From Flavobacterium jumunjinense (GTDB taxonomy: Bacteria > Bacteroidota > Bacteroidia > Flavobacteriales > Flavobacteriaceae), in the NCBI RefSeq assembly GCF_021650975.2, contig NZ_CP091285.1, positions 1,426,001-1,490,000 on the forward strand: a DNA stretch of 64,000 nucleotides, in the 5' to 3' direction. The notes beneath the pieces were generated by a model that saw nothing but the letters and a program-made list of their open reading frames with translations, was not told the DNA's origin and searched no databases. Positions 1-64,000 of the stretch are shown here, one piece after another. The translations under genes were made by a program, and so were the position numbers. Within the stretch, counting starts at the first letter, position 1, and each line of letters starts with the position of its first letter.

Positions 1-678
1 GATGATATGAGTATTGTTGTCGATTTAATGGCCACAATGATTGATGAAGAAGCGGTTTCTACACTTTTTGATGGAGATTTAAGCATGTTCTTGCATGACA
101 TTAAAAAAGAGGAATCGAGCTATACAACCTATGAGTATGATGAAAATTATGATGAGGTTGAAGTTGAAAAAACAATACAAAAAACAATTCCAGTATTCAC
201 AATGTTATTCACATCTACACACAAAACAATGGCTGATAAGCTTTTTGATTTAGGTGTTAGAAAAGGTGGATTGATTAAGAGAAAAGGATATTATGAAGTT
301 AAAGGTTCTAGTGATATGGGAGCTTTAAAGTTAATAAAAGACGGAGATGTTATTGTTATTACAAATGGACTTGAGTACCTTATTAATGGAAAAGGTTCTA
401 ATTTTTCTAAGAGCATTATAAAAGATTCGAAACAAAATACTATGTCGGCAAGCGTAAATCTAAAAGATTTAATTGTTAAATATGTTACCAATGAAGATTT
501 CGGAAAAGACACTACAAAGATGTTGAAAGTTAGTCAGCAGTTTGAAAAAGTAGAAATGAAATCATCTAAGAAATTGAAGAACAATAAGCAAAGTGTTGAA
601 ATGATTTTACATTCATCAAATTCAGATAAGAATATTATATTACAAACTTTAGACTTAGTTGACTTCTTGAACGATTAA
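1..678 (+). CDS. C-terminal part of a large protein, possibly DUF4836-like (5' end outside window)
   Basis: The frame is open from base 1 (Asp-Asp precede the first ATG at 7), so the true start is probably upstream of the window. The visible 223-225 residues are hydrophilic, with no membrane segment. They contain a segment (about residues 60-120) of the type found in Bacteroidota DUF4836 proteins, where a stretch about comparing or losing strands is followed by an Ile/Val-rich core and a repeated fold. The family match is from memory and uncertain. The gene ends at a strong bidirectional terminator shared with the convergent DUF4421 gene. Confidence 0.55.
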   Translation, partial: DDMSIVVDLMATMIDEEAVSTLFDGDLSMFLHDIKKEESSYTTYEYDENYDEVEVEKTIQKTIPVFTMLFTSTHKTMADKLFDLGVRKGGLIKRKGYYEVKGSSDMGALKLIKDGDVIVITNGLEYLINGKGSNFSKSIIKDSKQNTMSASVNLKDLIVKYVTNEDFGKDTTKMLKVSQQFEKVEMKSSKKLKNNKQSVEMILHSSNSDKNIILQTLDLVDFLND

Positions 679-701
679 GAATTTAAAAAATTAATCCTAA
701 T

Positions 702-738
702 AAAAAAGCAGTAATTCGAGATGAATTACTGCTTTTTT
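702..738. terminator. Bidirectional intrinsic terminator
   Basis: A perfect 16-bp inverted repeat (702-717 against 723-738) with a 5-nt loop has an A run on the left and a T run on the right. It can therefore end both the plus-strand gene at 678 and the minus-strand DUF4421 gene at 766. Confidence 0.85.
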
Positions 739-765
739 TATTGTAGTATTAAAAGGTATTTTTCT

Positions 766-1794
766 TTAAAAAATCTTTTTTTCAAAAAGTTCAAAAGCTT
801 TCTTTATTTTCTTGTTTTCATTAAAACGATACCCAATAAAGAAATCGAGAAAAAGTTTAGAATTAATAAGCTCAGCTGTTTTGGCACTGTCATATTGATA
901 ATCCTTATAATTTACTTTTACACCAGAAAACAAGTTCTTATTGTTATAGCCCAATGAAAAGTTTACATCAAAATTAATATTTAAATTAGTCGATTTTAGT
1001 ACGGTTTGTCTTTTTATCATTTCTTCATAGAAATAACTTTTAGAATTATTGAGTCCTATTCCTGGATGAAAACCAAGTGTTGTGAACCATTTTTTTCCTA
1101 ATACAAAATTATACATATAACCATATTGTAAAATAGCATCAAAAGATTTTACCTTAATGAGCGATTTTTCACTTTCATCAATCCTTCTCGATTTAAGGGT
1201 GTTGAAATAGTAACCAATAGAAGGAATAAAACTTCCTGCATTTCTTATTTGTCTTTCGGTCATGTTTTCAAAAGCACGATAAGAAAAATTATTGTTTAAA
1301 ATATAGAATGTTTTTCCACCAATAGTTTTAATCTCAAGATTAGGATATAAGTCTATAGGGACTAGTTCATCAAAATGTTCAAGATAGAAACCTCTAATTT
1401 TTTTATATTCTACTTCTTGTCGTAATCTGTCATTATAGAAAAACTTAAAACTCAAATCTAATGTTTTAGTTTTCCCATAAGTTGTCTCATTATTAGAAAA
1501 AAAATCAGGTGAGAAAGAGACAAAAAGCCCTAAGAATTTATAATCAAAAGAAAGTCTAAGTTTTGTTTTTTGATTGGGAATAAATTTACTTTCAGAATAA
1601 GAACTTGTGTTTAAATTAGGAATAGTATAGTTATCGACATCACCATTTAAATCTAATTTAAAAATCATTTTATCGAAATAGTTTACTCTATAATTTGGAT
1701 CATATTTATGTCTTTTGGCATGAAGAATTTCTCCTTCATCTTGAGCAGAAACAAAATTAAACACACATAATAACAATAATCCAAGACATTTCAT
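766..1794 (-). CDS. DUF4421 family secreted protein, probable outer-membrane barrel
   Basis: This protein of 342 residues starts with a signal peptide (hydrophobic residues 2-15, cleavage after about Ala17 before Gln). The rest alternates aromatic and polar residues, and it ends in a Phe, as in outer-membrane beta-barrels. It resembles the Bacteroidota family DUF4421, whose function is unknown. I start it at the ATG at 1794; an in-frame TTG lies three codons upstream. It is the last gene of the hem operon, 21 bp after hemF from this start, but nothing in it suggests a role in heme synthesis. Confidence 0.7.
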   Translation of the reverse strand: MKCLGLLLLCVFNFVSAQDEGEILHAKRHKYDPNYRVNYFDKMIFKLDLNGDVDNYTIPNLNTSSYSESKFIPNQKTKLRLSFDYKFLGLFVSFSPDFFSNNETTYGKTKTLDLSFKFFYNDRLRQEVEYKKIRGFYLEHFDELVPIDLYPNLEIKTIGGKTFYILNNNFSYRAFENMTERQIRNAGSFIPSIGYYFNTLKSRRIDESEKSLIKVKSFDAILQYGYMYNFVLGKKWFTTLGFHPGIGLNNSKSYFYEEMIKRQTVLKSTNLNINFDVNFSLGYNNKNLFSGVKVNYKDYQYDSAKTAELINSKLFLDFFIGYRFNENKKIKKAFELFEKKIF

Positions 1795-1815
1795 ATAATC
1801 CAAATAGCTATAATT

Positions 1816-2718
1816 TTAAACCCAATCTGTAGGATTTTGTAATGTATTAATAAGCTTTTCTTCATCGCTGCCTTCTTTTGGTTGATGATCATATACCCAT
1901 TGTACATGTGGTGGTAAACTCATTAAAATACTTTCAATCCTTCCGTTTGTCTTTAAACCAAAAAGCGTGCCTTTATCATGAACAAGGTTAAATTCTACAT
2001 ATCTTCCACGACGAATTTCTTGCCATGTACGTTGTTCATCAGAAAAAACAAGTTCTTTTCTGCGTTCTACAATTGGGACATAAGCTTCTAAAAAACTATT
2101 TCCAACTTCGGTAACAAAGTTATACCAATCTTCCATCAAAGTTGTTTCTGTAGCCTTACAATAATCAAAAAACAAACCACCAATGCCACGTGCTTCATTT
2201 CGGTGTGTGTTCCAAAAATAGTCATCACATTGTTTTTTATATTTCGTATAAAATTCAGGATTATGTTTATCGCAAGCAGTTTTACATGTTTGATGAAAAT
2301 GTTTTGCATCTTCTTCAAACAAATAATAAGGCGTTAAATCTTGTCCACCACCAAACCAACTATTGATTACATTTCCATTATCATCATACATTTCGAAATA
2401 CCTCCAATTCGCATGAACAGTTGGTACCATCGGATTTTTAGGATGTAAAACCAAACTTAATCCACAAGCAAAGAAATCGGCTTCACCAACATTGAAAAGT
2501 TTTTGCATAGAATCGGGAAGTTTTCCATGAACAGCAGAAATATTAACACCGCCTTTTTCAAAAACAGTACCGTTTTCTATAACACGTGTTCTGCCACCAC
2601 CACCTTCAGGTCTGTCCCACAAATCTTCACGAAATTTGGTTTTCCTATCAACCTCCTCTAAGCCTTTACAAATTTGGTCTTGTAATTTTTGTATGTATGC
2701 GTAAAATTTATCTTTCAT
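1816..2718 (-). CDS. hemF: Coproporphyrinogen III oxidase, oxygen-dependent
   Basis: HemF oxidatively decarboxylates coproporphyrinogen III to protoporphyrinogen IX using O2, in the cytoplasm. The 300-residue length is typical. Family motifs are present in order: the Gly-rich GGGGRTRVIENG and FEKGGVN stretch (39-59), NPMVPTVHANWRYFE (95-109), WFGGGQDLTPYY (121-132), HRNEARGIGGLFFDY (172-186) and GRYVEFNLVHDKGT (238-251). It is co-directional with hemA, C, D and E. Its product is the substrate of HemJ, encoded at 13.8 kb. The oxygen dependence points to aerobic growth. Confidence 0.97.
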   Translation of the reverse strand: MKDKFYAYIQKLQDQICKGLEEVDRKTKFREDLWDRPEGGGGRTRVIENGTVFEKGGVNISAVHGKLPDSMQKLFNVGEADFFACGLSLVLHPKNPMVPTVHANWRYFEMYDDNGNVINSWFGGGQDLTPYYLFEEDAKHFHQTCKTACDKHNPEFYTKYKKQCDDYFWNTHRNEARGIGGLFFDYCKATETTLMEDWYNFVTEVGNSFLEAYVPIVERRKELVFSDEQRTWQEIRRGRYVEFNLVHDKGTLFGLKTNGRIESILMSLPPHVQWVYDHQPKEGSDEEKLINTLQNPTDWV

Positions 2719-2781
2719 TAAAATAATAGTTTACTGTTATCAGTTGACAATTTTAAAGTATTGCGGTTATTTTTCTTAATA

Positions 2782-3084
2782 TTAGAAAATCATATTTATT
2801 ACTCCTGAAAAAGTTAAAACTAAAAAAGGAATTGTAATGTATTCATAATCTGTATAATATTTATTTTCATAAATTTTATTCAATATCAAGAGAATTATTA
2901 AAGTAATTATAGAAAATAGGATAGTAAAAATTGGTAGTCCAATCATTAAGTATCCTGCTCCACAAGGTGATTCATTAGCAAATGATTTCATTTTAAATAA
3001 AAAGAAATATAACACATATAAACACCAAATTAAATAAAGTGTAATTGGTATTAAATTAATTCTATTTTCAATTTTTATTCTCAT
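2782..3084 (-). CDS. Small hypothetical membrane protein in the hem operon
   Basis: A 100-residue protein with three predicted membrane segments (about 13-32, 47-70 and 78-98). I recognise no family. Two Cys-bearing loop residues sit near the middle. It lies 25 bp after hemE and 63 bp before hemF on the same strand, so it is probably co-transcribed. Its coding quality is ordinary for this genome, but no homology argument supports a function. Confidence 0.55.
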   Translation of the reverse strand: MRIKIENRINLIPITLYLIWCLYVLYFFLFKMKSFANESPCGAGYLMIGLPIFTILFSIITLIILLILNKIYENKYYTDYEYITIPFLVLTFSGVINMIF

Positions 3085-3109
3085 TTAACTGCTGACTAAC
3101 TGCTGAACA

Positions 3110-4138
3110 CTACTTTCTTTTATACTCTTTAACCGCTTCTACAAATGCTTTTGCATGGTCTACAGGAATGTTTGGTAAAATTCCATGACCAAGGTTCACA
3201 ATATAATTATCTGGACCAAATTCATCAATCATTTCATGAACCATTTTTTTAATTACTGGTATTGGAGATAATAATCGTGAAGGATCAAAATTTCCTTGTA
3301 ACGTTTTCTTTCCACCAGTTAAATATCTTGCATTTTTAGGAGAACAAGTCCAGTCAACACCAATGGCAGCTGCTTTAGATTTTGCCATATCATCAAGAGC
3401 AAACCAACACCCTTTTCCAAAAACGATAACTTTTGTAGAATCAGCAAGAGCTTCAACAATTTGGTTGATGTAGTTCCAAGAAAACTCAGTGTAATCAGTA
3501 GGAGATAACATTCCACCCCATGAGTCAAAAATTTGAACAGCATTTACACCATGTTTCACTTTTTCTTTTAAATATAAAATGGTTGTATCTGTGATTTTTT
3601 GTAATAATAAATGTGCAGCAACAGGATTAGAAAAACAGAATCCTTTTGCTTTGTCGAAACTTTTTGAACCTTTTCCTTCAACAGCATAACAAAAAATTGT
3701 CCAAGGTGAACCTGCAAAACCAATTAAAGGCACTTCATTGTCTAGTTTTTCCCTAGTCATGTCAATAGCATCCATTACATAACCTAAAGTTTCGTTGATA
3801 TCTGGAACGAGTACTTTGTCAACATCGCTTGTTTTACGAATTGGATTGGGTAAAACTGGTCCGATTCCATCTTCTAACTCTACATCAATTCCCATTGCTT
3901 GTGGAATTACTAAAATATCAGAGAATAAAATAGCTGCATCTGGCTTTATAATTCGAATGGGTTGTATTGTAATTTCAGAAGCTAATTCTGGAGTTTTACA
4001 ACGTGTAAAAAAATCATATTTTTCTTTGATTGCCATAAATTCTGGCAAATATCGTCCTGCTTGACGCATCATCCAAACTGGCGGACGTTCTACAGTTTCA
4101 TTATTTAAAGCTCTTAAAAAAAGGTCGTTTTTAATCAT
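3110..4138 (-). CDS. hemE: Uroporphyrinogen decarboxylase
   Basis: HemE removes four acetate carboxyl groups from uroporphyrinogen III to give coproporphyrinogen III. The 342-residue protein carries signature 1, [16 protein letters not shown] (18-33), the presumed catalytic Asp74 in LFSDILV, signature 2 around [20 protein letters not shown] (about 140-160) and the C-terminal GHGILPNIP motif. Length and start (ATG) match the family. It sits 78 bp downstream of hemD and feeds hemF, two genes further on. Confidence 0.97.
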
Positions 4139-4216
4139 CGTTTATAGGTTTTAAAGTTCTAAGTTTTTAATCGTTAAGTTCAAAATAAAACTTAAGTCAG
4201 AAAGACTAAAAAACTA

Positions 4217-4867
4217 TTAATTATAATATTTTATTATTTCTTCAATTACATTTTCAACAGATGGTTGTGTAATTATTTTTATATTTTGTGTTTTGTTCTC
4301 TAATGCTTTTGCGGTGGTTTTACCAATACAAAAACAAACTTCATTCTTTAATTCGTTGTTCTTTAAATAACTTGAAACACCTGATGGACTAAAAAATGCT
4401 ATTCCGTTAAAAGCTGTTTCTAATTTATGAGGTTTTAGATAGGTTTCATAAACAGTTATTTCATTATATACAACATTGTTTTCAATTAAAACTTTTGGTA
4501 AATCGTTTTTTCTAAGGTTACCAGAGAAAAAGGTAAATGTCTTTTCTTTGTGTTTAGTAATTATAAAATTAGCTAGTTGTTCAGCATTATTTCTATAATC
4601 AATCACTTCAAAACCTTTTTTCTCTAAATACTTTTTAGTTTTACTCCCTACACAAATGCATTTTTTTGAAGTAAGTGAATTTGAATTTTTTAAAACACTT
4701 TTTACAGCGTTTTTACTTGTGAAAAGTAGAATTTCATTTAGAATATTTATTTCAAATGGAACTATTTTCGTTTTAATAAAGTTTTTATCTACAACTTGTA
4801 ACCTATTATTCTCAAATGATTTCTTCTGAGTTTTAGTAAGCTTTTTGGTTGCTAAAACAGTTATCAT
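4217..4867 (-). CDS. hemD: Uroporphyrinogen-III synthase
   Basis: HemD closes hydroxymethylbilane with inversion of ring D to form uroporphyrinogen III. The 216-residue protein has the two-lobed alpha/beta pattern of the poorly conserved HemD family: FTSKNAVKSVL near residue 50, a second lobe with FFSPSGVSSYL near 155, and CIGKTTAKAL near 180. Its place between hemC and hemE supports the call. It begins 1 bp after the trkA stop codon, so the potassium genes and hemD are translationally linked. Confidence 0.9.
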   Translation of the reverse strand: MITVLATKKLTKTQKKSFENNRLQVVDKNFIKTKIVPFEINILNEILLFTSKNAVKSVLKNSNSLTSKKCICVGSKTKKYLEKKGFEVIDYRNNAEQLANFIITKHKEKTFTFFSGNLRKNDLPKVLIENNVVYNEITVYETYLKPHKLETAFNGIAFFSPSGVSSYLKNNELKNEVCFCIGKTTAKALENKTQNIKIITQPSVENVIEEIIKYYN

Positions 4868-4868
4868 T

Positions 4869-5585
4869 TTAGATTTTTTTGTTTCTTAAATCAAATTCTT
4901 CTTGACCCATACAATACATTTCTATATCTTTATTATAGCCATAAACTACTAAAATATCATCATCTTCAACCACAGTTTCAGGAGTTGTTCTTCCGATAGT
5001 TTCTCTAGTTATTGTTTTTTTTCCAATTAGATTTCGTTTCTCTTTTTTACGAATAATTGTAATTAAAGTAAGGCTATATTTATCGATAGAGTCTAATTCT
5101 TCAAGTGTTTTGCCGAAAAATTCTTTCTTAGCTTTTACTTCTGAAATAGTATAATTATTATCTAATTGATAATTTTCTAAAGTGGATTTGAAATTGATTT
5201 GTTTTGTTAGTCTATCAGCAGAATCTTGTTCAGGATGAATGATACTATATATTCCCATTGCTTCAAGAACTGTATCGTGTATTGGTGATAAAGCTCTACT
5301 GATAATTTTTACATCACTGAGTTTCTTGATAATTGCAGTTGTAATAATTGCAGCACCTTCATTCTCTCCAATTGCAACAACAACCTTGTCTGCATCTTTT
5401 AAAGGAACAGCATCATAAGCAAGTTCATTAGTTGAATCCATACAAATGGCATGAGAAATTTTATCTTTTACAAGATTTATCTTGTCCATTTGTTTATCGA
5501 TACCTATAACTTCATTTCCTGTTTCGGTTAGACTTAAAGCTAAAGACATACCAAAATTACCAAGTCCAAAAACGATTATTTTCAT
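4869..5585 (-). CDS. Potassium uptake regulatory subunit, TrkA/KtrA family
   Basis: This cytoplasmic RCK protein gates the TrkH/KtrB channel in response to nucleotides. The 238 residues hold one Rossmann RCK-N domain (GLGNFG at 7-12, acidic Asp30 at the end of beta-2) and one RCK-C (TrkA_C) domain at about 140-225, as in KtrA rather than the duplicated E. coli TrkA. It follows trkH by 11 bp. Oddly, the pair is placed between hemC and hemD. Confidence 0.93.
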   Translation of the reverse strand: MKIIVFGLGNFGMSLALSLTETGNEVIGIDKQMDKINLVKDKISHAICMDSTNELAYDAVPLKDADKVVVAIGENEGAAIITTAIIKKLSDVKIISRALSPIHDTVLEAMGIYSIIHPEQDSADRLTKQINFKSTLENYQLDNNYTISEVKAKKEFFGKTLEELDSIDKYSLTLITIIRKKEKRNLIGKKTITRETIGRTTPETVVEDDDILVVYGYNKDIEMYCMGQEEFDLRNKKI

Positions 5586-5596
5586 TTAAAACTTAT

Positions 5597-7339
5597 TTAG
5601 TTAATCAATATATTTTCTTTTGGATACTCATAAAACTGATGATTCAATTGACGTAATAAGCCAATCATCAAGTTGAGCATTCCTATTCTTCCTATAAACA
5701 TTACGGCCATAATTACATATTTACTAGGCTCAGACAAAGTCGAAGTGAAATTCAAACTTAACCCAACTGTACTATATGCAGAAAAACATTCAAAAACCAC
5801 GGTTAATAAAGGTGTGTCTTTTGGTTCTAATATGAGTAGCGCCATTATAGAAATTCCAATTACGATTAATGAAATACATAAAATCGCAAAAGCCCTAGAT
5901 GTAGATTCGCTACTTATTCTTCTTCCGAAGATTTGAATTTTGTTTCTCCCCCTTGCTACAGCATAAATATTTAATGTTGCTAATGCAAAGGTACTTGTTT
6001 TTACTCCACCACCAGTAGAAGCAGGAGAAGCACCAATCCACATTAAGAAAATAATGAACAACAAGGATGGAACGGTAAATTTAGTGAAGTCTACTGTATT
6101 GAATCCAGCTGTTCTTGGAGTTACAGAATTAAAAGCAGCATTTGTGATTTTTCCAAATGCGGTTTTATGTTCTAATAATGTGTTATTGAATTCTGAAATA
6201 AACAAAAACACCCATCCAACAAATAATAAAATAATAGTAGTATAGATTACTATTTTAGTATTAATTTTAATTACTGGTACTTGTTTATGTATTAATTTTT
6301 TATCAAATATTTCTAATATATAGGTTTTTAAATATTTATAGAAATTAAAAATGATATTATGTCCTAATCCTCCAAATATGATTAAAATTATGATTATCCA
6401 TTGAAAGAAATAATGAAAACGAATAGATTCATCATATAAACCATTTGAAAAAATTGAAAATCCAGCATTACAGAATGCAGAGATAGAATGGAAGACAGAA
6501 AAGAAAAATTTATTGTTTATAGAGTTGTTGTTCAATATGGAAGAATAAATAAAAAGTGCTCCAATTATTTCTACAGCAACAGTAAAAATTACCACATTTA
6601 GTGCTGCTCTAAACACATCTTTTAATCCTTCTGTAGCAATAAAATCTTTGGTGTTCAATCCTTCTTTAAATGAAGAACTTCCTCTAAAAAAGAAAGCAAA
6701 GAATGAAGTGAAGGTTAGAATTCCAATACCTCCTAATTGTATAAGTACTAATATTATTGATTGCCCAATAACAGTAAAATCTTTACCAGTATCTACTACT
6801 GCTAAACCAGTTACACAAACAGCACTTGTAGAAGTGAAGAGTGCATTTGTAAAGCTAATTCCATTTGTTGTTGCACTTGGAAGCATTAATAAGAATCCTC
6901 CAGATAACGCAAGTATTAAAAAACTACCAACAAAAACAATGGCAGGATTAAAGTAAATATCATAGACATGTCTAACTAGAACTAGTAATCTTAAAAGGAA
7001 ATAGACGATTAAACCTCCTTCTAGAAAGGCTTTTATTTCTTGAAGAATATAATGATAACTAAAGTCAGTGTTAATTAACGCAATAATTCCAGACGTAATA
7101 AGTAAAATGGAGATGATGACCATGTTTACCAAGGCGACTTTCTTATTGCTTTTATATTTATAGATGAAAAATTTAAAAGTATTAAATACCAGTAATAGAA
7201 AAGTTAATATTAATAGACCAACAACGTGTGGTGTATTGAAATTTTCTCCAAAGTCATAGCCAAAATCAAATACAATGAAAAGTAATACAATGATATCAAA
7301 AAAGCGGTAAATATAATTGAGTAATGATTCTCTTTCCAT
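5597..7339 (-). CDS. Potassium uptake membrane subunit, TrkH/KtrB family
   Basis: A 580-residue integral membrane protein, longer than minimal KtrB because of an extra N-terminal membrane region (about residues 1-130). It has the four-fold P-loop architecture of Trk/Ktr/HKT transporters. SAVCVTGL, FCNAGFSIF, TPRTAGFNT and YSTVGLSLN are the four selectivity-filter loops, each with its Gly. It takes up K+ with the TrkA subunit encoded 11 bp downstream. It starts 13 bp after the hemC stop, inside the heme operon. Confidence 0.94.
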   Translation of the reverse strand: MERESLLNYIYRFFDIIVLLFIVFDFGYDFGENFNTPHVVGLLILTFLLLVFNTFKFFIYKYKSNKKVALVNMVIISILLITSGIIALINTDFSYHYILQEIKAFLEGGLIVYFLLRLLVLVRHVYDIYFNPAIVFVGSFLILALSGGFLLMLPSATTNGISFTNALFTSTSAVCVTGLAVVDTGKDFTVIGQSIILVLIQLGGIGILTFTSFFAFFFRGSSSFKEGLNTKDFIATEGLKDVFRAALNVVIFTVAVEIIGALFIYSSILNNNSINNKFFFSVFHSISAFCNAGFSIFSNGLYDESIRFHYFFQWIIIILIIFGGLGHNIIFNFYKYLKTYILEIFDKKLIHKQVPVIKINTKIVIYTTIILLFVGWVFLFISEFNNTLLEHKTAFGKITNAAFNSVTPRTAGFNTVDFTKFTVPSLLFIIFLMWIGASPASTGGGVKTSTFALATLNIYAVARGRNKIQIFGRRISSESTSRAFAILCISLIVIGISIMALLILEPKDTPLLTVVFECFSAYSTVGLSLNFTSTLSEPSKYVIMAVMFIGRIGMLNLMIGLLRQLNHQFYEYPKENILIN

Positions 7340-7352
7340 TATTTAGAGTGAT

Positions 7353-8273
7353 TTATTTCACTTTTAAGGTTTCTCTAAGTTTTTCCATAAGGAAACTTCC
7401 TCCATTATTTAAAATCTCAGTTGCGCAGTTTCTTCCAAAAAAAGTATAATCCTCAAAATTACAACTTTTTTTGATTTCATAGTTTTCTTTTCCGTCTAAA
7501 GAATGAAGTACACCTTCAAAATAAATCTTTTCACCCTCAAATTTTGCAAGCGCACCAATTGGAGCTGTACAACCACCTTCTAAAGTTTTTAAAAATTGTC
7601 TTTCAATGAATGTACAAATTTCAGTTTCTTTATGATTTAATTGTGAAAGCGCTTCTTTTGTATATGTATCATTTTCCATAGCAACAACTAACATTGCTCC
7701 TTGTGCAGGTGCAGGAACCATCCAATCTAAATTCATATAGGTGTCTGGTTTTAAATTGATACGTTCTAAGCCAGCGGCAGCAAAAATAGCTCCATCCCAA
7801 GTATTATCTTTCAATTTTTGCATGCGTGTATTTACATTACCACGTAAATCTTCAACAATATGGGAAGGATATTTGTTAAGCCATTGTGCTTTTCGTCTTA
7901 AACTACCTGATGCGATTGTTCCATTTGTGTTTAAAAAGTCTAAACTTCCTTTATGTACAAGAATATCTAGTGTGTTCGCTCTTTTTAAAACTGCTGCTTG
8001 GACTATTCCAATTGGTAATGCAGTTGGAACATCTTTCATCGAATGTACTGCAATATCAATTTCACCCTTTAGCATTGCAATGTCTAAAGTTTTTGTAAAA
8101 ATTCCAGTAATCCCTAATTCATATAAGGGTTTGTCTAAGATGATATCTCCTGTTGATTTTACAGCAACAATCTCTGTTGAATAACCTAAATCGTTTAACT
8201 TTTTTTGAACAGTATGTGCTTGCCAAAGAGCTAACTCACTATCTCTTGTTCCTATGCGTATTGTTTTTTTCAA
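7353..8273 (-). CDS. hemC: Hydroxymethylbilane synthase (porphobilinogen deaminase)
   Basis: HemC polymerises four porphobilinogens into hydroxymethylbilane. The 306-residue protein has the N-terminal RIGTRDSELALWQA motif, the catalytic Asp81 in HSMKDVP, SLRRKAQ near 124 and the dipyrromethane-cofactor Cys235 in LEGGCTAPIGA. The start is a TTG at 8273. No ATG lies in frame near it, and this start gives the standard MKKTIRIGTR beginning. It follows hemA by 10 bp. Confidence 0.96.
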   Translation of the reverse strand: MKKTIRIGTRDSELALWQAHTVQKKLNDLGYSTEIVAVKSTGDIILDKPLYELGITGIFTKTLDIAMLKGEIDIAVHSMKDVPTALPIGIVQAAVLKRANTLDILVHKGSLDFLNTNGTIASGSLRRKAQWLNKYPSHIVEDLRGNVNTRMQKLKDNTWDGAIFAAAGLERINLKPDTYMNLDWMVPAPAQGAMLVVAMENDTYTKEALSQLNHKETEICTFIERQFLKTLEGGCTAPIGALAKFEGEKIYFEGVLHSLDGKENYEIKKSCNFEDYTFFGRNCATEILNNGGSFLMEKLRETLKVK

Positions 8274-8283
8274 AAGGGGGATT

Positions 8284-9531
8284 TTAATTATTTAAACGAA
8301 ATACTTTTTCGATCCATTCAATACTTTCATCAACCATTGTATCTTCGTCTTTTAGATGATTTGCAAAATGAGTTGTGATTTTTTGTATAATTCGATTGCT
8401 TATTATCTCAGCTTGTTCTTCATTAAAATTATCCAATTTTTTACGTTGATAATTTAATTCAGATTGCTTTATTAAAGCTAATTTTTCTTTTAGAGAATGT
8501 ATTGTTGGTGCAAATTTTCTCGCTTTTGTCCAGCTTAAAAATTCTTCAATGATATCTTCAATGATTGCCTCAGCTGCAGGAATGTGTAGTTTTCTTTTTT
8601 CTATTGTCTCGTCTGTAACTTGAGAAAGGTAATCTAAATGTACAAGTGTTACTCCTTCAATATCTGAAACGTTACTGTTAACGTTTTTTGGTATAGATAA
8701 ATCTAAAATTAATAGCGGTTTTTTTAGTTTTAAAACTTCAGAATCAATTGTAGGGTTTTGTGCTCCTGTAGCAACAATTAGTACATCTGCTTTTTGAATT
8801 TCTAATTGTAAGTTAGCATAGTCTTTAACAAGCAGATTAAATTTACCAGCAATTTTTTCTGCTTTTTCTTTTGTTCTGTTAATTAGAACGATATGGTCAT
8901 TTTTAGTATGTTTTACTAAGTTTTCACACGTGTTTCTACCTATTTTTCCTGTACCAAATAGTAAGATATTTTTATTGCCAATATCTTCTACATTATTCAT
9001 AATATATTGTACAGAAGCAAAAGAAACAGAAGTCGCACCTGAACTGATTTGGGTTTCATTTTTTACTCTTTTGCTAGCTTGAATAACTGCATTTACTAGT
9101 CGTTCTTTATAAGAGTTTGCAAGGCCAAGTTTTTTACTCGCTACAAAACCAGATTTTATTTGAGAGATAATTTCAAAATCTCCTAAAATCTGACTATCTA
9201 AACCCGTTCCTACTCTAAAAAGATGATTTATAGCTTCTTTATTTTTGTAAACATAGGCTACTTTTTGAAAATCTTCAACAGTACCATTACTGTGCTCACA
9301 AAGTAATTTTATTAATTGAAATGGGTGTTGCGAAAAACCATATATCTCGGTTCTATTACAAGTTGAAATTAGAATTAAAGATTCTATACCATCTTCTTTT
9401 GCTTGAAGGAGTATGTCTTCTTTACTTTTTTCATCTAAACTAAATTTTCCTCTCATTTCAGCATCTGCTTTTTTATAGCTTAAGCCAATGGCATAAAAAG
9501 TAGTGTGCTTCAATCCTGTAGTATTATCCAT
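8284..9531 (-). CDS. hemA: Glutamyl-tRNA reductase
   Basis: HemA reduces glutamyl-tRNA(Glu) to glutamate-1-semialdehyde with NADPH, the first committed step of C5-pathway heme synthesis. The 415-residue protein has catalytic Cys58 in STCNRTEIY, the conserved VGTGLDSQILGD segment, the NADPH-binding LLFGTGKIGRN loop and a C-terminal dimerisation helix region. It is the first gene of the minus-strand hem operon, with a TAnnTTTG promoter 27 bp upstream. HemL (the next enzyme) and HemB are not in this window. Confidence 0.97.
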   Translation of the reverse strand: MDNTTGLKHTTFYAIGLSYKKADAEMRGKFSLDEKSKEDILLQAKEDGIESLILISTCNRTEIYGFSQHPFQLIKLLCEHSNGTVEDFQKVAYVYKNKEAINHLFRVGTGLDSQILGDFEIISQIKSGFVASKKLGLANSYKERLVNAVIQASKRVKNETQISSGATSVSFASVQYIMNNVEDIGNKNILLFGTGKIGRNTCENLVKHTKNDHIVLINRTKEKAEKIAGKFNLLVKDYANLQLEIQKADVLIVATGAQNPTIDSEVLKLKKPLLILDLSIPKNVNSNVSDIEGVTLVHLDYLSQVTDETIEKRKLHIPAAEAIIEDIIEEFLSWTKARKFAPTIHSLKEKLALIKQSELNYQRKKLDNFNEEQAEIISNRIIQKITTHFANHLKDEDTMVDESIEWIEKVFRLNN

Positions 9532-9557
9532 AAATTGTACTTTGCTTAAAGTAAGAA

Positions 9558-9565
9558 CAAAATTA
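9558..9565 (-). promoter_or_regulatory. Predicted -7 element of the hemA operon
   Basis: TAATTTTG on the minus strand matches the Bacteroidota TAnnTTTG element exactly and would give a leader of about 20 nt before the hemA ATG. No good TTTG -33 box is visible at the expected distance. Confidence 0.6.
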
Positions 9566-9659
9566 CTGTAGTCGCTTTTATAAAAGTAACGCTCAAAGGA
9601 CTTTTTGTGTCGATTGCAGAATTTTTATAAAAATAATGTTCAGGTTTTATATTTTCACC

Positions 9660-9667
9660 TATTTTTG
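9660..9667 (+). promoter_or_regulatory. Predicted -7 element of the AraC-type regulator gene
   Basis: TATTTTTG matches TAnnTTTG. It lies 36 bp upstream of the ATG chosen at 9704 and about 100 bp from the divergent hemA promoter. Confidence 0.55.
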
Positions 9668-9703
9668 TAGTAGAATTAGCTGTTGGGAATTTATTTATTT
9701 ATA

Positions 9704-10633
9704 ATGAATCTAAATAAATTCAAAATGACAAGTTCAAAATCACTCTTAAAAAATAACGCTATGAGTTCTTTTGAAGAAATAAAAATAGAGCAAGATTTCA
9801 CATTACTTCGTTTTCAAAATGATTCGGAAATAATGGAACGAATTGAAAAACAAGTGAAAACAGGTTTGATTCAATTTCATTTTAACCTAAAAGGTAAAGC
9901 AAAATTTATTTTTAATCAGAGAAGTTATGCATTAGATTTAAACGAAGAGAAATCGTTACTTCTTTATAACCCTCAAAAAGAATTGCCGTTGCATTTAGAA
10001 GTGAGTCCGAAAACATGGGTTATTTCTGTTTTAATTTCAATAAAGAAATTTCATGCCTTGTTTTCAAATGAAGCAGAAGTAATACCTTTTCTAAGTCAAG
10101 AAAATTTAGACAAAAAATATTATGGAGAAGAAGATATAAGTCCTTCAATGGCAATTGTTCTCAATCAAATATTTCATTATAATCAAAATTCATCTATTAA
10201 AAATCTCTATCTAAAAGGAAAAGGATATGAATTAATGAGTTTGTATTTTAATCAAAATGAAGATCCAAATGCAGAACATTGTCCATTCTTAATTGATGAG
10301 GAAAATGTACTTAAGATAAAAAAAGCTAAAGAAATAATTATTGAAAACATGGCTGAGCCACCTGGCTTGCAAGAATTGGCAGATAGAGTAGGGTTAACAC
10401 TGAAGAAATTGAAAGTAGGTTTTAAACAAATTTATGGAGATAGTGTTTATAGCTTTTTGTTTGATTATAAAATGGAATACGCCCGAAAAATGCTAGATTC
10501 TGGTTCTTATAATGTTAATGAAGTAGGTTTAAAAGTAGGGTATAGTACTTCGAGTCATTTTATAGCGGCCTTCAAGAAAAAATTTGGAACAACACCAAAA
10601 AAATATTTAATGAATTTAAATTTGAATGTTTAG
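9704..10633 (+). CDS. AraC-family transcriptional regulator beside the heme operon
   Basis: A 309-residue protein. The C-terminal 100 residues (about 210-305) hold the two helix-turn-helix motifs of AraC/XylS proteins, ending with VGLKVGYSTSSHFIAAFKKKFGTTPKKY. The N-terminal two-thirds is a divergent sensor domain that I do not recognise. The ATG at 9704 is preferred over an upstream non-ATG start. Its position between divergent hemA and co-directional hemH suggests control of heme genes, possibly by iron or heme. That is inference from context only. Confidence 0.85.
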   Translation: MNLNKFKMTSSKSLLKNNAMSSFEEIKIEQDFTLLRFQNDSEIMERIEKQVKTGLIQFHFNLKGKAKFIFNQRSYALDLNEEKSLLLYNPQKELPLHLEVSPKTWVISVLISIKKFHALFSNEAEVIPFLSQENLDKKYYGEEDISPSMAIVLNQIFHYNQNSSIKNLYLKGKGYELMSLYFNQNEDPNAEHCPFLIDEENVLKIKKAKEIIIENMAEPPGLQELADRVGLTLKKLKVGFKQIYGDSVYSFLFDYKMEYARKMLDSGSYNVNEVGLKVGYSTSSHFIAAFKKKFGTTPKKYLMNLNLNV

Positions 10634-10762
10634 TATTAACGTACAATATCAAATTATTGAATACTACAATAGATAAAAAAAAGTTAAGGAGTCTTAGTAA
10701 GCTATTAAGATTAATTACTTTTATCGAACTTTTATAAAGAAGAAAATAAAATAGAAATAATA

Positions 10763-11797
10763 ATGAAAGGAGTATTATTAGTAAACTTAGGTTCACCAGA
10801 AAGTCCAACACCTAAAGATGTAAAGCCTTATTTAGATGAGTTCTTAATGGATAAATATGTAATTGACGTTCCGTTTTTATTACGAGCTTTATTAGTAAGA
10901 GGAATTATTCTTCAAACAAGACCTAAAAAATCTGCAGCTGCATACAAAAAAATCTGGTGGGAAGAAGGTTCTCCGTTAATAGTTCTTTCAAAAAGGATGA
11001 AAGAAAAAGTAGAGAAAGATGTTAGCGTTCCTGTTTCTTTAGCCATGCGTTATGGAAATCCAAGTATAGAATTTGGATTACAAGAATTGAGTGATAAAGG
11101 AGTAACAGAAGTATTATTGTTTCCACTATATCCGCAACATGCAATGGCTTCAACGGTAACAATTTTAGTTTTGGCGGAAGAATTGCGTAAGAAGAAGTTT
11201 CCACACATGAGTTTTACGATTGTTCCTGCATTTTATAATCAAAAAGATTATGTTAGGGATTTATCAAACTCCATTAAAAAACATTTAGAAGGCTTTGATT
11301 ATGATCATTTATTATTCTCATATCATGGAATTCCAGAACGTCATATAAGAAAAACAGACGTAACAAAAGGTCATTGTAAAATTGACGGAAGTTGTTGTAA
11401 TATACCTTCTCCAGCTCACGAATTTTGTTATCGTCACCAATGTTATGAAACGACAAAACAAGTAGTTGAATTTTTAGGAATTGAAGAAGGAAAATACAGT
11501 CAAACTTTTCAATCACGTTTAGCAGGAGATAAATGGTTAACGCCATATACTGATGTTGAGATTAATAAAATGCCAGAAAAAGGGATTAAGAAGTTAGCAG
11601 TGGTTACACCAGCATTCGTTGCAGATTGTTTAGAAACATTGGAAGAAATAGCTATGGAAGCAAATCATGAATTTAAAGCTCATGGTGGAGAAGAGTTTAG
11701 AGCAATTCCTTGTTTAAATGATGATGATGATTGGTGTAAAACGTTGAGCCGTTGGATTGATCAATGGGCTTTTCAAAATGAAGAACAAAAAGCATAA
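10763..11797 (+). CDS. hemH: Ferrochelatase
   Basis: HemH inserts Fe(II) into protoporphyrin IX to make protoheme. The 344-residue protein begins MKGVLLVNLGSPESP, has the catalytic His188 in FSYHGIPERH, and the later QSRLAGDKWLTPYT segment conserved around the active site. Cys residues cluster at about 205-225 (CKIDGSCCNIP, FCYRHQC). The stop codon overlaps the start of the MATE gene (TAATG). It is fed by HemF and HemJ encoded on either side. Confidence 0.97.
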   Translation: MKGVLLVNLGSPESPTPKDVKPYLDEFLMDKYVIDVPFLLRALLVRGIILQTRPKKSAAAYKKIWWEEGSPLIVLSKRMKEKVEKDVSVPVSLAMRYGNPSIEFGLQELSDKGVTEVLLFPLYPQHAMASTVTILVLAEELRKKKFPHMSFTIVPAFYNQKDYVRDLSNSIKKHLEGFDYDHLLFSYHGIPERHIRKTDVTKGHCKIDGSCCNIPSPAHEFCYRHQCYETTKQVVEFLGIEEGKYSQTFQSRLAGDKWLTPYTDVEINKMPEKGIKKLAVVTPAFVADCLETLEEIAMEANHEFKAHGGEEFRAIPCLNDDDDWCKTLSRWIDQWAFQNEEQKA

Positions 11798-13131
11798 TGG
11801 CAGTTTCTTCTAAAGAATTAGGATCATTAGATATAAAAAAATTATTGATTAAACAATCGGTACCCGCTTCTATAGGTATTTTGTTTATGTCAATTAACAT
11901 ACTAATAGACACTATCTTTGTAGGACAGTGGATTGGTTCATTGGCAATAGCAGCTGTTTCAGTGGTATTGCCAATTACTTTTTTAATATCCTCCTTAGGA
12001 ATGGCCTTAGGTATTGGAGGAAGTTCAATTATTTCAAGAGCATTAGGAGCGGAAGACAAAGAAAAAGCACTCTTAACGTTTGGAAATCAGTTAATGATGA
12101 CGATTTTACTTGCTGTACTATCTGTTGTTGTTGGTTTGTTTTACTCGGATGAGGTTTTGTTGCTCTTTGGAGCAAACGGAGCAATTAAAGAACCCGCTAA
12201 GGAATTTTTTATGCCTGTTTTATATGGAGTGCCTTTTTTAGCACTTAGTATGATGGGTAATACAGTAATTAGAGCAGAAGGGAAGCCAAAGTTTGCCATG
12301 ATGGCTATGATTATTCCTGCTTTTAGTAATATTATATTAGATATTATTTTTATAAAATTTCTAAATTTAGGTATGTTTGGAGCAGCTCTAGCTACTTCAA
12401 TTTCTTATTTTATGTGCTTTGCTTTCATTCTTTGGTTCTTTATTTATAGAAGTGAATTGAAACCGCAGTTGAAGCATTTTTTATTGCAACAAAAAGTAGT
12501 GTCTGAAATTTCTTCTTTAGGTTTTGTAACCTTTGCAAGACAAGGAGTTGTCGCAATTTTATCAATAATCTTAAATCATACCTTATTTACCTATGGTGGA
12601 GAAGATTCTGTTGCAATCTATGGAATTATAAGTAGAATGCTAATGTTTGCATTGTTTCCAATTCTAGGAGTAACACAAGGGTTTTTGCCAATTGCAGGTT
12701 ATAATTATGGTGCAAAATTATATGCACGTGTAAATGAGTCTATCACAACATCAATAAAGTGGGCTGCGTTTTTAGCAACAATAATTTTTGTAGTTATCTT
12801 AGTATTTGCGAGCTCTATCGTAACGATATTTACTACAGACGCAAAAATAATTGCTGAAACACCAAATGCATTACGAATTATATTTGCAGCATCTCCAATT
12901 ATTGCCATACAACTAATCGGTGCGGCCTATTTTCAAGCAGCAGGAAAAGCAATTCCAGCATTACTATTAACACTTACTAAACAAGGGTTTTTCTTAATTC
13001 CTTTAGTACTTGTTTTACCAAATTATTATGGTATTTTTGGAGTATGGATTTCTTTTCCAATTGCAGATATTTTGGCAACATTAGTAACAGCATTCTTTTT
13101 AAGAAGGGAAATGAAGCGGGAATTAGTTTAA
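11797..13131 (+). CDS. MATE family efflux transporter
   Basis: This 444-residue protein has twelve predicted membrane segments in two homologous halves and belongs to the MATE (MatE) family of cation-driven exporters. GMALGIGGSSIISRALGA near residue 75 and QGFLPIAGYNYGAKLY near 300 are the equivalent conserved loops of the two halves. Substrate unknown. Translational coupling to hemH (1-bp overlap) raises the possibility of exporting porphyrin or related toxic compounds, but this is speculation. Confidence 0.93.
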   Translation: MAVSSKELGSLDIKKLLIKQSVPASIGILFMSINILIDTIFVGQWIGSLAIAAVSVVLPITFLISSLGMALGIGGSSIISRALGAEDKEKALLTFGNQLMMTILLAVLSVVVGLFYSDEVLLLFGANGAIKEPAKEFFMPVLYGVPFLALSMMGNTVIRAEGKPKFAMMAMIIPAFSNIILDIIFIKFLNLGMFGAALATSISYFMCFAFILWFFIYRSELKPQLKHFLLQQKVVSEISSLGFVTFARQGVVAILSIILNHTLFTYGGEDSVAIYGIISRMLMFALFPILGVTQGFLPIAGYNYGAKLYARVNESITTSIKWAAFLATIIFVVILVFASSIVTIFTTDAKIIAETPNALRIIFAASPIIAIQLIGAAYFQAAGKAIPALLLTLTKQGFFLIPLVLVLPNYYGIFGVWISFPIADILATLVTAFFLRREMKRELV

Positions 13132-13133
13132 TT

Positions 13134-13170
13134 AGACTTCACATTATTTGAGAGTTTATATTGTGAGTCT
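13134..13170 (+). terminator. Weak hairpin after the MATE gene
   Basis: Arms AGACT-t-CACA (13134-13143) and TGTGAGTCT (13162-13170) pair with one bulge, followed by only a short T stretch. It is a possible inefficient terminator between the hemH-MATE pair and the lipoprotein gene. Confidence 0.4.
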
Positions 13171-13224
13171 TTAAAGATAAATGGAACATATTTAAGATTC
13201 TAAACAAATAAATTTATACATACT

Positions 13225-13818
13225 ATGAAAAAATGTTTTGTACTTTTTGTTGTTTCTGTTTTTGTTGTTTCTTGTTCAATACCAAAATATGTTTTTGATA
13301 ATAAAGGACAATCTACAGGTGTCGATTTTACTACTGGAAAATGGTTGTTAAACAATGTTGACGCTCCTTCAAATGTTGAAAATCAATTAACAGCATTGGT
13401 TCTGAAAGATTTTAAAGGTTTCCTAAATGACAGAGTAATTCCTATTAATGAAGCAAAAGGCTTGTTATTGCCAAGGAAAATAAATGTTAACCCTGATAAG
13501 AAAACATTAGAAGATTTAAAAAAAGGAACAAATTTTAATTTTTTCATTAATATAAAAGCTTCAAAAACCAAAGAAGATTTTGGATCGGTAGATTTAACTC
13601 CCAGTAGATTCAACGACGGGGGAATGAACCAAAGTGAAGTGCTTTTAGAAGTATATGATTTAAATATTGCAGAAATTATATATTCTCAAAGAGTAATTGG
13701 TTCAACAGAACTGTCTCAAGACAATCAAGATGTTCACATATCAAAATCCTCCCAATCACTTTTAATAGGCGCATATAAAAAGTTAATAAAAGATATAGAG
13801 AAAAAGTCTATAAAATAA
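13225..13818 (+). CDS. Hypothetical lipoprotein
   Basis: A 197-residue protein with a lipoprotein signal peptide: Lys-Lys, a hydrophobic stretch, and a lipobox ending at Cys17 (VVSCS). The mature part is soluble, with a predicted alternating beta/alpha pattern. I recognise no family. It precedes hemJ by 5 bp, so the two are probably co-transcribed. Confidence 0.7.
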   Translation: MKKCFVLFVVSVFVVSCSIPKYVFDNKGQSTGVDFTTGKWLLNNVDAPSNVENQLTALVLKDFKGFLNDRVIPINEAKGLLLPRKINVNPDKKTLEDLKKGTNFNFFINIKASKTKEDFGSVDLTPSRFNDGGMNQSEVLLEVYDLNIAEIIYSQRVIGSTELSQDNQDVHISKSSQSLLIGAYKKLIKDIEKKSIK

Positions 13819-13823
13819 ATACA

Positions 13824-14366
13824 ATGGAATATAATTATATAAAATCACTTCATCTAATTTTTGTTATAACATGGTTCGCTGGGCTTTTTTATATTGTTCG
13901 TCTGTTTGTTTATCATGCAGAAGCAAAATTGAAGGAACAACCAGAACAAGATATTTTAATAAAACAATATCAATTAATGCAATATAGATTGTGGTATATA
14001 ATTACTTGGCCAAGCGCTGTATTAGCTAGTTTATTTGCTTTTTACTTATTATACTTAAATCCTAATTGGTTAACGCAATCATGGATGCATGTTAAATTGG
14101 CATTTGTTTTGCTACTCTACATTTATCATTTAAAATGTCATCAAATATTTAAACAGTTGCAAAATGATGAGGTAAAGCATAGTTCCAACTTTTTTAGAAT
14201 TTGGAATGAAGGTGCAACAATTATTTTATTTGCAGTGGTTTTTTTAGTAATTTTAAAAAGTGCAATAAATTGGATTTTTGGTGTAGTCGGTATTATTACT
14301 TTTTCTGTTTTGATAATGCTAGGATTTAAATTTTACAAACGAATTAGAGAAAAAAATAAAGAATAG
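13824..14366 (+). CDS. hemJ: Protoporphyrinogen IX oxidase, HemJ type (often listed as CopD family)
   Basis: HemJ oxidises protoporphyrinogen IX to protoporphyrin IX in the inner membrane, linked to the respiratory chain. The 180-residue protein has four to five membrane helices. It carries the family hallmarks: the N-terminal SLHLIFVITWFAGLFYIVRLF with its conserved His10, then VYHAEA, MQYRLW, WMHVKLAF with Lys, and RIWNEGATIILF. No hemG or hemY is seen, so this is the likely oxidase bridging hemF and hemH, both in this window. Automatic annotation often calls these proteins CopD-like. Confidence 0.85.
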   Translation: MEYNYIKSLHLIFVITWFAGLFYIVRLFVYHAEAKLKEQPEQDILIKQYQLMQYRLWYIITWPSAVLASLFAFYLLYLNPNWLTQSWMHVKLAFVLLLYIYHLKCHQIFKQLQNDEVKHSSNFFRIWNEGATIILFAVVFLVILKSAINWIFGVVGIITFSVLIMLGFKFYKRIREKNKE

Positions 14367-14374
14367 TATATATC

Positions 14375-15841
14375 GTGTTTACTTTAAAAATAAAAAAATT
14401 ATCACTACGAGTAAGAATATTTTTATCAATGATATTCTTAACCCTAATTGCGTCTATTTTAATTGCATTGGTATCCTATTATCAATTTAAAAAAGAGGCA
14501 AGAGAATACCATCAAGACAGATTAGAACGTAAAGAAAACGCAATTATTGAGAATATTAATTATGTTTTAAATAATACAACCTATTTGTTAACTACAGAAA
14601 ATATTCAATTTATATTTAAAGATAAAATTCACGAATTAGCCGATATTCATAGTTTAGAAATTAACTTTTTTAACCTAAATGGAAATTTATTAATATCATC
14701 CAAACCTGTTTTTAAAATGGATAGTATTAAACCGAAAATTAATTCTTCTACTTTAAAAATATTAAGAGGAACAATTGAGAAAAGGTATGTTGAATTCACA
14801 AAAATTGACGGACTACCATATCGAACTTCCTATAGTTATATTAAAGACAATAAGTTTAAACCATTAGCTATTTTAAGTCTTCCTTATGAAGAAGATACGG
14901 AGTTTTATGATAATGAAATTAGAAACTTCCTAATTCGATTTAGTCAGGTATATTTCTTGATGTTTTTAATTGCTATTTTCCTGTCTTACTTTTTATCAAG
15001 TTATATTACAAAATCATTAAAAATAATTTCAGATAAAATTCAAGAAACCAATTTCAATCAATTAAACCAAAAAATTGAATTAGAAGAAGGTAGTAGAGAA
15101 ATTAATCTTTTGATAGAATCATATAACAATATGGTTGATAAATTAGAAGATAGTGCTACAAAATTAGCACAAAGTGAAAGAGAGCAGGCTTGGAGAGAAA
15201 TGGCAAAACAAGTAGCACATGAAATTAAAAATCCATTAACACCAATGCGATTAACGGTGCAAAGTTTTCAAAGACGTTTTGACGAAAATGACCCTAAGAT
15301 TAAAGAAAAACTAGATGACTTCTCTAAAACTTTAATACAACAAATCGATACGATGAGTTCTGTGGCAAGTGCTTTTTCAAATTTTGCTTCTATGCCGGCA
15401 CAACAAAATGAAACATTAAATGTTGTTAAAATTGTGCAACTAGCATTAGAAATTTTTAATGAAGATTTTATTGAGTATTCTTTTATAGATGAAGAAATAA
15501 TTGCCCGTTTAGATAGGACTCAGTTAATTAGAGTAATAACGAATTTAGTTAAAAATGCAATACAATCTTTGCCAGAAGAACAAGAAAATAAATCGGTTTT
15601 AGTTCGTATTTTTAAAGAAGACAACGAAGTTAAAATAGAAGTAAAAGACAACGGTAAAGGAGTTTCTGAACAAAACAAAGCAAGAATTTTCGAACCAAAA
15701 TTTACCACTAAATCAAGTGGAATGGGGTTAGGGCTAGCTATCATTAAAAAAATAATTGAAAACTATAACGGAAGAATAACATTTGAAAGTAAAGAAGGAG
15801 TAGGTACAACTTTCCTTGTGTGCTTTCCGATAACATCATAA
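14375..15841 (+). CDS. Membrane sensor histidine kinase, NtrY-like
   Basis: A 488-residue kinase: TM1 about 12-35, an extracytoplasmic sensor region of about 150 residues, TM2 about 190-210, HAMP about 210-260, phospho-acceptor His282 in AHEIKNP, N-box N390/N394 (NLVKNA), DNGKG at 425-429 and the GLGL lid at 451-454. The start is a GTG at 14375, 8 bp after hemJ; an ATG at 14429 would cut into TM1. No response regulator gene is adjacent, so the partner is elsewhere. The ligand is unknown. Confidence 0.9.
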   Translation: MFTLKIKKLSLRVRIFLSMIFLTLIASILIALVSYYQFKKEAREYHQDRLERKENAIIENINYVLNNTTYLLTTENIQFIFKDKIHELADIHSLEINFFNLNGNLLISSKPVFKMDSIKPKINSSTLKILRGTIEKRYVEFTKIDGLPYRTSYSYIKDNKFKPLAILSLPYEEDTEFYDNEIRNFLIRFSQVYFLMFLIAIFLSYFLSSYITKSLKIISDKIQETNFNQLNQKIELEEGSREINLLIESYNNMVDKLEDSATKLAQSEREQAWREMAKQVAHEIKNPLTPMRLTVQSFQRRFDENDPKIKEKLDDFSKTLIQQIDTMSSVASAFSNFASMPAQQNETLNVVKIVQLALEIFNEDFIEYSFIDEEIIARLDRTQLIRVITNLVKNAIQSLPEEQENKSVLVRIFKEDNEVKIEVKDNGKGVSEQNKARIFEPKFTTKSSGMGLGLAIIKKIIENYNGRITFESKEGVGTTFLVCFPITS

Positions 15842-15849
15842 ATAAAGAA

Positions 15850-16620
15850 ATGGAAAATATTTTAATTGAAAAACAAGAAAACATTGCAATTGTAACCATT
15901 AACAGACCAGAAAAATTGAATGCTTTAAACAAAGCAACAATCTTGGAACTGCATGAAGGTTTTAAAACTCTTAATGAGGATGCAAGCATAAAAGCAATAA
16001 TTATTACAGGTAGTGGTGAAAAAGCATTTGTTGCTGGAGCAGATATATCTGAATTTGCCCATTTTTCGGAAGAAGACGGTGGGAAATTGGCAGCAAAAGG
16101 ACAAGAATTATTGTTCGATTTTGTGGAAAATTTAAGTACACCAGTTATAGCTGCTGTAAACGGTTTTGCATTAGGAGGAGGATTAGAATTGGCAATGGCT
16201 TGTCATTTTAGAGTAGCTTCAGATAATGCAAGAATGGGGTTGCCAGAAGTAACATTAGGAGTAATTCCTGGATATGGAGGAACACAGCGTTTATCGCAAT
16301 TAGTAGGTAAAGGAAGAGCAATGGAAATGATAATGACAGCAGGAATGATAGATGCTACTACAGCAAAAGAGAGTGGACTTGTTAATCATGTTGTAGCTCA
16401 AGCAGATTTAATTGAGTTTACAAAAGGAATTGCTTCAAAAATTGTTAGAAACTCTAGTGTTGCTATTTCTAAAGCTATCCAAGCGGTAAATGCTAATTTT
16501 AAAGACGGAGTAAACGGTTTTGAAGTAGAAATCGAGAATTTTGGAGCTTGTTTTGGAACCGAACACTTTAAAGAAGGAACAACCGCATTTTTAGAGAAAA
16601 GGAAAGCGAATTTTAAATAG
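15850..16620 (+). CDS. Enoyl-CoA hydratase (crotonase family)
   Basis: A 256-residue crotonase that hydrates short-chain trans-2-enoyl-CoA to 3-hydroxyacyl-CoA. AFVAGADISEF (59-69) and GFALGGGLELA (105-115) form the oxyanion hole. Both catalytic glutamates of true hydratases are present: Glu113 and Glu133 (GLPEVTLGVIPG). The ATG at 15850, 8 bp after the kinase gene, is preferred to an upstream ATG at 15820 that lies inside the kinase frame. A terminator follows. Confidence 0.93.
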   Translation: MENILIEKQENIAIVTINRPEKLNALNKATILELHEGFKTLNEDASIKAIIITGSGEKAFVAGADISEFAHFSEEDGGKLAAKGQELLFDFVENLSTPVIAAVNGFALGGGLELAMACHFRVASDNARMGLPEVTLGVIPGYGGTQRLSQLVGKGRAMEMIMTAGMIDATTAKESGLVNHVVAQADLIEFTKGIASKIVRNSSVAISKAIQAVNANFKDGVNGFEVEIENFGACFGTEHFKEGTTAFLEKRKANFK

Positions 16621-16637
16621 AAAGAATACGATATTTT

Positions 16638-16672
16638 AAAAAGGCTGTTTGAAAACTTCAAACAGCCTTTTT
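16638..16672. terminator. Bidirectional intrinsic terminator
   Basis: A 15-bp perfect stem (16638-16652 with 16658-16672) with a 5-nt loop has A and T runs at its ends. It separates the convergent enoyl-CoA hydratase and PhoD genes. Confidence 0.88.
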
Positions 16673-16679
16673 TGTTTTC

Positions 16680-18392
16680 TTAGATTGAATATGAAACTAC
16701 ACGTTCTGTATTTTCAGAAAAATTTTCATTAAACACTGTAGTTACAAAATTCCATTTCGATTCTACAGTACTAGAAGTAAAATGAACCGTTAAATAGCCT
16801 CTGTCGGAAGCATTTAAATAATTAAGATCATCAATTAGTACTTGCATTGCCGTTTCAAAACCACCAATGGCAGAAGCATCAAGTCCTAAATATTTTTCTA
16901 AACCAGGAGAAGTCACAGAGGAAGTCGCAAATTCTCTTCCTTTTCCATTGGCATTACTATCATTTAAGTTACTATACCAAGCATTGTGTGTGTCTCCAGC
17001 AAGACAGATGATTTTTTTATTTCCAAAACTATTGTAAAGTATTTCTCTTTCTACAGGATAACCATCCCAAGCGTCTAAATTATAAGGTAGCACTGTTGTT
17101 ATTCTTCCAATTTCTGCATTAGTAAGTGTTGGGTCTCCATTAGTATAGCGTAATTTTATACTAACAAGTTCTGTTAGTGTTTGTTGAAACTGTTGTAATG
17201 CTGCTGCAGAACCTCCTAATACAGAACCTAGACCAATTAATAATTCAGCAGGAATCATCATTTTTCCCATTAATACTTGTTGCCCTAAAACTTGCCAAGG
17301 AGCACTACTTCCTGTTACTTGTGATATTAGCCAATTTCTTTGTGTTGTTCCAAGTAGTGTTCGGTTTGGATTTAATAAATCGGTTTGAAAACTTGGAATG
17401 TCAAAGTTTCCAGAATTATCAAAATAATTAGAGTATTCTAATTGTTTATCACGTCCAATTACACGTGTGTCTAGCATTACTAAATTAACAAGGTTTCCAA
17501 TATTGAAATTTCTATAGATCAAATTAATGTCATTTGTTTTCATAGGTAGAAATTCACTATAAGCTTTAATTGCATCTGCTTTTCTTGCTTCAAAACTTCC
17601 TTCGTTTGGCTGATGATTTTCTGCACCATCTTTATAGGTGTCATTGGCTATTTCATGATCATCCCAAACACAAATGAATGGTTTCTTTTGATGCGCTAAT
17701 TGTAAGTTTTTATCCGTACGATATTGTTTATAACGTGCTCTATAATCATTTAATGTTATAATTTCATTTGCTGGAGAATGCTTTCTGTTTAATGCATTTG
17801 TATATTCATTAGTACCATATTCTTCTTGTGCATATTCATAAATGTAATCGCCAAGATGTACAATAATATCAGCATTAGAATTAGCCATTGCCTGGTAAAC
17901 ATTAAATAAACCAGCAGGATAATTTGCACAAGAACAAACCGCTAATGTAACTGCATTTGTAGCAACAGGTAGTGTAATTGTTTCACCAATTACAGAAACA
18001 CTTCTGTCTTCTTGATTAAAGAAACGATAATATAGTTTTTTATCGGCTTCTAAATTCTGAAGTTCAATGGCAATTGTATAATCTCGTGAGTTATCTGTAG
18101 TTACTCCTCCACTTCTAAAAACGGTTTCAAATTTAGCATCATAAGCTACTTGCCAAAGTATTTTAACACTAGGTTTTCCAGTGTTATATCGTGTCCAAAT
18201 AATTATTTGGTTATGAGTTGGGTCAAAACTAGCTACTCCATGTGCAAAATTATCATTTGAATAATCATCTGGCACACCAAAAACACTATCATCATCTGAG
18301 CAACTAATAAAGTTGGGAGCTAAAAGAATTCCTCCAGTTGTTAAAATAGAATTGATTAAAAATCGCCTTCTTGACAAAGAATTTTGACTCAT
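16680..18392 (-). CDS. PhoD-like alkaline phosphatase/phosphodiesterase, Tat-exported
   Basis: This 570-residue protein has a twin-arginine signal (SRRRFLINS at residues 7-15) followed by a hydrophobic stretch and a Cys in ISCSDDD that may be lipidated. PhoD domains follow: an N-terminal Fn3-like domain (about 40-140), then the metallophosphatase core with VHLGDYIYEY, WDDHEIANDTYKDG and LAGDTHNAW, which provide the Fe/Ca ligands. It releases phosphate from extracytoplasmic phosphate esters. Transcribed alone, with no Pho regulatory site that I could recognise. Confidence 0.92.
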   Translation of the reverse strand: MSQNSLSRRRFLINSILTTGGILLAPNFISCSDDDSVFGVPDDYSNDNFAHGVASFDPTHNQIIIWTRYNTGKPSVKILWQVAYDAKFETVFRSGGVTTDNSRDYTIAIELQNLEADKKLYYRFFNQEDRSVSVIGETITLPVATNAVTLAVCSCANYPAGLFNVYQAMANSNADIIVHLGDYIYEYAQEEYGTNEYTNALNRKHSPANEIITLNDYRARYKQYRTDKNLQLAHQKKPFICVWDDHEIANDTYKDGAENHQPNEGSFEARKADAIKAYSEFLPMKTNDINLIYRNFNIGNLVNLVMLDTRVIGRDKQLEYSNYFDNSGNFDIPSFQTDLLNPNRTLLGTTQRNWLISQVTGSSAPWQVLGQQVLMGKMMIPAELLIGLGSVLGGSAAALQQFQQTLTELVSIKLRYTNGDPTLTNAEIGRITTVLPYNLDAWDGYPVEREILYNSFGNKKIICLAGDTHNAWYSNLNDSNANGKGREFATSSVTSPGLEKYLGLDASAIGGFETAMQVLIDDLNYLNASDRGYLTVHFTSSTVESKWNFVTTVFNENFSENTERVVSYSI

Positions 18393-18568
18393 TATTTCTG
18401 TATTTAAATTTTTACAAAATTCAAATATTAGATTTAAGAAGGTATTATTTAGAGATTAATTAACTATTAAAAAATAAGTTTCAAAAGTGTTGAAAAAAGT
18501 AAGTTGTTAAAGAAAAGAACAAGAATTCATCATTTTAATATTAAATGATAGAAAATGAAAAATAGTTG

Positions 18569-19213
18569 TTATTTTTCACCTTCCCATTCTGCATAAAATT
18601 GCGACAAGAATTTCTCCATGAAAATATGTCTATCTTTTGCAATTTTTTTTCCAGTTTCGGTATTCATTTTATCTTTAAGAAGTAGTAGTTTTTCATAAAA
18701 ATGATTCAATGTTGGAGCATCACTGTTTTTATACTCTTCTTTGCTCATATTCAATTGAGGTTGAATATTCGGATTATATAATGCTCTGTCTTTGAAACCA
18801 CCATAATTGAAAGTCCTAGCAATTCCTATTGCACCAAGAGCATCTAAACGATCAGCATCTTGAACAATATCAAGCTCTTTAGATGCGAATTTTTTGTCGA
18901 AATTTCCACCTTTAAAGGAAATGTTTTCAATAATAGCAATAACATGGTTTATGGTGTTTTTGTCTACATTTTGACTTTCTAAAAAAGTAGTTGCTATTTT
19001 AGGACCAACAGTTTCATCTCCATCATGAAATTTACTGTCGGCAATGTCATGTAACAGAGCACCTAGTTTTACAATTTCAAGATTACATTCTTCATCTTTA
19101 GCAATTAAAAGAGCATTTTTATAAACCCGTTCAATGTGAAACCAATCATGTCCTCCTTCTGCATTTTGAAGCTTCTCTTTTACGAAATGTATTGTAGTAT
19201 CAATTAATTGCAT
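18569..19213 (-). CDS. HD-domain phosphohydrolase
   Basis: The 214-residue protein is an HD-domain hydrolase of the YedJ type. The first metal His lies in GHDWFHIERVY (about 18-28), then the paired LLHDIADSKFHDGD (about 49-62), and Asp in VQDADRLDALGAIG (about 117-130). Substrate is unknown; relatives act on phosphate esters or nucleotides. It is the last gene of a four-gene minus-strand operon starting at plsC, 27 bp after the cyclase gene. Confidence 0.88.
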   Translation of the reverse strand: MQLIDTTIHFVKEKLQNAEGGHDWFHIERVYKNALLIAKDEECNLEIVKLGALLHDIADSKFHDGDETVGPKIATTFLESQNVDKNTINHVIAIIENISFKGGNFDKKFASKELDIVQDADRLDALGAIGIARTFNYGGFKDRALYNPNIQPQLNMSKEEYKNSDAPTLNHFYEKLLLLKDKMNTETGKKIAKDRHIFMEKFLSQFYAEWEGEK

Positions 19214-19240
19214 TTTTAACTTTTATATATATTTTGGAAT

Positions 19241-19936
19241 CTATTTATCAAAGACAGCAATAGCTCTAACTGGAGAACCTGTACCACCTCTTATTTTTAA
19301 AGGAAGAGCGATGAATTGAAAACGTCCTCGTGCGACTAATTGATTAAGGTTAATCATGTTTTCATAATGAGTAAAACCCATTTCACCACAAATATAATGG
19401 ACTTCTTTATTGGTTAATTTAGGAATTCCTGGCGACATAGTTTCTACACCAAAAGCAGCTATCTTTTTTTGACCTAACCATCTTGTTGCTTCAGCGGTTA
19501 GACCAGGACCATTGTTCCAGTTTTCTGTGCCAAAATAATTTCTATAATGATCTGTATAGAATAATACGGTGTCTCCTTTTTTTATTTCTAACTTATCTTT
19601 TTCACAAGCTTTCTCAATGTCTTCAATAGAAATTAATTCTTTCAATTTTTTATATGAGAAATCTAGGCAGATGCCTTCTGTATAGAACATCGAAAGTGGC
19701 ATTTTATCTATAGATTGGTCTTTAAATTCTTTTCCCATGTGATTAATAGCATCAACATGTGTCCCTGTATGCTCTCCAAGTTCTAATTTGTAAACACTAG
19801 GTGTTTCGGTTGTAGGGTCTAATTCTTTATTCCATTGCTCATGAGTTGCATGAACAGTAAAAGATACTTCTGGAAGCCCATTGAAAACAGGCATTCCAGA
19901 ATATATTTCTTGACTTAAGTCGATGATTTCTTTCAC
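19241..19936 (-). CDS. Cyclase family metal-dependent hydrolase (kynurenine formamidase fold)
   Basis: A 231-residue protein with the family motif HTGTHVDA (56-63) and a second metal His at 66. In canonical kynurenine formamidase the motif reads HxGTHxDxPxH; here the Pro position is Ile-Asn. It may hydrolyse an amide or ester, but no kynurenine genes are nearby, so the substrate is open. The start is a GTG at 19936, 16 bp after the desaturase gene. Confidence 0.85.
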   Translation of the reverse strand: MKEIIDLSQEIYSGMPVFNGLPEVSFTVHATHEQWNKELDPTTETPSVYKLELGEHTGTHVDAINHMGKEFKDQSIDKMPLSMFYTEGICLDFSYKKLKELISIEDIEKACEKDKLEIKKGDTVLFYTDHYRNYFGTENWNNGPGLTAEATRWLGQKKIAAFGVETMSPGIPKLTNKEVHYICGEMGFTHYENMINLNQLVARGRFQFIALPLKIRGGTGSPVRAIAVFDK

Positions 19937-19952
19937 TAAAAAACGAAAACGA

Positions 19953-20945
19953 TTATTTGATTAAAGCAGGTTGTACCCATTTGAATACATGTCCAGTTTC
20001 TGGAATCACTATTCTTTCAGATACTCTTGCCATACGAGCAGGAAGTTTCATAAGGAAATCTCTCGCTTTTTCAGCTTCATCAGTTAAATTAACAATTTTA
20101 TCAATTTCCCATTTATCAATTAATTTTTGCATAATATCTACATAATCATTTGCAGTGTAGACACCAATTCTTTGTGCAGAATCTGAAAATTGTTCAAAAG
20201 CAGTACTAATTTTTTGACCTGATTCTCTTAGGAAATGTGCAGGCATTGTAATTTTATGTTTCATCATGTGCTGAAAAGCCAACATCATTTCACTTGGATC
20301 TACTTCGAAAATTCGACTTACAAATGTGCTATATGCTTGATGATGACGCATTTCGTCTCCAGCAATTAAACGACACATTTTTGCCAATTTATTATCACCA
20401 AACTTCTTTGCCATTTGTGCCACTCTATTATGAGAAACATATGTAGCTAATTCTTGAAAACTAGTATAAACAAAATTCTTATATGGATCGTTACTTGTTC
20501 CAATATCAAAACCATCATTGATTAGGTGTTGGGTTGTCATTTCAATTTCGCGCATATCAACACGACCAGATAAATATAAATATTTGTTTAAGGTATCACC
20601 ATGACGGTTTTCCTCTCCTGTCCATTGTCTAACCCATTTGCTCCAGCCATTTCCACCATTATCTTGGTCTACACCCTCGACTTGCATTAGCCAAGATTCA
20701 TAAGTTGGTAAAGCTTCTTCTGTAATTGTGTCACCAACAAGAACTACCCAAAAATCATAAGGTAAATCTTTTGCAATTTCTCTTAGTTCTTTTACTTCTT
20801 CAAAAAATTTTTCGTTTTGAGAGTCTGGAAGTAAATCGGTTGGTTGCCAAATTTTTTCTACAGGAATTAGAAATTCATCTACAAAAGAATCGATTTTCTT
20901 TTCTAGAAACTGCATTACTTCTAAGCGTACATTTTTTATTGACAT
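19953..20945 (-). CDS. Acyl-[acyl-carrier-protein] desaturase
   Basis: This soluble di-iron enzyme introduces a cis double bond into acyl-ACP using O2 and reductant. The 330-residue protein has the two iron-binding EENRHG and DEMRHHQAY (ExxH) motifs characteristic of plant-type FA_desaturase_2 proteins, and no membrane helix. It follows the acyltransferase gene plsC by 5 bp. This suggests a small operon adjusting membrane phospholipid unsaturation. Confidence 0.92.
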   Translation of the reverse strand: MSIKNVRLEVMQFLEKKIDSFVDEFLIPVEKIWQPTDLLPDSQNEKFFEEVKELREIAKDLPYDFWVVLVGDTITEEALPTYESWLMQVEGVDQDNGGNGWSKWVRQWTGEENRHGDTLNKYLYLSGRVDMREIEMTTQHLINDGFDIGTSNDPYKNFVYTSFQELATYVSHNRVAQMAKKFGDNKLAKMCRLIAGDEMRHHQAYSTFVSRIFEVDPSEMMLAFQHMMKHKITMPAHFLRESGQKISTAFEQFSDSAQRIGVYTANDYVDIMQKLIDKWEIDKIVNLTDEAEKARDFLMKLPARMARVSERIVIPETGHVFKWVQPALIK

Positions 20946-20950
20946 TTTAA

Positions 20951-21685
20951 TTATTTTTTTATGTGTTGTGTAATTATTGCTTCAGTTTTTTCAAAAATAG
21001 CATCAAATGAATATTCTGAAATTTTTAAAGGTTCGTGTACTTGAAATTCTAATTTATTCCCTAACCCAAGCGGAAATTTTCCAAATCGAGTCATTTTCCA
21101 AGAATTATTTATTGTAATAGGTGCAAAATAAGCATCTGGAGCAAATTTATAGAGCATTTTTAATCCATTAACAGAAAATGGTTTAGGTACTCCAGTTTTA
21201 CTTCTTGTTCCTTCAGGGAAAATAACAACGGAATAGTTGTTTTGGTTAATAAACTCGGCACATTTTTTTATTTCTGCAAGAGACTGTTTTCCATCTTTTC
21301 TATCGATAAGAGCAGAACCACCGTTTCTTAAATTATAGGAAACACTTGGAATTCCTTTACCTAATTCTTTTTTACTTATGAATTTCGGATGCCAACCGCG
21401 TAAGAACCAAATTATGGGTGGAATATCGTACAGACTTTGATGGTTTGCAACAATGATTAATGGAACGTTTTTTGGAAGTTTTTCAATTCCTTTGAAAGAA
21501 TGTGTTGTCCCAAGAACAAGTGTACTTCTTACCAAGAACAAGTTCATTATTGCAACACATTTCTTGTGTGCATTATATCCAAAAATATTAAAGCACAACC
21601 ATTGAATTGGATGAAATACGCACAGCCAAAATAGAAACAAAAATGTATACAATATAGAAATTGGGTAAGAAATAATCTTTTGCAT
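20951..21685 (-). CDS. plsC: 1-acyl-sn-glycerol-3-phosphate acyltransferase
   Basis: PlsC acylates lysophosphatidate to phosphatidate at the membrane. The 244-residue protein has an N-terminal membrane helix (about 5-35), the catalytic HX4D motif (NHQSLYD, about 81-87), the FPEGTRSK acceptor motif (about 154-161) and a Pro-Ile-rich block IV. It leads an operon with the acyl-ACP desaturase. Other family members acylate ornithine lipids, so the exact acceptor is inferred. Confidence 0.88.
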   Translation of the reverse strand: MQKIISYPISILYTFLFLFWLCVFHPIQWLCFNIFGYNAHKKCVAIMNLFLVRSTLVLGTTHSFKGIEKLPKNVPLIIVANHQSLYDIPPIIWFLRGWHPKFISKKELGKGIPSVSYNLRNGGSALIDRKDGKQSLAEIKKCAEFINQNNYSVVIFPEGTRSKTGVPKPFSVNGLKMLYKFAPDAYFAPITINNSWKMTRFGKFPLGLGNKLEFQVHEPLKISEYSFDAIFEKTEAIITQHIKK

Positions 21686-21703
21686 AACTCTTTAACGTTT
21701 AGA

Positions 21704-21711
21704 CAAAGGTA
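21704..21711 (-). promoter_or_regulatory. Predicted -7 element of the plsC operon
   Basis: TACCTTTG on the minus strand matches TAnnTTTG, 18 bp upstream of the plsC ATG. Confidence 0.6.
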
Positions 21712-21721
21712 CTATTAAAAA

Positions 21722-21748
21722 CAAAAAAAAACATTAGAATCACTAATG
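21722..21748 (-). terminator. Intrinsic terminator of the small lipoprotein gene
   Basis: On the minus strand a stem CATTAG/CTAATG (21732-21748) is followed directly by nine or more T. It ends transcription from 22163 and isolates the plsC promoter just downstream. Confidence 0.75.
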
Positions 21749-21779
21749 GTTTTTTTGTTTAAAAAGTAAAATTGATTGG

Positions 21780-22163
21780 TTAGTCTATAATTGTGCAAAC
21801 ACCATCAACACAGCCAATGTTTGTGGGAGGATTTACAATTGCACAATCAGAAATTGCATTAATTTGGATATTATACGCATCATCTAAATTATTGTATTCA
21901 TTTACCATTTGTTGTAGTGTTGGTAAATCGATATCATTTGAGAAAACTAAATATTCTCTTGGACCACCACAAGGTTTTGCTCCAAACGCAATACTATTAC
22001 AGCCAGAAGAATTAGCACAAGAAAAACTATTGATATAATCTGTGATTTCAGTTTTTTTAGCATCTAATTGTTCAGGTGTAATGTTTGTTGGCAAAACATC
22101 GTCTTCACATTGAAAACTCTGTAAAAGTAATGCAAGCATTAAAATTCGTATTATAATTTTCAT
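21780..22163 (-). CDS. Small Cys-rich hypothetical lipoprotein
   Basis: A 127-residue protein from the ATG at 22163, which gives a clean lipoprotein signal: Lys, hydrophobic residues 3-14, and lipobox FQC near Cys19. The upstream in-frame start adds eight non-signal residues. The mature part has six further Cys (CANSSGC, KPCGG, SDC, GC, GVC), likely disulfide-bonded in the periplasm. I recognise no named family. Monocistronic, with its own terminator. Confidence 0.65.
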   Translation of the reverse strand: MKIIIRILMLALLLQSFQCEDDVLPTNITPEQLDAKKTEITDYINSFSCANSSGCNSIAFGAKPCGGPREYLVFSNDIDLPTLQQMVNEYNNLDDAYNIQINAISDCAIVNPPTNIGCVDGVCTIID

Positions 22164-22211
22164 AGCATTTTTATATAAAAGATACACATTATTGTTTTTG
22201 GTTGCGTAAAA

Positions 22212-22246
22212 AAGAAAAACCCTTTCAAATTTTATTTTGAAAGGGT
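22212..22246 (-). terminator. Intrinsic terminator after the bacilliredoxin gene
   Basis: An 11-bp perfect stem (22219-22229 with 22236-22246) is followed on the minus strand by a T-rich run. The stem is symmetrical enough to work in both directions. Confidence 0.82.
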
Positions 22247-22268
22247 CTTTTTATTATTGTTTTAAAGG

Positions 22269-22679
22269 CTAGCAATGTTCGCTATATGCATCTTTTAAAT
22301 TTTCTGCAATTAATTCTGCTGGTCTTCCTTCAATATGATGACGCTCTAACATGTGAACTAATTCACCGTTTTTAAACAATGCCATACATGGTGAAGAAGG
22401 AGGGAAGGGAAACATATGTTCTCTTGCTTTGTCAACAGCTTCTTTATCTACTCCTGCAAAAACAGTTACAATTTGAGTTGGTTTTTTTGCATTATCTAAA
22501 CTCATTTTTGCTCCAGGTCTTGCATTTCTAGCTGCACATCCACAAACTGAATTTATAACGACTAAAGTTGTTCCTTCTTTTGCTAATACTGCATCAACGT
22601 CATTAGCATTATGTAATTCTTGAAAACCAGCTTCTGTAAGCTCAGCTCTCATTGGTTTTACCATTTCTTCTGGATACAT
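22269..22679 (-). CDS. Bacilliredoxin, BrxA/BrxB family
   Basis: This 136-residue thioredoxin-fold protein belongs to the YphP/YqiW family, which removes bacillithiol from mixed disulfides on proteins. The active site is the family CxC motif, Cys46-Gly-Cys48 in [15 protein letters not shown]. The conserved [10 protein letters not shown] stretch follows. A YfiT/DinB-like protein is encoded at 54.0 kb, another family tied to bacillithiol. Flavobacteria are known to encode bacillithiol synthesis genes; none is in this window. Confidence 0.92.
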
Positions 22680-22731
22680 ATTTTTTATTTTAAATTTCTT
22701 ATTAGGTGTTTAGATTTTATAAAATCCGATA

Positions 22732-22739
22732 CAAAGATA
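22732..22739 (-). promoter_or_regulatory. Predicted -7 element of the bacilliredoxin gene
   Basis: TATCTTTG on the minus strand matches TAnnTTTG, 52 bp before the ATG. The leader contains a perfect 14-bp palindrome, GATTTTATAAAATC. Confidence 0.55.
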
Positions 22740-22803
22740 ATGAGAATTATAAACTTAAGAATTAAAGAAATCATAAAGATTTATTATAATGCTATAAACA
22801 GAT

Positions 22804-23946
22804 TTAAAATTTAAAAACTCTTCTAATCAATGCTTTTATAAAAGGTGTTTTTGGACATTTCAGGATAACTTTTAAATCTTCCCAATAGTTAGTTTCTTCA
22901 TCTAAAAATTTAAAAATAAGATTTGGATTTCCTTTTTTGAAAAGTGAAGAAAAAACAGTCGATCCTAAATTATTGTTTTTAAATAGCACCTCTATAAATA
23001 ATAGATCATACAACCAAAATTTGTCTTTCTTATGAAATTTTCTAAAATCAACTTCATGAGTTAAAAATTGGGTTAGTGCTTTGGATTTCTTTGTTACATT
23101 TTTGAAAGTAAAACCAGTACTTGCTTTTGTCCAACCGCCAGCAGAACCAATATTTACAATGTTTTTTGTGTTTTGTTTCCAAAATTCATAACATGTCATT
23201 GGAATATTGCCTTGCTCTTTTTCAATTATATGATAGTCATTTATCCCTAGGTTTTTAATGTAATTGACAATTCCATTTTCATATTCTTCTTTTGGAAGTA
23301 AATCTTTAGAAAACAAAGTATACTCAATTAAAGCTTCTGTTGAAGAGGTTGGTAAAACATACATGAAACGTGTATTTCCTTTTTGTGAGATAGAAAAATC
23401 CATAAATGTAGCGCAACTAGAATCAAAGACAGGTTCTTTAGATTTGATAAACCAACCAATAAAATGCTGCTGTAGTAAAGGGAATTTTGTTTGTGATTTA
23501 ACAATCTCAATATCTAGGATAGAATTGAAAACTTTCTTACATTCAAAACTGCTTTTTTCGGTTCTTACTATACAGTGACTATTTAAATCTTCAAAATGAG
23601 TTACTTTTTCATTTATAAACGTAATATTTTTTTGTTTTGAAATTGTATTAAAAACATAATTGTAGAAATCTATTGCCTTAATCATTTTATATTGATAAGG
23701 TGAAAAATTTAATTGTGTCTTTGTTGTTGTATTTGAAAAAAAAGCCTTGTTCCAAGTTTTGGAAATTATTGCTTCAAAAAGAGTTGAATTATCCCAGAAA
23801 CACCAAGTTCTATCATTATACTTTTTAAGGTTTTCATCGATTAATAGGAAAGATTTATCTTGGAACTTCCCTGAAAGTATCATTTCATAGACAGTCATTA
23901 AAGCAGATAGCCCAGAACCGGTAAAGATATAATGATAATGTTGCAT
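22804..23946 (-). CDS. crtY: Lycopene beta-cyclase, CrtY/CrtL type
   Basis: CrtY cyclises both ends of lycopene to beta-carotene using a reduced flavin as acid-base cofactor. The 380-residue protein starts with a dinucleotide-binding fold (FTGSGLSALM at 8-17, followed by acidic LLIDENLK). It carries the family signature NDRTWCFWD (about 44-52) and the later GSAGGWTKASTGFTF segment. No crtB, crtI or crtZ is adjacent, so it stands apart from the usual carotenoid cluster. Its promoter lies almost on the start codon. Confidence 0.9.
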   Translation of the reverse strand: MQHYHYIFTGSGLSALMTVYEMILSGKFQDKSFLLIDENLKKYNDRTWCFWDNSTLFEAIISKTWNKAFFSNTTTKTQLNFSPYQYKMIKAIDFYNYVFNTISKQKNITFINEKVTHFEDLNSHCIVRTEKSSFECKKVFNSILDIEIVKSQTKFPLLQQHFIGWFIKSKEPVFDSSCATFMDFSISQKGNTRFMYVLPTSSTEALIEYTLFSKDLLPKEEYENGIVNYIKNLGINDYHIIEKEQGNIPMTCYEFWKQNTKNIVNIGSAGGWTKASTGFTFKNVTKKSKALTQFLTHEVDFRKFHKKDKFWLYDLLFIEVLFKNNNLGSTVFSSLFKKGNPNLIFKFLDEETNYWEDLKVILKCPKTPFIKALIRRVFKF

Positions 23947-23950
23947 TTTT

Positions 23951-23958
23951 CAAAGATA
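23951..23958 (-). promoter_or_regulatory. Predicted -7 element of crtY, immediately before the ATG
   Basis: TATCTTTG on the minus strand matches TAnnTTTG. The G of the element is only five bases from the A of the ATG, so transcription would begin at or within a base or two of the start codon (leaderless or nearly so). Confidence 0.5.
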
Positions 23959-23969
23959 TTGAAGTAATA

Positions 23970-24002
23970 TAAAAAACAAAAGCCAATCTTTTATTAAGAT
24001 TG
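23970..24002 (-). terminator. Intrinsic terminator of the imelysin/di-heme unit
   Basis: On the minus strand the stem CAATCTT/AAGATTG (23984-23990 with 23996-24002) is followed by a T-rich run. It ends transcripts from the di-heme oxidoreductase gene before crtY. Confidence 0.75.
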
Positions 24003-24036
24003 ACTTTCTAACTAATTAAATATAACGCGTAATTGT

Positions 24037-25443
24037 TTAAAGTGTTTTTAGGAACTCAAGTATTTTTGTTCTATCGGCTAGCGATAAGTTTTTAAAACTA
24101 TTTTTTGCATTTAAAGCTTCTCCACCATGCCATAAAATAGCTTCTTCAATACTTCTTGCTCTTCCATCATGAAGAAGAAATGTATGATTGTTAACTGTTG
24201 GAATGAGTCCAATTCCCCATAAAGGAGGTGTTCTCCATTCATTTCCTGTGGCTAAATAATCAGGGGCGTTGTCTGCTAATCCATTACCCATATCGTGTAA
24301 TAATAAATCCGTGTAAGGTCGAATTACTTGATTTCTAAACGCTGCGATAGCATAGTTATTACTTGTTGTATGTTTAGGAATGTGACACTTTACACATTGT
24401 AATTCTTCAAATAATTTTTTTCCAGCTAGAATATTTTGATTGTCATAATTTCTTCTAGCAGGTACTGAAAGTGAACTAGAATACAAGACTACTTTATCTA
24501 AAGTTTCATCTGTTATTTCTGGATTCCCTCCATTTGGAGCAGGTGTTCCATTGAAATTACTAGGATAGTTTTCGTTAGGGAAAATGGAAGATGTAATACC
24601 AATATCTCCGGCAAAAGCTCCTGCAACTTGCTGTTTTACGCTTGGTTGGTTTGCTTTCCAACCAAATCTTCCCATTTTTATTGATTGACTTTCCACGTCG
24701 AAAACATAATTAGCTTTTCCAGAAATTCCATCACCATCTGCATCGTTCGTGTCTTGTAAACCTAATAAGGTTGCTTCAGGAATGGCTTCTAATAATCCCA
24801 TACCAATCATTTGATTTGCAATTCTTGGAGAAACCTGTGTTGAAGCAGATAATGGACCATACCCTAATTGTCCAATAGAATATATTGGTTTGCGAAGTTC
24901 AATACTAGTTCCATCGGCATAGACTTCATTAAAATACTGATAGGTTATTGTGTAATTACCTTGTGTAGTTTGACCTGCAATTGCAATATCTTGTAATTGA
25001 CCACCATAAATAGGATCAGGCAAATAGCCACCATGTGCATCTGTTTGTGGAATATTTAAACGTAACAATAAACCTTTTGCCAAATCACCATCGAAAGCAG
25101 GTGGTCTTCCTCTTCCATCTTTAAAGTGACAACTCGAACATGCTATGGCATTAAAAAAAGGCCCTAAACCATCTCTAGCTGTAGCTGTAGCGGGCGAAGT
25201 TATCCAGTTTTGTCTAAAAAAAGAATTTCCTATTCCAAAATCAATTTGTTGACTCGAAGTTAAACTGAAACTAAAAAAACCAAAGGCTTCTGCAGAAGTA
25301 TTAAAAGTGGTCCCATTTTGTCCTCCAGAGTATTGTTCTTCCACTTCTGGAATTAATTGATAATCGGAATCATCATTAGTACTACAGCTGAATAGGAAAA
25401 CACTTATTAATAAAAAATAATATAATTTACAGTTTAACTTCAT
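24037..25443 (-). CDS. Di-heme c-type oxidoreductase (DUF1111, thiol oxidoreductase-like lipoprotein)
   Basis: This 468-residue lipoprotein (lipobox FSC at Cys20) has two heme c sites: Cys102-Ser-Ser-Cys-His106 in the N-terminal half and CVKCH near residue 355. It belongs to the di-heme oxidoreductase (DHOR, DUF1111) family related to MauG-like peroxidases. In many proteobacteria and bacteroidetes it is encoded beside imelysin. It follows the imelysin gene by 5 bp, so the pair probably acts together in periplasmic iron or heme handling. Confidence 0.9.
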   Translation of the reverse strand: MKLNCKLYYFLLISVFLFSCSTNDDSDYQLIPEVEEQYSGGQNGTTFNTSAEAFGFFSFSLTSSQQIDFGIGNSFFRQNWITSPATATARDGLGPFFNAIACSSCHFKDGRGRPPAFDGDLAKGLLLRLNIPQTDAHGGYLPDPIYGGQLQDIAIAGQTTQGNYTITYQYFNEVYADGTSIELRKPIYSIGQLGYGPLSASTQVSPRIANQMIGMGLLEAIPEATLLGLQDTNDADGDGISGKANYVFDVESQSIKMGRFGWKANQPSVKQQVAGAFAGDIGITSSIFPNENYPSNFNGTPAPNGGNPEITDETLDKVVLYSSSLSVPARRNYDNQNILAGKKLFEELQCVKCHIPKHTTSNNYAIAAFRNQVIRPYTDLLLHDMGNGLADNAPDYLATGNEWRTPPLWGIGLIPTVNNHTFLLHDGRARSIEEAILWHGGEALNAKNSFKNLSLADRTKILEFLKTL

Positions 25444-25448
25444 TTTTA

Positions 25449-26630
25449 TTATTGAATTGTTATACCTAATTTTTCAGCACCTGCTTTTAAGTTTGAACCT
25501 AAAAGTTGCATAGCATCAAAAGCACTTTTCACTTTCGCTCCTTCTATAGAAGTTGGACCATTAGCAATGGCTAAATCGAAAGGAATTAATGTAGCATTTG
25601 TTTTTGAAACGGCATCAGTTATAGCATTTGAAGTATCGTTTGCAGCCGTTGTGTTTACAGAATTAACTAAATCTTCTAATGATTCACCAGCAACCGATCC
25701 ATAAGTTCCTTTGTATACATTAATTACACCTTTAAGGTTTAATCTAACATCTCTATGCGTGTTGTCACTAAAACAAGAATGTTCATCTTCTTGGTCTTGA
25801 TTGTATAATGCTGTACTAACACGTTCAACGGCTAATTCAGAGTAAACAAGTACTATTGCACCAGTAAATATTTTAGTTATGGCAGTTTTATTATTTAAAC
25901 TTACAAATTGATTTCTATACGTTCCATTAGGTTTCCATTGGTCTACTAAATAATCTAAATGATCCGTTAACAAATCGGCACAAATGCTTAAATATTGTCT
26001 TCTTCTATTTTGATTTGCAGCTGTTCCGCCATCAACATAATCAGTATATTGTCTTTGTCCAGCAAGATTTGCACTTGGAATCGTTAAATCTTGACCCCAA
26101 AGTAAGAATTCAATTGCATGATAACCAACACTTACATTTGTTTCATTAGCTTCGTCAATCGCATTTAAATCTACTAATAAAGTTTTAGTTATATTAGGAT
26201 AAGTTACTAAATCATTTATGATACCAGAATTTACAGCTCCATTTACATAATCAATGTAATTCTCATCTAATGGCCAAGAGTTCAATAATGCTTCTGGTCC
26301 GTTCGCATCGTCAATTGGACCATCAATAAAACGAAAAGCTTCAGTAGTACCATAACTTTCACGAGCTGTTTTCCATGCATTTTTAGCATTATCAAAAAGT
26401 GTTTGATCTGGATTAGCAATAAAAGCATTTATTGCTGTTTCTAAACTAACAGCATCATTATATGATTGTAAATAGTTTTCATACACTAAATTAGCATAAT
26501 TTTCTATGACTTTATCTTCTAGTATTTCTCTACTATTATCTGTAGTTTCGTCATCTTTTTGACAAGAATTAAATGCTAAACCTGTTATCAAAACTAAGGT
26601 TGATAATTTTAATATGGATAATTTTTTCAT
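25449..26630 (-). CDS. Imelysin-family lipoprotein (EfeO/IrpA-like)
   Basis: A 393-residue lipoprotein with lipobox NSC near Cys23, then the all-helical imelysin fold. The family motif GxHxxE is present as GYHAIEFLLWGQD at about residue 175. Imelysins such as IrpA and the related EfeO M75 domain are linked to iron uptake. I use the ATG at 26630; the longer frame adds 24 residues unlike a signal peptide. It has its own promoter and a candidate iron operator. Confidence 0.9.
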   Translation of the reverse strand: MKKLSILKLSTLVLITGLAFNSCQKDDETTDNSREILEDKVIENYANLVYENYLQSYNDAVSLETAINAFIANPDQTLFDNAKNAWKTARESYGTTEAFRFIDGPIDDANGPEALLNSWPLDENYIDYVNGAVNSGIINDLVTYPNITKTLLVDLNAIDEANETNVSVGYHAIEFLLWGQDLTIPSANLAGQRQYTDYVDGGTAANQNRRRQYLSICADLLTDHLDYLVDQWKPNGTYRNQFVSLNNKTAITKIFTGAIVLVYSELAVERVSTALYNQDQEDEHSCFSDNTHRDVRLNLKGVINVYKGTYGSVAGESLEDLVNSVNTTAANDTSNAITDAVSKTNATLIPFDLAIANGPTSIEGAKVKSAFDAMQLLGSNLKAGAEKLGITIQ

Positions 26631-26648
26631 GTTTTGTATTTTATTTTG

Positions 26649-26681
26649 CAAACCTATAAATTTATTTAGACTTAATACAAA
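26649..26681 (-). promoter_or_regulatory. Predicted promoter of the imelysin gene (-33 and -7)
   Basis: On the minus strand TTTG (26678-26681) and TAGGTTTG (26649-26656) are separated by 21 bp, a full match to the Bacteroidota TTTG/TAnnTTTG promoter. The leader would be about 15 nt. Confidence 0.75.
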
Positions 26682-26686
26682 TAAAT
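26660..26686. promoter_or_regulatory. Candidate iron-box palindrome over the imelysin promoter
   Basis: Perfect 8-bp arms, ATTTATTT (26660-26667) and AAATAAAT (26679-26686), with an 11-bp spacer containing AGACTTAAT. It covers the -33 box and the spacer, a typical place for a repressor. Assignment to Fur or a DtxR-type protein is inference from the iron-related genes. Confidence 0.45.
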
Positions 26687-26744
26687 CTTGAAAAAAATCC
26701 AAGATTTATCTGTAAGGTTAAAAATATTTAAAAAAATGCTTTTT

Positions 26745-27200
26745 TTAATTGAGTATTGATTTATTGTAGAGTAATGATTTCCAGTCTCTATAATGCACAA
26801 ATAGTAGATATAAATTTGCAACTAAAAGTGCTGTAACTAGTACTAATTCTCCAATTTCATGAGGTTCGAGATAAAGATGAAATAAAAAGATATTGATGGT
26901 TAACGGAAAAGTTACAAATGCCCCAATTTTTGCAAAAACTTGACTTACTAAAAGAAAACCTGCAAGAAGTTCCATAATTCCTAAGAACGGCCAGAAATAT
27001 CCAGTTTGTTTCATTCCAAAAATATAGTTTTTTATAACTAGAACGGTTTCATTTGGAGCAATTTCTTCTCCATTTTTTACTTGTTCAATAACTTTATCTG
27101 GACGTGGTGTTTCTCCTTTAAATTTTCCAATTCCACCATAGATCATGAATCCTCCAACAAAAAGATTTAGCGCTATTATTATGATTTTTAATAGTTTCAT
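26745..27200 (-). CDS. DoxX-like membrane protein
   Basis: A 151-residue protein with four membrane segments in the DoxX pattern: a signal-like helix 5-25, then YFWPFLGIMELLAGFLLVSQ and two further helices with FPLTINIFLFHLYLEP. The family's role is ill-defined; some members associate with thiol or quinone redox proteins. It begins 1 bp after the hmuY stop codon, so it belongs to the TonB receptor-hmuY operon. Confidence 0.82.
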   Translation of the reverse strand: MKLLKIIIIALNLFVGGFMIYGGIGKFKGETPRPDKVIEQVKNGEEIAPNETVLVIKNYIFGMKQTGYFWPFLGIMELLAGFLLVSQVFAKIGAFVTFPLTINIFLFHLYLEPHEIGELVLVTALLVANLYLLFVHYRDWKSLLYNKSILN

Positions 27201-27201
27201 A

Positions 27202-28614
27202 TTAGTTTAATTTTGAATATTCAAAAGTTGTTGTACCTCTTTCACTAGCAGTATTTAACATAGCTGTAAATTTTACTTTGTATAAATTTCCTGCGGTATC
27301 TTTAATTACATAAAAACGATCTGTTTTTACTGATGGAGAAGGATATGTTGATCTCCAATTTGAACCAATTGCTCTTCTATCTTTAGCATCATTTGTTGCA
27401 AAATTAGAAGTAATTACATTGCTTTCTACGAAAGTATCATAGGCAAAATCACTTGTTGAAACACTATAAGCAACTGTTCCAGATAAAGCATTTGTTAGAA
27501 CTACATCGCTATAGAAATAAGAAACATCTTGCCCGTTATATTGTGTATAATTCATAAAAGGAGTAAGGTTTAAATCCCATTTGTTTTTCTCTGGTTCTGC
27601 AGCTACTACATTGTTTGTAATTAAACTGAAAAAGGTGTGATTGAAAGCTGCATTTTTAGTAACAACAACTTCATTGTGAGTAGTAGCATCTATATCTGCA
27701 TATTGTAATTTATAGTTACTTCCATCTCTTAGAATTCTAATTTTTTTCCAACCTCTATTATTTCCAGTTAAGGCTGTTCCCGTTCCAGATGCATTTGTTG
27801 TTGCAACATCTTGACCTAAGTTGACTAAGTAAACTTTATTGTCACTATCTGTTGCAGAAATTTCAGCAATTGAAGTACCAGATAAATTACCGTAAGGTTG
27901 ATCGATATATGGAGCACTTGTTGGACTATAATTTCCAGTGGTTACATTCGCATCGGCAGTTTGCACTTCATCAATATTTGTAGTTGCTAATTGTTTTACA
28001 GCAAATTTATTGATAGCTGGGTTTAATACTACTCTAAATTCATTACCAGAATGAAATCCTAATTCCCAAGCAGTTCTTGAAATTGAAGTTTTTGTTCCAG
28101 AACTTAAGTCGATAAATACCTGATTTGGAAGTGTATTTCCTCCATTTTCTACTACAGATGTATTAGTTGTTATGGCAGTTTCATTGAAATTTAATTGCGT
28201 ACTGTTTGTTGCAGTTGGAATCTCAATATTTGAAAGAGAACTAGAAGCAATTGTGAATTTCACATTTTTTGTTTCTCCTTCTATTGCTTCAATTAATTTT
28301 GTAAAAGTAAATGTTGCATTACTCGCGCTTGCAGTAAAAGGTACTGAAATTGTTGTTCCAGAACTTGTTGGATTCGTGTTGAAATCGGTTCCATTAGTAA
28401 CATTTGTTGGCACAACATTTAAAATAATAGTTCCAGCAGATGTTGCAGGACTTGAAAAAGCAATTGTAACGGTTGTTTCGGTAGCAGAAAGATTAATTTC
28501 TGAATTCATGAATGCTGCTTGAATAGTTGACAATGTTTCTGCGTCGTCGTCTTTACTACAACCAAAAATGGTTATAGCAATTATAGATAAAAATAATAGG
28601 ACATTTTTTTTCAT
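27202..28614 (-). CDS. hmuY: HmuY-family heme-binding lipoprotein
   Basis: A 470-residue lipoprotein, lipobox FGC at Cys19. Residues about 25-130 form a Calx-beta-like or Ig-like domain rich in Thr and Ser. From about 155 comes the HmuY domain, with the typical VFIDLSSGTK and TAWELGF segments. HmuY of Porphyromonas gingivalis takes heme from host proteins and hands it to the TonB receptor HmuR. The receptor gene is directly upstream (18 bp gap). This version is about twice the length of P. gingivalis HmuY because of the extra N-terminal domain. Confidence 0.85.
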   Translation of the reverse strand: MKKNVLLFLSIIAITIFGCSKDDDAETLSTIQAAFMNSEINLSATETTVTIAFSSPATSAGTIILNVVPTNVTNGTDFNTNPTSSGTTISVPFTASASNATFTFTKLIEAIEGETKNVKFTIASSSLSNIEIPTATNSTQLNFNETAITTNTSVVENGGNTLPNQVFIDLSSGTKTSISRTAWELGFHSGNEFRVVLNPAINKFAVKQLATTNIDEVQTADANVTTGNYSPTSAPYIDQPYGNLSGTSIAEISATDSDNKVYLVNLGQDVATTNASGTGTALTGNNRGWKKIRILRDGSNYKLQYADIDATTHNEVVVTKNAAFNHTFFSLITNNVVAAEPEKNKWDLNLTPFMNYTQYNGQDVSYFYSDVVLTNALSGTVAYSVSTSDFAYDTFVESNVITSNFATNDAKDRRAIGSNWRSTYPSPSVKTDRFYVIKDTAGNLYKVKFTAMLNTASERGTTTFEYSKLN

Positions 28615-28632
28615 GGTAATATAAATATTTAG

Positions 28633-30753
28633 TTAATAATTCAAATTGTATGCGATTTTAATAAAGTAGGAGCGACCATATCCAAGGAGAATAGTAGATG
28701 AATTGCTATGTGCACCTGCAATTGTGCCTTGATTTGCATTGGTTACGTTTAATAAATTTCGTGCTCCAAGATTAATTTCAAGTTGTTTTTTATAGAAGAA
28801 CTTTCTAACTGAAGCATCTAGAAAAGAGTAATTATCAATTTCAGAAAGTTTATAAACGGTTTCATTGTTTTCTACGCTACTAATAAATTGTTGTTGTTTC
28901 CCATTAAATTTATAATAGGCAGAAAATTGAATATTGCTTTTCGGAACTTCATAAGAAAGACTTCCGTTTAATTGTAGGTTATATAAAAACCGATCATCAG
29001 ATTTTGCTTCTCCATTATCTATAACCTGAGAAATTCCAACATATATTAATCCAGTAGAAAAATTCCAATTTTTATAGTGCAATTGATGTGTGGTTGAAAC
29101 ATTCCACATTTTATAGGAATTAATATTAATGTATTGATATATTGGATCTGTTGTTCCAGTTTCGAAACCAACGAATGCCATATCAATACGGTCATCAACA
29201 TTCAAAAATGCAGATGAAACTTGGTTCGACATTTTTAATTGAGAAGAAAGAAAGGCTGTTTTTTTTAAGTTAAAATCGTATGAAGTACTTTGTTCAGGAA
29301 CTAAATTCTCATTGCCATAGAATTGATGACCTGAAAATTTTATTTTAGAATATAATTCTTCAAAAGTGGGTACTCTAAAAGATTTTCCCATAGATGAGCG
29401 TACTTCAATATTATTTTCAAATAAATAGCGTAAACCTATTGAGCTGGCTGTTTGATTATCAAATTTTGATTGAATTGAAGCTCTAATTCCAGTTCTAACT
29501 AATAATTTTTTAGTTGCTTTAATTTCTGATGCTATAAAGAAATCATAATTTTCAAATCGTTTTCTTACTAATATCAAGGATTGATTTTCACCATTTACTA
29601 AAGCATGGCCAAGATTATTTACAAGTTCATATCCTATTTGCAAATCGGCTTTCTTATTTTTAAAAAAGTTACTAATTGTTCCTGTTGAATATAAAACTTC
29701 AGCAGATTGATTTGTTGTTGTACTATTTCCTTCTTCATTATTGTTTTGGAAATTATATATAAAATCTTCGGTTTCTCTACTTTGTTTTTGATGAGAGATA
29801 GATACATTATATTTTAAAGAAAATAATGTTCCAACACTATTCAAATGATGATAAAACCGAGCTGTTTTGTAACGCTTATCTTTTGCAAACGTATTTGCTC
29901 CAAAAGGAGGATTAGCAATGACTAATAGCGTTGGATTGTAATAATCTATATTCTCATTTAAGTAATCGAATTTATAAAAAGCCCTAAATGCGTTTTTCTT
30001 ATAAGAAAGCATTCCGTTTGTGAAATATTGCAATTTTGGAAGCCAAGTATAGCCTCTTTTTCCGTCAGATTCTGTGTGATTTTCTCCTTTTCTAGTATCT
30101 AAATAGCCTTTAAAATCATTTCTATTAACTCCTATTGAGCCAAACCAATTATCATTTATTTTATTAGAAACTTTAACGGTTTGAATATGTTTTCCTTTAT
30201 TAAAAACAGCATATTCTTTTCCAACAGTTTCTTCTTGTACGCTTGCTGAAATTTCCCATTCGTTCTGCGAATTTTTCTTTGTTATTATATTTAGAATTCC
30301 TGTTACAGCACCAGCACCATGAGTTACACCCATAGAACCTTCTATAATTTCTATTTGCTCAATATCATCTAGATTAATTTGGGTTAAATCGATATTGTTT
30401 CCTAAGCTATTATCACTAACAATAGGAATATTGTCTACAAGTATTTTAAAATAACTACCATCTAAGCCAAACATAGAAACGGTTGAACGACCCGTTCCTG
30501 AACTTGGAACAATGGTAATATTTAGGTATTGATTTAACACGTCGGATAAATTATTTGCTGCTAATTTTTTTAGATCATTATTTGTTATAACTCTGACATT
30601 ATGAACTGATTTTTTTAGAGATTGTGGTTCGAACTGAGCAGTTACAACAACTTCATTTAGTTTGTTAGTAGTTATACTGTCTTTTTTTAAATCCTGCGTA
30701 AACCCCTTAAAAAACAAAGGGATTAGAAAGATATAGAGTAGTCTTTTTTTCAT
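28633..30753 (-). CDS. TonB-dependent outer-membrane receptor, probable heme receptor (HmuR-like)
   Basis: This 706-residue protein has a signal peptide (1-19, ending before Gln), a plug domain (about 38-155, with LDGSYFKILVDNIPI and EIIEGSMGVTHGAGAVTGILNIITKK) and a 22-strand barrel to the C-terminus, ending in aromatic Tyr. It lacks the carboxypeptidase-like N-terminal domain of SusC proteins. It is the first gene of an operon with hmuY and doxX, so heme or an iron chelate is the likely ligand. The promoter and start are covered by palindromes. Confidence 0.92.
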   Translation of the reverse strand: MKKRLLYIFLIPLFFKGFTQDLKKDSITTNKLNEVVVTAQFEPQSLKKSVHNVRVITNNDLKKLAANNLSDVLNQYLNITIVPSSGTGRSTVSMFGLDGSYFKILVDNIPIVSDNSLGNNIDLTQINLDDIEQIEIIEGSMGVTHGAGAVTGILNIITKKNSQNEWEISASVQEETVGKEYAVFNKGKHIQTVKVSNKINDNWFGSIGVNRNDFKGYLDTRKGENHTESDGKRGYTWLPKLQYFTNGMLSYKKNAFRAFYKFDYLNENIDYYNPTLLVIANPPFGANTFAKDKRYKTARFYHHLNSVGTLFSLKYNVSISHQKQSRETEDFIYNFQNNNEEGNSTTTNQSAEVLYSTGTISNFFKNKKADLQIGYELVNNLGHALVNGENQSLILVRKRFENYDFFIASEIKATKKLLVRTGIRASIQSKFDNQTASSIGLRYLFENNIEVRSSMGKSFRVPTFEELYSKIKFSGHQFYGNENLVPEQSTSYDFNLKKTAFLSSQLKMSNQVSSAFLNVDDRIDMAFVGFETGTTDPIYQYININSYKMWNVSTTHQLHYKNWNFSTGLIYVGISQVIDNGEAKSDDRFLYNLQLNGSLSYEVPKSNIQFSAYYKFNGKQQQFISSVENNETVYKLSEIDNYSFLDASVRKFFYKKQLEINLGARNLLNVTNANQGTIAGAHSNSSTILLGYGRSYFIKIAYNLNY

Positions 30754-30775
30754 TATTTAGAAAGGTTCTTAATAA
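30753..30775. promoter_or_regulatory. Candidate operator next to the TonB receptor start codon
   Basis: A 23-bp near-perfect palindrome: arms TTATTTAGAA and TTCTTAATAA match in 9 of 10 positions around a 3-bp centre. It lies between the predicted transcription start and the ATG, so bound repressor would block the leader and ribosome-binding region. Confidence 0.45.
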
Positions 30776-30783
30776 ATTTTGGT

Positions 30784-30815
30784 CAAAAGTATATCTTATT
30801 TTTATTTATTCCAAA
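30784..30815 (-). promoter_or_regulatory. Predicted promoter of the TonB receptor-hmuY-doxX operon
   Basis: On the minus strand TTTG (30812-30815) and TACTTTTG (30784-30791) are spaced by 20 bp, a full match to the TTTG/TAnnTTTG promoter. The -33 box lies inside the palindrome at 30803-30821. Confidence 0.75.
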
Positions 30816-30821
30816 TAAATA
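30803..30821. promoter_or_regulatory. Candidate iron-responsive operator shared by divergent promoters
   Basis: Perfect 19-bp palindrome TATTTATTCCAAATAAATA (8-bp arms, 3-bp centre). It contains the -33 box of the receptor operon and lies just upstream of the -7 element of the divergent DUF6607 gene. The length fits a Fur box, but no protein assignment is proven. Confidence 0.5.
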
Positions 30822-30824
30822 TAA

Positions 30825-30832
30825 TATATTTG
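30825..30832 (+). promoter_or_regulatory. Predicted -7 element of the DUF6607 gene
   Basis: TATATTTG matches TAnnTTTG, 28 bp upstream of the ATG. The -33 region is occupied by the 19-bp palindrome. Confidence 0.6.
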
Positions 30833-30860
30833 CAACAGAAAAAATTTTAAAAAAAACACC

Positions 30861-31766
30861 ATGAAAATTAAATTGAAATTAATTATTGTAGCAACCCTAT
30901 TTAGTAATTTAATTCTAGTTGCTCAAAAATCAAACAAAAAAGAAGACATTAAAGCGATAAAAGCAATGTGTGGTTGCTATGAAGTGAAATTCAACTTTGC
31001 AGAAACCTTTCAAAAAGAAAAAGATTCAACGTATAAAGCATCTCCTGTAAAAAAAGATTACGGTCTAGAATGGGTAGAGTTAGTTGAAGATGCATCAGAC
31101 AAACTTGTTTTGCAACACTTATTGATAGTGGGTGATGATGCAATTGTGAAGCATTGGAGGCAAGATTGGATATATGAAAACACTAATTTTTATCAATTTT
31201 TCAAAGATAAAACATGGAAATTTGAGCAATTAGAAGCTAAACAAGTAAAAGGACAATGGACACAAAAAGTATATCAAGTAGATGATAGTCCTAGATATGA
31301 AGGAACAGCTTCTTGGGTACATGTTGATGGAAAGCATTATTGGATGAACACAACAGATGCTCCTTTGCCAAGAAGAGAACATACAATCCGTAAAGATTAT
31401 GATGTATTAGAACGAAGAAATATACATGAAATTACTGATTATGGTTGGTTGCACGAGCAAGACAATAGAAAAATTGCAAGAGACGATAATGGTAAAGATG
31501 TTGAAATTGCACAAGAAAAAGGATTAGATCTATATATTAAGGTAGAAGATTCAAAATGTCTTGCAGCACAAAACTATTGGAAGGAAAATAAAAACATGTG
31601 GAAAAATGTTAGAGACAAATGGCAAACATTTTTTGATATGAACCAAACAATACACTTAGAAAAAAGTGTAGACAACAAGCCTCTTTTCATGCATTTATTC
31701 GATTTGAAAGGAGATACTCCAAAAGCAGAAACAGACAAAATCATAGATTCATTTGTAAAAAGATAA
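30861..31766 (+). CDS. DUF6607 family exported protein
   Basis: A 301-residue protein with a signal peptide (1-21, cleavage before Gln). The start of the mature part has the MCGCYEVKFNFAETF motif (about 36-50), which I associate with Bacteroidota family DUF6607. Many Trp, His and Tyr residues follow. Function unknown. It is divergent from the heme receptor operon and shares a palindromic operator with it, so I infer a role in iron or heme metabolism. Confidence 0.75.
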   Translation: MKIKLKLIIVATLFSNLILVAQKSNKKEDIKAIKAMCGCYEVKFNFAETFQKEKDSTYKASPVKKDYGLEWVELVEDASDKLVLQHLLIVGDDAIVKHWRQDWIYENTNFYQFFKDKTWKFEQLEAKQVKGQWTQKVYQVDDSPRYEGTASWVHVDGKHYWMNTTDAPLPRREHTIRKDYDVLERRNIHEITDYGWLHEQDNRKIARDDNGKDVEIAQEKGLDLYIKVEDSKCLAAQNYWKENKNMWKNVRDKWQTFFDMNQTIHLEKSVDNKPLFMHLFDLKGDTPKAETDKIIDSFVKR

Positions 31767-31768
31767 AT

Positions 31769-32113
31769 ATGTGCCGATTAGAAATAATAAAAAGAACGAC
31801 AAATGGACTTTTATTATTTTGTCCAAATGCAAACATGTTTCAATTATTGTTCAATAACGTGTTATTAAACTTAACCGATTTTGAACTAAAAACATTTACT
31901 AGATATATTGATAAAGTTGATGAAGAATATTGGGAAAAAGAATATGAAAACTCTATCTACGACAAGAAAATTCCAATACCAACAAGTCAAAAGAATTTAA
32001 TGATAATGTTAGATATTTCTGAAATTAAAGAATTAAGAATTCTAATGGGTTTGAAAAAAAAGCAAAGTTTTTTAACCCTTAGTGAAATAGATTACAAGTT
32101 AATTTTGAATTAA
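31769..32113 (+). CDS. DUF6686 family small protein
   Basis: A 114-residue soluble protein beginning 2 bp after the DUF6607 gene. The pattern of NGLLLFCPNANMFQLLFNNVLLNLTDFE, with a Cys where relatives have a CxxC, resembles Bacteroidota DUF6686. Function unknown. The tight spacing means co-transcription with DUF6607. A strong hairpin follows. Confidence 0.68.
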   Translation: MCRLEIIKRTTNGLLLFCPNANMFQLLFNNVLLNLTDFELKTFTRYIDKVDEEYWEKEYENSIYDKKIPIPTSQKNLMIMLDISEIKELRILMGLKKKQSFLTLSEIDYKLILN

Positions 32114-32142
32114 TTTGTGCTTTGTGTATAGTTGGTTAGTTG

Positions 32143-32180
32143 CAAAGAGTTTCAATTTTATTGAAGCTCTTTGTTGTTTT
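32143..32180 (+). terminator. Intrinsic terminator after the DUF6686 gene
   Basis: A 14-bp stem with one G-T pair (32143-32156 with 32160-32173) and a 3-nt loop, followed by TTGTTTT. Confidence 0.82.
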
Positions 32181-32217
32181 AGATTACTTGAACAAAAGTT
32201 AAAAGGAATAGTAAAGC

Positions 32218-32225
32218 TACATTTG
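32218..32225 (+). promoter_or_regulatory. Predicted -7 element of the PAS-domain gene
   Basis: TACATTTG matches TAnnTTTG, 46 bp upstream of the ATG at 32272. Confidence 0.5.
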
Positions 32226-32271
32226 TCTTTGTAAATAAGTATTTTTGTTTAGATAATCAATATTGGAAGTT

Positions 32272-32757
32272 ATGTTTAAAGAGTACGAAAAAGCTTGGGA
32301 ACAATATAGAAATGGTTTAGATATTGTGTCTTTGCCATTAATTAGTTGGGAATTCTATAATTTACCAAGGATTGAACAAAAAGAGTTTAATGCTGTTCAA
32401 AGTTTATGGAATGAAAAAGTTAATTATAATACGATTATTTCTAAAATGAAGAAAGCAATTGTAGTAACCGATGCTAATTTTAGAATCATTTTTGCTTCAA
32501 GTTCAATTTCAGAAATGACAGGATATGATTATCAAGAAATAAGAGGAAGATCTCCAAAAATGTTTCAGGGTGAAAAAACATCTGAAGAAACGAGAGAAAA
32601 AATACGTATTGCTATAAAAGATAAAAAGCCATTTAAAGAAGTAATTCTAAATTACAGAAAAAATGGTGAAACGTATTATTGCGAAATTGAAGCACATCCA
32701 AAATTTGATAAAAACGGAAATTTCTTAAACTATATAGCTTTTGAACAGGCAGCATAA
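32272..32757 (+). CDS. Stand-alone PAS-domain protein
   Basis: A 161-residue cytoplasmic protein. After about 55 N-terminal residues comes one PAS fold (about 60-158): VTDANFRIIFASSSISEMTGYDYQEIRGRSPKMFQG, then the PAC strand region with YRKNGETYYCEIEAHPKFDKNGN. No output domain is attached. The GRSPKMFQG stretch recalls the GRNCRFLQ motif of LOV domains, but the photoactive Cys is replaced by Lys/Met, so flavin photochemistry is unlikely. The ATG at 32272 is preferred over a TTG three codons upstream. Confidence 0.85.
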   Translation: MFKEYEKAWEQYRNGLDIVSLPLISWEFYNLPRIEQKEFNAVQSLWNEKVNYNTIISKMKKAIVVTDANFRIIFASSSISEMTGYDYQEIRGRSPKMFQGEKTSEETREKIRIAIKDKKPFKEVILNYRKNGETYYCEIEAHPKFDKNGNFLNYIAFEQAA

Positions 32758-32785
32758 AAAAATCCCGAAATTTTCGGGATTTTAT
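32757..32785. terminator. Bidirectional intrinsic terminator
   Basis: A 9-bp stem AATCCCGAA/TTCGGGATT (32761-32769 with 32773-32781) has an A run before it and T-rich sequence after it. It lies between the convergent PAS and thioesterase genes. Confidence 0.82.
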
Positions 32786-32789
32786 ATTT

Positions 32790-33179
32790 TTAGTCTACTA
32801 TAATTTTTTCAGCTGATTTATTTTCATTAATAGCAACAAAAGTAAATTCTCCAGTAACAGCTTTCTCACGAGTATCATCATACATTTTTTCTATAAAAAT
32901 ATCTACTCTAACTTTTATACTTGTATTCCCTAAATAGGTGACTTTTCCAATAAGTTCAATAATAGTTCCATGAGGAATAGGCTTTTTAAAGTCTATTTTG
33001 TCACTACTAACAGTAACCATTTTTTGTCTACTAAAACGAGTTGCTGTAATAAAAGCAACTTCATCCATTAATTGCATTGCAGTTCCTCCAAAAAGAGTGT
33101 CATAATGGTTGGTTGTATTTGGAAAAACAGCCTTAAATACTCTTGTAATCGAATTTTCTATTCTTGATTCTAAACTCAT
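32790..33179 (-). CDS. Acyl-CoA thioesterase, hotdog fold (YciA-like)
   Basis: A single hotdog domain of 129 residues. The signature is TNHYDTLFGGTAMQLMDEVAFITATR (about 21-46), with the catalytic Asp in LMDE, and FKKPIPHGTIIELIGKV further on. It hydrolyses acyl-CoA to free acid and CoA; chain-length preference cannot be told. The ATG at 33179 begins MSLESRIENS; a longer frame adds seven residues. Confidence 0.9.
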   Translation of the reverse strand: MSLESRIENSITRVFKAVFPNTTNHYDTLFGGTAMQLMDEVAFITATRFSRQKMVTVSSDKIDFKKPIPHGTIIELIGKVTYLGNTSIKVRVDIFIEKMYDDTREKAVTGEFTFVAINENKSAEKIIVD

Positions 33180-33278
33180 AAAATGTAAATTATCTCGCAA
33201 ATTTTGTGCTAAAATTCTTGAACTATTTTGAATATCAAAAATAAAACATATAAATGTTAAACTAGCAATTTTTTAGTT

Positions 33279-35528
33279 TTAATTTAAAATATAACGAAGT
33301 CCTAAAAACCCACGAATACCTTGGTTTGGTCCATAAACAAAACTTGGATCAAAAGTTAATGCATAAGGATTATTGGGAGTTGCTGTAGCGTTTCCATTAT
33401 TATCAAAAACTACATCATTATCGAAAGGATCATTAGCTCTCGCGATTAAAAACGGGTTACTTTTGTTAGGTGTCCAATTCAATAAGTTTTTAACACCACC
33501 ATATAATTCAAAATGCGTTATCTTTTTATAAGTAAATTGAATATTTTGAATACTCCAAACGGGTGAATATTCACTTCTAGGATCTAAAGAGCCTAATAAC
33601 GGCAAACGCATTGGGCCATATAAATTACCCGTATAATCAATTGATAAATACCATTTAGGAATATCATAAGAAATTCCCCAAGTTGCACTAAATTTTTCAG
33701 TTAAAATTGGAGTAGATGTTATTCCATTTCTTTTGTTTTTAGATTCCAAAAGTGTAAAACCAAGCATCGTTTTTAAACCAAAAGGAAAAATTAATTCTAA
33801 GTTTCCTGTAACACCATACGTTTTAGAATATCCATTTAAATTGGAATATATAATTTGATTTGGATTTGTATCATAATCCGGTAGAATTTGATTTTCAAAA
33901 TGAGTATACCAACTTGAAAATTCAATTACAGAATGGATTCCATTTTCAAATTGAAATTTTTTCAGATAATTCAAATTAATATTGTACGACGTCTCAGGGT
34001 TTAAGTTTTCTGTAATGATAACGTCTCTAGATCCAGTTAAAACAGCATGCTCTTCAGTAAATAAATTAACAATTCTAAAACCAGTTCCAACATTAATTCT
34101 AAAAACATCATTTGGAGAAGGTTTCCATTTGTATGCTATTCTAGGGGTAAAAATAGAACTATGAACAGAATTATAATCATAACGAGCTCCTAAAAGAACA
34201 CTGTGTTTCTTAGCTAATTTTATTTCGTCTTGAATAAAAAAACTACTAATTTTACTCTTTTCCGATTGAATCGTAGCTGTCGTATTATCATCATAATATT
34301 GATAGCGATAAGCAATTCCAAGGAGTAAATCATGATTCTTGATTTCTTTATCCCATGTCAATTGGCCATATGCTATTTCTTGTTGTGCTAAGAAGAGTAT
34401 ATCTCCATAGACTGAATTTTGATCGTGATTAGTATAGGAAAAAGAAGCATACATGTTCTCGGAAACGGGCAATTGATATTTCCCTAACAGTTCGTAACGT
34501 TTAGTGTAAATGCTTTCACCATATACTTGATTGCCACCGCGAAAATCTTTATTCCATTGCATTTCTCCACCCCATCGATCTTCATAGAAAAACCGACCAG
34601 CAACGCTTAGTTCTTTCTCACTTTTTCTATTAAATGTAAATTTATTAAAAACAGAAACTCTATCCTGAAGGGTAACATCTGTAAAATTATCATTGTTATT
34701 GTCGATCGGATTGTTGTAATTGAAATAGTTTATTCCTAAGAGCGAATTTACTTTTTTTCCGATTTTATATTTTGCGCCCAAATCAATATTGTTTTCTAAC
34801 CAAGAAGTAGTAAAAACATCGGCATAAATTAATGGAGCTGTTTCTGGGCTCTTTGTAATAATGTTTATTAAACCACCAACAGCTTCACTACCATATAAAG
34901 ACGAAGCTGGGCCTTTAACAATTTCAATTCTCTCTATTAACGAGTTAGGAATTCCAGATAAACCATAAACGGTTGATAAACCACTAACAATTGGCATTCC
35001 GTCTATTGTAACCATAGTATAAGGCCCTTCTAAACCATTAATATGGATGTCTCCAGTATTACAAATATTACAGTTTAATTGAGGACGAACACCGTTCACA
35101 TTTTGTAAGGCTTCAAAAATATTTGGTGTTGGGTTTTTCTTTAAGAAGGTAGCGGTATAGACCTCTACAGGAACAGGTGTTTCTAATCTAGAAACGGCCT
35201 TTAAAGTTCCAGTAACCACAACTTCATCTAAACTATGACTCTCTTCAAGGTTGATATTTACAGTTAATTGATTTTCATTAGTTGTTGTGATGTTTTTCTT
35301 TTGTGTTTTAAAACCTATAAAAGAATAATGGATTGTATATTCTCCTTTTGGTACATCTTTAAGAATATATTGTCCATTTTCATCGGCATTAATACCAATA
35401 TTAAGTTTGGGTATAAATACAGAGGCGAAAGCTAATGGTTCTTCTTTAGAAACAATTTTTCCTTTAATTGTTGTTTGTGCAAAAGTGAACGAAGAAAGCA
35501 ATATGGTTAATATAAATATTTTTTTCAT
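33279..35528 (-). CDS. TonB-dependent receptor with carboxypeptidase-like N-terminal domain, probable metal receptor
   Basis: This 749-residue outer-membrane receptor has a signal peptide (1-17), a CarboxypepD_reg-like domain (about 19-105), a plug (about 115-225, with TIDGMPIVSGLSTVYG and RIEIVKGPASSLYGSEAVGG) and a C-terminal barrel ending RYILN. The plug contains a CNIC motif (LNCNICNTGDIHINGL) that could bind a metal. It faces a DtxR/MntR-type regulator and a ZIP transporter. I infer transport of a chelated divalent metal, with manganese, iron or zinc all possible. Confidence 0.9.
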   Translation of the reverse strand: MKKIFILTILLSSFTFAQTTIKGKIVSKEEPLAFASVFIPKLNIGINADENGQYILKDVPKGEYTIHYSFIGFKTQKKNITTTNENQLTVNINLEESHSLDEVVVTGTLKAVSRLETPVPVEVYTATFLKKNPTPNIFEALQNVNGVRPQLNCNICNTGDIHINGLEGPYTMVTIDGMPIVSGLSTVYGLSGIPNSLIERIEIVKGPASSLYGSEAVGGLINIITKSPETAPLIYADVFTTSWLENNIDLGAKYKIGKKVNSLLGINYFNYNNPIDNNNDNFTDVTLQDRVSVFNKFTFNRKSEKELSVAGRFFYEDRWGGEMQWNKDFRGGNQVYGESIYTKRYELLGKYQLPVSENMYASFSYTNHDQNSVYGDILFLAQQEIAYGQLTWDKEIKNHDLLLGIAYRYQYYDDNTTATIQSEKSKISSFFIQDEIKLAKKHSVLLGARYDYNSVHSSIFTPRIAYKWKPSPNDVFRINVGTGFRIVNLFTEEHAVLTGSRDVIITENLNPETSYNINLNYLKKFQFENGIHSVIEFSSWYTHFENQILPDYDTNPNQIIYSNLNGYSKTYGVTGNLELIFPFGLKTMLGFTLLESKNKRNGITSTPILTEKFSATWGISYDIPKWYLSIDYTGNLYGPMRLPLLGSLDPRSEYSPVWSIQNIQFTYKKITHFELYGGVKNLLNWTPNKSNPFLIARANDPFDNDVVFDNNGNATATPNNPYALTFDPSFVYGPNQGIRGFLGLRYILN

Positions 35529-35545
35529 TAATGCTAAAATAAAAA

Positions 35546-35561
35546 TTTAGATAAAACTAAA
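35546..35561. promoter_or_regulatory. Candidate DtxR/MntR operator in the receptor leader
   Basis: TTTAGATAAAACTAAA has TTTAG/CTAAA arms, resembling sites of DtxR/MntR-family repressors. It lies between the receptor gene's predicted -7 element and its start, next to the divergent regulator gene. Confidence 0.4.
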
Positions 35562-35578
35562 AATATTATTTCACCACA

Positions 35579-35586
35579 CAAAACTA
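35579..35586 (-). promoter_or_regulatory. Predicted -7 element of the metal-receptor gene
   Basis: TAGTTTTG on the minus strand matches TAnnTTTG and lies 50 bp before the ATG. Confidence 0.55.
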
Positions 35587-35593
35587 TTTTGTT

Positions 35594-35601
35594 TATATTT
35601 G
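35594..35601 (+). promoter_or_regulatory. Predicted -7 element of the DtxR-type regulator gene
   Basis: TATATTTG matches TAnnTTTG, 14 bp upstream of the ATG and only 7 bp from the divergent receptor promoter, so the two promoters must interfere or be co-regulated. Confidence 0.6.
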
Positions 35602-35615
35602 TTAAAAAATAATAA

Positions 35616-36263
35616 ATGACTGTTTCAGAAGAAAATTATTTAAAAGTAATTTATCATCTATCTTTAGTTTCTCCAAAAGGAGTAAATACAAATGCAATTG
35701 CTGGAATGCTAGATACTAAAGCATCATCGGTAACGGATATGATTAAAAAAATAGCAGAAAAAGATTTAGTAAGTTACATCAAATATCAAGGTGTTTCTCT
35801 AACAGAAAAAGGATTATATTCTGCTAAGATGATTGTTAGAAAGCATCGTCTATGGGAAGTGTTTTTAGTAGAAAAATTGCATTTCTCTTGGGATGAGGTT
35901 CATGAAATTGCGGAAGAATTGGAACATATTAAATCAGAAAAGCTAATTAATAAGTTAGATGAATTCTTAGAATTTCCCGATTTTGATCCGCATGGCGATC
36001 CAATTCCAAATGCAGATGGAGAAATTAAAAAAGTTCAAAAGAAATTACTTTCAGAAGTTGCGTTACAAATACAATATCAATGTGTAGGCGTAAAGGATAC
36101 TTCGGTTGAGTTTTTACAATTTCTAGATAAGAAAAATATTGCCCTTGGAACATTTATTACTATTCTAGAAAAGGAAGCATTTGATGAAACATTAAAAATT
36201 GAAGTGAATAGCAAAACGATTACGATATCAAATAAAATAGCAAATAACTTATACGTTCAATAA
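35616..36263 (+). CDS. DtxR/MntR-family metal-dependent transcriptional repressor
   Basis: This 215-residue regulator has an N-terminal winged helix (about 1-65, with GVNTNAIAGMLDTKASSVTDMIKK), a metal-binding dimerisation domain (about 66-140, with KHRLWEVFLVEKL, EVHEIAEELEH and FDPHGDPIPN) and a C-terminal FeoA/SH3-like domain (about 150-215). Metal-ligand Glu and His residues are present. It probably represses the divergent TonB receptor and its own operon with the ZIP transporter gene 2 bp downstream when Mn(II) or Fe(II) is sufficient. Confidence 0.92.
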   Translation: MTVSEENYLKVIYHLSLVSPKGVNTNAIAGMLDTKASSVTDMIKKIAEKDLVSYIKYQGVSLTEKGLYSAKMIVRKHRLWEVFLVEKLHFSWDEVHEIAEELEHIKSEKLINKLDEFLEFPDFDPHGDPIPNADGEIKKVQKKLLSEVALQIQYQCVGVKDTSVEFLQFLDKKNIALGTFITILEKEAFDETLKIEVNSKTITISNKIANNLYVQ

Positions 36264-36265
36264 TT

Positions 36266-37084
36266 ATGTATCAAGATTTAATTCAATATTTAGAAGGCAT
36301 AGATCCTATTTTGGCAGCTTTTTATGCTACTATGTTTACATGGTTAGTAACTGCTTTTGGTGCGTCATTTGTGTTTTTCTTTAAGACGATGAATAGAGCA
36401 GTTTTAGATGGAATGCTTGGTTTTACTGGTGGTGTTATGGTTGCCGCAAGTTACTGGAGTTTGCTTGCTCCTGCAATTGACATGAGTGAAGGGGAAGGAT
36501 TCGTTAAAGTAATGCCTGCAGCTATAGGTTTTTTAATGGGTGCTTTGTTTCTATTTGCTTTAGACAAAACATTGCCTCATTTACATATTAATTTTAAAGA
36601 AAGTGAAGGAATTAAATCACCTTGGCAACGTACAACTTTATTAGTTTTAGCAATTACGCTTCATAATATTCCAGAAGGTTTAGCAGTTGGTGTTTTGTTT
36701 GGAGGAGTTGCAGCAGGAATTCCTGAAGCATCTATAGCTGGTGCAGTTACTTTGGCTATCGGTATCGGTATTCAAAATTTCCCTGAAGGAATTGCTGTTT
36801 CTATGCCATTGAGAAGAATGGGAATGACAAGAAGAAAAAGTTTTATGTACGGACAAGCTTCTGCAATTGTAGAACCTATTGCAGGTGTAATTGGTGCAGT
36901 GGCTGTAACTTTTTTCACACCAATTTTACCTTATGCTCTTGCTTTTGCGGCTGGTGCAATGATATTCGTAGTGGTTGAAGAGGTTATTCCAGAAACACAA
37001 CAGGATAAACACACAGATATTGCAACCCTTGGTTTTATTGGAGGATTTATAGTTATGATGAGTTTAGATGTTGCTTTAGGATAA
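36266..37084 (+). CDS. ZIP family divalent metal transporter (ZupT-like)
   Basis: A 272-residue inner-membrane protein with eight predicted helices. The metal-site motifs of TM4 and TM5 are present: LHNIPEGLAVGVLFG (about 133-147) and GIQNFPEGIAVSMPL (about 168-182), plus VVEEVIPET. ZIP proteins import Zn, Fe or Mn into the cytoplasm. It follows the DtxR-type regulator by 2 bp, so it is probably the inner-membrane partner of the divergent TonB receptor. Confidence 0.93.
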   Translation: MYQDLIQYLEGIDPILAAFYATMFTWLVTAFGASFVFFFKTMNRAVLDGMLGFTGGVMVAASYWSLLAPAIDMSEGEGFVKVMPAAIGFLMGALFLFALDKTLPHLHINFKESEGIKSPWQRTTLLVLAITLHNIPEGLAVGVLFGGVAAGIPEASIAGAVTLAIGIGIQNFPEGIAVSMPLRRMGMTRRKSFMYGQASAIVEPIAGVIGAVAVTFFTPILPYALAFAAGAMIFVVVEEVIPETQQDKHTDIATLGFIGGFIVMMSLDVALG

Positions 37085-37113
37085 AATGTTTACATTAGTA
37101 TAAATTTTATAAG

Positions 37114-37548
37114 ATGAAGACAATTTTTATTTTTCTAACTGTTTTTTTATCACAATGTGCACCTAAACAAACAGAGAATGCTATGGCAGAAAACACAGTT
37201 GAAGTTTCAGATACTATACTTTTGAATACAAAAGAATTCGTTACTATTGGAAATGGGTACGAAATGAAAATTAGTAAGTTCGTTTCAGATTCTCGATGTC
37301 CAGAAGGAGTAAACTGTGTATGGATTGGTCAGGTTGAGATGAATGTTGCTGTTTATAAATCTAAAAAACTGGTAGAAGAAAAATTAATTCTTGTTACTTC
37401 TACTACCTTTGAAGAGAATAAAAAGTGGTTTGCTAAATATATTTTTGGTGATAATAAATCAATTACATCTATTGAAGTAAAACCAAATAGAGTAAAAGAC
37501 ATTGAGATTAAAGAAAACGAATATTTACTTGAAATTTTAAGTAAATAA
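37114..37548 (+). CDS. Hypothetical lipoprotein with a Cys-pair motif
   Basis: A 144-residue lipoprotein, lipobox SQC at Cys15. The middle contains DSRCPEGVNCVWIGQVEM (about 58-75), a motif seen in many small Bacteroidota proteins of unknown role; the two Cys probably form a disulfide. It lies 29 bp after the ZIP gene on the same strand and may be part of that operon. Its stop is 7 bp from that of the convergent FeoB-associated gene. Confidence 0.68.
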   Translation: MKTIFIFLTVFLSQCAPKQTENAMAENTVEVSDTILLNTKEFVTIGNGYEMKISKFVSDSRCPEGVNCVWIGQVEMNVAVYKSKKLVEEKLILVTSTTFEENKKWFAKYIFGDNKSITSIEVKPNRVKDIEIKENEYLLEILSK

Positions 37549-37555
37549 TTATCAA

Positions 37556-37684
37556 TTAATGACAAGCACAATCGTCACCACAAGATCCGGTTTTCTTAGG
37601 TTTCTTTTTCCAAAGGAATTTTCGAACTAAGAATCCTATCGCAACTGAAAGTGTTATGTAAACTAATATTTCTTGAATGTCCAT
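37556..37684 (-). CDS. FeoB-associated Cys-rich membrane protein (42 residues)
   Basis: A short ORF, reading MDIQEILVYITLSVAIGF and on through a basic stretch (RKFLWKKKPKK) to a C-terminal tail CGDDCACH. One membrane helix (about 4-20) followed by Lys/Arg and a Cys cluster is the layout of the FeoB-associated Cys-rich family, which often sits at the end of feo operons. It follows the barrel gene by 11 bp and is the fourth gene of the feo operon. A role in helping FeoB or binding iron is inferred. Confidence 0.85.
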   Translation of the reverse strand: MDIQEILVYITLSVAIGFLVRKFLWKKKPKKTGSCGDDCACH

Positions 37685-37695
37685 AATTTTATTTT

Positions 37696-38541
37696 TTAAA
37701 AGTAAATCCCTGCACCTAAAGTTACAAAATTATAAGTAGGTTCAGCAATTTTTAAGTGTTCAAATCCTAAAGAGAAATAATAATTTTTCTTATGAAGCTT
37801 ACTTTGTAGTTCGAAAGAATTTACAGGATGTGTATTAATGGAACTCCATTTTGCTGTTCCTGTAAAACTAATTCTTCGACTTAAGAAATAATCAGCATTT
37901 AATCCGTAGGCAAAACCAGCTTTCTTCACTTCATTACCAATATAAGTTGCTCCAAGACTCCACCCTAAATTAAAGCGATTGAATCTGATTCTGTCATAGC
38001 AAAGGTTAAATTGGAAAATTGAAAGCTTGTAACTTTTATCATTAATTCTGTCAAATTCATAGAGTTGATGAAAATCGGTTTGAAGATAAAAATACTGAAA
38101 GGGTCTTATTTTTGCTTTTAGATGATTACCAAATAAATTCTTACTATTATATACAAAACTGTTTTCTAAGTCGAGGCGCATTCTGTTTTTGTAAAGAGAA
38201 TCATTACTATTGAAATTGCCATAACTATCTTCTTTAAACGGATAAGGAGAAAGTTTGTTGTGTAGATGTTCTTCATTGTTATAATTGCCTATTAATCCAT
38301 ATTTGAATGTACCGTAAGTAATATATATAAAACCTTCAATAATTACTTCTACAAATAAGTTATCTGATGATGAGGATGAAGACGAACTACTTCTTGAAGA
38401 CGATGTTGATGAAGAATTATTTCTAACTCCAGAACTTTCTGTAAGAGCTTCTTTCGATTTTTCTATCTTTTTTTGACTATTTATGTTTGAATGAAACCCA
38501 CAAAAGATGATGACAAAAAAGAGCAGTAATTGATTTTTCAT
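37696..38541 (-). CDS. Hypothetical outer-membrane barrel protein in the feo operon
   Basis: A 281-residue protein with a signal peptide (1-22), then a low-complexity Ser-rich linker (about 43-60, mostly Ser with two Arg and a Thr) and, from about 62, alternating hydrophobic and polar strands ending in Phe, as in outer-membrane barrels. I recognise no family. It is placed 39 bp after feoB and 11 bp before the FeoB-associated gene. It may bring Fe(II) to the periplasm or merely travel with feo; nothing in the sequence decides. Confidence 0.65.
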   Translation of the reverse strand: MKNQLLLFFVIIFCGFHSNINSQKKIEKSKEALTESSGVRNNSSSTSSSRSSSSSSSSSDNLFVEVIIEGFIYITYGTFKYGLIGNYNNEEHLHNKLSPYPFKEDSYGNFNSNDSLYKNRMRLDLENSFVYNSKNLFGNHLKAKIRPFQYFYLQTDFHQLYEFDRINDKSYKLSIFQFNLCYDRIRFNRFNLGWSLGATYIGNEVKKAGFAYGLNADYFLSRRISFTGTAKWSSINTHPVNSFELQSKLHKKNYYFSLGFEHLKIAEPTYNFVTLGAGIYF

Positions 38542-38580
38542 AAAAACATTTTATACTAACGTATCAAAAACTAAACCATT

Positions 38581-40689
38581 TTATTTTAAAATTTGATAAG
38601 CAATTAAAGCTGTTAAATAGGCAAAACCACTCATAAAAACAAATTGAATTAATGGCCATTTCCAAGAATTAGTTTCTTTTTTAACAATAGCTATTGTCGA
38701 CATGCATTGCATTGCGAAAGCATAAAATAACAATAATGAAACGCCCGAAGCAAAATTGAATATTTTTTCACCAGTTACAGGATGTACTTCAGCAGCCATT
38801 CTTTTTCTAATAGTCACTTCTTCTTCGCCATGATTTCCAACATTATATATTGTTGCTAATGTTCCAACAAAAACTTCTCTTGCAGCAAATGAACTAACAA
38901 CTGCAATACCTATTTTCCAATCATAACCCAATGGTTTAATTACAGGTTCGATGGTTTTACCCATTATACCTATATATGAATTTTCTAGTTTATAACTATT
39001 TGTTTTATTATCAATAGCTTCAGTAGAAAGTTCTTCTTTGTTTTTAGTCATTTCCTGAATGACTATCTTTTCTGCATTTTTAAAATTAGAACTTGGTCCA
39101 TGCGAACCTAAGAACCAGAGAATAACGGATAAAGCCAAAATAATTTTCCCAGCACCAGCAACAAATGATTTAGTTTTTTCAATAACATTTAGCGCTACGT
39201 TTTTAAACATTGGCACTTTATAAGAAGGCATCTCTATAACAAAATAAGATTTGCAATTTAATTTTAGAAAATAATTTAAAAGCATTGCCGAAACTATAGC
39301 CATACCAAAACCTAAAAGATACAATAGCATTAATGTTAGTCCTTGTAAACTTAAAAAACCAAAAACTCTTTCTTCAGGTATGATTAATGAGATTAGAATT
39401 GAGTAAACAGGAAGTCTTGCAGAACAAGTTGTGAAAGGAGTAACTAAAATGGTTATTAATCGTTCTTTCCAATTTTCAATATTTCGAGCACCCATAATCG
39501 CTGGAATAGCACAAGCAGTTCCAGAAATTAAAGGGACAATACTTTTTCCAGATAATCCGAATTTACTCATTATTTTATCCATTAGAAAAACAACACGACT
39601 CATATAGCCACTTTCTTCTAAAACTGATATAAATAAGAATAGAAATGCAATTTGAGGAATAAAAATCACTATTCCGCTAATTCCAGGTATTATTCCTTCA
39701 CTCAAAAGATTAGTAAATTCTCCAGCAGGAATGTTGTTTTTTGTATATGTACTTAATGAGGTAAATGTCTCATCAATAAAATCCATTGGAATAGTACTCC
39801 AGTCAAAAATAGATTGAAATATAAGCATCAATATCCCGAAAAAGATAAGATAACCATATATTTTATGAGTAAGAATTCTATCTAATTTTGCTCTTAAATT
39901 GGTAGCTTTAGTTTTATCAACTTTTTGTCCAATTTTTAGTGTATCATTAATGAACTGATACCGTTTTATAGTTTCTTTCTGTTGTAGTCTCTTTAAATCA
40001 CTATGTGATTTAGTAAATGAATTTTTGATTTCATTTCGTTCTAAATTTAAAAAGTTAACATCTTGTGTAATAACTAGCCAAAGCTTGTATAATAGCTGAT
40101 TTGGAAATGCTCTTCTTAAGTTATCAAAATATTCTGGATCAATTATAGATGCGTTTAAACATGGTTCCGTTGATAGAGAATTATAATTGATTATTAAAGA
40201 TTTAAGTTCATTTATTCCCGTCTTTTTTCGAGAACTAACAAGCGCAATCTTGGTGTTTAGCTCTTTTTCAAGAGCAGGTATATCGAGTTCAATTCCTTTT
40301 AATTGCATTCTATCTGCCATATTAATGACAAGTATAGTTGGAATCTCAAGATCTTTTATTTGTGTAAATAAAAGTAAATTGCGTTTTAAATTTTCTACTT
40401 CGGTTACAACAATGGCAACATCGGGAAAGTCTTCGTCTTTTTTATTGAGTAATAATTCAATTACAACATTTTCATCAATTGAACTAGCATTTAAACTGTA
40501 GGTTCCAGGAAGATCAATAATCTTAGCCTTTATCGTTTCGGATAATTTACAGATACCTTGTTTTTTTTCAACAGTAATTCCAGGATAGTTTCCGACTTGT
40601 TGATTTAAACCCGTAAGCTGATTAAAAACAGAAGTTTTACCTACATTAGGGTTTCCAATTAAAGCAACTTTTATTGTAGCGTTTTGCAT
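38581..40689 (-). CDS. feoB: Ferrous iron transport protein B
   Basis: FeoB imports Fe(II) through the inner membrane. The 702-residue protein has the N-terminal G domain, with Walker A GNPNVGKTS (12-20), DLPGTYSL (about 58-65) and the NMAD G4 motif (about 123-126), a helical GDI-like region, and the membrane part with two Gate motifs (LISGTACAIPAIMGAR and CSARLPVY). Length is standard. It follows feoA by 4 bp. Confidence 0.97.
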   Translation of the reverse strand: MQNATIKVALIGNPNVGKTSVFNQLTGLNQQVGNYPGITVEKKQGICKLSETIKAKIIDLPGTYSLNASSIDENVVIELLLNKKDEDFPDVAIVVTEVENLKRNLLLFTQIKDLEIPTILVINMADRMQLKGIELDIPALEKELNTKIALVSSRKKTGINELKSLIINYNSLSTEPCLNASIIDPEYFDNLRRAFPNQLLYKLWLVITQDVNFLNLERNEIKNSFTKSHSDLKRLQQKETIKRYQFINDTLKIGQKVDKTKATNLRAKLDRILTHKIYGYLIFFGILMLIFQSIFDWSTIPMDFIDETFTSLSTYTKNNIPAGEFTNLLSEGIIPGISGIVIFIPQIAFLFLFISVLEESGYMSRVVFLMDKIMSKFGLSGKSIVPLISGTACAIPAIMGARNIENWKERLITILVTPFTTCSARLPVYSILISLIIPEERVFGFLSLQGLTLMLLYLLGFGMAIVSAMLLNYFLKLNCKSYFVIEMPSYKVPMFKNVALNVIEKTKSFVAGAGKIILALSVILWFLGSHGPSSNFKNAEKIVIQEMTKNKEELSTEAIDNKTNSYKLENSYIGIMGKTIEPVIKPLGYDWKIGIAVVSSFAAREVFVGTLATIYNVGNHGEEEVTIRKRMAAEVHPVTGEKIFNFASGVSLLLFYAFAMQCMSTIAIVKKETNSWKWPLIQFVFMSGFAYLTALIAYQILK

Positions 40690-40693
40690 TAAG

Positions 40694-40930
40694 TTAAATA
40701 GCGTTTTCGGTAATTATAATAATTTCATTTGCTGTTTCTTTTCGAATAGCTACATGAGAATCATTAATATTAAAATAATAAGGATCGCCTAAAGGGGCAA
40801 TTTGAATAAGTTCAACCAAATTTCCAGGTAGACAGCCCATTTCTAATAATTTCAGAGGAATTTCATCAATGTTAATTTCATCAATGTATCCCTTTTCACC
40901 AATTTTTAAATCTGATAATATTTTTTTCAA
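40694..40930 (-). CDS. feoA: Ferrous iron transport protein A
   Basis: A 78-residue SH3-like protein that works with FeoB. It has the FeoA pattern: LKIGEKGYIDEI, then LLEMGCLPGNLVELIQIAPLGDP and ISLRKE-like HVAIRKETA. The start is a TTG at 40930: a TAA lies in frame three codons upstream and there is no ATG near the N-terminus. First gene of the feo operon. The leader has a TTATTTAGA sequence (40933-40941) like that in two other iron-gene promoters here. Confidence 0.93.
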   Translation of the reverse strand: MKKILSDLKIGEKGYIDEINIDEIPLKLLEMGCLPGNLVELIQIAPLGDPYYFNINDSHVAIRKETANEIIIITENAI

Positions 40931-40954
40931 GCTTATTTAGATTGAATTAAAATA

Positions 40955-40962
40955 CAAATGTA
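40955..40962 (-). promoter_or_regulatory. Predicted -7 element of the feo operon
   Basis: TACATTTG on the minus strand matches TAnnTTTG, 24 bp before the feoA TTG. The TTATTTAGA sequence lies between it and the start. Confidence 0.6.
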
Positions 40963-41010
40963 CTTAATAATTAGAAAAGGATTCATAAAATAAGAATAAA
41001 AAAGCAGATG

Positions 41011-41673
41011 TTACTCAGATAAGTATAGAATGTCTTCATAGAGCTTTTTCACCTCTTCTAGGTTCGTTCCATCATAAAAGCCTCTAATTCTTCTTTTTTG
41101 GTCAATTAAAATGAAATTCTCAGTATGAACCATATCATACATCTCTTCTGGTTTACCGGTTTTAACAGCTAAATATGATTTTCGGGCTATATAATAAATG
41201 TCTTTTTTGTTTCCAGTAACCAAGTTCCATTTAGAATCAATAACTCCTTTTTCTATGGCATATTTTTTTAGTACCGAAACACTATCAATATCAGGTGTTA
41301 CAGAGTGGGAAAGTAACATTACTTTAGGGTTGTTTTTTATTTTATCTTGAAGCCAAACCATATTGTCCGTCATAATTGGACAAATTGTTGGACAAGTAGT
41401 AAAGAAAAAATCAGCAACATATATTTTACCTTCATAGTCTTTTTGAGAAATGAGTTTCCCGTTTTGGTTGGTAAACTCAAAATCTGGAATTATATGATTG
41501 TAGCCAATATGTTGAACAGTAGTGTCAACTAATTCAGGATTCACATCTCTTGGGTTGTAAATACGTAACTTTTTCTGAGGTTTTAAGAGTGTATAAATCC
41601 CTACGAATATGCTGGTTAAAATGAAGGCAAATACAATAATAAAACCAATATGTTTTTTATTTTCTATTCTCAT
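41011..41673 (-). CDS. SCO family copper chaperone for cytochrome oxidase
   Basis: A 220-residue membrane-anchored thioredoxin-fold protein: one helix at about 9-31, then the SCO domain with copper-binding Cys94 and Cys98 (TTCPTICPIM) and the third ligand His in VHTENFILID near residue 183. SCO1/SenC proteins deliver copper or reduce thiols for the CuA site of cytochrome c oxidase. It is monocistronic. Some SCO proteins act in redox signalling instead. Confidence 0.93.
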   Translation of the reverse strand: MRIENKKHIGFIIVFAFILTSIFVGIYTLLKPQKKLRIYNPRDVNPELVDTTVQHIGYNHIIPDFEFTNQNGKLISQKDYEGKIYVADFFFTTCPTICPIMTDNMVWLQDKIKNNPKVMLLSHSVTPDIDSVSVLKKYAIEKGVIDSKWNLVTGNKKDIYYIARKSYLAVKTGKPEEMYDMVHTENFILIDQKRRIRGFYDGTNLEEVKKLYEDILYLSE

Positions 41674-41680
41674 ACGTTTA

Positions 41681-41688
41681 CAAAATTA
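41681..41688 (-). promoter_or_regulatory. Predicted -7 element of the SCO gene
   Basis: TAATTTTG on the minus strand matches TAnnTTTG, with a leader of only a few bases before the ATG at 41673. Confidence 0.5.
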
Positions 41689-41762
41689 AATTATTATGTT
41701 TGAATTCTAATAAAACAATTGTTAATGTTATAATAATCAATGAATTCTAAAAAAAAACCACT

Positions 41763-41770
41763 TATATTTG
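41763..41770 (+). promoter_or_regulatory. Predicted -7 element of the T9SS beta-propeller gene
   Basis: TATATTTG matches TAnnTTTG, 24 bp upstream of the first ATG at 41795. Confidence 0.6.
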
Positions 41771-41794
41771 CGAATTACTAAATAAAAATCTTAA

Positions 41795-44356
41795 ATGATG
41801 AAAAAAACCTACATTTTACTATTATTAACATCATTTTGTAGTTTCTCACAATTTAATTCTTCGGCACCGTGGAATATAAATAATGAGAGTGCAAAATCGG
41901 GTGAAATGACAATCAATGAAGAGGTTACTTTATTTAATCAGTATTGGTCAAATAAAGATAAAAACGTTAAAGGATCTGGTCATAAACCATTTATGAGATG
42001 GGAAAATTATTGGAGAAATAATACAAATGACCAAGGATATTTAATTACACCTCAAGAAATTAACAATGCTTTTCAACAGAAACAGCAAGCAAAATTAAAT
42101 AAAAGCGCGACATCATTACCACCAAGTAATTGGCAACCAGTAGGTCCATTTACACATACAAATTCAGGTTCTTGGTCTTCTGGACAAGGAAGAGTTAATG
42201 TGGTCTATGTGGATCCTTCGAATGCAAATACTATGTATATAGGTACTCCAGCTGGAGGTATTTGGAAATCGGTAGATGCAGGAGTAAATTGGTTACCGCT
42301 TTCTGATGATTTACCGCAAATTGGAGTGTCAGGAATTGTTGTAGATCACACGAATTCTAATGTGATTTACATTGCAACTGGAGATAAGGATGCAGGAGAT
42401 ACTTATTCTGTTGGAGTTATGAAATCTACTGATGGAGGAGCGACATGGAATACTACAGGATTATCCTTTTTAAATACAAGTACAAGAGCAGGAGATATTA
42501 TTATGCATCCAACAAATAATCAGATATTATTATGTGCAACAAGTCAAGGAATCTTTAAAACAACAGATGCTGGTGTAACATGGACAAATGTGCAATCTGG
42601 AAATTTTGCTCAAGGTTCTATAAGGTTCAATACATTACTTATTAATAACATTTATGCTGTATCGAACAATAGGTTTTATAAATCAACAGATACAGGTTCA
42701 ACATTTACAAGTACTGCGACAGGATTGCCACCACCAACAACTAGTAATCCAACTAGAATGATAATGGAAATAACACCTGCTAACTATAGATATATTTATA
42801 TTTTAGCATATTCAAGTAATAAAACCACTTTAAATGGACTTGTAGGTCTTTACAGGTCAATTGACGGAGGAGATTCATTTGAATTAAAAAGTGATACAAA
42901 TACAGCTTCACCTACTGATTTTTTAGAATCTCGCCAAGGTTATTATGATTTGGCACTAGGAGTATCCCCAACAAATGCACAAGTGGTATATACAGGTTGT
43001 TTAAATCTTTGGAAATCTACTACAGGTGGAGGAGCTTTTACAAAAATTAATGATTGGAATCAGCCTACGACAAATCAATACACACATGCAGATATTCACT
43101 ATTTAGGTTTTCATGGAAATAAATTGTTTTGTGGAAGCGACGGAGGTGTATATGTTTCTACCGATAATGCAGCGAGTTTTACAGATTTAACAGCGAGTGC
43201 ACAAATAAGTCAATTCTACAGAGTTTCTGTATCAAAACAAACTTCTGCGAATATGGTAGGAGGTCTACAAGATAATGGTGGACATGCTTATAGTAATGGG
43301 CTTTGGAAAAATTATTATGGCGCGGATGGTATGGATACAGGAGTTGATCCAACAAATCAAAATTTATATTATGGTTTTATTCAATATGGAGGAGGACTGT
43401 ACGGTTCTACAAATGCTGGAAATAGTAGAAATATCTATGTAGGAGCACCGTCAGCTGAAACAGGAGCAAATGATGATGGAGGAAATTGGATTACACCATT
43501 AAAAATTAATAGTATTGGTGAAGTTTTTGCTGGATATGGAAACTTATATAAACTAAGTGGAAGTAGCTGGGTACAACAAAGTAATGCTGCAATTGGAACA
43601 GGAGATATTGAGTATATTGAAGTTGCTCCTTCTAATGATAATATAATGTATGTTGCTAATGGTAATCAGCTATATAAAAGTTCTAATAAAGGAGTAGCTA
43701 ACTCCTTGTCTTATACAGCATCTAGTGCTATTACTTCAATAGAAGCACATCATTCGGATGTAAATATTGTATATATAACAACAAGTGGAACAGGTGGGGA
43801 AGTTTTAAAGTCTACAGATGGCGGAACTAACTTTACTAGTATTTCTACAGGATTACCAAACATTGCTAAAAATATAATTATTCATCAAGGTCAAAACAGC
43901 GATAACCCTTTATATGTAGGGACAAGTTTAGGTGTTTACTATAGAGATGATTCAATGGCACAATGGGAACCTTTTGACACAAACTTACCAAATGTATCTG
44001 TGAGAGATTTAGAAATCAATTTAATAGATTCTAAATTAATTGCTGCAACTTATGGAAGAGGTATTTGGCAAACAGATATTCCTCAAGATCCATTATCTAG
44101 TGAAAGTTTCAAATTAACGAATATTAGTATTTATCCTAATCCATCAAGAGGGTTGTTTACAATTGCTCTTGGAGATGTCCAACCTAATTTAATTGAGGTA
44201 TACGACATCACAGGAAAAGTTATTCTTTCGAGAACGAATAATAGTATTACTAATTTCGAAACAAGTTTAGATTTGAGTTCTGCATCACAAGGAGTTTATT
44301 TTGTTAAAATAGGTTCTGATACAGGAACAACTACTAAGAAAATTATTAAAAAATAA
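41795..44356 (+). CDS. Secreted VPS10/sortilin-like BNR-repeat beta-propeller protein with T9SS sorting domain
   Basis: This 853-residue protein has a signal peptide (1-18, before Gln). Its body of about 100-760 is built from repeated beta-propeller blades with Asp-box/BNR motifs (for example KSTDGGATW, KTTDAGVTW, KSTDGGTNF), as in sortilin (VPS10) and xyloglucanase-like propellers. The last 80 residues form a type A T9SS sorting domain, starting near ISIYPNPSRGLF and ending in KKIIKK. It is exported to the cell surface or medium. Substrate or catalytic role unknown. Confidence 0.9.
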   Translation: MMKKTYILLLLTSFCSFSQFNSSAPWNINNESAKSGEMTINEEVTLFNQYWSNKDKNVKGSGHKPFMRWENYWRNNTNDQGYLITPQEINNAFQQKQQAKLNKSATSLPPSNWQPVGPFTHTNSGSWSSGQGRVNVVYVDPSNANTMYIGTPAGGIWKSVDAGVNWLPLSDDLPQIGVSGIVVDHTNSNVIYIATGDKDAGDTYSVGVMKSTDGGATWNTTGLSFLNTSTRAGDIIMHPTNNQILLCATSQGIFKTTDAGVTWTNVQSGNFAQGSIRFNTLLINNIYAVSNNRFYKSTDTGSTFTSTATGLPPPTTSNPTRMIMEITPANYRYIYILAYSSNKTTLNGLVGLYRSIDGGDSFELKSDTNTASPTDFLESRQGYYDLALGVSPTNAQVVYTGCLNLWKSTTGGGAFTKINDWNQPTTNQYTHADIHYLGFHGNKLFCGSDGGVYVSTDNAASFTDLTASAQISQFYRVSVSKQTSANMVGGLQDNGGHAYSNGLWKNYYGADGMDTGVDPTNQNLYYGFIQYGGGLYGSTNAGNSRNIYVGAPSAETGANDDGGNWITPLKINSIGEVFAGYGNLYKLSGSSWVQQSNAAIGTGDIEYIEVAPSNDNIMYVANGNQLYKSSNKGVANSLSYTASSAITSIEAHHSDVNIVYITTSGTGGEVLKSTDGGTNFTSISTGLPNIAKNIIIHQGQNSDNPLYVGTSLGVYYRDDSMAQWEPFDTNLPNVSVRDLEINLIDSKLIAATYGRGIWQTDIPQDPLSSESFKLTNISIYPNPSRGLFTIALGDVQPNLIEVYDITGKVILSRTNNSITNFETSLDLSSASQGVYFVKIGSDTGTTTKKIIKK

Positions 44357-44362
44357 ATTTTA

Positions 44363-44397
44363 ATAGAGCTGGCTGAAAAGTCAGCTCTATTTTTTTA
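44363..44397 (+). terminator. Intrinsic terminator with GAAA tetraloop
   Basis: A 12-bp stem with one wobble pair (44363-44374 with 44379-44390) closed by GAAA and followed by seven T. It ends the beta-propeller transcript. Confidence 0.88.
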
Positions 44398-44427
44398 TAC
44401 TCCATGTTTAACTTTATTTTTTTGCAT

Positions 44428-47241
44428 ATGAGATTAAATAGTATTCAAACACTTTTTTTGCTTATTAACCTTACATTGTTCTCTCAAAATAAAACAGTTC
44501 AAAAAAAGATCTATTTTAATTCTGAAAATATTTCATCTAAAGGAGCTATAACAATTTTTTCAAAAGAGTATAATTTTGTAGGAGATTATGGGTTTATTCC
44601 TCAATATTCAAATACTGATAGAAAAGGAACTACTCATCAAAAATTTCAACAATATTATAAAGGGTTAAAAGTAGAATTTGGAACAGTAATAGTACATTCA
44701 AAAAAAGATAAAGTTTTCTTTATTAATGGTGAATTGTATAATGCTAATGATGTTTCGATAGTTCCAGAAAGAACTGCAAATGAATGTTTTCAATTCGCAA
44801 TAAAAAGAGTAAATGCGAGCTCTTATTTATGGGAAAACGAGATGCAATCTAAGTTAATGGATTATAGAAAACCAGAAGGTGAATTGGTTTTAATTCCGAA
44901 CCTTAAAAAAGGAATAGTTAATCTAGCCTACAAATACGATATATATGCAACTAATCCAATTTCAAGAGAAGAAATATATATTGATGCAAATACTGGAGAA
45001 GTATTATTCTTAAATAAAATCATTAAACACGCAAATGAATTAATTTCAGATAGTGATATTCAAAAACAAAGAGAGAAATTAGAAAACAAAATACTTTATG
45101 CAACAGGATCTGCAGATACAAGATATAGTGGAACAAAGGAAATTGAGACAACCTTCGATGGTATTAATTATGTTTTAAAGGATCAAACTAGAGGGTTTGG
45201 GGTACATACATTTAATTGTGAAAATACATCTTCTTATCAAAATGTAGATTTTACAGATAATGATAATAATTGGTCTGCAGCAGAATATGATAATCTAGCA
45301 AAAGATAATGGAGCGCTTGATGCACATTGGGGAGCAGCAACTACATATGATTTTTGGTTAAATATTTTCGGAAGGAATAGTTTTGATGATAATGGAGCAA
45401 GGATTAGAAGCTATGTTCATTTTGGAAATAATTATAACAATGCTACTTGGAATGGTGCTGTTATGACTTATGGAGATGGAAATAGTTTTGATATTTTAAC
45501 CTCAATTGATGTGTGTGGACATGAAATTGGACATGCTGTTTGTACTTATACGGCTAATTTAGTATATCAAAATGAGTCTGGAGCCATGAATGAAGGGTTT
45601 TCGGATATTTGGGGAGCATGTATTGAACATTATGGAAGAACTGGTGGACTTCAGAATCCTATTCCTAATAATGTTTGGCAAATAGGAGAAGATATTTCTA
45701 GTACTCCACTACGCTCAATGAGTGATCCTAATTCGGTTAACGACCCAGACACTTATTTAGGAACTAATTGGTATTCTGGAACAGCAGATAGTGGAGGGGT
45801 TCATACCAATTCAAGTGTGTTGAATCATTGGTTTTATATTCTTACAGTTGGAGAATCTGGAACAAATAATGCACCAGATCCTGATACTTATAATGTAATT
45901 GGTATAGGTATGGAAAAAGCTTCAGAAATTGCCTATTTAGCAGAGAGAGATTATCTTACTCCTAATTCTACCTATGAAGATGCAAGAAATGCAACAATTG
46001 AGGTTGTAAGTTCTATTTATTGTTCAAATAGTCCAGAGGCAATTGCTGTAACAAATGCATGGTACGCAGTAAATGTCGGAGAAGAATTTATAGCAGTTCC
46101 TGACGATATTGCTTTGTTATCAATAGAAAGTTTAAATAATATTCCTTGTTCATCTAATTCAATAACTAGAGAATTAACTTTAAGAAACCAAGGTTTGAAC
46201 ACAGTTACATCAGCAACTATTTCATACGTTTTAAACGGAAGTTCACCAGTAACTTCTACTTGGAACGGGAATTTAGCACCTTGTACAGAAACGAATCATT
46301 CAATAACAATAAATGGGTTAACGAGAGGAGCTCACACACTGGAAGTAACTACGACAATTATTAATGATGGTAGAGCTGAAAATAATAGACGAATTGTTTT
46401 ATTTTTGATAAATGATGAAGGAGTAATAAATCAAATAAATTCATTTACAGATATTTCAGATGCCTTAATTTCATACGATTCGGAATCTATAACTTCCCAA
46501 TGGGTTAGGGGAGAAAGAGCGGGTGATGCAATGGAGACAAATGGGAATATTGTTTATACTACCAATCTAACAGCAAACTATCCTAATAATGTAAAATCGT
46601 ATTTAGTTTCTCAATGTTATAATTTAACGACTGTTTCAGATCCTGTAATCAGTTTCTCAATGCAATATGATTTAGAAGTAAACTGGGATATTGTTTATGT
46701 AGAATATTCAACAGACTTTGGAGCGAACTGGCAAGTGCTTGGTGAAATGACAACTAATTGGTATAATAGCGATAGAACACCACAAACTACAGGATCAGAT
46801 TGTAATAATTGTAAAGGAGCACAGTGGACAGGTTCAGAAACAAATAATACAACTTATTCTTACCCGTTAAGTAATTTAAGTACTCAAACAAATGTTGTTT
46901 TTAGAATCGTTTTTCATTCAGACCAAGCCATAAATCAATTAGGAGTAAATATTGATGATTTTGTAATCAGTGGAGCTTTATCAAATGAAAGTTTCAATAC
47001 CAATACGATATCTATTTATCCCAATCCTTCTAAAGGAATTTTTACTGTTTCGTCTAACACTATAAAATTAAACACGATTGAAGTATTTGATGGTTTAGGA
47101 AAGCTTTTGTTTTCTGAAAACGAGGGTTTAAAAAATGCGACAGAAACAAATATAGATTTAACAGGAATGTCTTCAGGAATCTATTTTATTAAAGTTAATT
47201 CTGAAAACGGAATTTTTTCTAAAAGAATTGTTAAAGAATAG
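44428..47241 (+). CDS. Secreted M4 (thermolysin-like) metalloprotease with T9SS sorting domain
   Basis: A 937-residue zymogen: signal peptide (1-20), FTP and PepSY propeptide (about 30-200), M4 catalytic domain with zinc motif His365-Glu-Ile-Gly-His369 and third ligand Glu389 in NEGFSDIW, then a CARDB-like domain (about 560-650), a further beta-sandwich, and a type A T9SS sorting domain (ISIYPNPSKGIF to the end). It digests extracellular protein. The ATG at 44428 gives a proper signal peptide; the longer frame starting at 44404 overlaps the terminator region. Confidence 0.93.
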   Translation: MRLNSIQTLFLLINLTLFSQNKTVQKKIYFNSENISSKGAITIFSKEYNFVGDYGFIPQYSNTDRKGTTHQKFQQYYKGLKVEFGTVIVHSKKDKVFFINGELYNANDVSIVPERTANECFQFAIKRVNASSYLWENEMQSKLMDYRKPEGELVLIPNLKKGIVNLAYKYDIYATNPISREEIYIDANTGEVLFLNKIIKHANELISDSDIQKQREKLENKILYATGSADTRYSGTKEIETTFDGINYVLKDQTRGFGVHTFNCENTSSYQNVDFTDNDNNWSAAEYDNLAKDNGALDAHWGAATTYDFWLNIFGRNSFDDNGARIRSYVHFGNNYNNATWNGAVMTYGDGNSFDILTSIDVCGHEIGHAVCTYTANLVYQNESGAMNEGFSDIWGACIEHYGRTGGLQNPIPNNVWQIGEDISSTPLRSMSDPNSVNDPDTYLGTNWYSGTADSGGVHTNSSVLNHWFYILTVGESGTNNAPDPDTYNVIGIGMEKASEIAYLAERDYLTPNSTYEDARNATIEVVSSIYCSNSPEAIAVTNAWYAVNVGEEFIAVPDDIALLSIESLNNIPCSSNSITRELTLRNQGLNTVTSATISYVLNGSSPVTSTWNGNLAPCTETNHSITINGLTRGAHTLEVTTTIINDGRAENNRRIVLFLINDEGVINQINSFTDISDALISYDSESITSQWVRGERAGDAMETNGNIVYTTNLTANYPNNVKSYLVSQCYNLTTVSDPVISFSMQYDLEVNWDIVYVEYSTDFGANWQVLGEMTTNWYNSDRTPQTTGSDCNNCKGAQWTGSETNNTTYSYPLSNLSTQTNVVFRIVFHSDQAINQLGVNIDDFVISGALSNESFNTNTISIYPNPSKGIFTVSSNTIKLNTIEVFDGLGKLLFSENEGLKNATETNIDLTGMSSGIYFIKVNSENGIFSKRIVKE

Positions 47242-47272
47242 TTCTATTTTATAAGAACTAGTTCAAAAAAAG

Positions 47273-47280
47273 TATATTTG
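47273..47280 (+). promoter_or_regulatory. Predicted -7 element of the M13 peptidase gene
   Basis: TATATTTG matches TAnnTTTG, 35 bp upstream of the ATG. A perfect palindrome GAACTAGTTC sits just before it at 47255-47264. Confidence 0.6.
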
Positions 47281-47315
47281 TCGTTAAGACTACTTTAAAA
47301 AACTAAACAATAAAA

Positions 47316-49379
47316 ATGAAAAATTATATTTTTAAAGGAAGCATATGCTTCCTTTTTTTAGCTTCCTTGTTTAATTCCTGTAAACCAACTCAGCCTACTA
47401 AAAAGGTGCCAGTGGGAATAAACACTAATCATATGGACAAATCAGTGCGCCCAGCAGATGATTTCTTCAGATTCGTAAATGGTAAATGGTTAGACAATAC
47501 TGAAATCCCAGCAGATAGAACAAGATGGGGAAGTTTTGATGAACTTCGTAAGAAAACAGATCAAGATGTAATGCTAATTCTTAAAAAAGCATTAGTAGAT
47601 AGAACAATAGATCCAAATTCTGATCAAGGGAAAGCAATTAGTCTTTATAAATCAATATTAGATACAGAAACTAGAAACAAGCAAGGAATCACTCCATTAA
47701 AACCATATCTAGAGAAAATTGAAGCGATAGAAAACTCAAAAGATTTAGTCGCTTTTATAACAGAAATGGAAAAAGAAGGTGGACTTGGTTTCTTTGGAAC
47801 TTATGTTGGAACAGATGCTAAAAACAGTACTAGAAATGTAGTGTATTTAGGAACAGGAAGCTTAGGTTTGCCAGACAGAGATTATTATACTTCTGATTCT
47901 GCCGATAATAAAGAAAAAAGAGAAAAATATGTTGAGCACGTTTCTAAAATGTTATTGTTTTTAGGGCAAACTGAAGAGCAAGCAAAAACAAACGCAGATG
48001 CGATTTTAGCATTAGAAACAAAAATGTCTGAATCAACTTTTGATAGAGTTGAAAGAAGAGATAGAAGAAAGTCATACAATCCAATGACAATGAAAGAGCT
48101 AAATAAATTAGTTCCTGCTGTTGCTTGGGAGAATTATTTTGAAGAGATTGGTGTTGGAAAATTAGATACTATCATTGTTTCTCAACCAAAATATATGTCA
48201 ACACTTCAAGAAATCATCAAAAAAAATGATGTTGCTACTTGGAAAGAATATATGAAATGGACACTATTACGTCAAACTTCTGGCTTATTAAGTACAGAAG
48301 TTGGTGATGCTAATTGGGAATTTTATGGAAAAACATTAACAGGAGCAGTAAGGCAACGTCCAGAAGATGAAAGAGCTTTGCAAACCGTTAATGGAACACT
48401 TGGAGAAGCCTTAGGGAAACTATATGTTGCTGAAAAATTTCCTGCAGAAGCGAAAGAAAAAGCACAAGCAATGATTGCAAATGTTTTTAAGGCTTTTGAA
48501 AACAGAATTGATAATTTACCTTGGATGACAAAAGAGACTAAGGAAAATGCAAAATTGAAATTACGTAAATCAAGAGTTAAAATTGGTTATCCAGACAAAT
48601 GGAAAGATTATTCTCAATTAGAAATTACAGCTCCTAATGAAGGAGGAACTTATTTCGAAAACATGAAGAATGCTTCTATTTGGGCAACTAGAGAAAACAT
48701 TGAAAAATTAGGTAAACCGGTCGATAAAGAAGAATGGGGAATGTCACCACAAACGGTAAATGCTTACTTTAACCCTTCTTATAATGAGATTGTATTTCCA
48801 GCAGCTATCTTGCAACCACCTTTCTACGATTATAAAGCAGACGAAGCTGTAAATTATGGTGGAATTGGAGCAGTAATCGGACATGAAATTTCTCATGGTT
48901 TTGATGATTCTGGATCAAGATATGATTCTGATGGGAATTTAGTAAATTGGTGGAGTGATCAAGATTTGTCTCAATTTACAGGTTTAGGAACTGCTTTGGC
49001 AGATCAATATTCAAGCTTACAACCTTTACCAGGTATATTTGTAGATGGTAAATTTACATTAGGTGAAAACATTGGTGATTTAGGTGGTGTTAATGCTGCT
49101 TATGATGGATTACAGATTTATTTAAAAGAAAATGGTAACCCAGGTTTAATTGATGGGTTTACGCCAGAACAACGTTTCTTTATTTCTTGGTCAACTATTT
49201 GGAGAAGTAAAATGCGTGATGAAGCAATTAAAAACCAAGTAAAAACAGATCCACATTCACCAGGAATGTATCGTGCTTATGTACCTTTACAAAATGTTGA
49301 TGCATTCTATGAAGCATTTAGCATTAAAGAAGGTGACGGAATGTATATAGCTCCAGAGAAAAGAGTTAAAATTTGGTAA
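47316..49379 (+). CDS. M13 family metallopeptidase (neprilysin/PepO-like) lipoprotein
   Basis: A 687-residue lipoprotein, lipobox NSC near Cys22. The mature protein is a complete M13 peptidase: the large helical N-terminal domain (about 40-480), zinc motif His523-Glu-Ile-Ser-His527, third ligand Glu584 in GENIGDLGG, and a C-terminal SPGMYRAYVPLQNVDAFYEAF segment that ends in KIW, where most members end CxVW. It cleaves small peptides in the periplasm or at the surface. Confidence 0.95.
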   Translation: MKNYIFKGSICFLFLASLFNSCKPTQPTKKVPVGINTNHMDKSVRPADDFFRFVNGKWLDNTEIPADRTRWGSFDELRKKTDQDVMLILKKALVDRTIDPNSDQGKAISLYKSILDTETRNKQGITPLKPYLEKIEAIENSKDLVAFITEMEKEGGLGFFGTYVGTDAKNSTRNVVYLGTGSLGLPDRDYYTSDSADNKEKREKYVEHVSKMLLFLGQTEEQAKTNADAILALETKMSESTFDRVERRDRRKSYNPMTMKELNKLVPAVAWENYFEEIGVGKLDTIIVSQPKYMSTLQEIIKKNDVATWKEYMKWTLLRQTSGLLSTEVGDANWEFYGKTLTGAVRQRPEDERALQTVNGTLGEALGKLYVAEKFPAEAKEKAQAMIANVFKAFENRIDNLPWMTKETKENAKLKLRKSRVKIGYPDKWKDYSQLEITAPNEGGTYFENMKNASIWATRENIEKLGKPVDKEEWGMSPQTVNAYFNPSYNEIVFPAAILQPPFYDYKADEAVNYGGIGAVIGHEISHGFDDSGSRYDSDGNLVNWWSDQDLSQFTGLGTALADQYSSLQPLPGIFVDGKFTLGENIGDLGGVNAAYDGLQIYLKENGNPGLIDGFTPEQRFFISWSTIWRSKMRDEAIKNQVKTDPHSPGMYRAYVPLQNVDAFYEAFSIKEGDGMYIAPEKRVKIW

Positions 49380-49400
49380 TCAAATTTATAATAACATTAG

Positions 49401-49431
49401 AATCCTAAGTGAAAGCTTAGGATTTTTTTAT
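49401..49431 (+). terminator. Intrinsic terminator with GAAA tetraloop
   Basis: Stem AATCCTAAGT/GCTTAGGATT (49401-49410 with 49415-49424) closed by GAAA and followed by T7. It ends the M13 gene against the convergent EamA gene. Confidence 0.88.
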
Positions 49432-50351
49432 GCCTTTTTAATTGCTTTATTGACAAGGAATAGACCAATAAGAGTAACAGCACCTCCAATTGCTATAGAA
49501 ACAGTTAAAGGTTCGTTAAACAATATATAACCAAAAAATAAAGCAACCATAGGGTTAATATAAGCATATAAACTACTCACTTCTTTAGGAAGATTCTCTA
49601 AAGCATAGATGAAGGCAATAAATGTTAGTACAGAACCAAAAACCACTAAATAGCCGATGGACCACCATGAAATAGCTGGGATTTCAGATAATGGTACAGT
49701 TTCTCCTGTAGTTTCAATTACACTAAAAATAGCAACACAAGAAATTAGCATTTGCAATCCTAAACTAAAATAAGGGTTAAAATTAGTTTTGTTTTCTCGA
49801 ATATAGATAGAAGATAATGCCCAAGTAAAAGTAGCAATAATAGACAATATTATACCAAATCGAAATTCTGGTTCTAAAAAGTCGTTGAGGTAATCATAAA
49901 AAATAACACAAATTCCAGAAAAACAAATTACCAAACCTAAAGCAGCTCTCCAAGATATTTTTTCTCCTCTAAAAAAACTGATAACAACGATCCAAAGTGG
50001 AAAAATAGAACCAATAATAGCACCCAAACCACTAGAAATATATTTCACGCCCCAAGTGCTTAAACCATTACTCAACATAAAGTTTAAAATACTCAATATG
50101 AGAATATTTCTCCATTGTCTTTTGTTTGGCCAAGGTGCTTTCTTAATTAGGAAATAAGCTAAATAAATGAGCCCGCCAAACAACTGACGGATAGCTACTA
50201 ATTGCATGGCAGGCATATGTTTTACACCTTCCTTAGATGCAATCCATGTGGTGCCCCAAAAAAAACTAATCCAACAAAGTGCAATAAAAGGTAAACCAAC
50301 AGCACTTTTTTTTCTTTTAATATATTCGTGAAAAACACTAAAATAAGCCAT
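49428..50351 (-). CDS. EamA/DMT family transporter
   Basis: A 307-residue protein with ten membrane helices in two EamA repeats: WISFFWGTTWIASKEGVKHMP begins the first and WALSSIYIRENKTNF the second, with YINPMVALFFGYILFNEPL near the end. Drug/metabolite transporters of this type export amino acids or other small metabolites; the substrate is not evident. It starts 2 bp after the stop of the epimerase gene and is last in that operon. Confidence 0.92.
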   Translation of the reverse strand: MAYFSVFHEYIKRKKSAVGLPFIALCWISFFWGTTWIASKEGVKHMPAMQLVAIRQLFGGLIYLAYFLIKKAPWPNKRQWRNILILSILNFMLSNGLSTWGVKYISSGLGAIIGSIFPLWIVVISFFRGEKISWRAALGLVICFSGICVIFYDYLNDFLEPEFRFGIILSIIATFTWALSSIYIRENKTNFNPYFSLGLQMLISCVAIFSVIETTGETVPLSEIPAISWWSIGYLVVFGSVLTFIAFIYALENLPKEVSSLYAYINPMVALFFGYILFNEPLTVSIAIGGAVTLIGLFLVNKAIKKA

Positions 50352-50353
50352 TT

Positions 50354-51190
50354 TTAAATCTCTTTTTTGAAAGTATAAGATAATAAAGATTCAATTTTTT
50401 TGCTTGAAATGATTTTACCCTTACTTGTAGAATTTTTTGCAAATGTAGGTAAAGCTAAATTCATTTTTTTAGCTTTTTTGTGATAATATTCTATCCTTTT
50501 TGGATGTTCAGGAGCAACAACATTAAAGACTTGATTATTTTGCATTTTGTCGGATGGATTTAGTTCGAGTTTTTTCTCAATAACACCTTCAATAATTCCA
50601 ATACAATCTTCTTGATGAACAAAATTAATAGGAGCATCTGGATTTTCAACATTTTCTTTTCCTGCAAGGTATTTAATAGGATGTCGATCTTCACCAATCA
50701 ATCCGCCAAATCGGATTATAGTTGAGTCAAAATGAGTGTTTTTTACTAATAATTTTTCAACTTTAACCAATTGTCTGCCACTTTCAGTATCTGGATTTGT
50801 TGGTGTTTCTTCTGTAATTTCTTTAATCGGAAAGGTATCACTATAAACAGAAGTGGAACTAATGAAAATTATTTTTTTTACACCAGACTTTTCAATTTCA
50901 GTAATTAATAATTTTATTTTATTTACGAATGAAATAGAAGTATCCCTCCTCAACCCAGGTGGAATATCGATAATTAAAATTTCAGAATCGTTTAAAAAAT
51001 CAGTTATATTTCCTTCTATCTTGTTTTCGAATAGAGAAACTAAATACGGTTGAATTTTATTGGTTTCTAATAATGAAAGTTTATTTTCTGAAGTAGTTGA
51101 ACCTTTAACCGAAAAACCGTTTTCAATTAATGCTTTGGCTAAAGGCAATCCTAACCAACCACAACCTAGTATGGAAATTTGTTTATTCAT
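50354..51190 (-). CDS. NAD(P)-dependent epimerase/dehydratase-like SDR protein (YeeZ-like)
   Basis: A 278-residue Rossmann protein starting MNKQISILGCGWLGLPLA, whose GCGWLG is the nucleotide-binding loop. FISSTSVYSD near residue 110 resembles the SDR active-site region. The layout matches YeeZ/YbjT-like extended atypical SDRs; substrate unknown. The ATG at 51190 overlaps the preceding gene by 8 bp; another ATG four codons upstream would give 20 bp overlap. Confidence 0.82.
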   Translation of the reverse strand: MNKQISILGCGWLGLPLAKALIENGFSVKGSTTSENKLSLLETNKIQPYLVSLFENKIEGNITDFLNDSEILIIDIPPGLRRDTSISFVNKIKLLITEIEKSGVKKIIFISSTSVYSDTFPIKEITEETPTNPDTESGRQLVKVEKLLVKNTHFDSTIIRFGGLIGEDRHPIKYLAGKENVENPDAPINFVHQEDCIGIIEGVIEKKLELNPSDKMQNNQVFNVVAPEHPKRIEYYHKKAKKMNLALPTFAKNSTSKGKIISSKKIESLLSYTFKKEI

Positions 51191-52616
51191 ATATTTCTTC
51201 ATCTTCGAATTCTAATATAGGTAATGGTAAATTATTGAAATCTATTTTTGATATTAACTCTAATTGTTTAGCTTCAACCATATAAAAATATAAAATTTGA
51301 TTTGGAAAATATGCTATTGTAAAATCATCAACTCCTTTTTCTCTACCAATAATTTGACAAGCTTTAAGATATCCTTCTCTTGAATAGGAAAGAAGTTGCA
51401 TATAGTGGAAAAACAATGGTTTTTCTGGGAGTTCTATTGAAATTAAATAATTTTCATTTTCAGCTATTTTTTTAGCAATAGTATTTGCAATTTCATTACA
51501 AGAAATAGGATTGTTGTTTAAAAGAATTTCATTTTCATTTGTTAAATGTAAAGTAATAAGATTTTCATAGTTAAGCTTAAAAGAATTATTTTCAAATAGA
51601 CCAACAGAATGTTCTTGGTAAATAGCCTCTTTTAATTTTATTTCTTTTGGATATGCAGCAAAAGCGACCTGATAATTTGAATTTCGATTTATTATTCTTA
51701 GTATTTTATTAAGATTTTTCATAGAAATATTTTCATCTACATTTAACTGAACAAAAGGGTTGAAAGTACTTGAATTATCATAATAATACTCATCTTTTAG
51801 ATTTTTGATTAGGGAAACAGAATCGAGTACTTTATTGTTGTAAATAATTTTTAAATCTTTAGTTATAAAAATTTCTTTCTCTTTATGTTTTAATGAAAGT
51901 GATTCAGTAAAACGGACTTTTGGTAAGTGGATATTTCCTTTTATATAAGGATTTTGAGAATGTTTTTCTTTAAAATAAGATTCAAAATCAACTAAGTTAA
52001 TTTGGCTAAAACCAAAAGCTAAAACGGAAATTAATAGAAAAGAGCCCATTAAGTATTTGAAATAATTGCGAATGGTTAAACCTAACCCTTGCCACGATTG
52101 AAGAAATAATACAAGTACAATCAATACAAACAAATAAAGATATTCTTCATAAAAACTAAAATACTCATAAAAAACAGGAGCATAATTTACTTTTTGTCCA
52201 AAACCAACCATATTTAAAAAACTATACATGGTTGCGAATCTAAAAATCCATAACAAGAAAAACCAAATCCATATATTTTGGTTGTGCACTATTTTTTTCC
52301 GCTTGAATTGAATTCGTTTTTCTCCAAATTTTTTACTGGTGTCGAAAATAATTTTTAGAAAAAAACTTTGTCCAATAATTAAAGCTAAAAAAGCATAGAA
52401 TAAATTATAAAAAAGTAATTCGTTTTCAGAAAAATCTAAATAATTGAAATGATCACTAAAAGTAAGTAAACGAAGTAAATCTCTACCTAAAACAAAAAAT
52501 TGGTAAATTGAAAAACTAAGTAACAAACCTATTGAAAAACCACACCATAGTCTGAATTTTGAAATAGGAATATTTTGTTTAAAATGAATTCGTTTAGCTA
52601 AAGTATTTACTGCCAT
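51183..52616 (-). CDS. Hypothetical membrane protein with periplasmic ExbD/TolR-like repeats
   Basis: A 477-residue protein. The N-terminal half has five to six predicted helices (about 22-45, 65-90, 110-130, 150-175 and 190-215). The C-terminal half is soluble with two segments, about 255-330 and 355-420, each with a short strand-turn pattern (for example KIIYNNKVLDSVSLIKNL, EILLNNNPISCNEIANTI) like the periplasmic fold of ExbD/TolR. I do not recognise the family, and the ExbD resemblance is by eye. It overlaps both neighbours, so it is translationally coupled. Confidence 0.6.
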   Translation of the reverse strand: MAVNTLAKRIHFKQNIPISKFRLWCGFSIGLLLSFSIYQFFVLGRDLLRLLTFSDHFNYLDFSENELLFYNLFYAFLALIIGQSFFLKIIFDTSKKFGEKRIQFKRKKIVHNQNIWIWFFLLWIFRFATMYSFLNMVGFGQKVNYAPVFYEYFSFYEEYLYLFVLIVLVLFLQSWQGLGLTIRNYFKYLMGSFLLISVLAFGFSQINLVDFESYFKEKHSQNPYIKGNIHLPKVRFTESLSLKHKEKEIFITKDLKIIYNNKVLDSVSLIKNLKDEYYYDNSSTFNPFVQLNVDENISMKNLNKILRIINRNSNYQVAFAAYPKEIKLKEAIYQEHSVGLFENNSFKLNYENLITLHLTNENEILLNNNPISCNEIANTIAKKIAENENYLISIELPEKPLFFHYMQLLSYSREGYLKACQIIGREKGVDDFTIAYFPNQILYFYMVEAKQLELISKIDFNNLPLPILEFEDEEIYE

Positions 52617-53030
52617 TTATAATGCTCAATATAAGTATTGTTTGAAATATCGTATTCGTAATATTTTTTGTATTTGAAACCAGTTTTTACAAGAGTAAGT
52701 GAGTCGGGTTCAATTTGTTTGTCTAAATGGATATAATTCTTTTCAAGGTTGTTTTTATCAAATGTGACAAGAAAATAATCATTTATAATGTCTGATCTAT
52801 GTTCTTATTCATCCTCTAAAGTTTGTTTACCATAATAAAGTTTGTTTTTATAGTAAAAATAAAACTTTATAGAATGTGAATTCTCACCGCGAAATATTTT
52901 TTTAGTGTAAGCTATACTTTTGCCATCATATTTTTCAATTTCTTCTTGTTTTTCTCTTTTGTTATAAAAGTCTAGAACAAAAAGAAAAACAATTAATAAT
53001 AATCCAAAAGCATATATGTTACTTTTTCAT
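52607..53030 (-). pseudogene. Broken gene for a small single-helix protein (frameshift plus internal stop)
   Basis: Read in one frame from 53030 to the TAA at 52607, the sequence encodes about 140 residues with an N-terminal membrane helix (IYAFGLLLIVFLFVLDFY), a basic stretch and a soluble domain (KYDGKSIAYTKKIFRG, DYFLVTFDKNNLEKNY). Two lesions break it: an extra A in the A5 run right after the ATG, and an in-frame TAA at 52805-52807. The end overlaps the start of the next gene by 10 bp, as in an intact operon. Similar small proteins are common in flavobacteria; function unknown. Confidence 0.75.
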
Positions 53031-53051
53031 TCTTTATCTTTTTTCTACAAC

Positions 53052-53402
53052 TTAACTATCTTTCTTAACCAAAACAAACCCATCATTTTCAATTGCCATA
53101 TAACCTTGGTCGTATATGAAATAATAGGTGTTTCCTGTTTTTGTTTTATAAATCGAAGTAAAAAACTCAAAGTCGAAACCTTTACTCACTAATTTTGTTT
53201 TTGTGGTTTTTGTTTTATCCTCTGGATTCAAAGCACATAAAATACGATAGTTTTTACGCAATTTATTATTAATGTTGCGCATTAAATTAGTTTGATCTTT
53301 ATTTCGTCTATTATTGTAAGAATTTCTACAACCATCGGAACAGAATTTTTTATCTTCTCTTCCTATAATTTTTTCGTTACATTCTAAGCAGTTTTTACTC
53401 AT
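53052..53402 (-). CDS. Small zinc-ribbon protein
   Basis: A 116-residue protein. The N-terminus has a four-Cys zinc site, Cys5-x2-Cys8 and Cys21-x3-Cys25 (CLECNEK, FCSDGCRNSYNNRRNKDQ), followed by Arg and Asn residues, a layout seen in small flavobacterial DNA- or RNA-related proteins. The C-terminal 55 residues hold a small beta-rich domain (TGNTYYFIYDQGYMAI). Function unknown. It precedes the pseudogene by 21 bp. Confidence 0.75.
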   Translation of the reverse strand: MSKNCLECNEKIIGREDKKFCSDGCRNSYNNRRNKDQTNLMRNINNKLRKNYRILCALNPEDKTKTTKTKLVSKGFDFEFFTSIYKTKTGNTYYFIYDQGYMAIENDGFVLVKKDS

Positions 53403-53409
53403 GATAATT

Positions 53410-53432
53410 CATTGTGAGGAACGAAGCAATCT
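53410..53432. repeat. Copy of a widespread intergenic repeat (CATTGYGAGGAACGAAGCAATCT type)
   Basis: The 23 bases match, with one difference from the common form, a short sequence scattered between genes of many unrelated bacteria. Only one arm of its usual palindromic context is visible here, so it is probably a degraded copy. Confidence 0.5.
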
Positions 53433-53473
53433 AATCATTCCATTTGTTTGTCTTATTTACCTTTGTTAAAGTT

Positions 53474-54031
53474 TTAAAATTTATTCTTTCTTGAATCACT
53501 TTCGAGAATGGCATATTCAAAATTATCCGACCAACCCGATTTTAATGGTAATATTTGTCGGCAACGTCCTTCTCTTGTCATTCCAACTTTTTCTAAAACT
53601 TTAATCGAACCCAAATTTCCCACAGCACAACCTGCTTGAATTCGGTGTAATTTTAATTCATCAAAGCAGAAAATAATGATACTGTTTACTACTTCAGTGG
53701 CATACCCTTTATTCCAAAAATCGGAGTGAATCTTGTACCATATTTCTGCTCTATTGTATTTCTTATTTCCGATTTTTATTCCAAACAAACCGATACTCTT
53801 ATTGTCACTTTGTTGTTTAATTATAAAAGTATAATTGACTATTTCAGTTTTTTTATTTTCTTCAATCCAAGGTGTAATGATGGATTTTGTTTCTTCAATA
53901 TCTTTTGGAATTCCTAAGGTATTGTATTCGTCGGTTTCAGTTAACGAATGTAATTCATGAATGAAATCTAAATCCGTGTGCTGAATCAATCTTAATTTCG
54001 TTCTTTCAGTTACTAATTGAATTTCATTCAT
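53474..54031 (-). CDS. GNAT family N-acetyltransferase (RimJ/RimL-like)
   Basis: A 185-residue acetyltransferase: TERTKLRLIQHTDLDFI at the start, then KIHSDFWNKGYATEVVNSIIIFCFDE with the acetyl-CoA-binding loop (about 104-115), and VGNLGSIKVLEKVGMTREG, the typical end of RimL-like enzymes. Such enzymes acetylate ribosomal proteins or small amines; the substrate is unknown. It overlaps the DinB-like gene upstream by 4 bp (ATGA), so the two are co-expressed. Confidence 0.92.
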   Translation of the reverse strand: MNEIQLVTERTKLRLIQHTDLDFIHELHSLTETDEYNTLGIPKDIEETKSIITPWIEENKKTEIVNYTFIIKQQSDNKSIGLFGIKIGNKKYNRAEIWYKIHSDFWNKGYATEVVNSIIIFCFDELKLHRIQAGCAVGNLGSIKVLEKVGMTREGRCRQILPLKSGWSDNFEYAILESDSRKNKF

Positions 54032-54570
54032 TCTTCAAACTGATTTTTATAGGCTAAAGCTTGTTTAATATGTGCCAAATGATGATTACAATGCCATGCA
54101 TATAAACTCGCAACTTCTTTTAATTGGAACGATTTTTTAGATTCTGGATGAAAATAGGTTCTTTCCCAATCTTCATTTGTCATTGCATTTAGGATTAAAG
54201 ACCACTTGTAATGAATGGCTTTTAAAATCATCATAGAATGAGAAATATCATCGTTTGAACCATCAACTAAATTTGCCCAGACATCTTCTGCATAAGGTTT
54301 TATAGTTGGATTCTCTTCTGTGAGAGCCAATTTAAATCGCATAAATGCATTGATATGACTATCGGAACAATGATGTACTACTTGTTTGATGTTCCAACCC
54401 TTTGGACGATACAACCAATTTAATTGTTGAATAGTTAAGTTACTAGTTATTGTCTCTACTTCTTTTGGGAAATTAGTAATTGTTGCTATCCAATTTTCTA
54501 ATTCTTTTGTAGAAATGGTGTTTGGTGTTTCAAATTCTCCAATTGGAAATTTTAGTTTTTGTAGATTCAT
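54028..54570 (-). CDS. DinB/YfiT-family metal-dependent protein, possible bacillithiol S-transferase
   Basis: A 180-residue four-helix-bundle protein. Its His ligands fall in the family positions: VVHHCSDSH (about 65-73) and YAWHCNHHLAH (about 157-167). LYRPKGWNIKQVVHH matches the YfiT subgroup, some members of which (BstA) conjugate bacillithiol to electrophiles. The bacilliredoxin at 22.3 kb supports use of bacillithiol in this organism. The role is inferred from family. Confidence 0.85.
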   Translation of the reverse strand: MNLQKLKFPIGEFETPNTISTKELENWIATITNFPKEVETITSNLTIQQLNWLYRPKGWNIKQVVHHCSDSHINAFMRFKLALTEENPTIKPYAEDVWANLVDGSNDDISHSMMILKAIHYKWSLILNAMTNEDWERTYFHPESKKSFQLKEVASLYAWHCNHHLAHIKQALAYKNQFEE

Positions 54571-54625
54571 CTGATTTGTTTTTCTTAGTCTTAATAGAAT
54601 TCAAAAATCTGTTGGGTTTTATCTT

Positions 54626-55105
54626 TCACTTCTTAAAATTAAACACAACTTCTTTTTTAGAATCTTCAAAATAGGCATAGACATTCACTTCATTGTTGGA
54701 TATTTTTTCAAACGTGAAGTTGTCAAAATACATTCTGTTTTTTTCTTTTTTGATGAATCTAAAATCTTCGGATTTGTCTTTTTCTTCCCAACCTTTTAAG
54801 TTACCATCGAAATGTTTAATTTGATACAACAAAGTATTGTCTTTCTCTACAATGTGACCTAATTCATAGAATGCAATTTTACCATCTGAAACGAGTTTGA
54901 AACTAAACAGCATTGAGCCACCAGAGGGTGCACTCCAGTTTTCTTCAAATTGTCCTCCAAACGCTTCTCCTTTCCAATTGCCAGCAAGCCATTTAATGTC
55001 TTCGAGCGTGGCTTTTTCTGAACCTTTTTCATCATTATAATGCAAGGTGTTTTGTGCAAAATTAGAGAAGCATATTAATAAGAAAAGGAAAAGAAGCTTC
55101 TTCAT
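54626..55105 (-). CDS. DUF6265 family exported protein
   Basis: A 159-residue protein with a signal peptide (1-17, before Gln). The mature domain is a small beta-barrel: IKWLAGNWKGEAFGGQFEENWSAP (about 38-61) is the pattern I know from DUF6265. Function unknown; the fold may be lipocalin-like. The start codon overlaps the stop of the GNAT-nitrilase gene by 1 bp. Confidence 0.8.
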   Translation of the reverse strand: MKKLLFLFLLICFSNFAQNTLHYNDEKGSEKATLEDIKWLAGNWKGEAFGGQFEENWSAPSGGSMLFSFKLVSDGKIAFYELGHIVEKDNTLLYQIKHFDGNLKGWEEKDKSEDFRFIKKEKNRMYFDNFTFEKISNNEVNVYAYFEDSKKEVVFNFKK

Positions 55106-56631
55106 TATTTTAGCTTTTTAAGTTGGTACAAATCGTGCCTTCTGTCTTTCATGGTATTTACACTACCATGTTCATGTAGCTCCTTTAATAAGTTAATATC
55201 AACATCTACAATTAATGTCATTTCAGTGTTTGGTGTTGCCTCTGCTTTGATTCCATTACTTGGGAAAGCAAAATCAGAAGGGGTAAACACAGCAGCTTGT
55301 GCATATTGAATATCCATATTATTTACTTTTGGTAAATTACCCACACAACCTGCAATGGCAACATAACACTCATTTTCGATCGCTCTAGCTTGTGCACAAT
55401 GTTTCACACGTGTGTAACCATTCTGTGTGTCTGTAAGGAAAGGAACAAATAAAATATTCATACCTTCATTTGCCATTAAACGCGATAATTCTGGAAATTC
55501 AACATCATAACAAATTACAATTCCAATTTTTCCACAGTCAGTATCGAAAGTTTGAATTATGTCTCCACCGGTCATTCCCCAATGGAAAACTTCATTTGGA
55601 GTGATGTGAATTTTACGATACATTTCATAAGTCCCATCTCTTCTACATAGAAAACCAACATTAAATACGTGTCCGCCTTCTAAATAAGGCATACTGCCAC
55701 TAATGATATTAATATTATAGGATATAGCATATTTTTGAAATTTTTCACGAATAGCATCAGTATGTTTTGCTAATTCCTTTATAGCTTCAGCTTCTGAAAG
55801 ATGATTATAATCTGCCATTAATGGAGCTGTGAATAATTCGGGAAATAAAGCAAAATCGCTTCCATAACCAGAGACAGCATCAATAAAGAATTCGGCTTGT
55901 TCGAATAAAGCGTCTAAGTTGTTCAAGGAGCGCATTTGCCACTGTATTAAACCTAAACGAACAACACTTTTATCTACATTGATTAGTTTTTTGTTGTCTT
56001 CATAATAAATGTTATTCCATTCTAATAATACAGCATATTCTAATGATTCTGAATCTCCTGCTAAATAATTTTTTAGTACACGAACTTCATGGAAATCATT
56101 GCTTAACTGAAAGGATAAAACAGGATCGTATACTTCTTTTTTCTTTACTTTTTCTATGTAAACTTTTGGGGTAATTTCGTTTGCGTATTTTCCATAACTA
56201 GGTATTCTTCCTGCAAAAATAATGGAACGAAGGTTTAATTGTTCACATAATTCTTTTCTAGCGTCGTAAAGTCTTCTTCCTAAACGTAGACCTCTGTAAT
56301 TAGGATTGATAAAAACATCTATGCCATATAAAACATCTCCAAATTCATTATGAGTCGAAAATGTATAGTTTCCTGTAATATCTTTATATGTTTTTGTTTT
56401 GAAGGCAAAATTTTCAGTTACTAAAATAGATAAAGCAGAACCAACAACAACACCGTCTGCTACAATAACCAGTTGTCCTTCTGGAAAAACTTTTAATAGC
56501 TTTTTAATATCGTCTTCTTTCCAATATGAACCTGCCATTTCTGGATATGACTCAATCATTGATTTCTTTAATTCTTTGTAATCTTCAATCTGTAAATTTC
56601 TTAATGCTACTTTCTTAATTGTACTTGACAT
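55105..56631 (-). CDS. Bifunctional GNAT acetyltransferase / carbon-nitrogen hydrolase fusion
   Basis: A 508-residue fusion. Residues about 8-200 form a GNAT domain with the acetyl-CoA loop NYRGLRLGRRLY (about 111-122). Residues about 225-500 form a nitrilase-superfamily hydrolase with the catalytic triad Glu265 (FPELFTAP), Lys340 (YRKIHITP) and Cys374 (ICYDVEFPEL). The same fusion is found in many bacteria. The nitrilase part probably cleaves an amide, but the substrate is not known. First gene of its operon. Confidence 0.94.
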   Translation of the reverse strand: MSSTIKKVALRNLQIEDYKELKKSMIESYPEMAGSYWKEDDIKKLLKVFPEGQLVIVADGVVVGSALSILVTENFAFKTKTYKDITGNYTFSTHNEFGDVLYGIDVFINPNYRGLRLGRRLYDARKELCEQLNLRSIIFAGRIPSYGKYANEITPKVYIEKVKKKEVYDPVLSFQLSNDFHEVRVLKNYLAGDSESLEYAVLLEWNNIYYEDNKKLINVDKSVVRLGLIQWQMRSLNNLDALFEQAEFFIDAVSGYGSDFALFPELFTAPLMADYNHLSEAEAIKELAKHTDAIREKFQKYAISYNINIISGSMPYLEGGHVFNVGFLCRRDGTYEMYRKIHITPNEVFHWGMTGGDIIQTFDTDCGKIGIVICYDVEFPELSRLMANEGMNILFVPFLTDTQNGYTRVKHCAQARAIENECYVAIAGCVGNLPKVNNMDIQYAQAAVFTPSDFAFPSNGIKAEATPNTEMTLIVDVDINLLKELHEHGSVNTMKDRRHDLYQLKKLK

Positions 56632-56651
56632 ATAAATTATTTGGTTTGTAT

Positions 56652-56659
56652 CAAAGATA
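56652..56659 (-). promoter_or_regulatory. Predicted -7 element of the GNAT-nitrilase gene
   Basis: TATCTTTG on the minus strand matches TAnnTTTG, 20 bp before the ATG. Confidence 0.6.
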
Positions 56660-56723
56660 GAAAAAATACTATCCGTTTACAAACGCTTACAATTATTTAC
56701 AACCGAAAGTAAATAGATAACTA

Positions 56724-56755
56724 CCGAATAATTTTTGAAAGCCGAATAATCTTTG
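56724..56755 (+). repeat. 18-bp direct repeat upstream of ssb
   Basis: CCGAATAATTTTTG (56724-56737) and CCGAATAATCTTTG (56742-56755) match at 13 of 14 positions at an 18-bp step. They may be operator half-sites or a duplicated -7 region (the second reads AATCTTTG). A 21-codon ORF (56766-56831) begins just downstream. Confidence 0.5.
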
Positions 56756-56850
56756 CACTGTCGAAATGAAACAAGTGAAATTGTATTATCAACAAGCAAA
56801 TCTTTTATTTGACAAAGAACAAATTATATAAATATTAAATTTTACACGCC

Positions 56851-57174
56851 ATGAAAAACAAAGTGCAATTAATCGGACACGTTGGTCAAGAACCAGAAAT
56901 TAAAACATTAGATGCTGGAAAAAAAATAGCTAATTTATCTATAGCTACTAATGAAGTATATTATCGTGACAATGGTGATAAAGTTGAAAAAACAGAATGG
57001 CACCGTGTTACTGCTTGGGGGAAAACAGCCGATATTATTGAAAAATATGTTACTAAAGGTAAAGAAATAGGTATCGAAGGAAGATTATCAAACAGAAGTT
57101 ATGATGACAAAGAAGGTGTTAAGCGTTATGTTACCGAAATAATAGCGCATGAAGTTTTGCTTTTAGGGAAATAA
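56851..57174 (+). CDS. ssb: Single-stranded DNA-binding protein, short form
   Basis: A 107-residue OB-fold protein: MKNKVQLIGHVGQEPEIK, then ANLSIATNEVYYRDNGDK and KTEWHRVTAWGKTADIIEKYVTKGKEI. It stops straight after the OB fold and lacks the acidic C-terminal tail with the DDDIPF-like tip of the main replicative SSB. It is therefore likely a second, specialised SSB (for example for recombination or stress). The leader carries a direct repeat. Confidence 0.92.
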   Translation: MKNKVQLIGHVGQEPEIKTLDAGKKIANLSIATNEVYYRDNGDKVEKTEWHRVTAWGKTADIIEKYVTKGKEIGIEGRLSNRSYDDKEGVKRYVTEIIAHEVLLLGK

Positions 57175-57180
57175 TTTTCA

Positions 57181-57220
57181 AAAAATAGCCATCGTTTTCT
57201 ACATATCGGTGGCTATTTTT
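57181..57220. terminator. Bidirectional intrinsic terminator
   Basis: A 14-bp stem with one G-T pair (57181-57194 with 57207-57220) and a 12-nt loop lies between the convergent ssb and deacetylase genes. The last two bases overlap the deacetylase stop codon. Confidence 0.82.
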
Positions 57221-58118
57221 AAAATATAGATTTTGCTGCTTTATATGTATTTGCATGAGCATCAATAATAGTTTTAATATCTGGTGAATAACCACCACCC
57301 ATAGAAACTTGTACAGGAATTTGAAATTGAGAACAAAGATTGAATACAATTTCATCTCTTTTTTTGCATCCATCAATAGAACAAGATAGTTTGCCAAGTT
57401 TATCGCTTTCTAAAATATCAACACCAGCTAAATAGAAGATGAAATCTGGTTTTTGTTCATTAATTAGTTTTGGAATTATGCTTTGTATTATCGTTAAAAA
57501 CGCATCATCAGTTGTGTTATTTTCAAATGCAATATCTAAGTCGGATTTTTCCTTTTTGAAAGGGTAATTCGTTTTTCCATGTGTTGAAAAAGTAAAAACA
57601 CTTGAATTTCCTTGAAAAATTTCGGCTGTTCCATTTCCTTGATGTACGTCTAAATCAATTATTAAAATTTTTGTAGCGAATTTTTTATCAAGAAGAAATT
57701 GTGCAGCAATAGCTTGATCGTTTAATAAACAAAAGGCTTCGCCATGAGTAGAATAAGCATGATGAGTTCCACCAGCAATATTAAATGAAACTTTAGTCGT
57801 TAATGCTTTTTGAGCACCGACAATTGTTCCTTCTGCAATTCTTAATTCACGTTCCACTAATGCTGCGGAAAGTGGAAAGCCAATTTTTCGTGCAGATCTA
57901 GGGTTGAGACTTAAGTTTAGTAAATGGTTTACATATTCTTCTGTGTGAATATTTAGTATTGGTTCAATTTTACAGATTTCTGGTTCAAAAAAATCAGAGG
58001 CTTCTGCAATTCCTTCATGTAGTAATTGTTGTGGTAACAATTCATATTTTAACATGGGAAAACGATGTCCTTCGGGTAGAGGATGTTTATATATTGGGTG
58101 ATATGCAATTGGGAACAT
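57219..58118 (-). CDS. Histone deacetylase family protein (class II/acetoin-utilisation type)
   Basis: A 299-residue zinc hydrolase: NIAGGTHHAYSTHGEAFCLLND (about 112-133) holds the paired His of the active site, DLDVHQGNGTAEIF the Asp and His metal ligands, FYLAGVDILESDKLGKL the second Asp, and SMGGGYSP the end of the site. It deacetylates lysine or polyamines; bacterial relatives include AcuC and polyamine deacetylases. It follows the hypothetical gene by 9 bp. Confidence 0.93.
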   Translation of the reverse strand: MFPIAYHPIYKHPLPEGHRFPMLKYELLPQQLLHEGIAEASDFFEPEICKIEPILNIHTEEYVNHLLNLSLNPRSARKIGFPLSAALVERELRIAEGTIVGAQKALTTKVSFNIAGGTHHAYSTHGEAFCLLNDQAIAAQFLLDKKFATKILIIDLDVHQGNGTAEIFQGNSSVFTFSTHGKTNYPFKKEKSDLDIAFENNTTDDAFLTIIQSIIPKLINEQKPDFIFYLAGVDILESDKLGKLSCSIDGCKKRDEIVFNLCSQFQIPVQVSMGGGYSPDIKTIIDAHANTYKAAKSIF

Positions 58119-58127
58119 ATAGGTTTA

Positions 58128-59534
58128 CTATTGAATTCCGTCTTGAAACTTTGTTAATACTATCGCCTTGTTTTTTTTATCATAATGGCATAAAATGTAA
58201 TAGTTGTCAAAAGGGAAATAATGTTCGTATCTGATATTTTTATTATTAGAGGTAAATTGATTTATTTTATCAATGAATAGAGGTTCATTATTTTCAGTTT
58301 CTTCAAAACTAGAATTTAGTACAACTTCAAAAGTGGTATTTTGAATGACTAAATCACCACTAAAAGTATCATAATCAAATCCATTATAACCAGCTGCAAC
58401 AGAAGTCATCGCTAAACCAACTCCAAGTAGTAAATCGCTATTTCTTCTAATGTCTTTAGAGCCTCCAAAAGTAGCAATGTAATTTCCGTTGTAATTATAA
58501 ATTAAAGCTCCAATTTTTGTATTGGAAGTTTTATTGATGAATTTTTTAGTATTCTTTAATTTCCGAGGAGAACTGTTCGAAGTCTGACTATAAAATGTGC
58601 TATTTTTAAAAGGACTTGGGTTAATTTTGTCAATTGTATAGCTGTTAATAAGATTCTTATTCGTGTAATCTAGGATTTGTATTTGGAATATATCTTTATT
58701 AGATTTTAATTGGAACAAATAATTATTAACTAGTAATGAGTTTGATTGTTTTATGTTTTTTTCGGTAGTGTTTTGCAAAAAAACAGATTCATTAACTTCA
58801 AAAGTAGATAAGTTTAATTCTAATACTTGGGTTTTAGTAGTAACATGATCTAGAGTAAAAATGAGTGTGTCGTTGTGTAAATAGTATTTCAATTTACTTG
58901 TTCCTGCTTCAAAAGAATTAAATCCTTTTTTTTCAATTTTGGTTAATCCATATTCCTTGAGTAAATCAGAAATAGTTGTCTTGTTTTGTTTGTCATCTTT
59001 AAAGTTATATTTCGAAAAATCTAAAGTGTTTTTTTGAATTGTTTTCCCTTTTAAAGAGATTAATTGTATTGCTTTTGATTCTTTATCTTCAATTAGAAAA
59101 TAATAGGTTCCTTTTTCTGAAAATTCATTAAATATAAAAGCTTCTTTTAAGTTTACATTTAACTCAATTGTTTTCGTTACTCTATTCTCAAAATCAAATT
59201 CTATTCCTATAATTTCTTCATAATTTTTTGTTGCCCAATACAATATAGGATTATTGTTTTCTAAGAAACTGGAACCTAATAAAAAGTTGTATTCGTTTGG
59301 TTTTTTAATAGTTAAACTGTCAGAGAAGAAAACGGAACTATTAAATCTTGCACCAAAAATAGATTCTTTGTCAGATGCAAAAGTAAAAATTTCGGAAGTA
59401 ATGGGATTAACATTAGTTGTTAATTGATGGTAATCGTTATTTTTTTTAAATTCAAAATTTACATCCGTCAATCGGATTTGGCTAAAAAGTGAAAATGTTA
59501 TAATAAAAAAAAATAAAAAGAAGCTCTTTTTCAT
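58128..59534 (-). CDS. Hypothetical exported protein
   Basis: A 468-residue protein starting with a strong signal peptide (KKSFFLFFFIITFSLFS, before Gln). The rest is rich in Asn, Lys, Thr and Phe with many short beta strands, and has repeated tracts reminiscent of a beta-propeller, but I see no known motif. The ATG at 59534 is used; a TTG two codons upstream is possible. Its promoter element is TATATTTG at 59559-59566 on the minus strand. Confidence 0.65.
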   Translation of the reverse strand: MKKSFFLFFFIITFSLFSQIRLTDVNFEFKKNNDYHQLTTNVNPITSEIFTFASDKESIFGARFNSSVFFSDSLTIKKPNEYNFLLGSSFLENNNPILYWATKNYEEIIGIEFDFENRVTKTIELNVNLKEAFIFNEFSEKGTYYFLIEDKESKAIQLISLKGKTIQKNTLDFSKYNFKDDKQNKTTISDLLKEYGLTKIEKKGFNSFEAGTSKLKYYLHNDTLIFTLDHVTTKTQVLELNLSTFEVNESVFLQNTTEKNIKQSNSLLVNNYLFQLKSNKDIFQIQILDYTNKNLINSYTIDKINPSPFKNSTFYSQTSNSSPRKLKNTKKFINKTSNTKIGALIYNYNGNYIATFGGSKDIRRNSDLLLGVGLAMTSVAAGYNGFDYDTFSGDLVIQNTTFEVVLNSSFEETENNEPLFIDKINQFTSNNKNIRYEHYFPFDNYYILCHYDKKNKAIVLTKFQDGIQ

Positions 59535-59558
59535 GTTCAATTAGAATCAGTTATGAAT

Positions 59559-59566
59559 CAAATATA
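59559..59566 (-). promoter_or_regulatory. Predicted -7 element of the exported-protein gene
   Basis: TATATTTG on the minus strand matches TAnnTTTG, 24 bp before the ATG at 59534. Confidence 0.6.
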
Positions 59567-59625
59567 AAGGAAAAAGAGCTTATTATAAAGTTAAATATTT
59601 TGTAAAACTTATTTCGTAAGGAAAT

Positions 59626-60321
59626 TTATGAATTTAAAACTGTTTTTACATCGCTAATATTTGAAAGCGCTAAAAACTTTTCGTGTTCAACTTTAAAATC
59701 AATTTTTTCATATTCCCAAGTAGTATGGTACGGAATATGAATTCCATAACCACCAATATTTAAAATAGGTAAAACATCCGATTTTAGAGAATTTCCAATC
59801 ATTAAAAAATCTTTCGCTCGAATATCCAAACGACCTAGCATTTTCTCATAATCTATTTCTTTCTTGTCGCTTAAAACTTCAATATGGTGAAAATAATGAC
59901 CTAAACCGGAGTCGTGTAATTTTCTATGTTGGTCTTTTAAATCTCCTTTAGTTGCAACAATTAGTTTGTAATTTCCTTGCAGGGCTTTTAAGACTTCTTC
60001 AACATTGGGTAATAACTCTACAGGCTTTAGTAATAAATCATTACCTATAGCAATTATCTTTTCGATTCCTTTTCCTGATATTTGATGTTTGGTTAATTGT
60101 AAAGCAGTTTCAATCATTGACAATGTAAAAGCTTTAATTCCAAAACCATATAATGGCAAGTTTTTAACTTGGTGATTTAATATTGAACCTAAAATTTCTT
60201 GACTAGAAGCATAATCTTGAAATAATTCGCAAAAACGCTCTTGCGCTTCATCAAAATAAGGTTCGTTGTGCCAAAGCGTATCATCTGCATCGAAAGCTAT
60301 AGTTTTTGGAGAGAAATTCAT
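59626..60321 (-). CDS. HAD family hydrolase
   Basis: A 231-residue haloacid-dehalogenase-fold phosphatase: motif I is FDADDTLWH (about 9-17) with the nucleophile Asp, motif II VATKGDL, motif III Lys in HVEVLSDKKEIDYEK, motif IV FLMIGNSLKSDVLPILNIGG. Subfamily features suggest a small-metabolite phosphatase. The ATG at 60321 is used; the longer frame begins with a TTG and adds ten unconvincing residues. Confidence 0.92.
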   Translation of the reverse strand: MNFSPKTIAFDADDTLWHNEPYFDEAQERFCELFQDYASSQEILGSILNHQVKNLPLYGFGIKAFTLSMIETALQLTKHQISGKGIEKIIAIGNDLLLKPVELLPNVEEVLKALQGNYKLIVATKGDLKDQHRKLHDSGLGHYFHHIEVLSDKKEIDYEKMLGRLDIRAKDFLMIGNSLKSDVLPILNIGGYGIHIPYHTTWEYEKIDFKVEHEKFLALSNISDVKTVLNS

Positions 60322-60416
60322 TGTTTTATTGTTTTTTAGAATGGTGAACAATCAAAATTACTATTTTTGAAATGATAAAGAAAGAATAAAACTAATAAAA
60401 AATTCATTTAAATAAA

Positions 60417-60434
60417 ACTACACTTTAGGGTAAA
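60417..60434. promoter_or_regulatory. LuxR-type box 1, upstream of the E1-like gene
   Basis: ACTACACTTTAGGGTAAA shares 15 of 18 bases with the box at 62041 and is an imperfect palindrome. Its centre lies 37.5 bp upstream of the last base of the -7 element, roughly position -43, where class II LuxR activators bind. Confidence 0.6.
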
Positions 60435-60455
60435 GCACTATGTTTGCATTAGCGC

Positions 60456-60463
60456 TATTTTTG
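60456..60463 (+). promoter_or_regulatory. Predicted -7 element of the E1-like gene
   Basis: TATTTTTG matches TAnnTTTG, 16 bp upstream of the ATG. No -33 TTTG is at the normal distance, which fits activator dependence. Confidence 0.6.
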
Positions 60464-60479
60464 TATTAAAATTAATGAA

Positions 60480-61232
60480 ATGGAAACACGATATAGTAGA
60501 AACAGAATATACCTTACAGAAGAGGAACAAGCTTTAATTAAGGATTACCCTATATTGCTTGGAGGTAGCGGAATTGGTAGTGTAATTGCAGAATGTGCGC
60601 TACGTTTTGGTTTTGAGAATATAACTATTATAGATGGTGATCAGGTTGAATTAACCAACTTGAATAGACAGAACTATACGGAAGAAGATATAGCAGTAGA
60701 TAAAACAGAGGCACTTTTCAAGAGATTAAAACAGATAAACAAGAATGCGAAGATTACCTGCCATAATTGTTTTCTAACGACAGCTAATGTTGAAGAATAC
60801 ATTACAGGTCATAAAATCGCTATTAATGCATTAGATTTCTCGTCTGATGTTCCATTAGTGTTCGACAAAATTTGTCAAGAACAAAACATACCCGTTTTAC
60901 ATCCTTACAATTTAGGATGGGGAGGTTTAGTAACCGTAATTACACCAGATAGTTTATCATTAAGTTCTTTAGCAAAACCCAATGAAAAGTTTAATGAGGT
61001 TAATATGGTAGAATATGCTTCGAGTTATTCCAGATTTTGGGGAAATCCACAAAAATGGTTAGAAGATATTATTGAGGAGTATAAAAACGAAAAAGAAGTT
61101 TTACCGCCACCACAACTTTCTATTGCTTCTTGGATAGTTGCTGCAATGTGTACCCATTTACTTTTTAATATTGCTACAGAAAAAGAATTTAAAATTTTTC
61201 CAGAGTTTTATCTACAAACAATAAACAATTAA
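60480..61232 (+). CDS. ThiF/HesA/MoeB-like E1 enzyme (adenylyltransferase)
   Basis: A 250-residue E1-superfamily protein. LLGGSGIGS (26-34) is the ATP loop, Asp52-x-Asp54 with NLNRQ (60-64) and Lys75 (VDKTEA) complete the nucleotide site, and ALDFSSD (107-113) gives the Mg-binding Asp109. There is no CxxC zinc pair, unlike MoeB and ThiF. Such enzymes adenylate the C-terminus of a small protein or peptide, or a carboxylate metabolite, before thiolation or amidation. No small partner gene is seen here. It meets the LuxR gene tail-to-tail with overlapping stop codons. Confidence 0.88.
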   Translation: METRYSRNRIYLTEEEQALIKDYPILLGGSGIGSVIAECALRFGFENITIIDGDQVELTNLNRQNYTEEDIAVDKTEALFKRLKQINKNAKITCHNCFLTTANVEEYITGHKIAINALDFSSDVPLVFDKICQEQNIPVLHPYNLGWGGLVTVITPDSLSLSSLAKPNEKFNEVNMVEYASSYSRFWGNPQKWLEDIIEEYKNEKEVLPPPQLSIASWIVAAMCTHLLFNIATEKEFKIFPEFYLQTINN

Positions 61233-61988
61233 ATGAGTTTATTGTTTGTAGCATAAGCTACGGCTTCAGAAATATTATTTACTCCTAATTTATCAAACAG
61301 TTTTTTTCTGTGAAACTTAACAGTATCTGGTGAAACAAAAATAGCTTCAGCAATTTCATTAATAGTAAATCCTCTAATTGAAAAGCTTAATACTTCTTTT
61401 TCTCTTTCTGATAATTCTATTTTCCCTTCCGACTTCCAAAAATCACCTTCAAGGTCATATCTAAAAATTTTATTATCTCCTTTTTTAAAGATTCTTATAT
61501 TTCCAGAATCATGTTCGTTAGATAACGAAACAATGCAAATTGCTTTCCAGATTTTACCATCGTTTGTTAGGAATAAAGGAGTTAACTTTTGATTAATTAA
61601 GATCGTTTTTTCCTTCTTGATTTTTTAAATGGAAATCATAAGAAATGGTGTGAAATTTACGATCTTCTATTGGTATTTTCTCATAAAATTCAAAACCGAC
61701 TTCATTTACTTTTAAAAGTAAATCAAGATCTTTTTTAATTACATATTTAAAATAAAATAAATATCCCATTTCTGTAACTTCATCTCCAGTATGTCCACAA
61801 AGAAATAGTGGATTGTCAGAAACGTAATCAAATCCTTTTTTTTGATAATCAATAACATAAATACTATTATAAGTAGTTCTTGATAACGCTTTTATAGGTT
61901 CTAAATAGTTTTCTGTTTGTTTCTGTTCGTCATCAGAAATGTTATTAACTGTATTTTTAAATGAAAAAAAACCGTCTATATCTTCCAT
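61229..61988 (-). pseudogene. PAS-LuxR transcriptional regulator interrupted by a frameshift
   Basis: Residues 1-131 (61593-61988) form the PAS-like sensor part; the LuxR helix-turn-helix (LSEREKEVLSFSIRGFTINE, then VSPDTVKFHRKKLFDKLGVNN) continues in a different frame down to the TAA at 61229. The frames join at a run of six A on the minus strand (61606-61611). With five A the protein reads EGKTILINQKLTP and gives one 252-residue regulator of a type common in Bacteroidota. It could be a real mutation, a sequencing error or phase switching. Confidence 0.82.
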
Positions 61989-62005
61989 GTTTATTTATTT
62001 GTACC

Positions 62006-62013
62006 CAAATATA
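62006..62013 (-). promoter_or_regulatory. Predicted -7 element of the PAS-LuxR gene
   Basis: TATATTTG on the minus strand matches TAnnTTTG, 17 bp before the ATG at 61988. The LuxR-type box at 62041-62058 is centred 43.5 bp upstream, so autoregulation is possible. Confidence 0.55.
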
Positions 62014-62040
62014 AGTTTTTTTTAGAATAAAATCTAGTTT

Positions 62041-62058
62041 ACTACACTTAAGGGTAGT
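62041..62058. promoter_or_regulatory. LuxR-type box 2, between the regulator and acyltransferase genes
   Basis: ACTACACTTAAGGGTAGT matches its own reverse complement at 16 of 18 positions, the best palindrome of the set. It lies between divergent promoters. From its centre to the last base of the weak -7 element TACTATTTTG at 62081-62090 is 40.5 bp. Confidence 0.65.
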
Positions 62059-62143
62059 TTTTATGTAACATGTTCATTACTACTATTTTGGGTAATGGAT
62101 ACCTTGAGTAGGTTGAATAGCTTTGAAAGTAAATCAAGGCATT

Positions 62144-62830
62144 ATGATACTTATAGAAAACCACTTAGAAAGATTAAGAACAAACGAGATAAAAAACTTA
62201 TCTGAATTTGTAGTTAGAGAAAATTTTAAACATCATACAAATAATATACTTCCTACAGGTTATGAAAATGATGTAATGGAAATTTACTTAGAAGAGATGA
62301 ATTACATTAATAATTCTGAAATTTTTGTTACTAGAGATTCTTCAGGAAATATCTTAGGTTCTATTCGTGTTTTAAAATGGGACTATGTAAGCACACTTCC
62401 TTTACAGAAGATTTTTGATATTAATCCTTTATCAGTAATTGGAGATATTCAATTAAATGACATTTGGCATATTGGTCGATTTGCAATTAATAAAGAGGTG
62501 AGTGATGTCAATCTATTTAAAAAATTAATGGTTTGTGCTATTTCTCCAATTTGTCAGTATAAAGGGAATATCGCTTTTGCAGAATGCGATAGTAAGTTAT
62601 TACGTGTATTAAGACTATTAGGAATTAAAGCAAATGTAATAGGAGAGTCAATAGACTATTTAGGCTCGGAAACAATTCCTGTTAGTATGTCTTATGACGG
62701 TTTGATTGAGTTTTATAATGCTAATAAAGGATTAGTATCTAATGAAGTACTAAATCAGTCACCTGAAAAAACGGAACTACCTGAAAGTGTAGTTTTTAGT
62801 ACTCTTAGTTACAACTACTCTTTGGTGTAG
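62144..62830 (+). CDS. LuxI/FeeM-like GNAT-fold acyltransferase (candidate signal synthase)
   Basis: A 228-residue protein. After a helical N-terminus (1-55), IFVTRDSSGNILGSIRVL (about 60-77) is the beta-hairpin entry of a GNAT fold, WHIGRFAINKE (108-118) the acyl-CoA or acyl-ACP strand, and LLRVLRLLGIKANVIGESIDYLG with FYNAN the LuxI/FeeM-like C-terminal pattern. LuxI proteins make acyl-homoserine lactones and FeeM N-acyl amino acids. I cannot tell the substrate. The ATG at 62144 is preferred over a TTG seven codons upstream. LuxR-type boxes precede it and overlap its end. Confidence 0.75.
   Translation: MILIENHLERLRTNEIKNLSEFVVRENFKHHTNNILPTGYENDVMEIYLEEMNYINNSEIFVTRDSSGNILGSIRVLKWDYVSTLPLQKIFDINPLSVIGDIQLNDIWHIGRFAINKEVSDVNLFKKLMVCAISPICQYKGNIAFAECDSKLLRVLRLLGIKANVIGESIDYLGSETIPVSMSYDGLIEFYNANKGLVSNEVLNQSPEKTELPESVVFSTLSYNYSLV
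62776..62793. promoter_or_regulatory. LuxR-type box 3, within the 3' end of the acyltransferase gene
   Basis: ACTACCTGAAAGTGTAGT has exact ACTAC/GTAGT arms with an 8-bp centre and lies 38 bp upstream of box 4. It may act as a distal site for the receptor promoter. Confidence 0.5.
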
Positions 62831-62831
62831 T
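62814..62831. promoter_or_regulatory. LuxR-type box 4, upstream of the outer-membrane receptor gene
   Basis: ACTACTCTTTGGTGTAGT has exact ACTAC/GTAGT arms. Its centre is 37.5 bp upstream of the last base of the receptor -7 element, the same spacing as box 1. It overlaps the acyltransferase stop codon. Confidence 0.62.
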
Positions 62832-62852
62832 AAAGAAGGGAGAATTGTTGAT

Positions 62853-62860
62853 TAGTTTTG
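62853..62860 (+). promoter_or_regulatory. Predicted -7 element of the outer-membrane receptor gene
   Basis: TAGTTTTG matches TAnnTTTG, 25 bp upstream of the ATG at 62886. A half-box GTGTAGT (62863-62869) follows directly, at the next 38-bp step from box 4. Confidence 0.65.
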
Positions 62861-62885
62861 AAGTGTAGTTAAAAAATAAGAAAAG

Positions 62886-64000
62886 ATGAAAAATATAATT
62901 TTCAGTTTAATAGTCCTTTTTTCAAGTTCAATAGTTTTATCACAAACTATATATTCTGGTAAAGTAGTTGACATTAAAAATGAGCCAATAGCTTTTGCAA
63001 ATGTTGTGATTTATAAAGCAAATGATAAATCAATTGAGAAAGGAGATATTACAGACGAGGATGGTAATTTTAAAATTGAAATAAACGCAAAAGAGTCTCA
63101 TTATTTAGAAATTAGTTTTCTGGGCTTTAAAACAAAGAGGTTAGACTTGACAGAAAACAATTTAGGTAAAATTACTTTAGAAGAAGATGTTAATAGTTTA
63201 AAAGAAGTTGTCGTTAAGGGTAAAAAGCAAAACCTAATAAGAAAGAACGACCGATTAATATTTAATATTGAGAATACAATTGTTCAGGAATTAGGATCGG
63301 CTGTTGATGTACTAAGAGTTACTCCAAACATAGTAATGAGAGATGATAAGCTCACAATGTTAGGAAAAAACTTTGTAAGGGTTATGGTTAATGGTAAAAT
63401 GATGCCGTTTCAAGGAGATGATTTAAGAAATTATTTGGCAACTATTAATAGTAACGATATTAAAAGTATAGAAGTAATAACTGTTCCTCCATCTGAGTTT
63501 GAAGCGGAAGGTAATGGAGGTGTAATAAATATAATTCTGAAGCAGCAAAAAAATGATTTTTGGAGTGTAAATGCAGGTCTCTCTAGTATACAACGTACCG
63601 AATTTTCATATGATAGAAATATGTCCTTTAACTATAAGAAAAAGAACACCTATTTAACGGCAAGTGTTTCTAACGGTAAATTCATAAAGAATAATGTTTT
63701 TAAAAACAATAACTTTTATGAAGATGAAACTTGGGATGGTAATGGAGATAGTAAATACGATAATGATTATTTAAACTATAGATTATCAGTCACACAAAAC
63801 ATAACTAAGAATTGGGAAATTGGAGCGAGTTATTCTGGATCAAATTCAGACACAGATAATCGAACATATAATCTAGATAAGATTTATGATTTATCGGACA
63901 ATCTAAAATATAAGATGGATTCAGATGGTTTATCTGTGAGTGATTCCAAAATACATACATTAAATTTTTATAACCTAATTAAGTTAGATAGTCTAGGAAA
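62886..64000 (+). CDS. Outer-membrane beta-barrel receptor, TonB-dependent type (3' end outside window)
   Basis: The frame is open to the end of the window: 371 residues are visible. They are a signal peptide (1-20, before Gln), a carboxypeptidase-like domain (about 21-105: FANVVIYKANDKS, ISFLGFKTKRLDL), a plug-like domain with VLRVTPNIVMRD and IEVITVPPSEFEAEGNGGVINIILK (about 140-220), then barrel strands. This is the layout of Bacteroidota outer-membrane beta-barrel family 3 proteins. It is under the same LuxR-type boxes as the E1 and acyltransferase genes, so it may take up or release the product. Confidence 0.85.
   Translation, partial: MKNIIFSLIVLFSSSIVLSQTIYSGKVVDIKNEPIAFANVVIYKANDKSIEKGDITDEDGNFKIEINAKESHYLEISFLGFKTKRLDLTENNLGKITLEEDVNSLKEVVVKGKKQNLIRKNDRLIFNIENTIVQELGSAVDVLRVTPNIVMRDDKLTMLGKNFVRVMVNGKMMPFQGDDLRNYLATINSNDIKSIEVITVPPSEFEAEGNGGVINIILKQQKNDFWSVNAGLSSIQRTEFSYDRNMSFNYKKKNTYLTASVSNGKFIKNNVFKNNNFYEDETWDGNGDSKYDNDYLNYRLSVTQNITKNWEIGASYSGSNSDTDNRTYNLDKIYDLSDNLKYKMDSDGLSVSDSKIHTLNFYNLIKLDSLG

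Follow-up and report, generated by a model that had tools for sequence, protein, structure and literature searches.

A putative N-acyl-cyclolysine quorum-sensing cassette with paired operator boxes upstream of a lanthipeptide operon in Flavobacterium jumunjinense

The 64,000-nucleotide stretch of the Flavobacterium jumunjinense genome that we analysed (hereafter, the window) ends in a group of four genes. The first, on the plus strand, encodes an E1/ThiF-family adenylyltransferase (60480-61232; PF00899, 3e-30) of the family of PDB entry 9egb, and is preceded by a single ACTAC-N8-GTAGT-like box (60417-60434, plus strand; 8 of 10 fixed bases) and a -7 element, TATTTTTG (60456-60463, plus strand). 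Next, on the minus strand, lies a PAS/LuxR-type regulator gene (61232-61988), which is frameshifted in the assembly. It is followed on the plus strand by a gene for a FeeM/LuxI-like GNAT (62144-62830; weak match to the FeeM profile, PF21926), which we propose to be a lysine N-acyltransferase. Two plus-strand boxes precede the GNAT gene, one at 62041-62058 (10/10 fixed bases) and the other, 38 bp further on, at 62079-62096 (9/10), together with the -7 element TAGCTTTG (62118-62125, plus strand). A further pair of plus-strand boxes precedes the genes that come after the cassette, which we call its cargo. The first box of this pair lies within the GNAT gene (62776-62793, coding for L-P-E-S-V-V), the second includes the GNAT stop codon (62814-62831, coding for N-Y-S-L-V-stop), and the -7 element TAGTTTTG is found at 62853-62860 on the same strand. 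The last gene, also on the plus strand, begins at 62886, runs past the end of the window at 64000 to position 7265 of L008 (the locus in which the operon continues), and encodes an outer-membrane beta-barrel receptor of 792 amino acids (PF14905, 263 bits). The initial annotation had recognized the E1, the LuxI/FeeM-like GNAT and the receptor, as well as a box at each plus-strand promoter, and all of these were borne out. It had also described a minus-strand PAS-LuxR gene, which is indeed present, as two frameshifted fragments rather than a single open frame.

The receptor gene heads an operon that continues beyond position 64000 with eight tandem GG-leader lanthipeptide precursors (L008 7360-9322; NF038153), followed by genes for LanC (from 9375), a luciferase-like (LLM) enzyme (from 10502), LanB (from 11449), a C39-ABC protein (from 14510) and a second LanC-like protein (16722-17903). 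The profile scores were 312 bits for PF04738, 195 for PF14028 and 87.6 for PF05147, and the precursor at L008 7628 matched NF038153 at 50.4 bits. We classify this cargo as a predicted class I lanthipeptide cluster, since a LanB dehydratase, a LanC and a precursor with a class I leader are all present. Excerpts of PMC7268733 describe class I lanthipeptides of Bacteroidetes with LxLxKx5L, GG-ended leaders, and propose the name LanJC for the luciferase-like enzyme when it reduces dehydrated residues. Our cluster resembles those described there in its NF038153 precursors, C39 peptidase-ABC protein, LanB, LanC and luciferase-like enzyme, and differs in that its precursors number eight, in tandem, and that LanC-like proteins occur twice. 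A search of L008 2300-9500 with Rfam gave no match up to E 0.5, and a candidate hairpin upstream of the precursors was rejected, being no stronger than in shuffled sequences (z 0.56).

For comparison, we assembled 81 loci, consisting of our own and 80 kept out of 140 found. The gene set and the box recur far beyond this strain; had they not, this would have counted against the initial annotation. A homologue of the receptor occurs in 26 of the 81 loci, including 12/12 lanthipeptide loci, and so the receptor goes with some cargos, and not with the cassette.

The E1 family profile matched PDB 9egb at 455.8 bits; identity to this chain is 72% for the window E1 and 97% for that of Tenacibaculum larymnensis (L048). 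The ThiF-type protein of entries 9egb, 9egc and 9egd therefore belongs to the same family as the window E1, and the difference between them is ordinary divergence. An E1 gene lies within 10 kb in 68 of the 81 loci, at most 1 kb from the LuxR gene in 61 and at 6-8 kb in seven. Thirteen loci lack a linked E1; ten were tested, and a full-length E1 of the family was found elsewhere in all ten genomes (344-429 bits). Our own genome carries two more ThiF-type genes at other sites (58-62 bits).

The window GNAT scored 17.2-17.3 bits against FeeM PF21926, which is under the curated cutoff of 27. Among 35 family members scanned at E<=1, FeeM was matched by 29 (lowest E, 1.8e-5), Acetyltransf_1 by two and Autoind_synth (PF00765) by a single one (E 0.01), which was not the window protein. 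Judged by these profiles, the GNAT is closer to FeeM than to either Autoind_synth or the ordinary acetyltransferases, among which a clustering would have counted against the initial annotation. The GNAT family profile had no match among PDB chains at E<=1, and no second GNAT was found elsewhere in our own genome. A TTG start at 62123 falls inside the -7 element; the start is likely the ATG at 62144. The C-terminal tail of the protein is coded by the cargo box pair in the 3' end of the gene; natural GNATs include some that have such a tail and some that lack it. The count of third codon positions in this tail used loci picked by box score, which makes it partly circular, and it was repeated with tails picked by peptide.

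The two fragments of the regulator gene are an N-terminal ORF (61593-61988) and a helix-turn-helix piece (61232-61621). Near-identical copies elsewhere (P0132-P0135) are intact at 252 amino acids, and the gene in L086 is likewise split. Unless the frameshift is an assembly error, it may leave this strain with a silent circuit. A LuxR-type helix-turn-helix was present in 32/32 regulators scanned; the sensor part is weakly PAS-like (PAS_3 in 9/32 at E<=1). Upstream of the GNAT gene, 79 of 81 loci have a LuxR-type gene on the opposite strand, within 1 kb in 78 and at 1.45 kb in L090. One further LuxR-type gene is found elsewhere in our own genome (103 bits).

Single boxes with at most one mismatch are not rare genome-wide (139 places, against 229 for a backward control); it is the position and the pairing of the boxes that exceed chance. 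The 38-bp pair, allowing up to 3 mismatches, occurs twice in our 4.68-Mb genome, both times at this locus, and the control pair does not occur. In the 81 loci, there were 107 boxes (at least 9/10) in 26.2 kb of LuxR-GNAT spacer, compared with 45 in the 1480 kb outside the three regions that were counted, and six control dyads gave 0-3 per region. Such boxes occurred in the LuxR-GNAT spacer of 75/79 loci; the 3' end of the GNAT gene had one in 45/81, and the E1 gene was preceded by one in 21/68. Among box-to-box distances of 18-80 bp (boxes of at least 8/10), 79 of 102 inside those regions were exactly 38 bp, against 2/18 outside. In the window, the distance from the beginning of the second box to the start of the -7 element is 39 bp; across the loci, TAnnTTTG starts at this same distance, counted from where the last box begins, in 50/77 GNAT, 31/45 cargo and 34/41 E1 promoters that bear a box. 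No box of at least 9/10 was found in the short loci L074 and L087, nor anywhere in the locus of Bacteroides fragilis (L102), which has all three genes. A search of our own genome for further members of the regulon (box plus -7 element, up to 3 mismatches) returned 64/60 places compared with 76/63 for the control. With 0 or 1 mismatch only the cargo and GNAT promoters were recovered, and with 2 mismatches the E1 promoter and eight other places.

Linares-Otoya et al., in Nature in 2025, reportedly described a system, acl, based on lysine acylation and ATP-dependent cyclisation, in which genes for an acyltransferase, a cyclising enzyme and a dedicated transcription factor adjoin operons whose products are secreted. 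We take 9egb to originate from that study, and the window E1 family presumably fills its role of ATP-dependent, lactam-forming cyclase. A literature search for 9EGB gave no match, and searches on quorum sensing in Bacteroidota and on AHLs in Tenacibaculum yielded nothing of use. By gene content, our locus has an operon for a secreted product alongside (the lanthipeptide operon with its C39-ABC exporter). In our judgement, the cassette is very probably the acl (N-acyl-cyclolysine) quorum-sensing circuit, which would switch on the lanthipeptide operon; the gene roles and chemistry are those reported for acl, together with one sentence of a review. The gene set, boxes, promoter geometry, co-occurrence and cargo are seen directly; we infer the binding of the boxes by the cassette's own LuxR protein, the chemistry and the direction of control. 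In the proposed circuit, the GNAT would acylate an amino acid, lysine according to the published system, and the E1-like enzyme would adenylate the carboxylate, upon which the side-chain amine would close a lactam. The PAS-LuxR protein would sense this product and bind the 18-bp dyads (in 38-bp-spaced pairs at the GNAT and cargo promoters, singly at the E1 promoter), of which the last sits just upstream of the -7 element. Once bound, the regulator would turn on transcription of the E1 and, by autoinduction, of the GNAT, along with that of the receptor-headed lanthipeptide operon. As for the single signalling regulon suggested in the initial annotation, E1 activation, GNAT acylation and LuxR sensing fit our data and the reported acl system, and a part for the receptor in uptake or export went unsupported, its homologues going with some cargos only. 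The accompanying remark that no such system was known in Bacteroidota is not supported, since N-acyl-cyclolysines were discovered there, according to an excerpt of a review (PMC13419125). The main text of PMC10352776 contains no LuxR, ThiF, FeeM, GNAT or acyltransferase.

We considered other explanations for the same genes. The E1 and GNAT adjoin the lanthipeptide operon and share its type of box, as they might if they were tailoring enzymes that, for example, acylate the lanthipeptide, and not signal makers. However, the same cassette also stands before NHLP-type, NusG plus NRPS, ABC-type and C39 cargo, the E1 is sometimes unlinked from it, and in the 45/81 loci whose GNAT gene bears a box at its 3' end the cargo has its own promoter; we consider such tailoring very unlikely. 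Slightly less probable still, the cassette could hold a genuine AHL-type LuxI/LuxR pair that produces homoserine lactones, and the E1 would then have some other function. The GNAT is of the LuxI/FeeM sort, all of the regulators scanned carry a LuxR-type helix-turn-helix, and the dyad just upstream of the -7 element is placed like a lux box; yet Autoind_synth was matched so rarely, the E1 is kept even where it is unlinked, and the signal reported from Bacteroidota in the review excerpt is a cyclolysine. Finally, the boxes could serve another regulator, with the LuxR gene a mere neighbour. LuxR binding of the boxes is only predicted, and L102 has the LuxR gene without a good box, but the presence of the box in nearly every LuxR-GNAT spacer and the absence of the pair from the rest of our genome at up to 3 mismatches make this improbable, if a little less so than the other two.

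The cassette stands before varied cargo: NHLP-type peptide cargo in 25 of the 81 loci, NusG plus NRPS in 16, ABC-type in six and C39 in five. One chromosomal site, common to our genome and those of three named Flavobacterium, holds differing cargo, and DNA similarity there breaks off either exactly where the second box ends or one base earlier. Between Flavobacterium sp. J27 and F. profundi, DNA similarity of 80.6% extends over ~10.2 kb and stops with the GNAT stop codon, one base before the second box ends; past this breakpoint come cargos of different class and then the same downstream gene in both. The acl cassette might be a fixed regulatory dock, in which whole biosynthetic clusters are swapped at the cargo operator within the end of the GNAT gene while the circuit and chromosomal site are kept, a proposal for and against which we find the case evenly balanced. 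On the GNAT tree, cargo class changed fewer times than in shuffles (all groups, 23 vs 48.1; NHLP, 4 vs 21.7; NRPS, 5 vs 14.9; lanthipeptide, 5 vs 11.4), with C39 showing 5 changes and no clustering. This clustering indicates that cassette and cargo mostly move jointly, which counts against exchange. No fewer than 5 changes are possible, and the starred branches make 2-5 changes unavoidable in each of NHLP, NRPS and lanthipeptide, so exchange or re-gain has occurred as well. We also located where similarity ends, relative to the end of box 2, in pairs of the 35 loci whose GNAT gene carries an operator at its 3' end, excluding pairs that involve class 'other'. For the 164 different-class pairs, 88 ended below -60, 56 at -5 to +10, 14 at +11 to +60, five at +61 to +300 and one beyond. 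The 80 same-class pairs gave 24 below -60, three at -60 to -6, 10 at -5 to +10, two at +11 to +60, 11 at +61 to +300 and 30 beyond. This distribution is consistent with a boundary at the end of box 2 and is no proof of exchange; J27 is the strong case.

A recently reported quorum-sensing system can be recovered from sequence alone. Its promoter code (dyads 38 bp apart, the last of which begins 39 bp before a -7 element) predicts the clusters under such a signal's control, and the present locus indicates a lanthipeptide that might be inducible with a synthetic signal.

In the LuxI/LuxR AHL quorum sensing of Proteobacteria, synthase and regulator genes are divergent, a dyad box lies upstream of the promoter, and the synthase is autoinduced. 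Our cassette has the same divergent pair, upstream dyad and a geometry suited to autoinduction, but differs in its additional E1 enzyme, its GNAT nearer to FeeM than to Autoind_synth, and its weakly PAS-like sensor part. It shares with the reported acl system a putative acyltransferase, E1-like enzyme and transcription factor beside an operon for a secreted product. It also shares a Bacteroidota host, as far as the review excerpt goes (PMC13419125), and an E1 family with a solved chain, 9egb. Particular to our locus are the frameshift in the regulator gene and the class I lanthipeptide cluster as cargo; nothing that we tested contradicts the acl identity. The signalling circuit is probably of a kind already known, and the new part may be the control DNA and the exchangeable cargo.

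The initial annotation placed an E1-superfamily gene, a LuxI/FeeM-like GNAT gene and an outer-membrane receptor gene in this stretch, contig positions 1426001-1490000, and all are present there. The E1/ThiF gene occupies 60480-61232 on the plus strand, the GNAT has its likely start at ATG 62144 and its stop codon at 62828-62830, and an outer-membrane barrel gene begins at 62886, encoding 792 aa (PF14905, 263 bits) in L008, the same locus continued past the window end (L008 position + 57999 = window position). The minus-strand PAS-LuxR gene (61988 down to 61232) is indeed of LuxR type, but it is not a single open frame: its first ORF stops at 61593 and the GerE HTH resumes in a different frame. 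Alignment with six intact relatives traces the break to a homopolymer run at ~61.6 kb, where the frame shifts by one base. The break in the assembly could be a recent loss, phase variation or a sequencing error; we read it as recent loss or sequencing error because four near-identical regulators (P0132-P0135) are all intact at 252 aa. One of these, P0133, from a 4.65-Mb contig, matches both fragments in the window without a mismatch across the 127 and 120 residues compared. The regulator of a related locus, L086, is likewise split.

Eight small ORFs with GG leaders lie 3′ of the receptor (L008 7360-9322). Four of the eight were scanned, and each scores at or above the cutoff for NF038153 (class I lanthipeptide leader). 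The ORF at L008 9170 only just does so (22.4 vs 22) and scores higher with TIGR04149 (rSAM-modified RiPP). Genes for LanC, a luciferase-like enzyme, LanB, a C39-peptidase ABC exporter and a LanC-like protein follow in that order. The four genes of the initial annotation therefore make up the upstream part of a lanthipeptide locus.

A GNAT profile search of genome contigs, from which the best 80 of 140 relatives were kept, gave 81 loci with L008, ranging over Flavobacteriaceae, Weeksellaceae, Hymenobacteraceae, Spirosomataceae, Reichenbachiellaceae, Saprospiraceae, Marinilabiliaceae and Bacteroides fragilis; L044, labelled Zambryskibacteria, is probably misbinned. The proposed gene set extends well beyond this strain. 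A LuxR-type gene lies upstream of the GNAT on the opposite strand in 79/81 loci (missing in L087, which is cut off, and L088), and an E1 gene lies within 10 kb in 68/81, 61 of them <1 kb from the LuxR gene and seven at 6-8 kb. Among the 13 loci without a linked E1, all 10 genomes searched encode a full-length E1 elsewhere. Of the remaining three, L074 and L087 are short or cut, and L060 lies on the contig of L050, a locus with E1. The L050 and L060 GNAT-LuxR sets, from Flavobacterium sp. ZT3R18, are ~19.7 kb apart, and the E1 gene adjoins just one of them. Alignment of 30 other E1 proteins among those available gave 57-79% identity to the E1 of the window, and alignment of 31 other LuxR proteins gave 42-81% identity to that of L026. 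The GNAT occurs in 13/397 sampled genomes of the family, our own included, with identities of 45-100% in 12 and just 25% in the other (G033), and in 12/395 of the phylum, our own included, one being a short broken match. Two distant GNAT relatives, L022 (G320) and L021 (G033), at 25-27% identity and one with an in-frame stop, are possibly a second acyltransferase branch.

The 18-bp ACTAC-N8-GTAGT box proposed for these promoters also recurs before the homologues. At a threshold of at least 9 of the 10 fixed bases, the LuxR-GNAT spacers (26.2 kb) hold 107 boxes in 75/79 loci, the GNAT 3′ ends (18.5 kb) hold 78 in 45/81 and the regions before E1 (14.9 kb) hold 22 in 21/68, vs 45 boxes in the 1480 kb outside these regions; six control dyads of the same make-up gave 0-3 per region. 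With boxes matching at least 8/10 at distances of 18-80 bp, the spacing is exactly 38 bp in 79/102 cases within the regions vs 2/18 elsewhere. Counting from the first base of the last box, TAnnTTTG, the Bacteroidota -7 element, starts 39 bp downstream in 50/77 GNAT, 31/45 cargo (the operon downstream of the GNAT) and 34/41 E1 promoters with a box. Such a geometry would be expected for an activator that contacts RNA polymerase, as at a lux box. In our own genome a single box (at most one mismatch) is common, at 139 places vs 229 for the control, and the 38-bp pair (at most three mismatches) occurs at two places, both at this locus, the control giving none.

Both cargo-promoter boxes fall within the GNAT frame in 24/81 loci, always in one register, which may be simple inheritance; the pair lies partly or wholly beyond the GNAT stop in 11 more, and no pair was scored in 46. 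Selecting GNAT tails by peptide alone recovered the same 24 loci. Their codons differ from the remainder of those genes: Leu is CTA in 23/23 (vs 70/531), Asn is AAC in 21/21 (vs 154/440), Tyr is TAC in 24/24 (vs 58/203) and the last Val is GTG in 24/24 (vs 35/340). The stop is TAG in 21/24, vs 9/57 other GNAT entries (one of the 57 cut off). Because the codons match what the boxes demand, the conserved tail L-P-x-S-V-V ... N-Y-x-L-V-stop is best read as a coded operator, not as part of the enzyme.

The 81 cargos comprise NHLP-type (25), NusG plus NRPS (16), class I lanthipeptide (12), ABC-type (6), C39-ABC (5) and other or cut off (17), classes being named from representative loci rather than each locus. 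The NHLP-type representative has OEP, HlyD and an NHLP leader at 49.9 bits, just below the cutoff of 50.9; the NRPS-type one has NusG and Condensation/AMP-binding; and the B. fragilis cargo, counted under other, has radical SAM (PF04055). Adjoining a C39 ABC exporter, a ~435-aa protein (L064 11205-12512), with relatives in L028, L029, L046 and L099 (five loci), matched nothing in Pfam or NCBIfam, and is a possible novel peptide-modifying enzyme.

Four Flavobacterium relatives (J27, F. profundi, NRK F7 and 9AF) share the window's two upstream neighbours and the gene after our cargo (L008 18837-19541, methionyl-tRNA synthetase-like by eye), which lies past the GNAT by 14.0 kb in our genome, ~13.7 kb in F. 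profundi, ~13.6 kb in NRK F7 and ~9.2 kb in J27, and on a different contig from the GNAT in 9AF. An EamA-like gene (by eye) after our cargo is absent from all four. Our genome, F. profundi and NRK F7 carry lanthipeptide cargo; that of J27 is ABC-type, also present in Lacinutrix (L023). Between J27 and F. profundi, similarity is 80.6% over locus positions 473 to 10690 and ends with the final base of the GNAT stop codon, one short of the end of the second box; between J27 and our genome it ends with that box's last base. At one and the same chromosomal site, L025 and L026 (both at 10690) combine a shared cassette with cargo of different classes, and similarity ends at the operator. Across all locus pairs and the GNAT tree, the evidence for cargo exchange is mixed. 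Ahead of the first cargo genes, ~130 bp (L008 7264-7389 / L025 10729-10856) are 71% alike between otherwise different cargos and contain a small TTCCTGGCCAGGAA-like inverted repeat; an Rfam search over L008 2300-9500 gave no match to E 0.5, and the window's copy folds no better than shuffles.

The initial annotation knew of no such system in Bacteroidota, but a review credits Linares-Otoya et al. with discovering a family of N-acyl-cyclolysines there (PMC13419125). A literature search returned no other account of such a system among the matches listed. The E1 family profile scores 455.8 bits against PDB entries 9egb and 9egc, the first of which shares 97% identity with the Tenacibaculum larymnensis E1; we infer that both entries stem from the Linares-Otoya et al. 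study. Four features deserve a second look: the broken regulator, the promoter code, the tail coded by the operator and the putative exchange of cargo there. The Linares-Otoya et al. study reportedly describes acylation of lysine, ATP-dependent cyclisation, a dedicated transcription factor and control of co-localised operons for secreted molecules. Our signalling locus is real and well supported, and of a kind already known.
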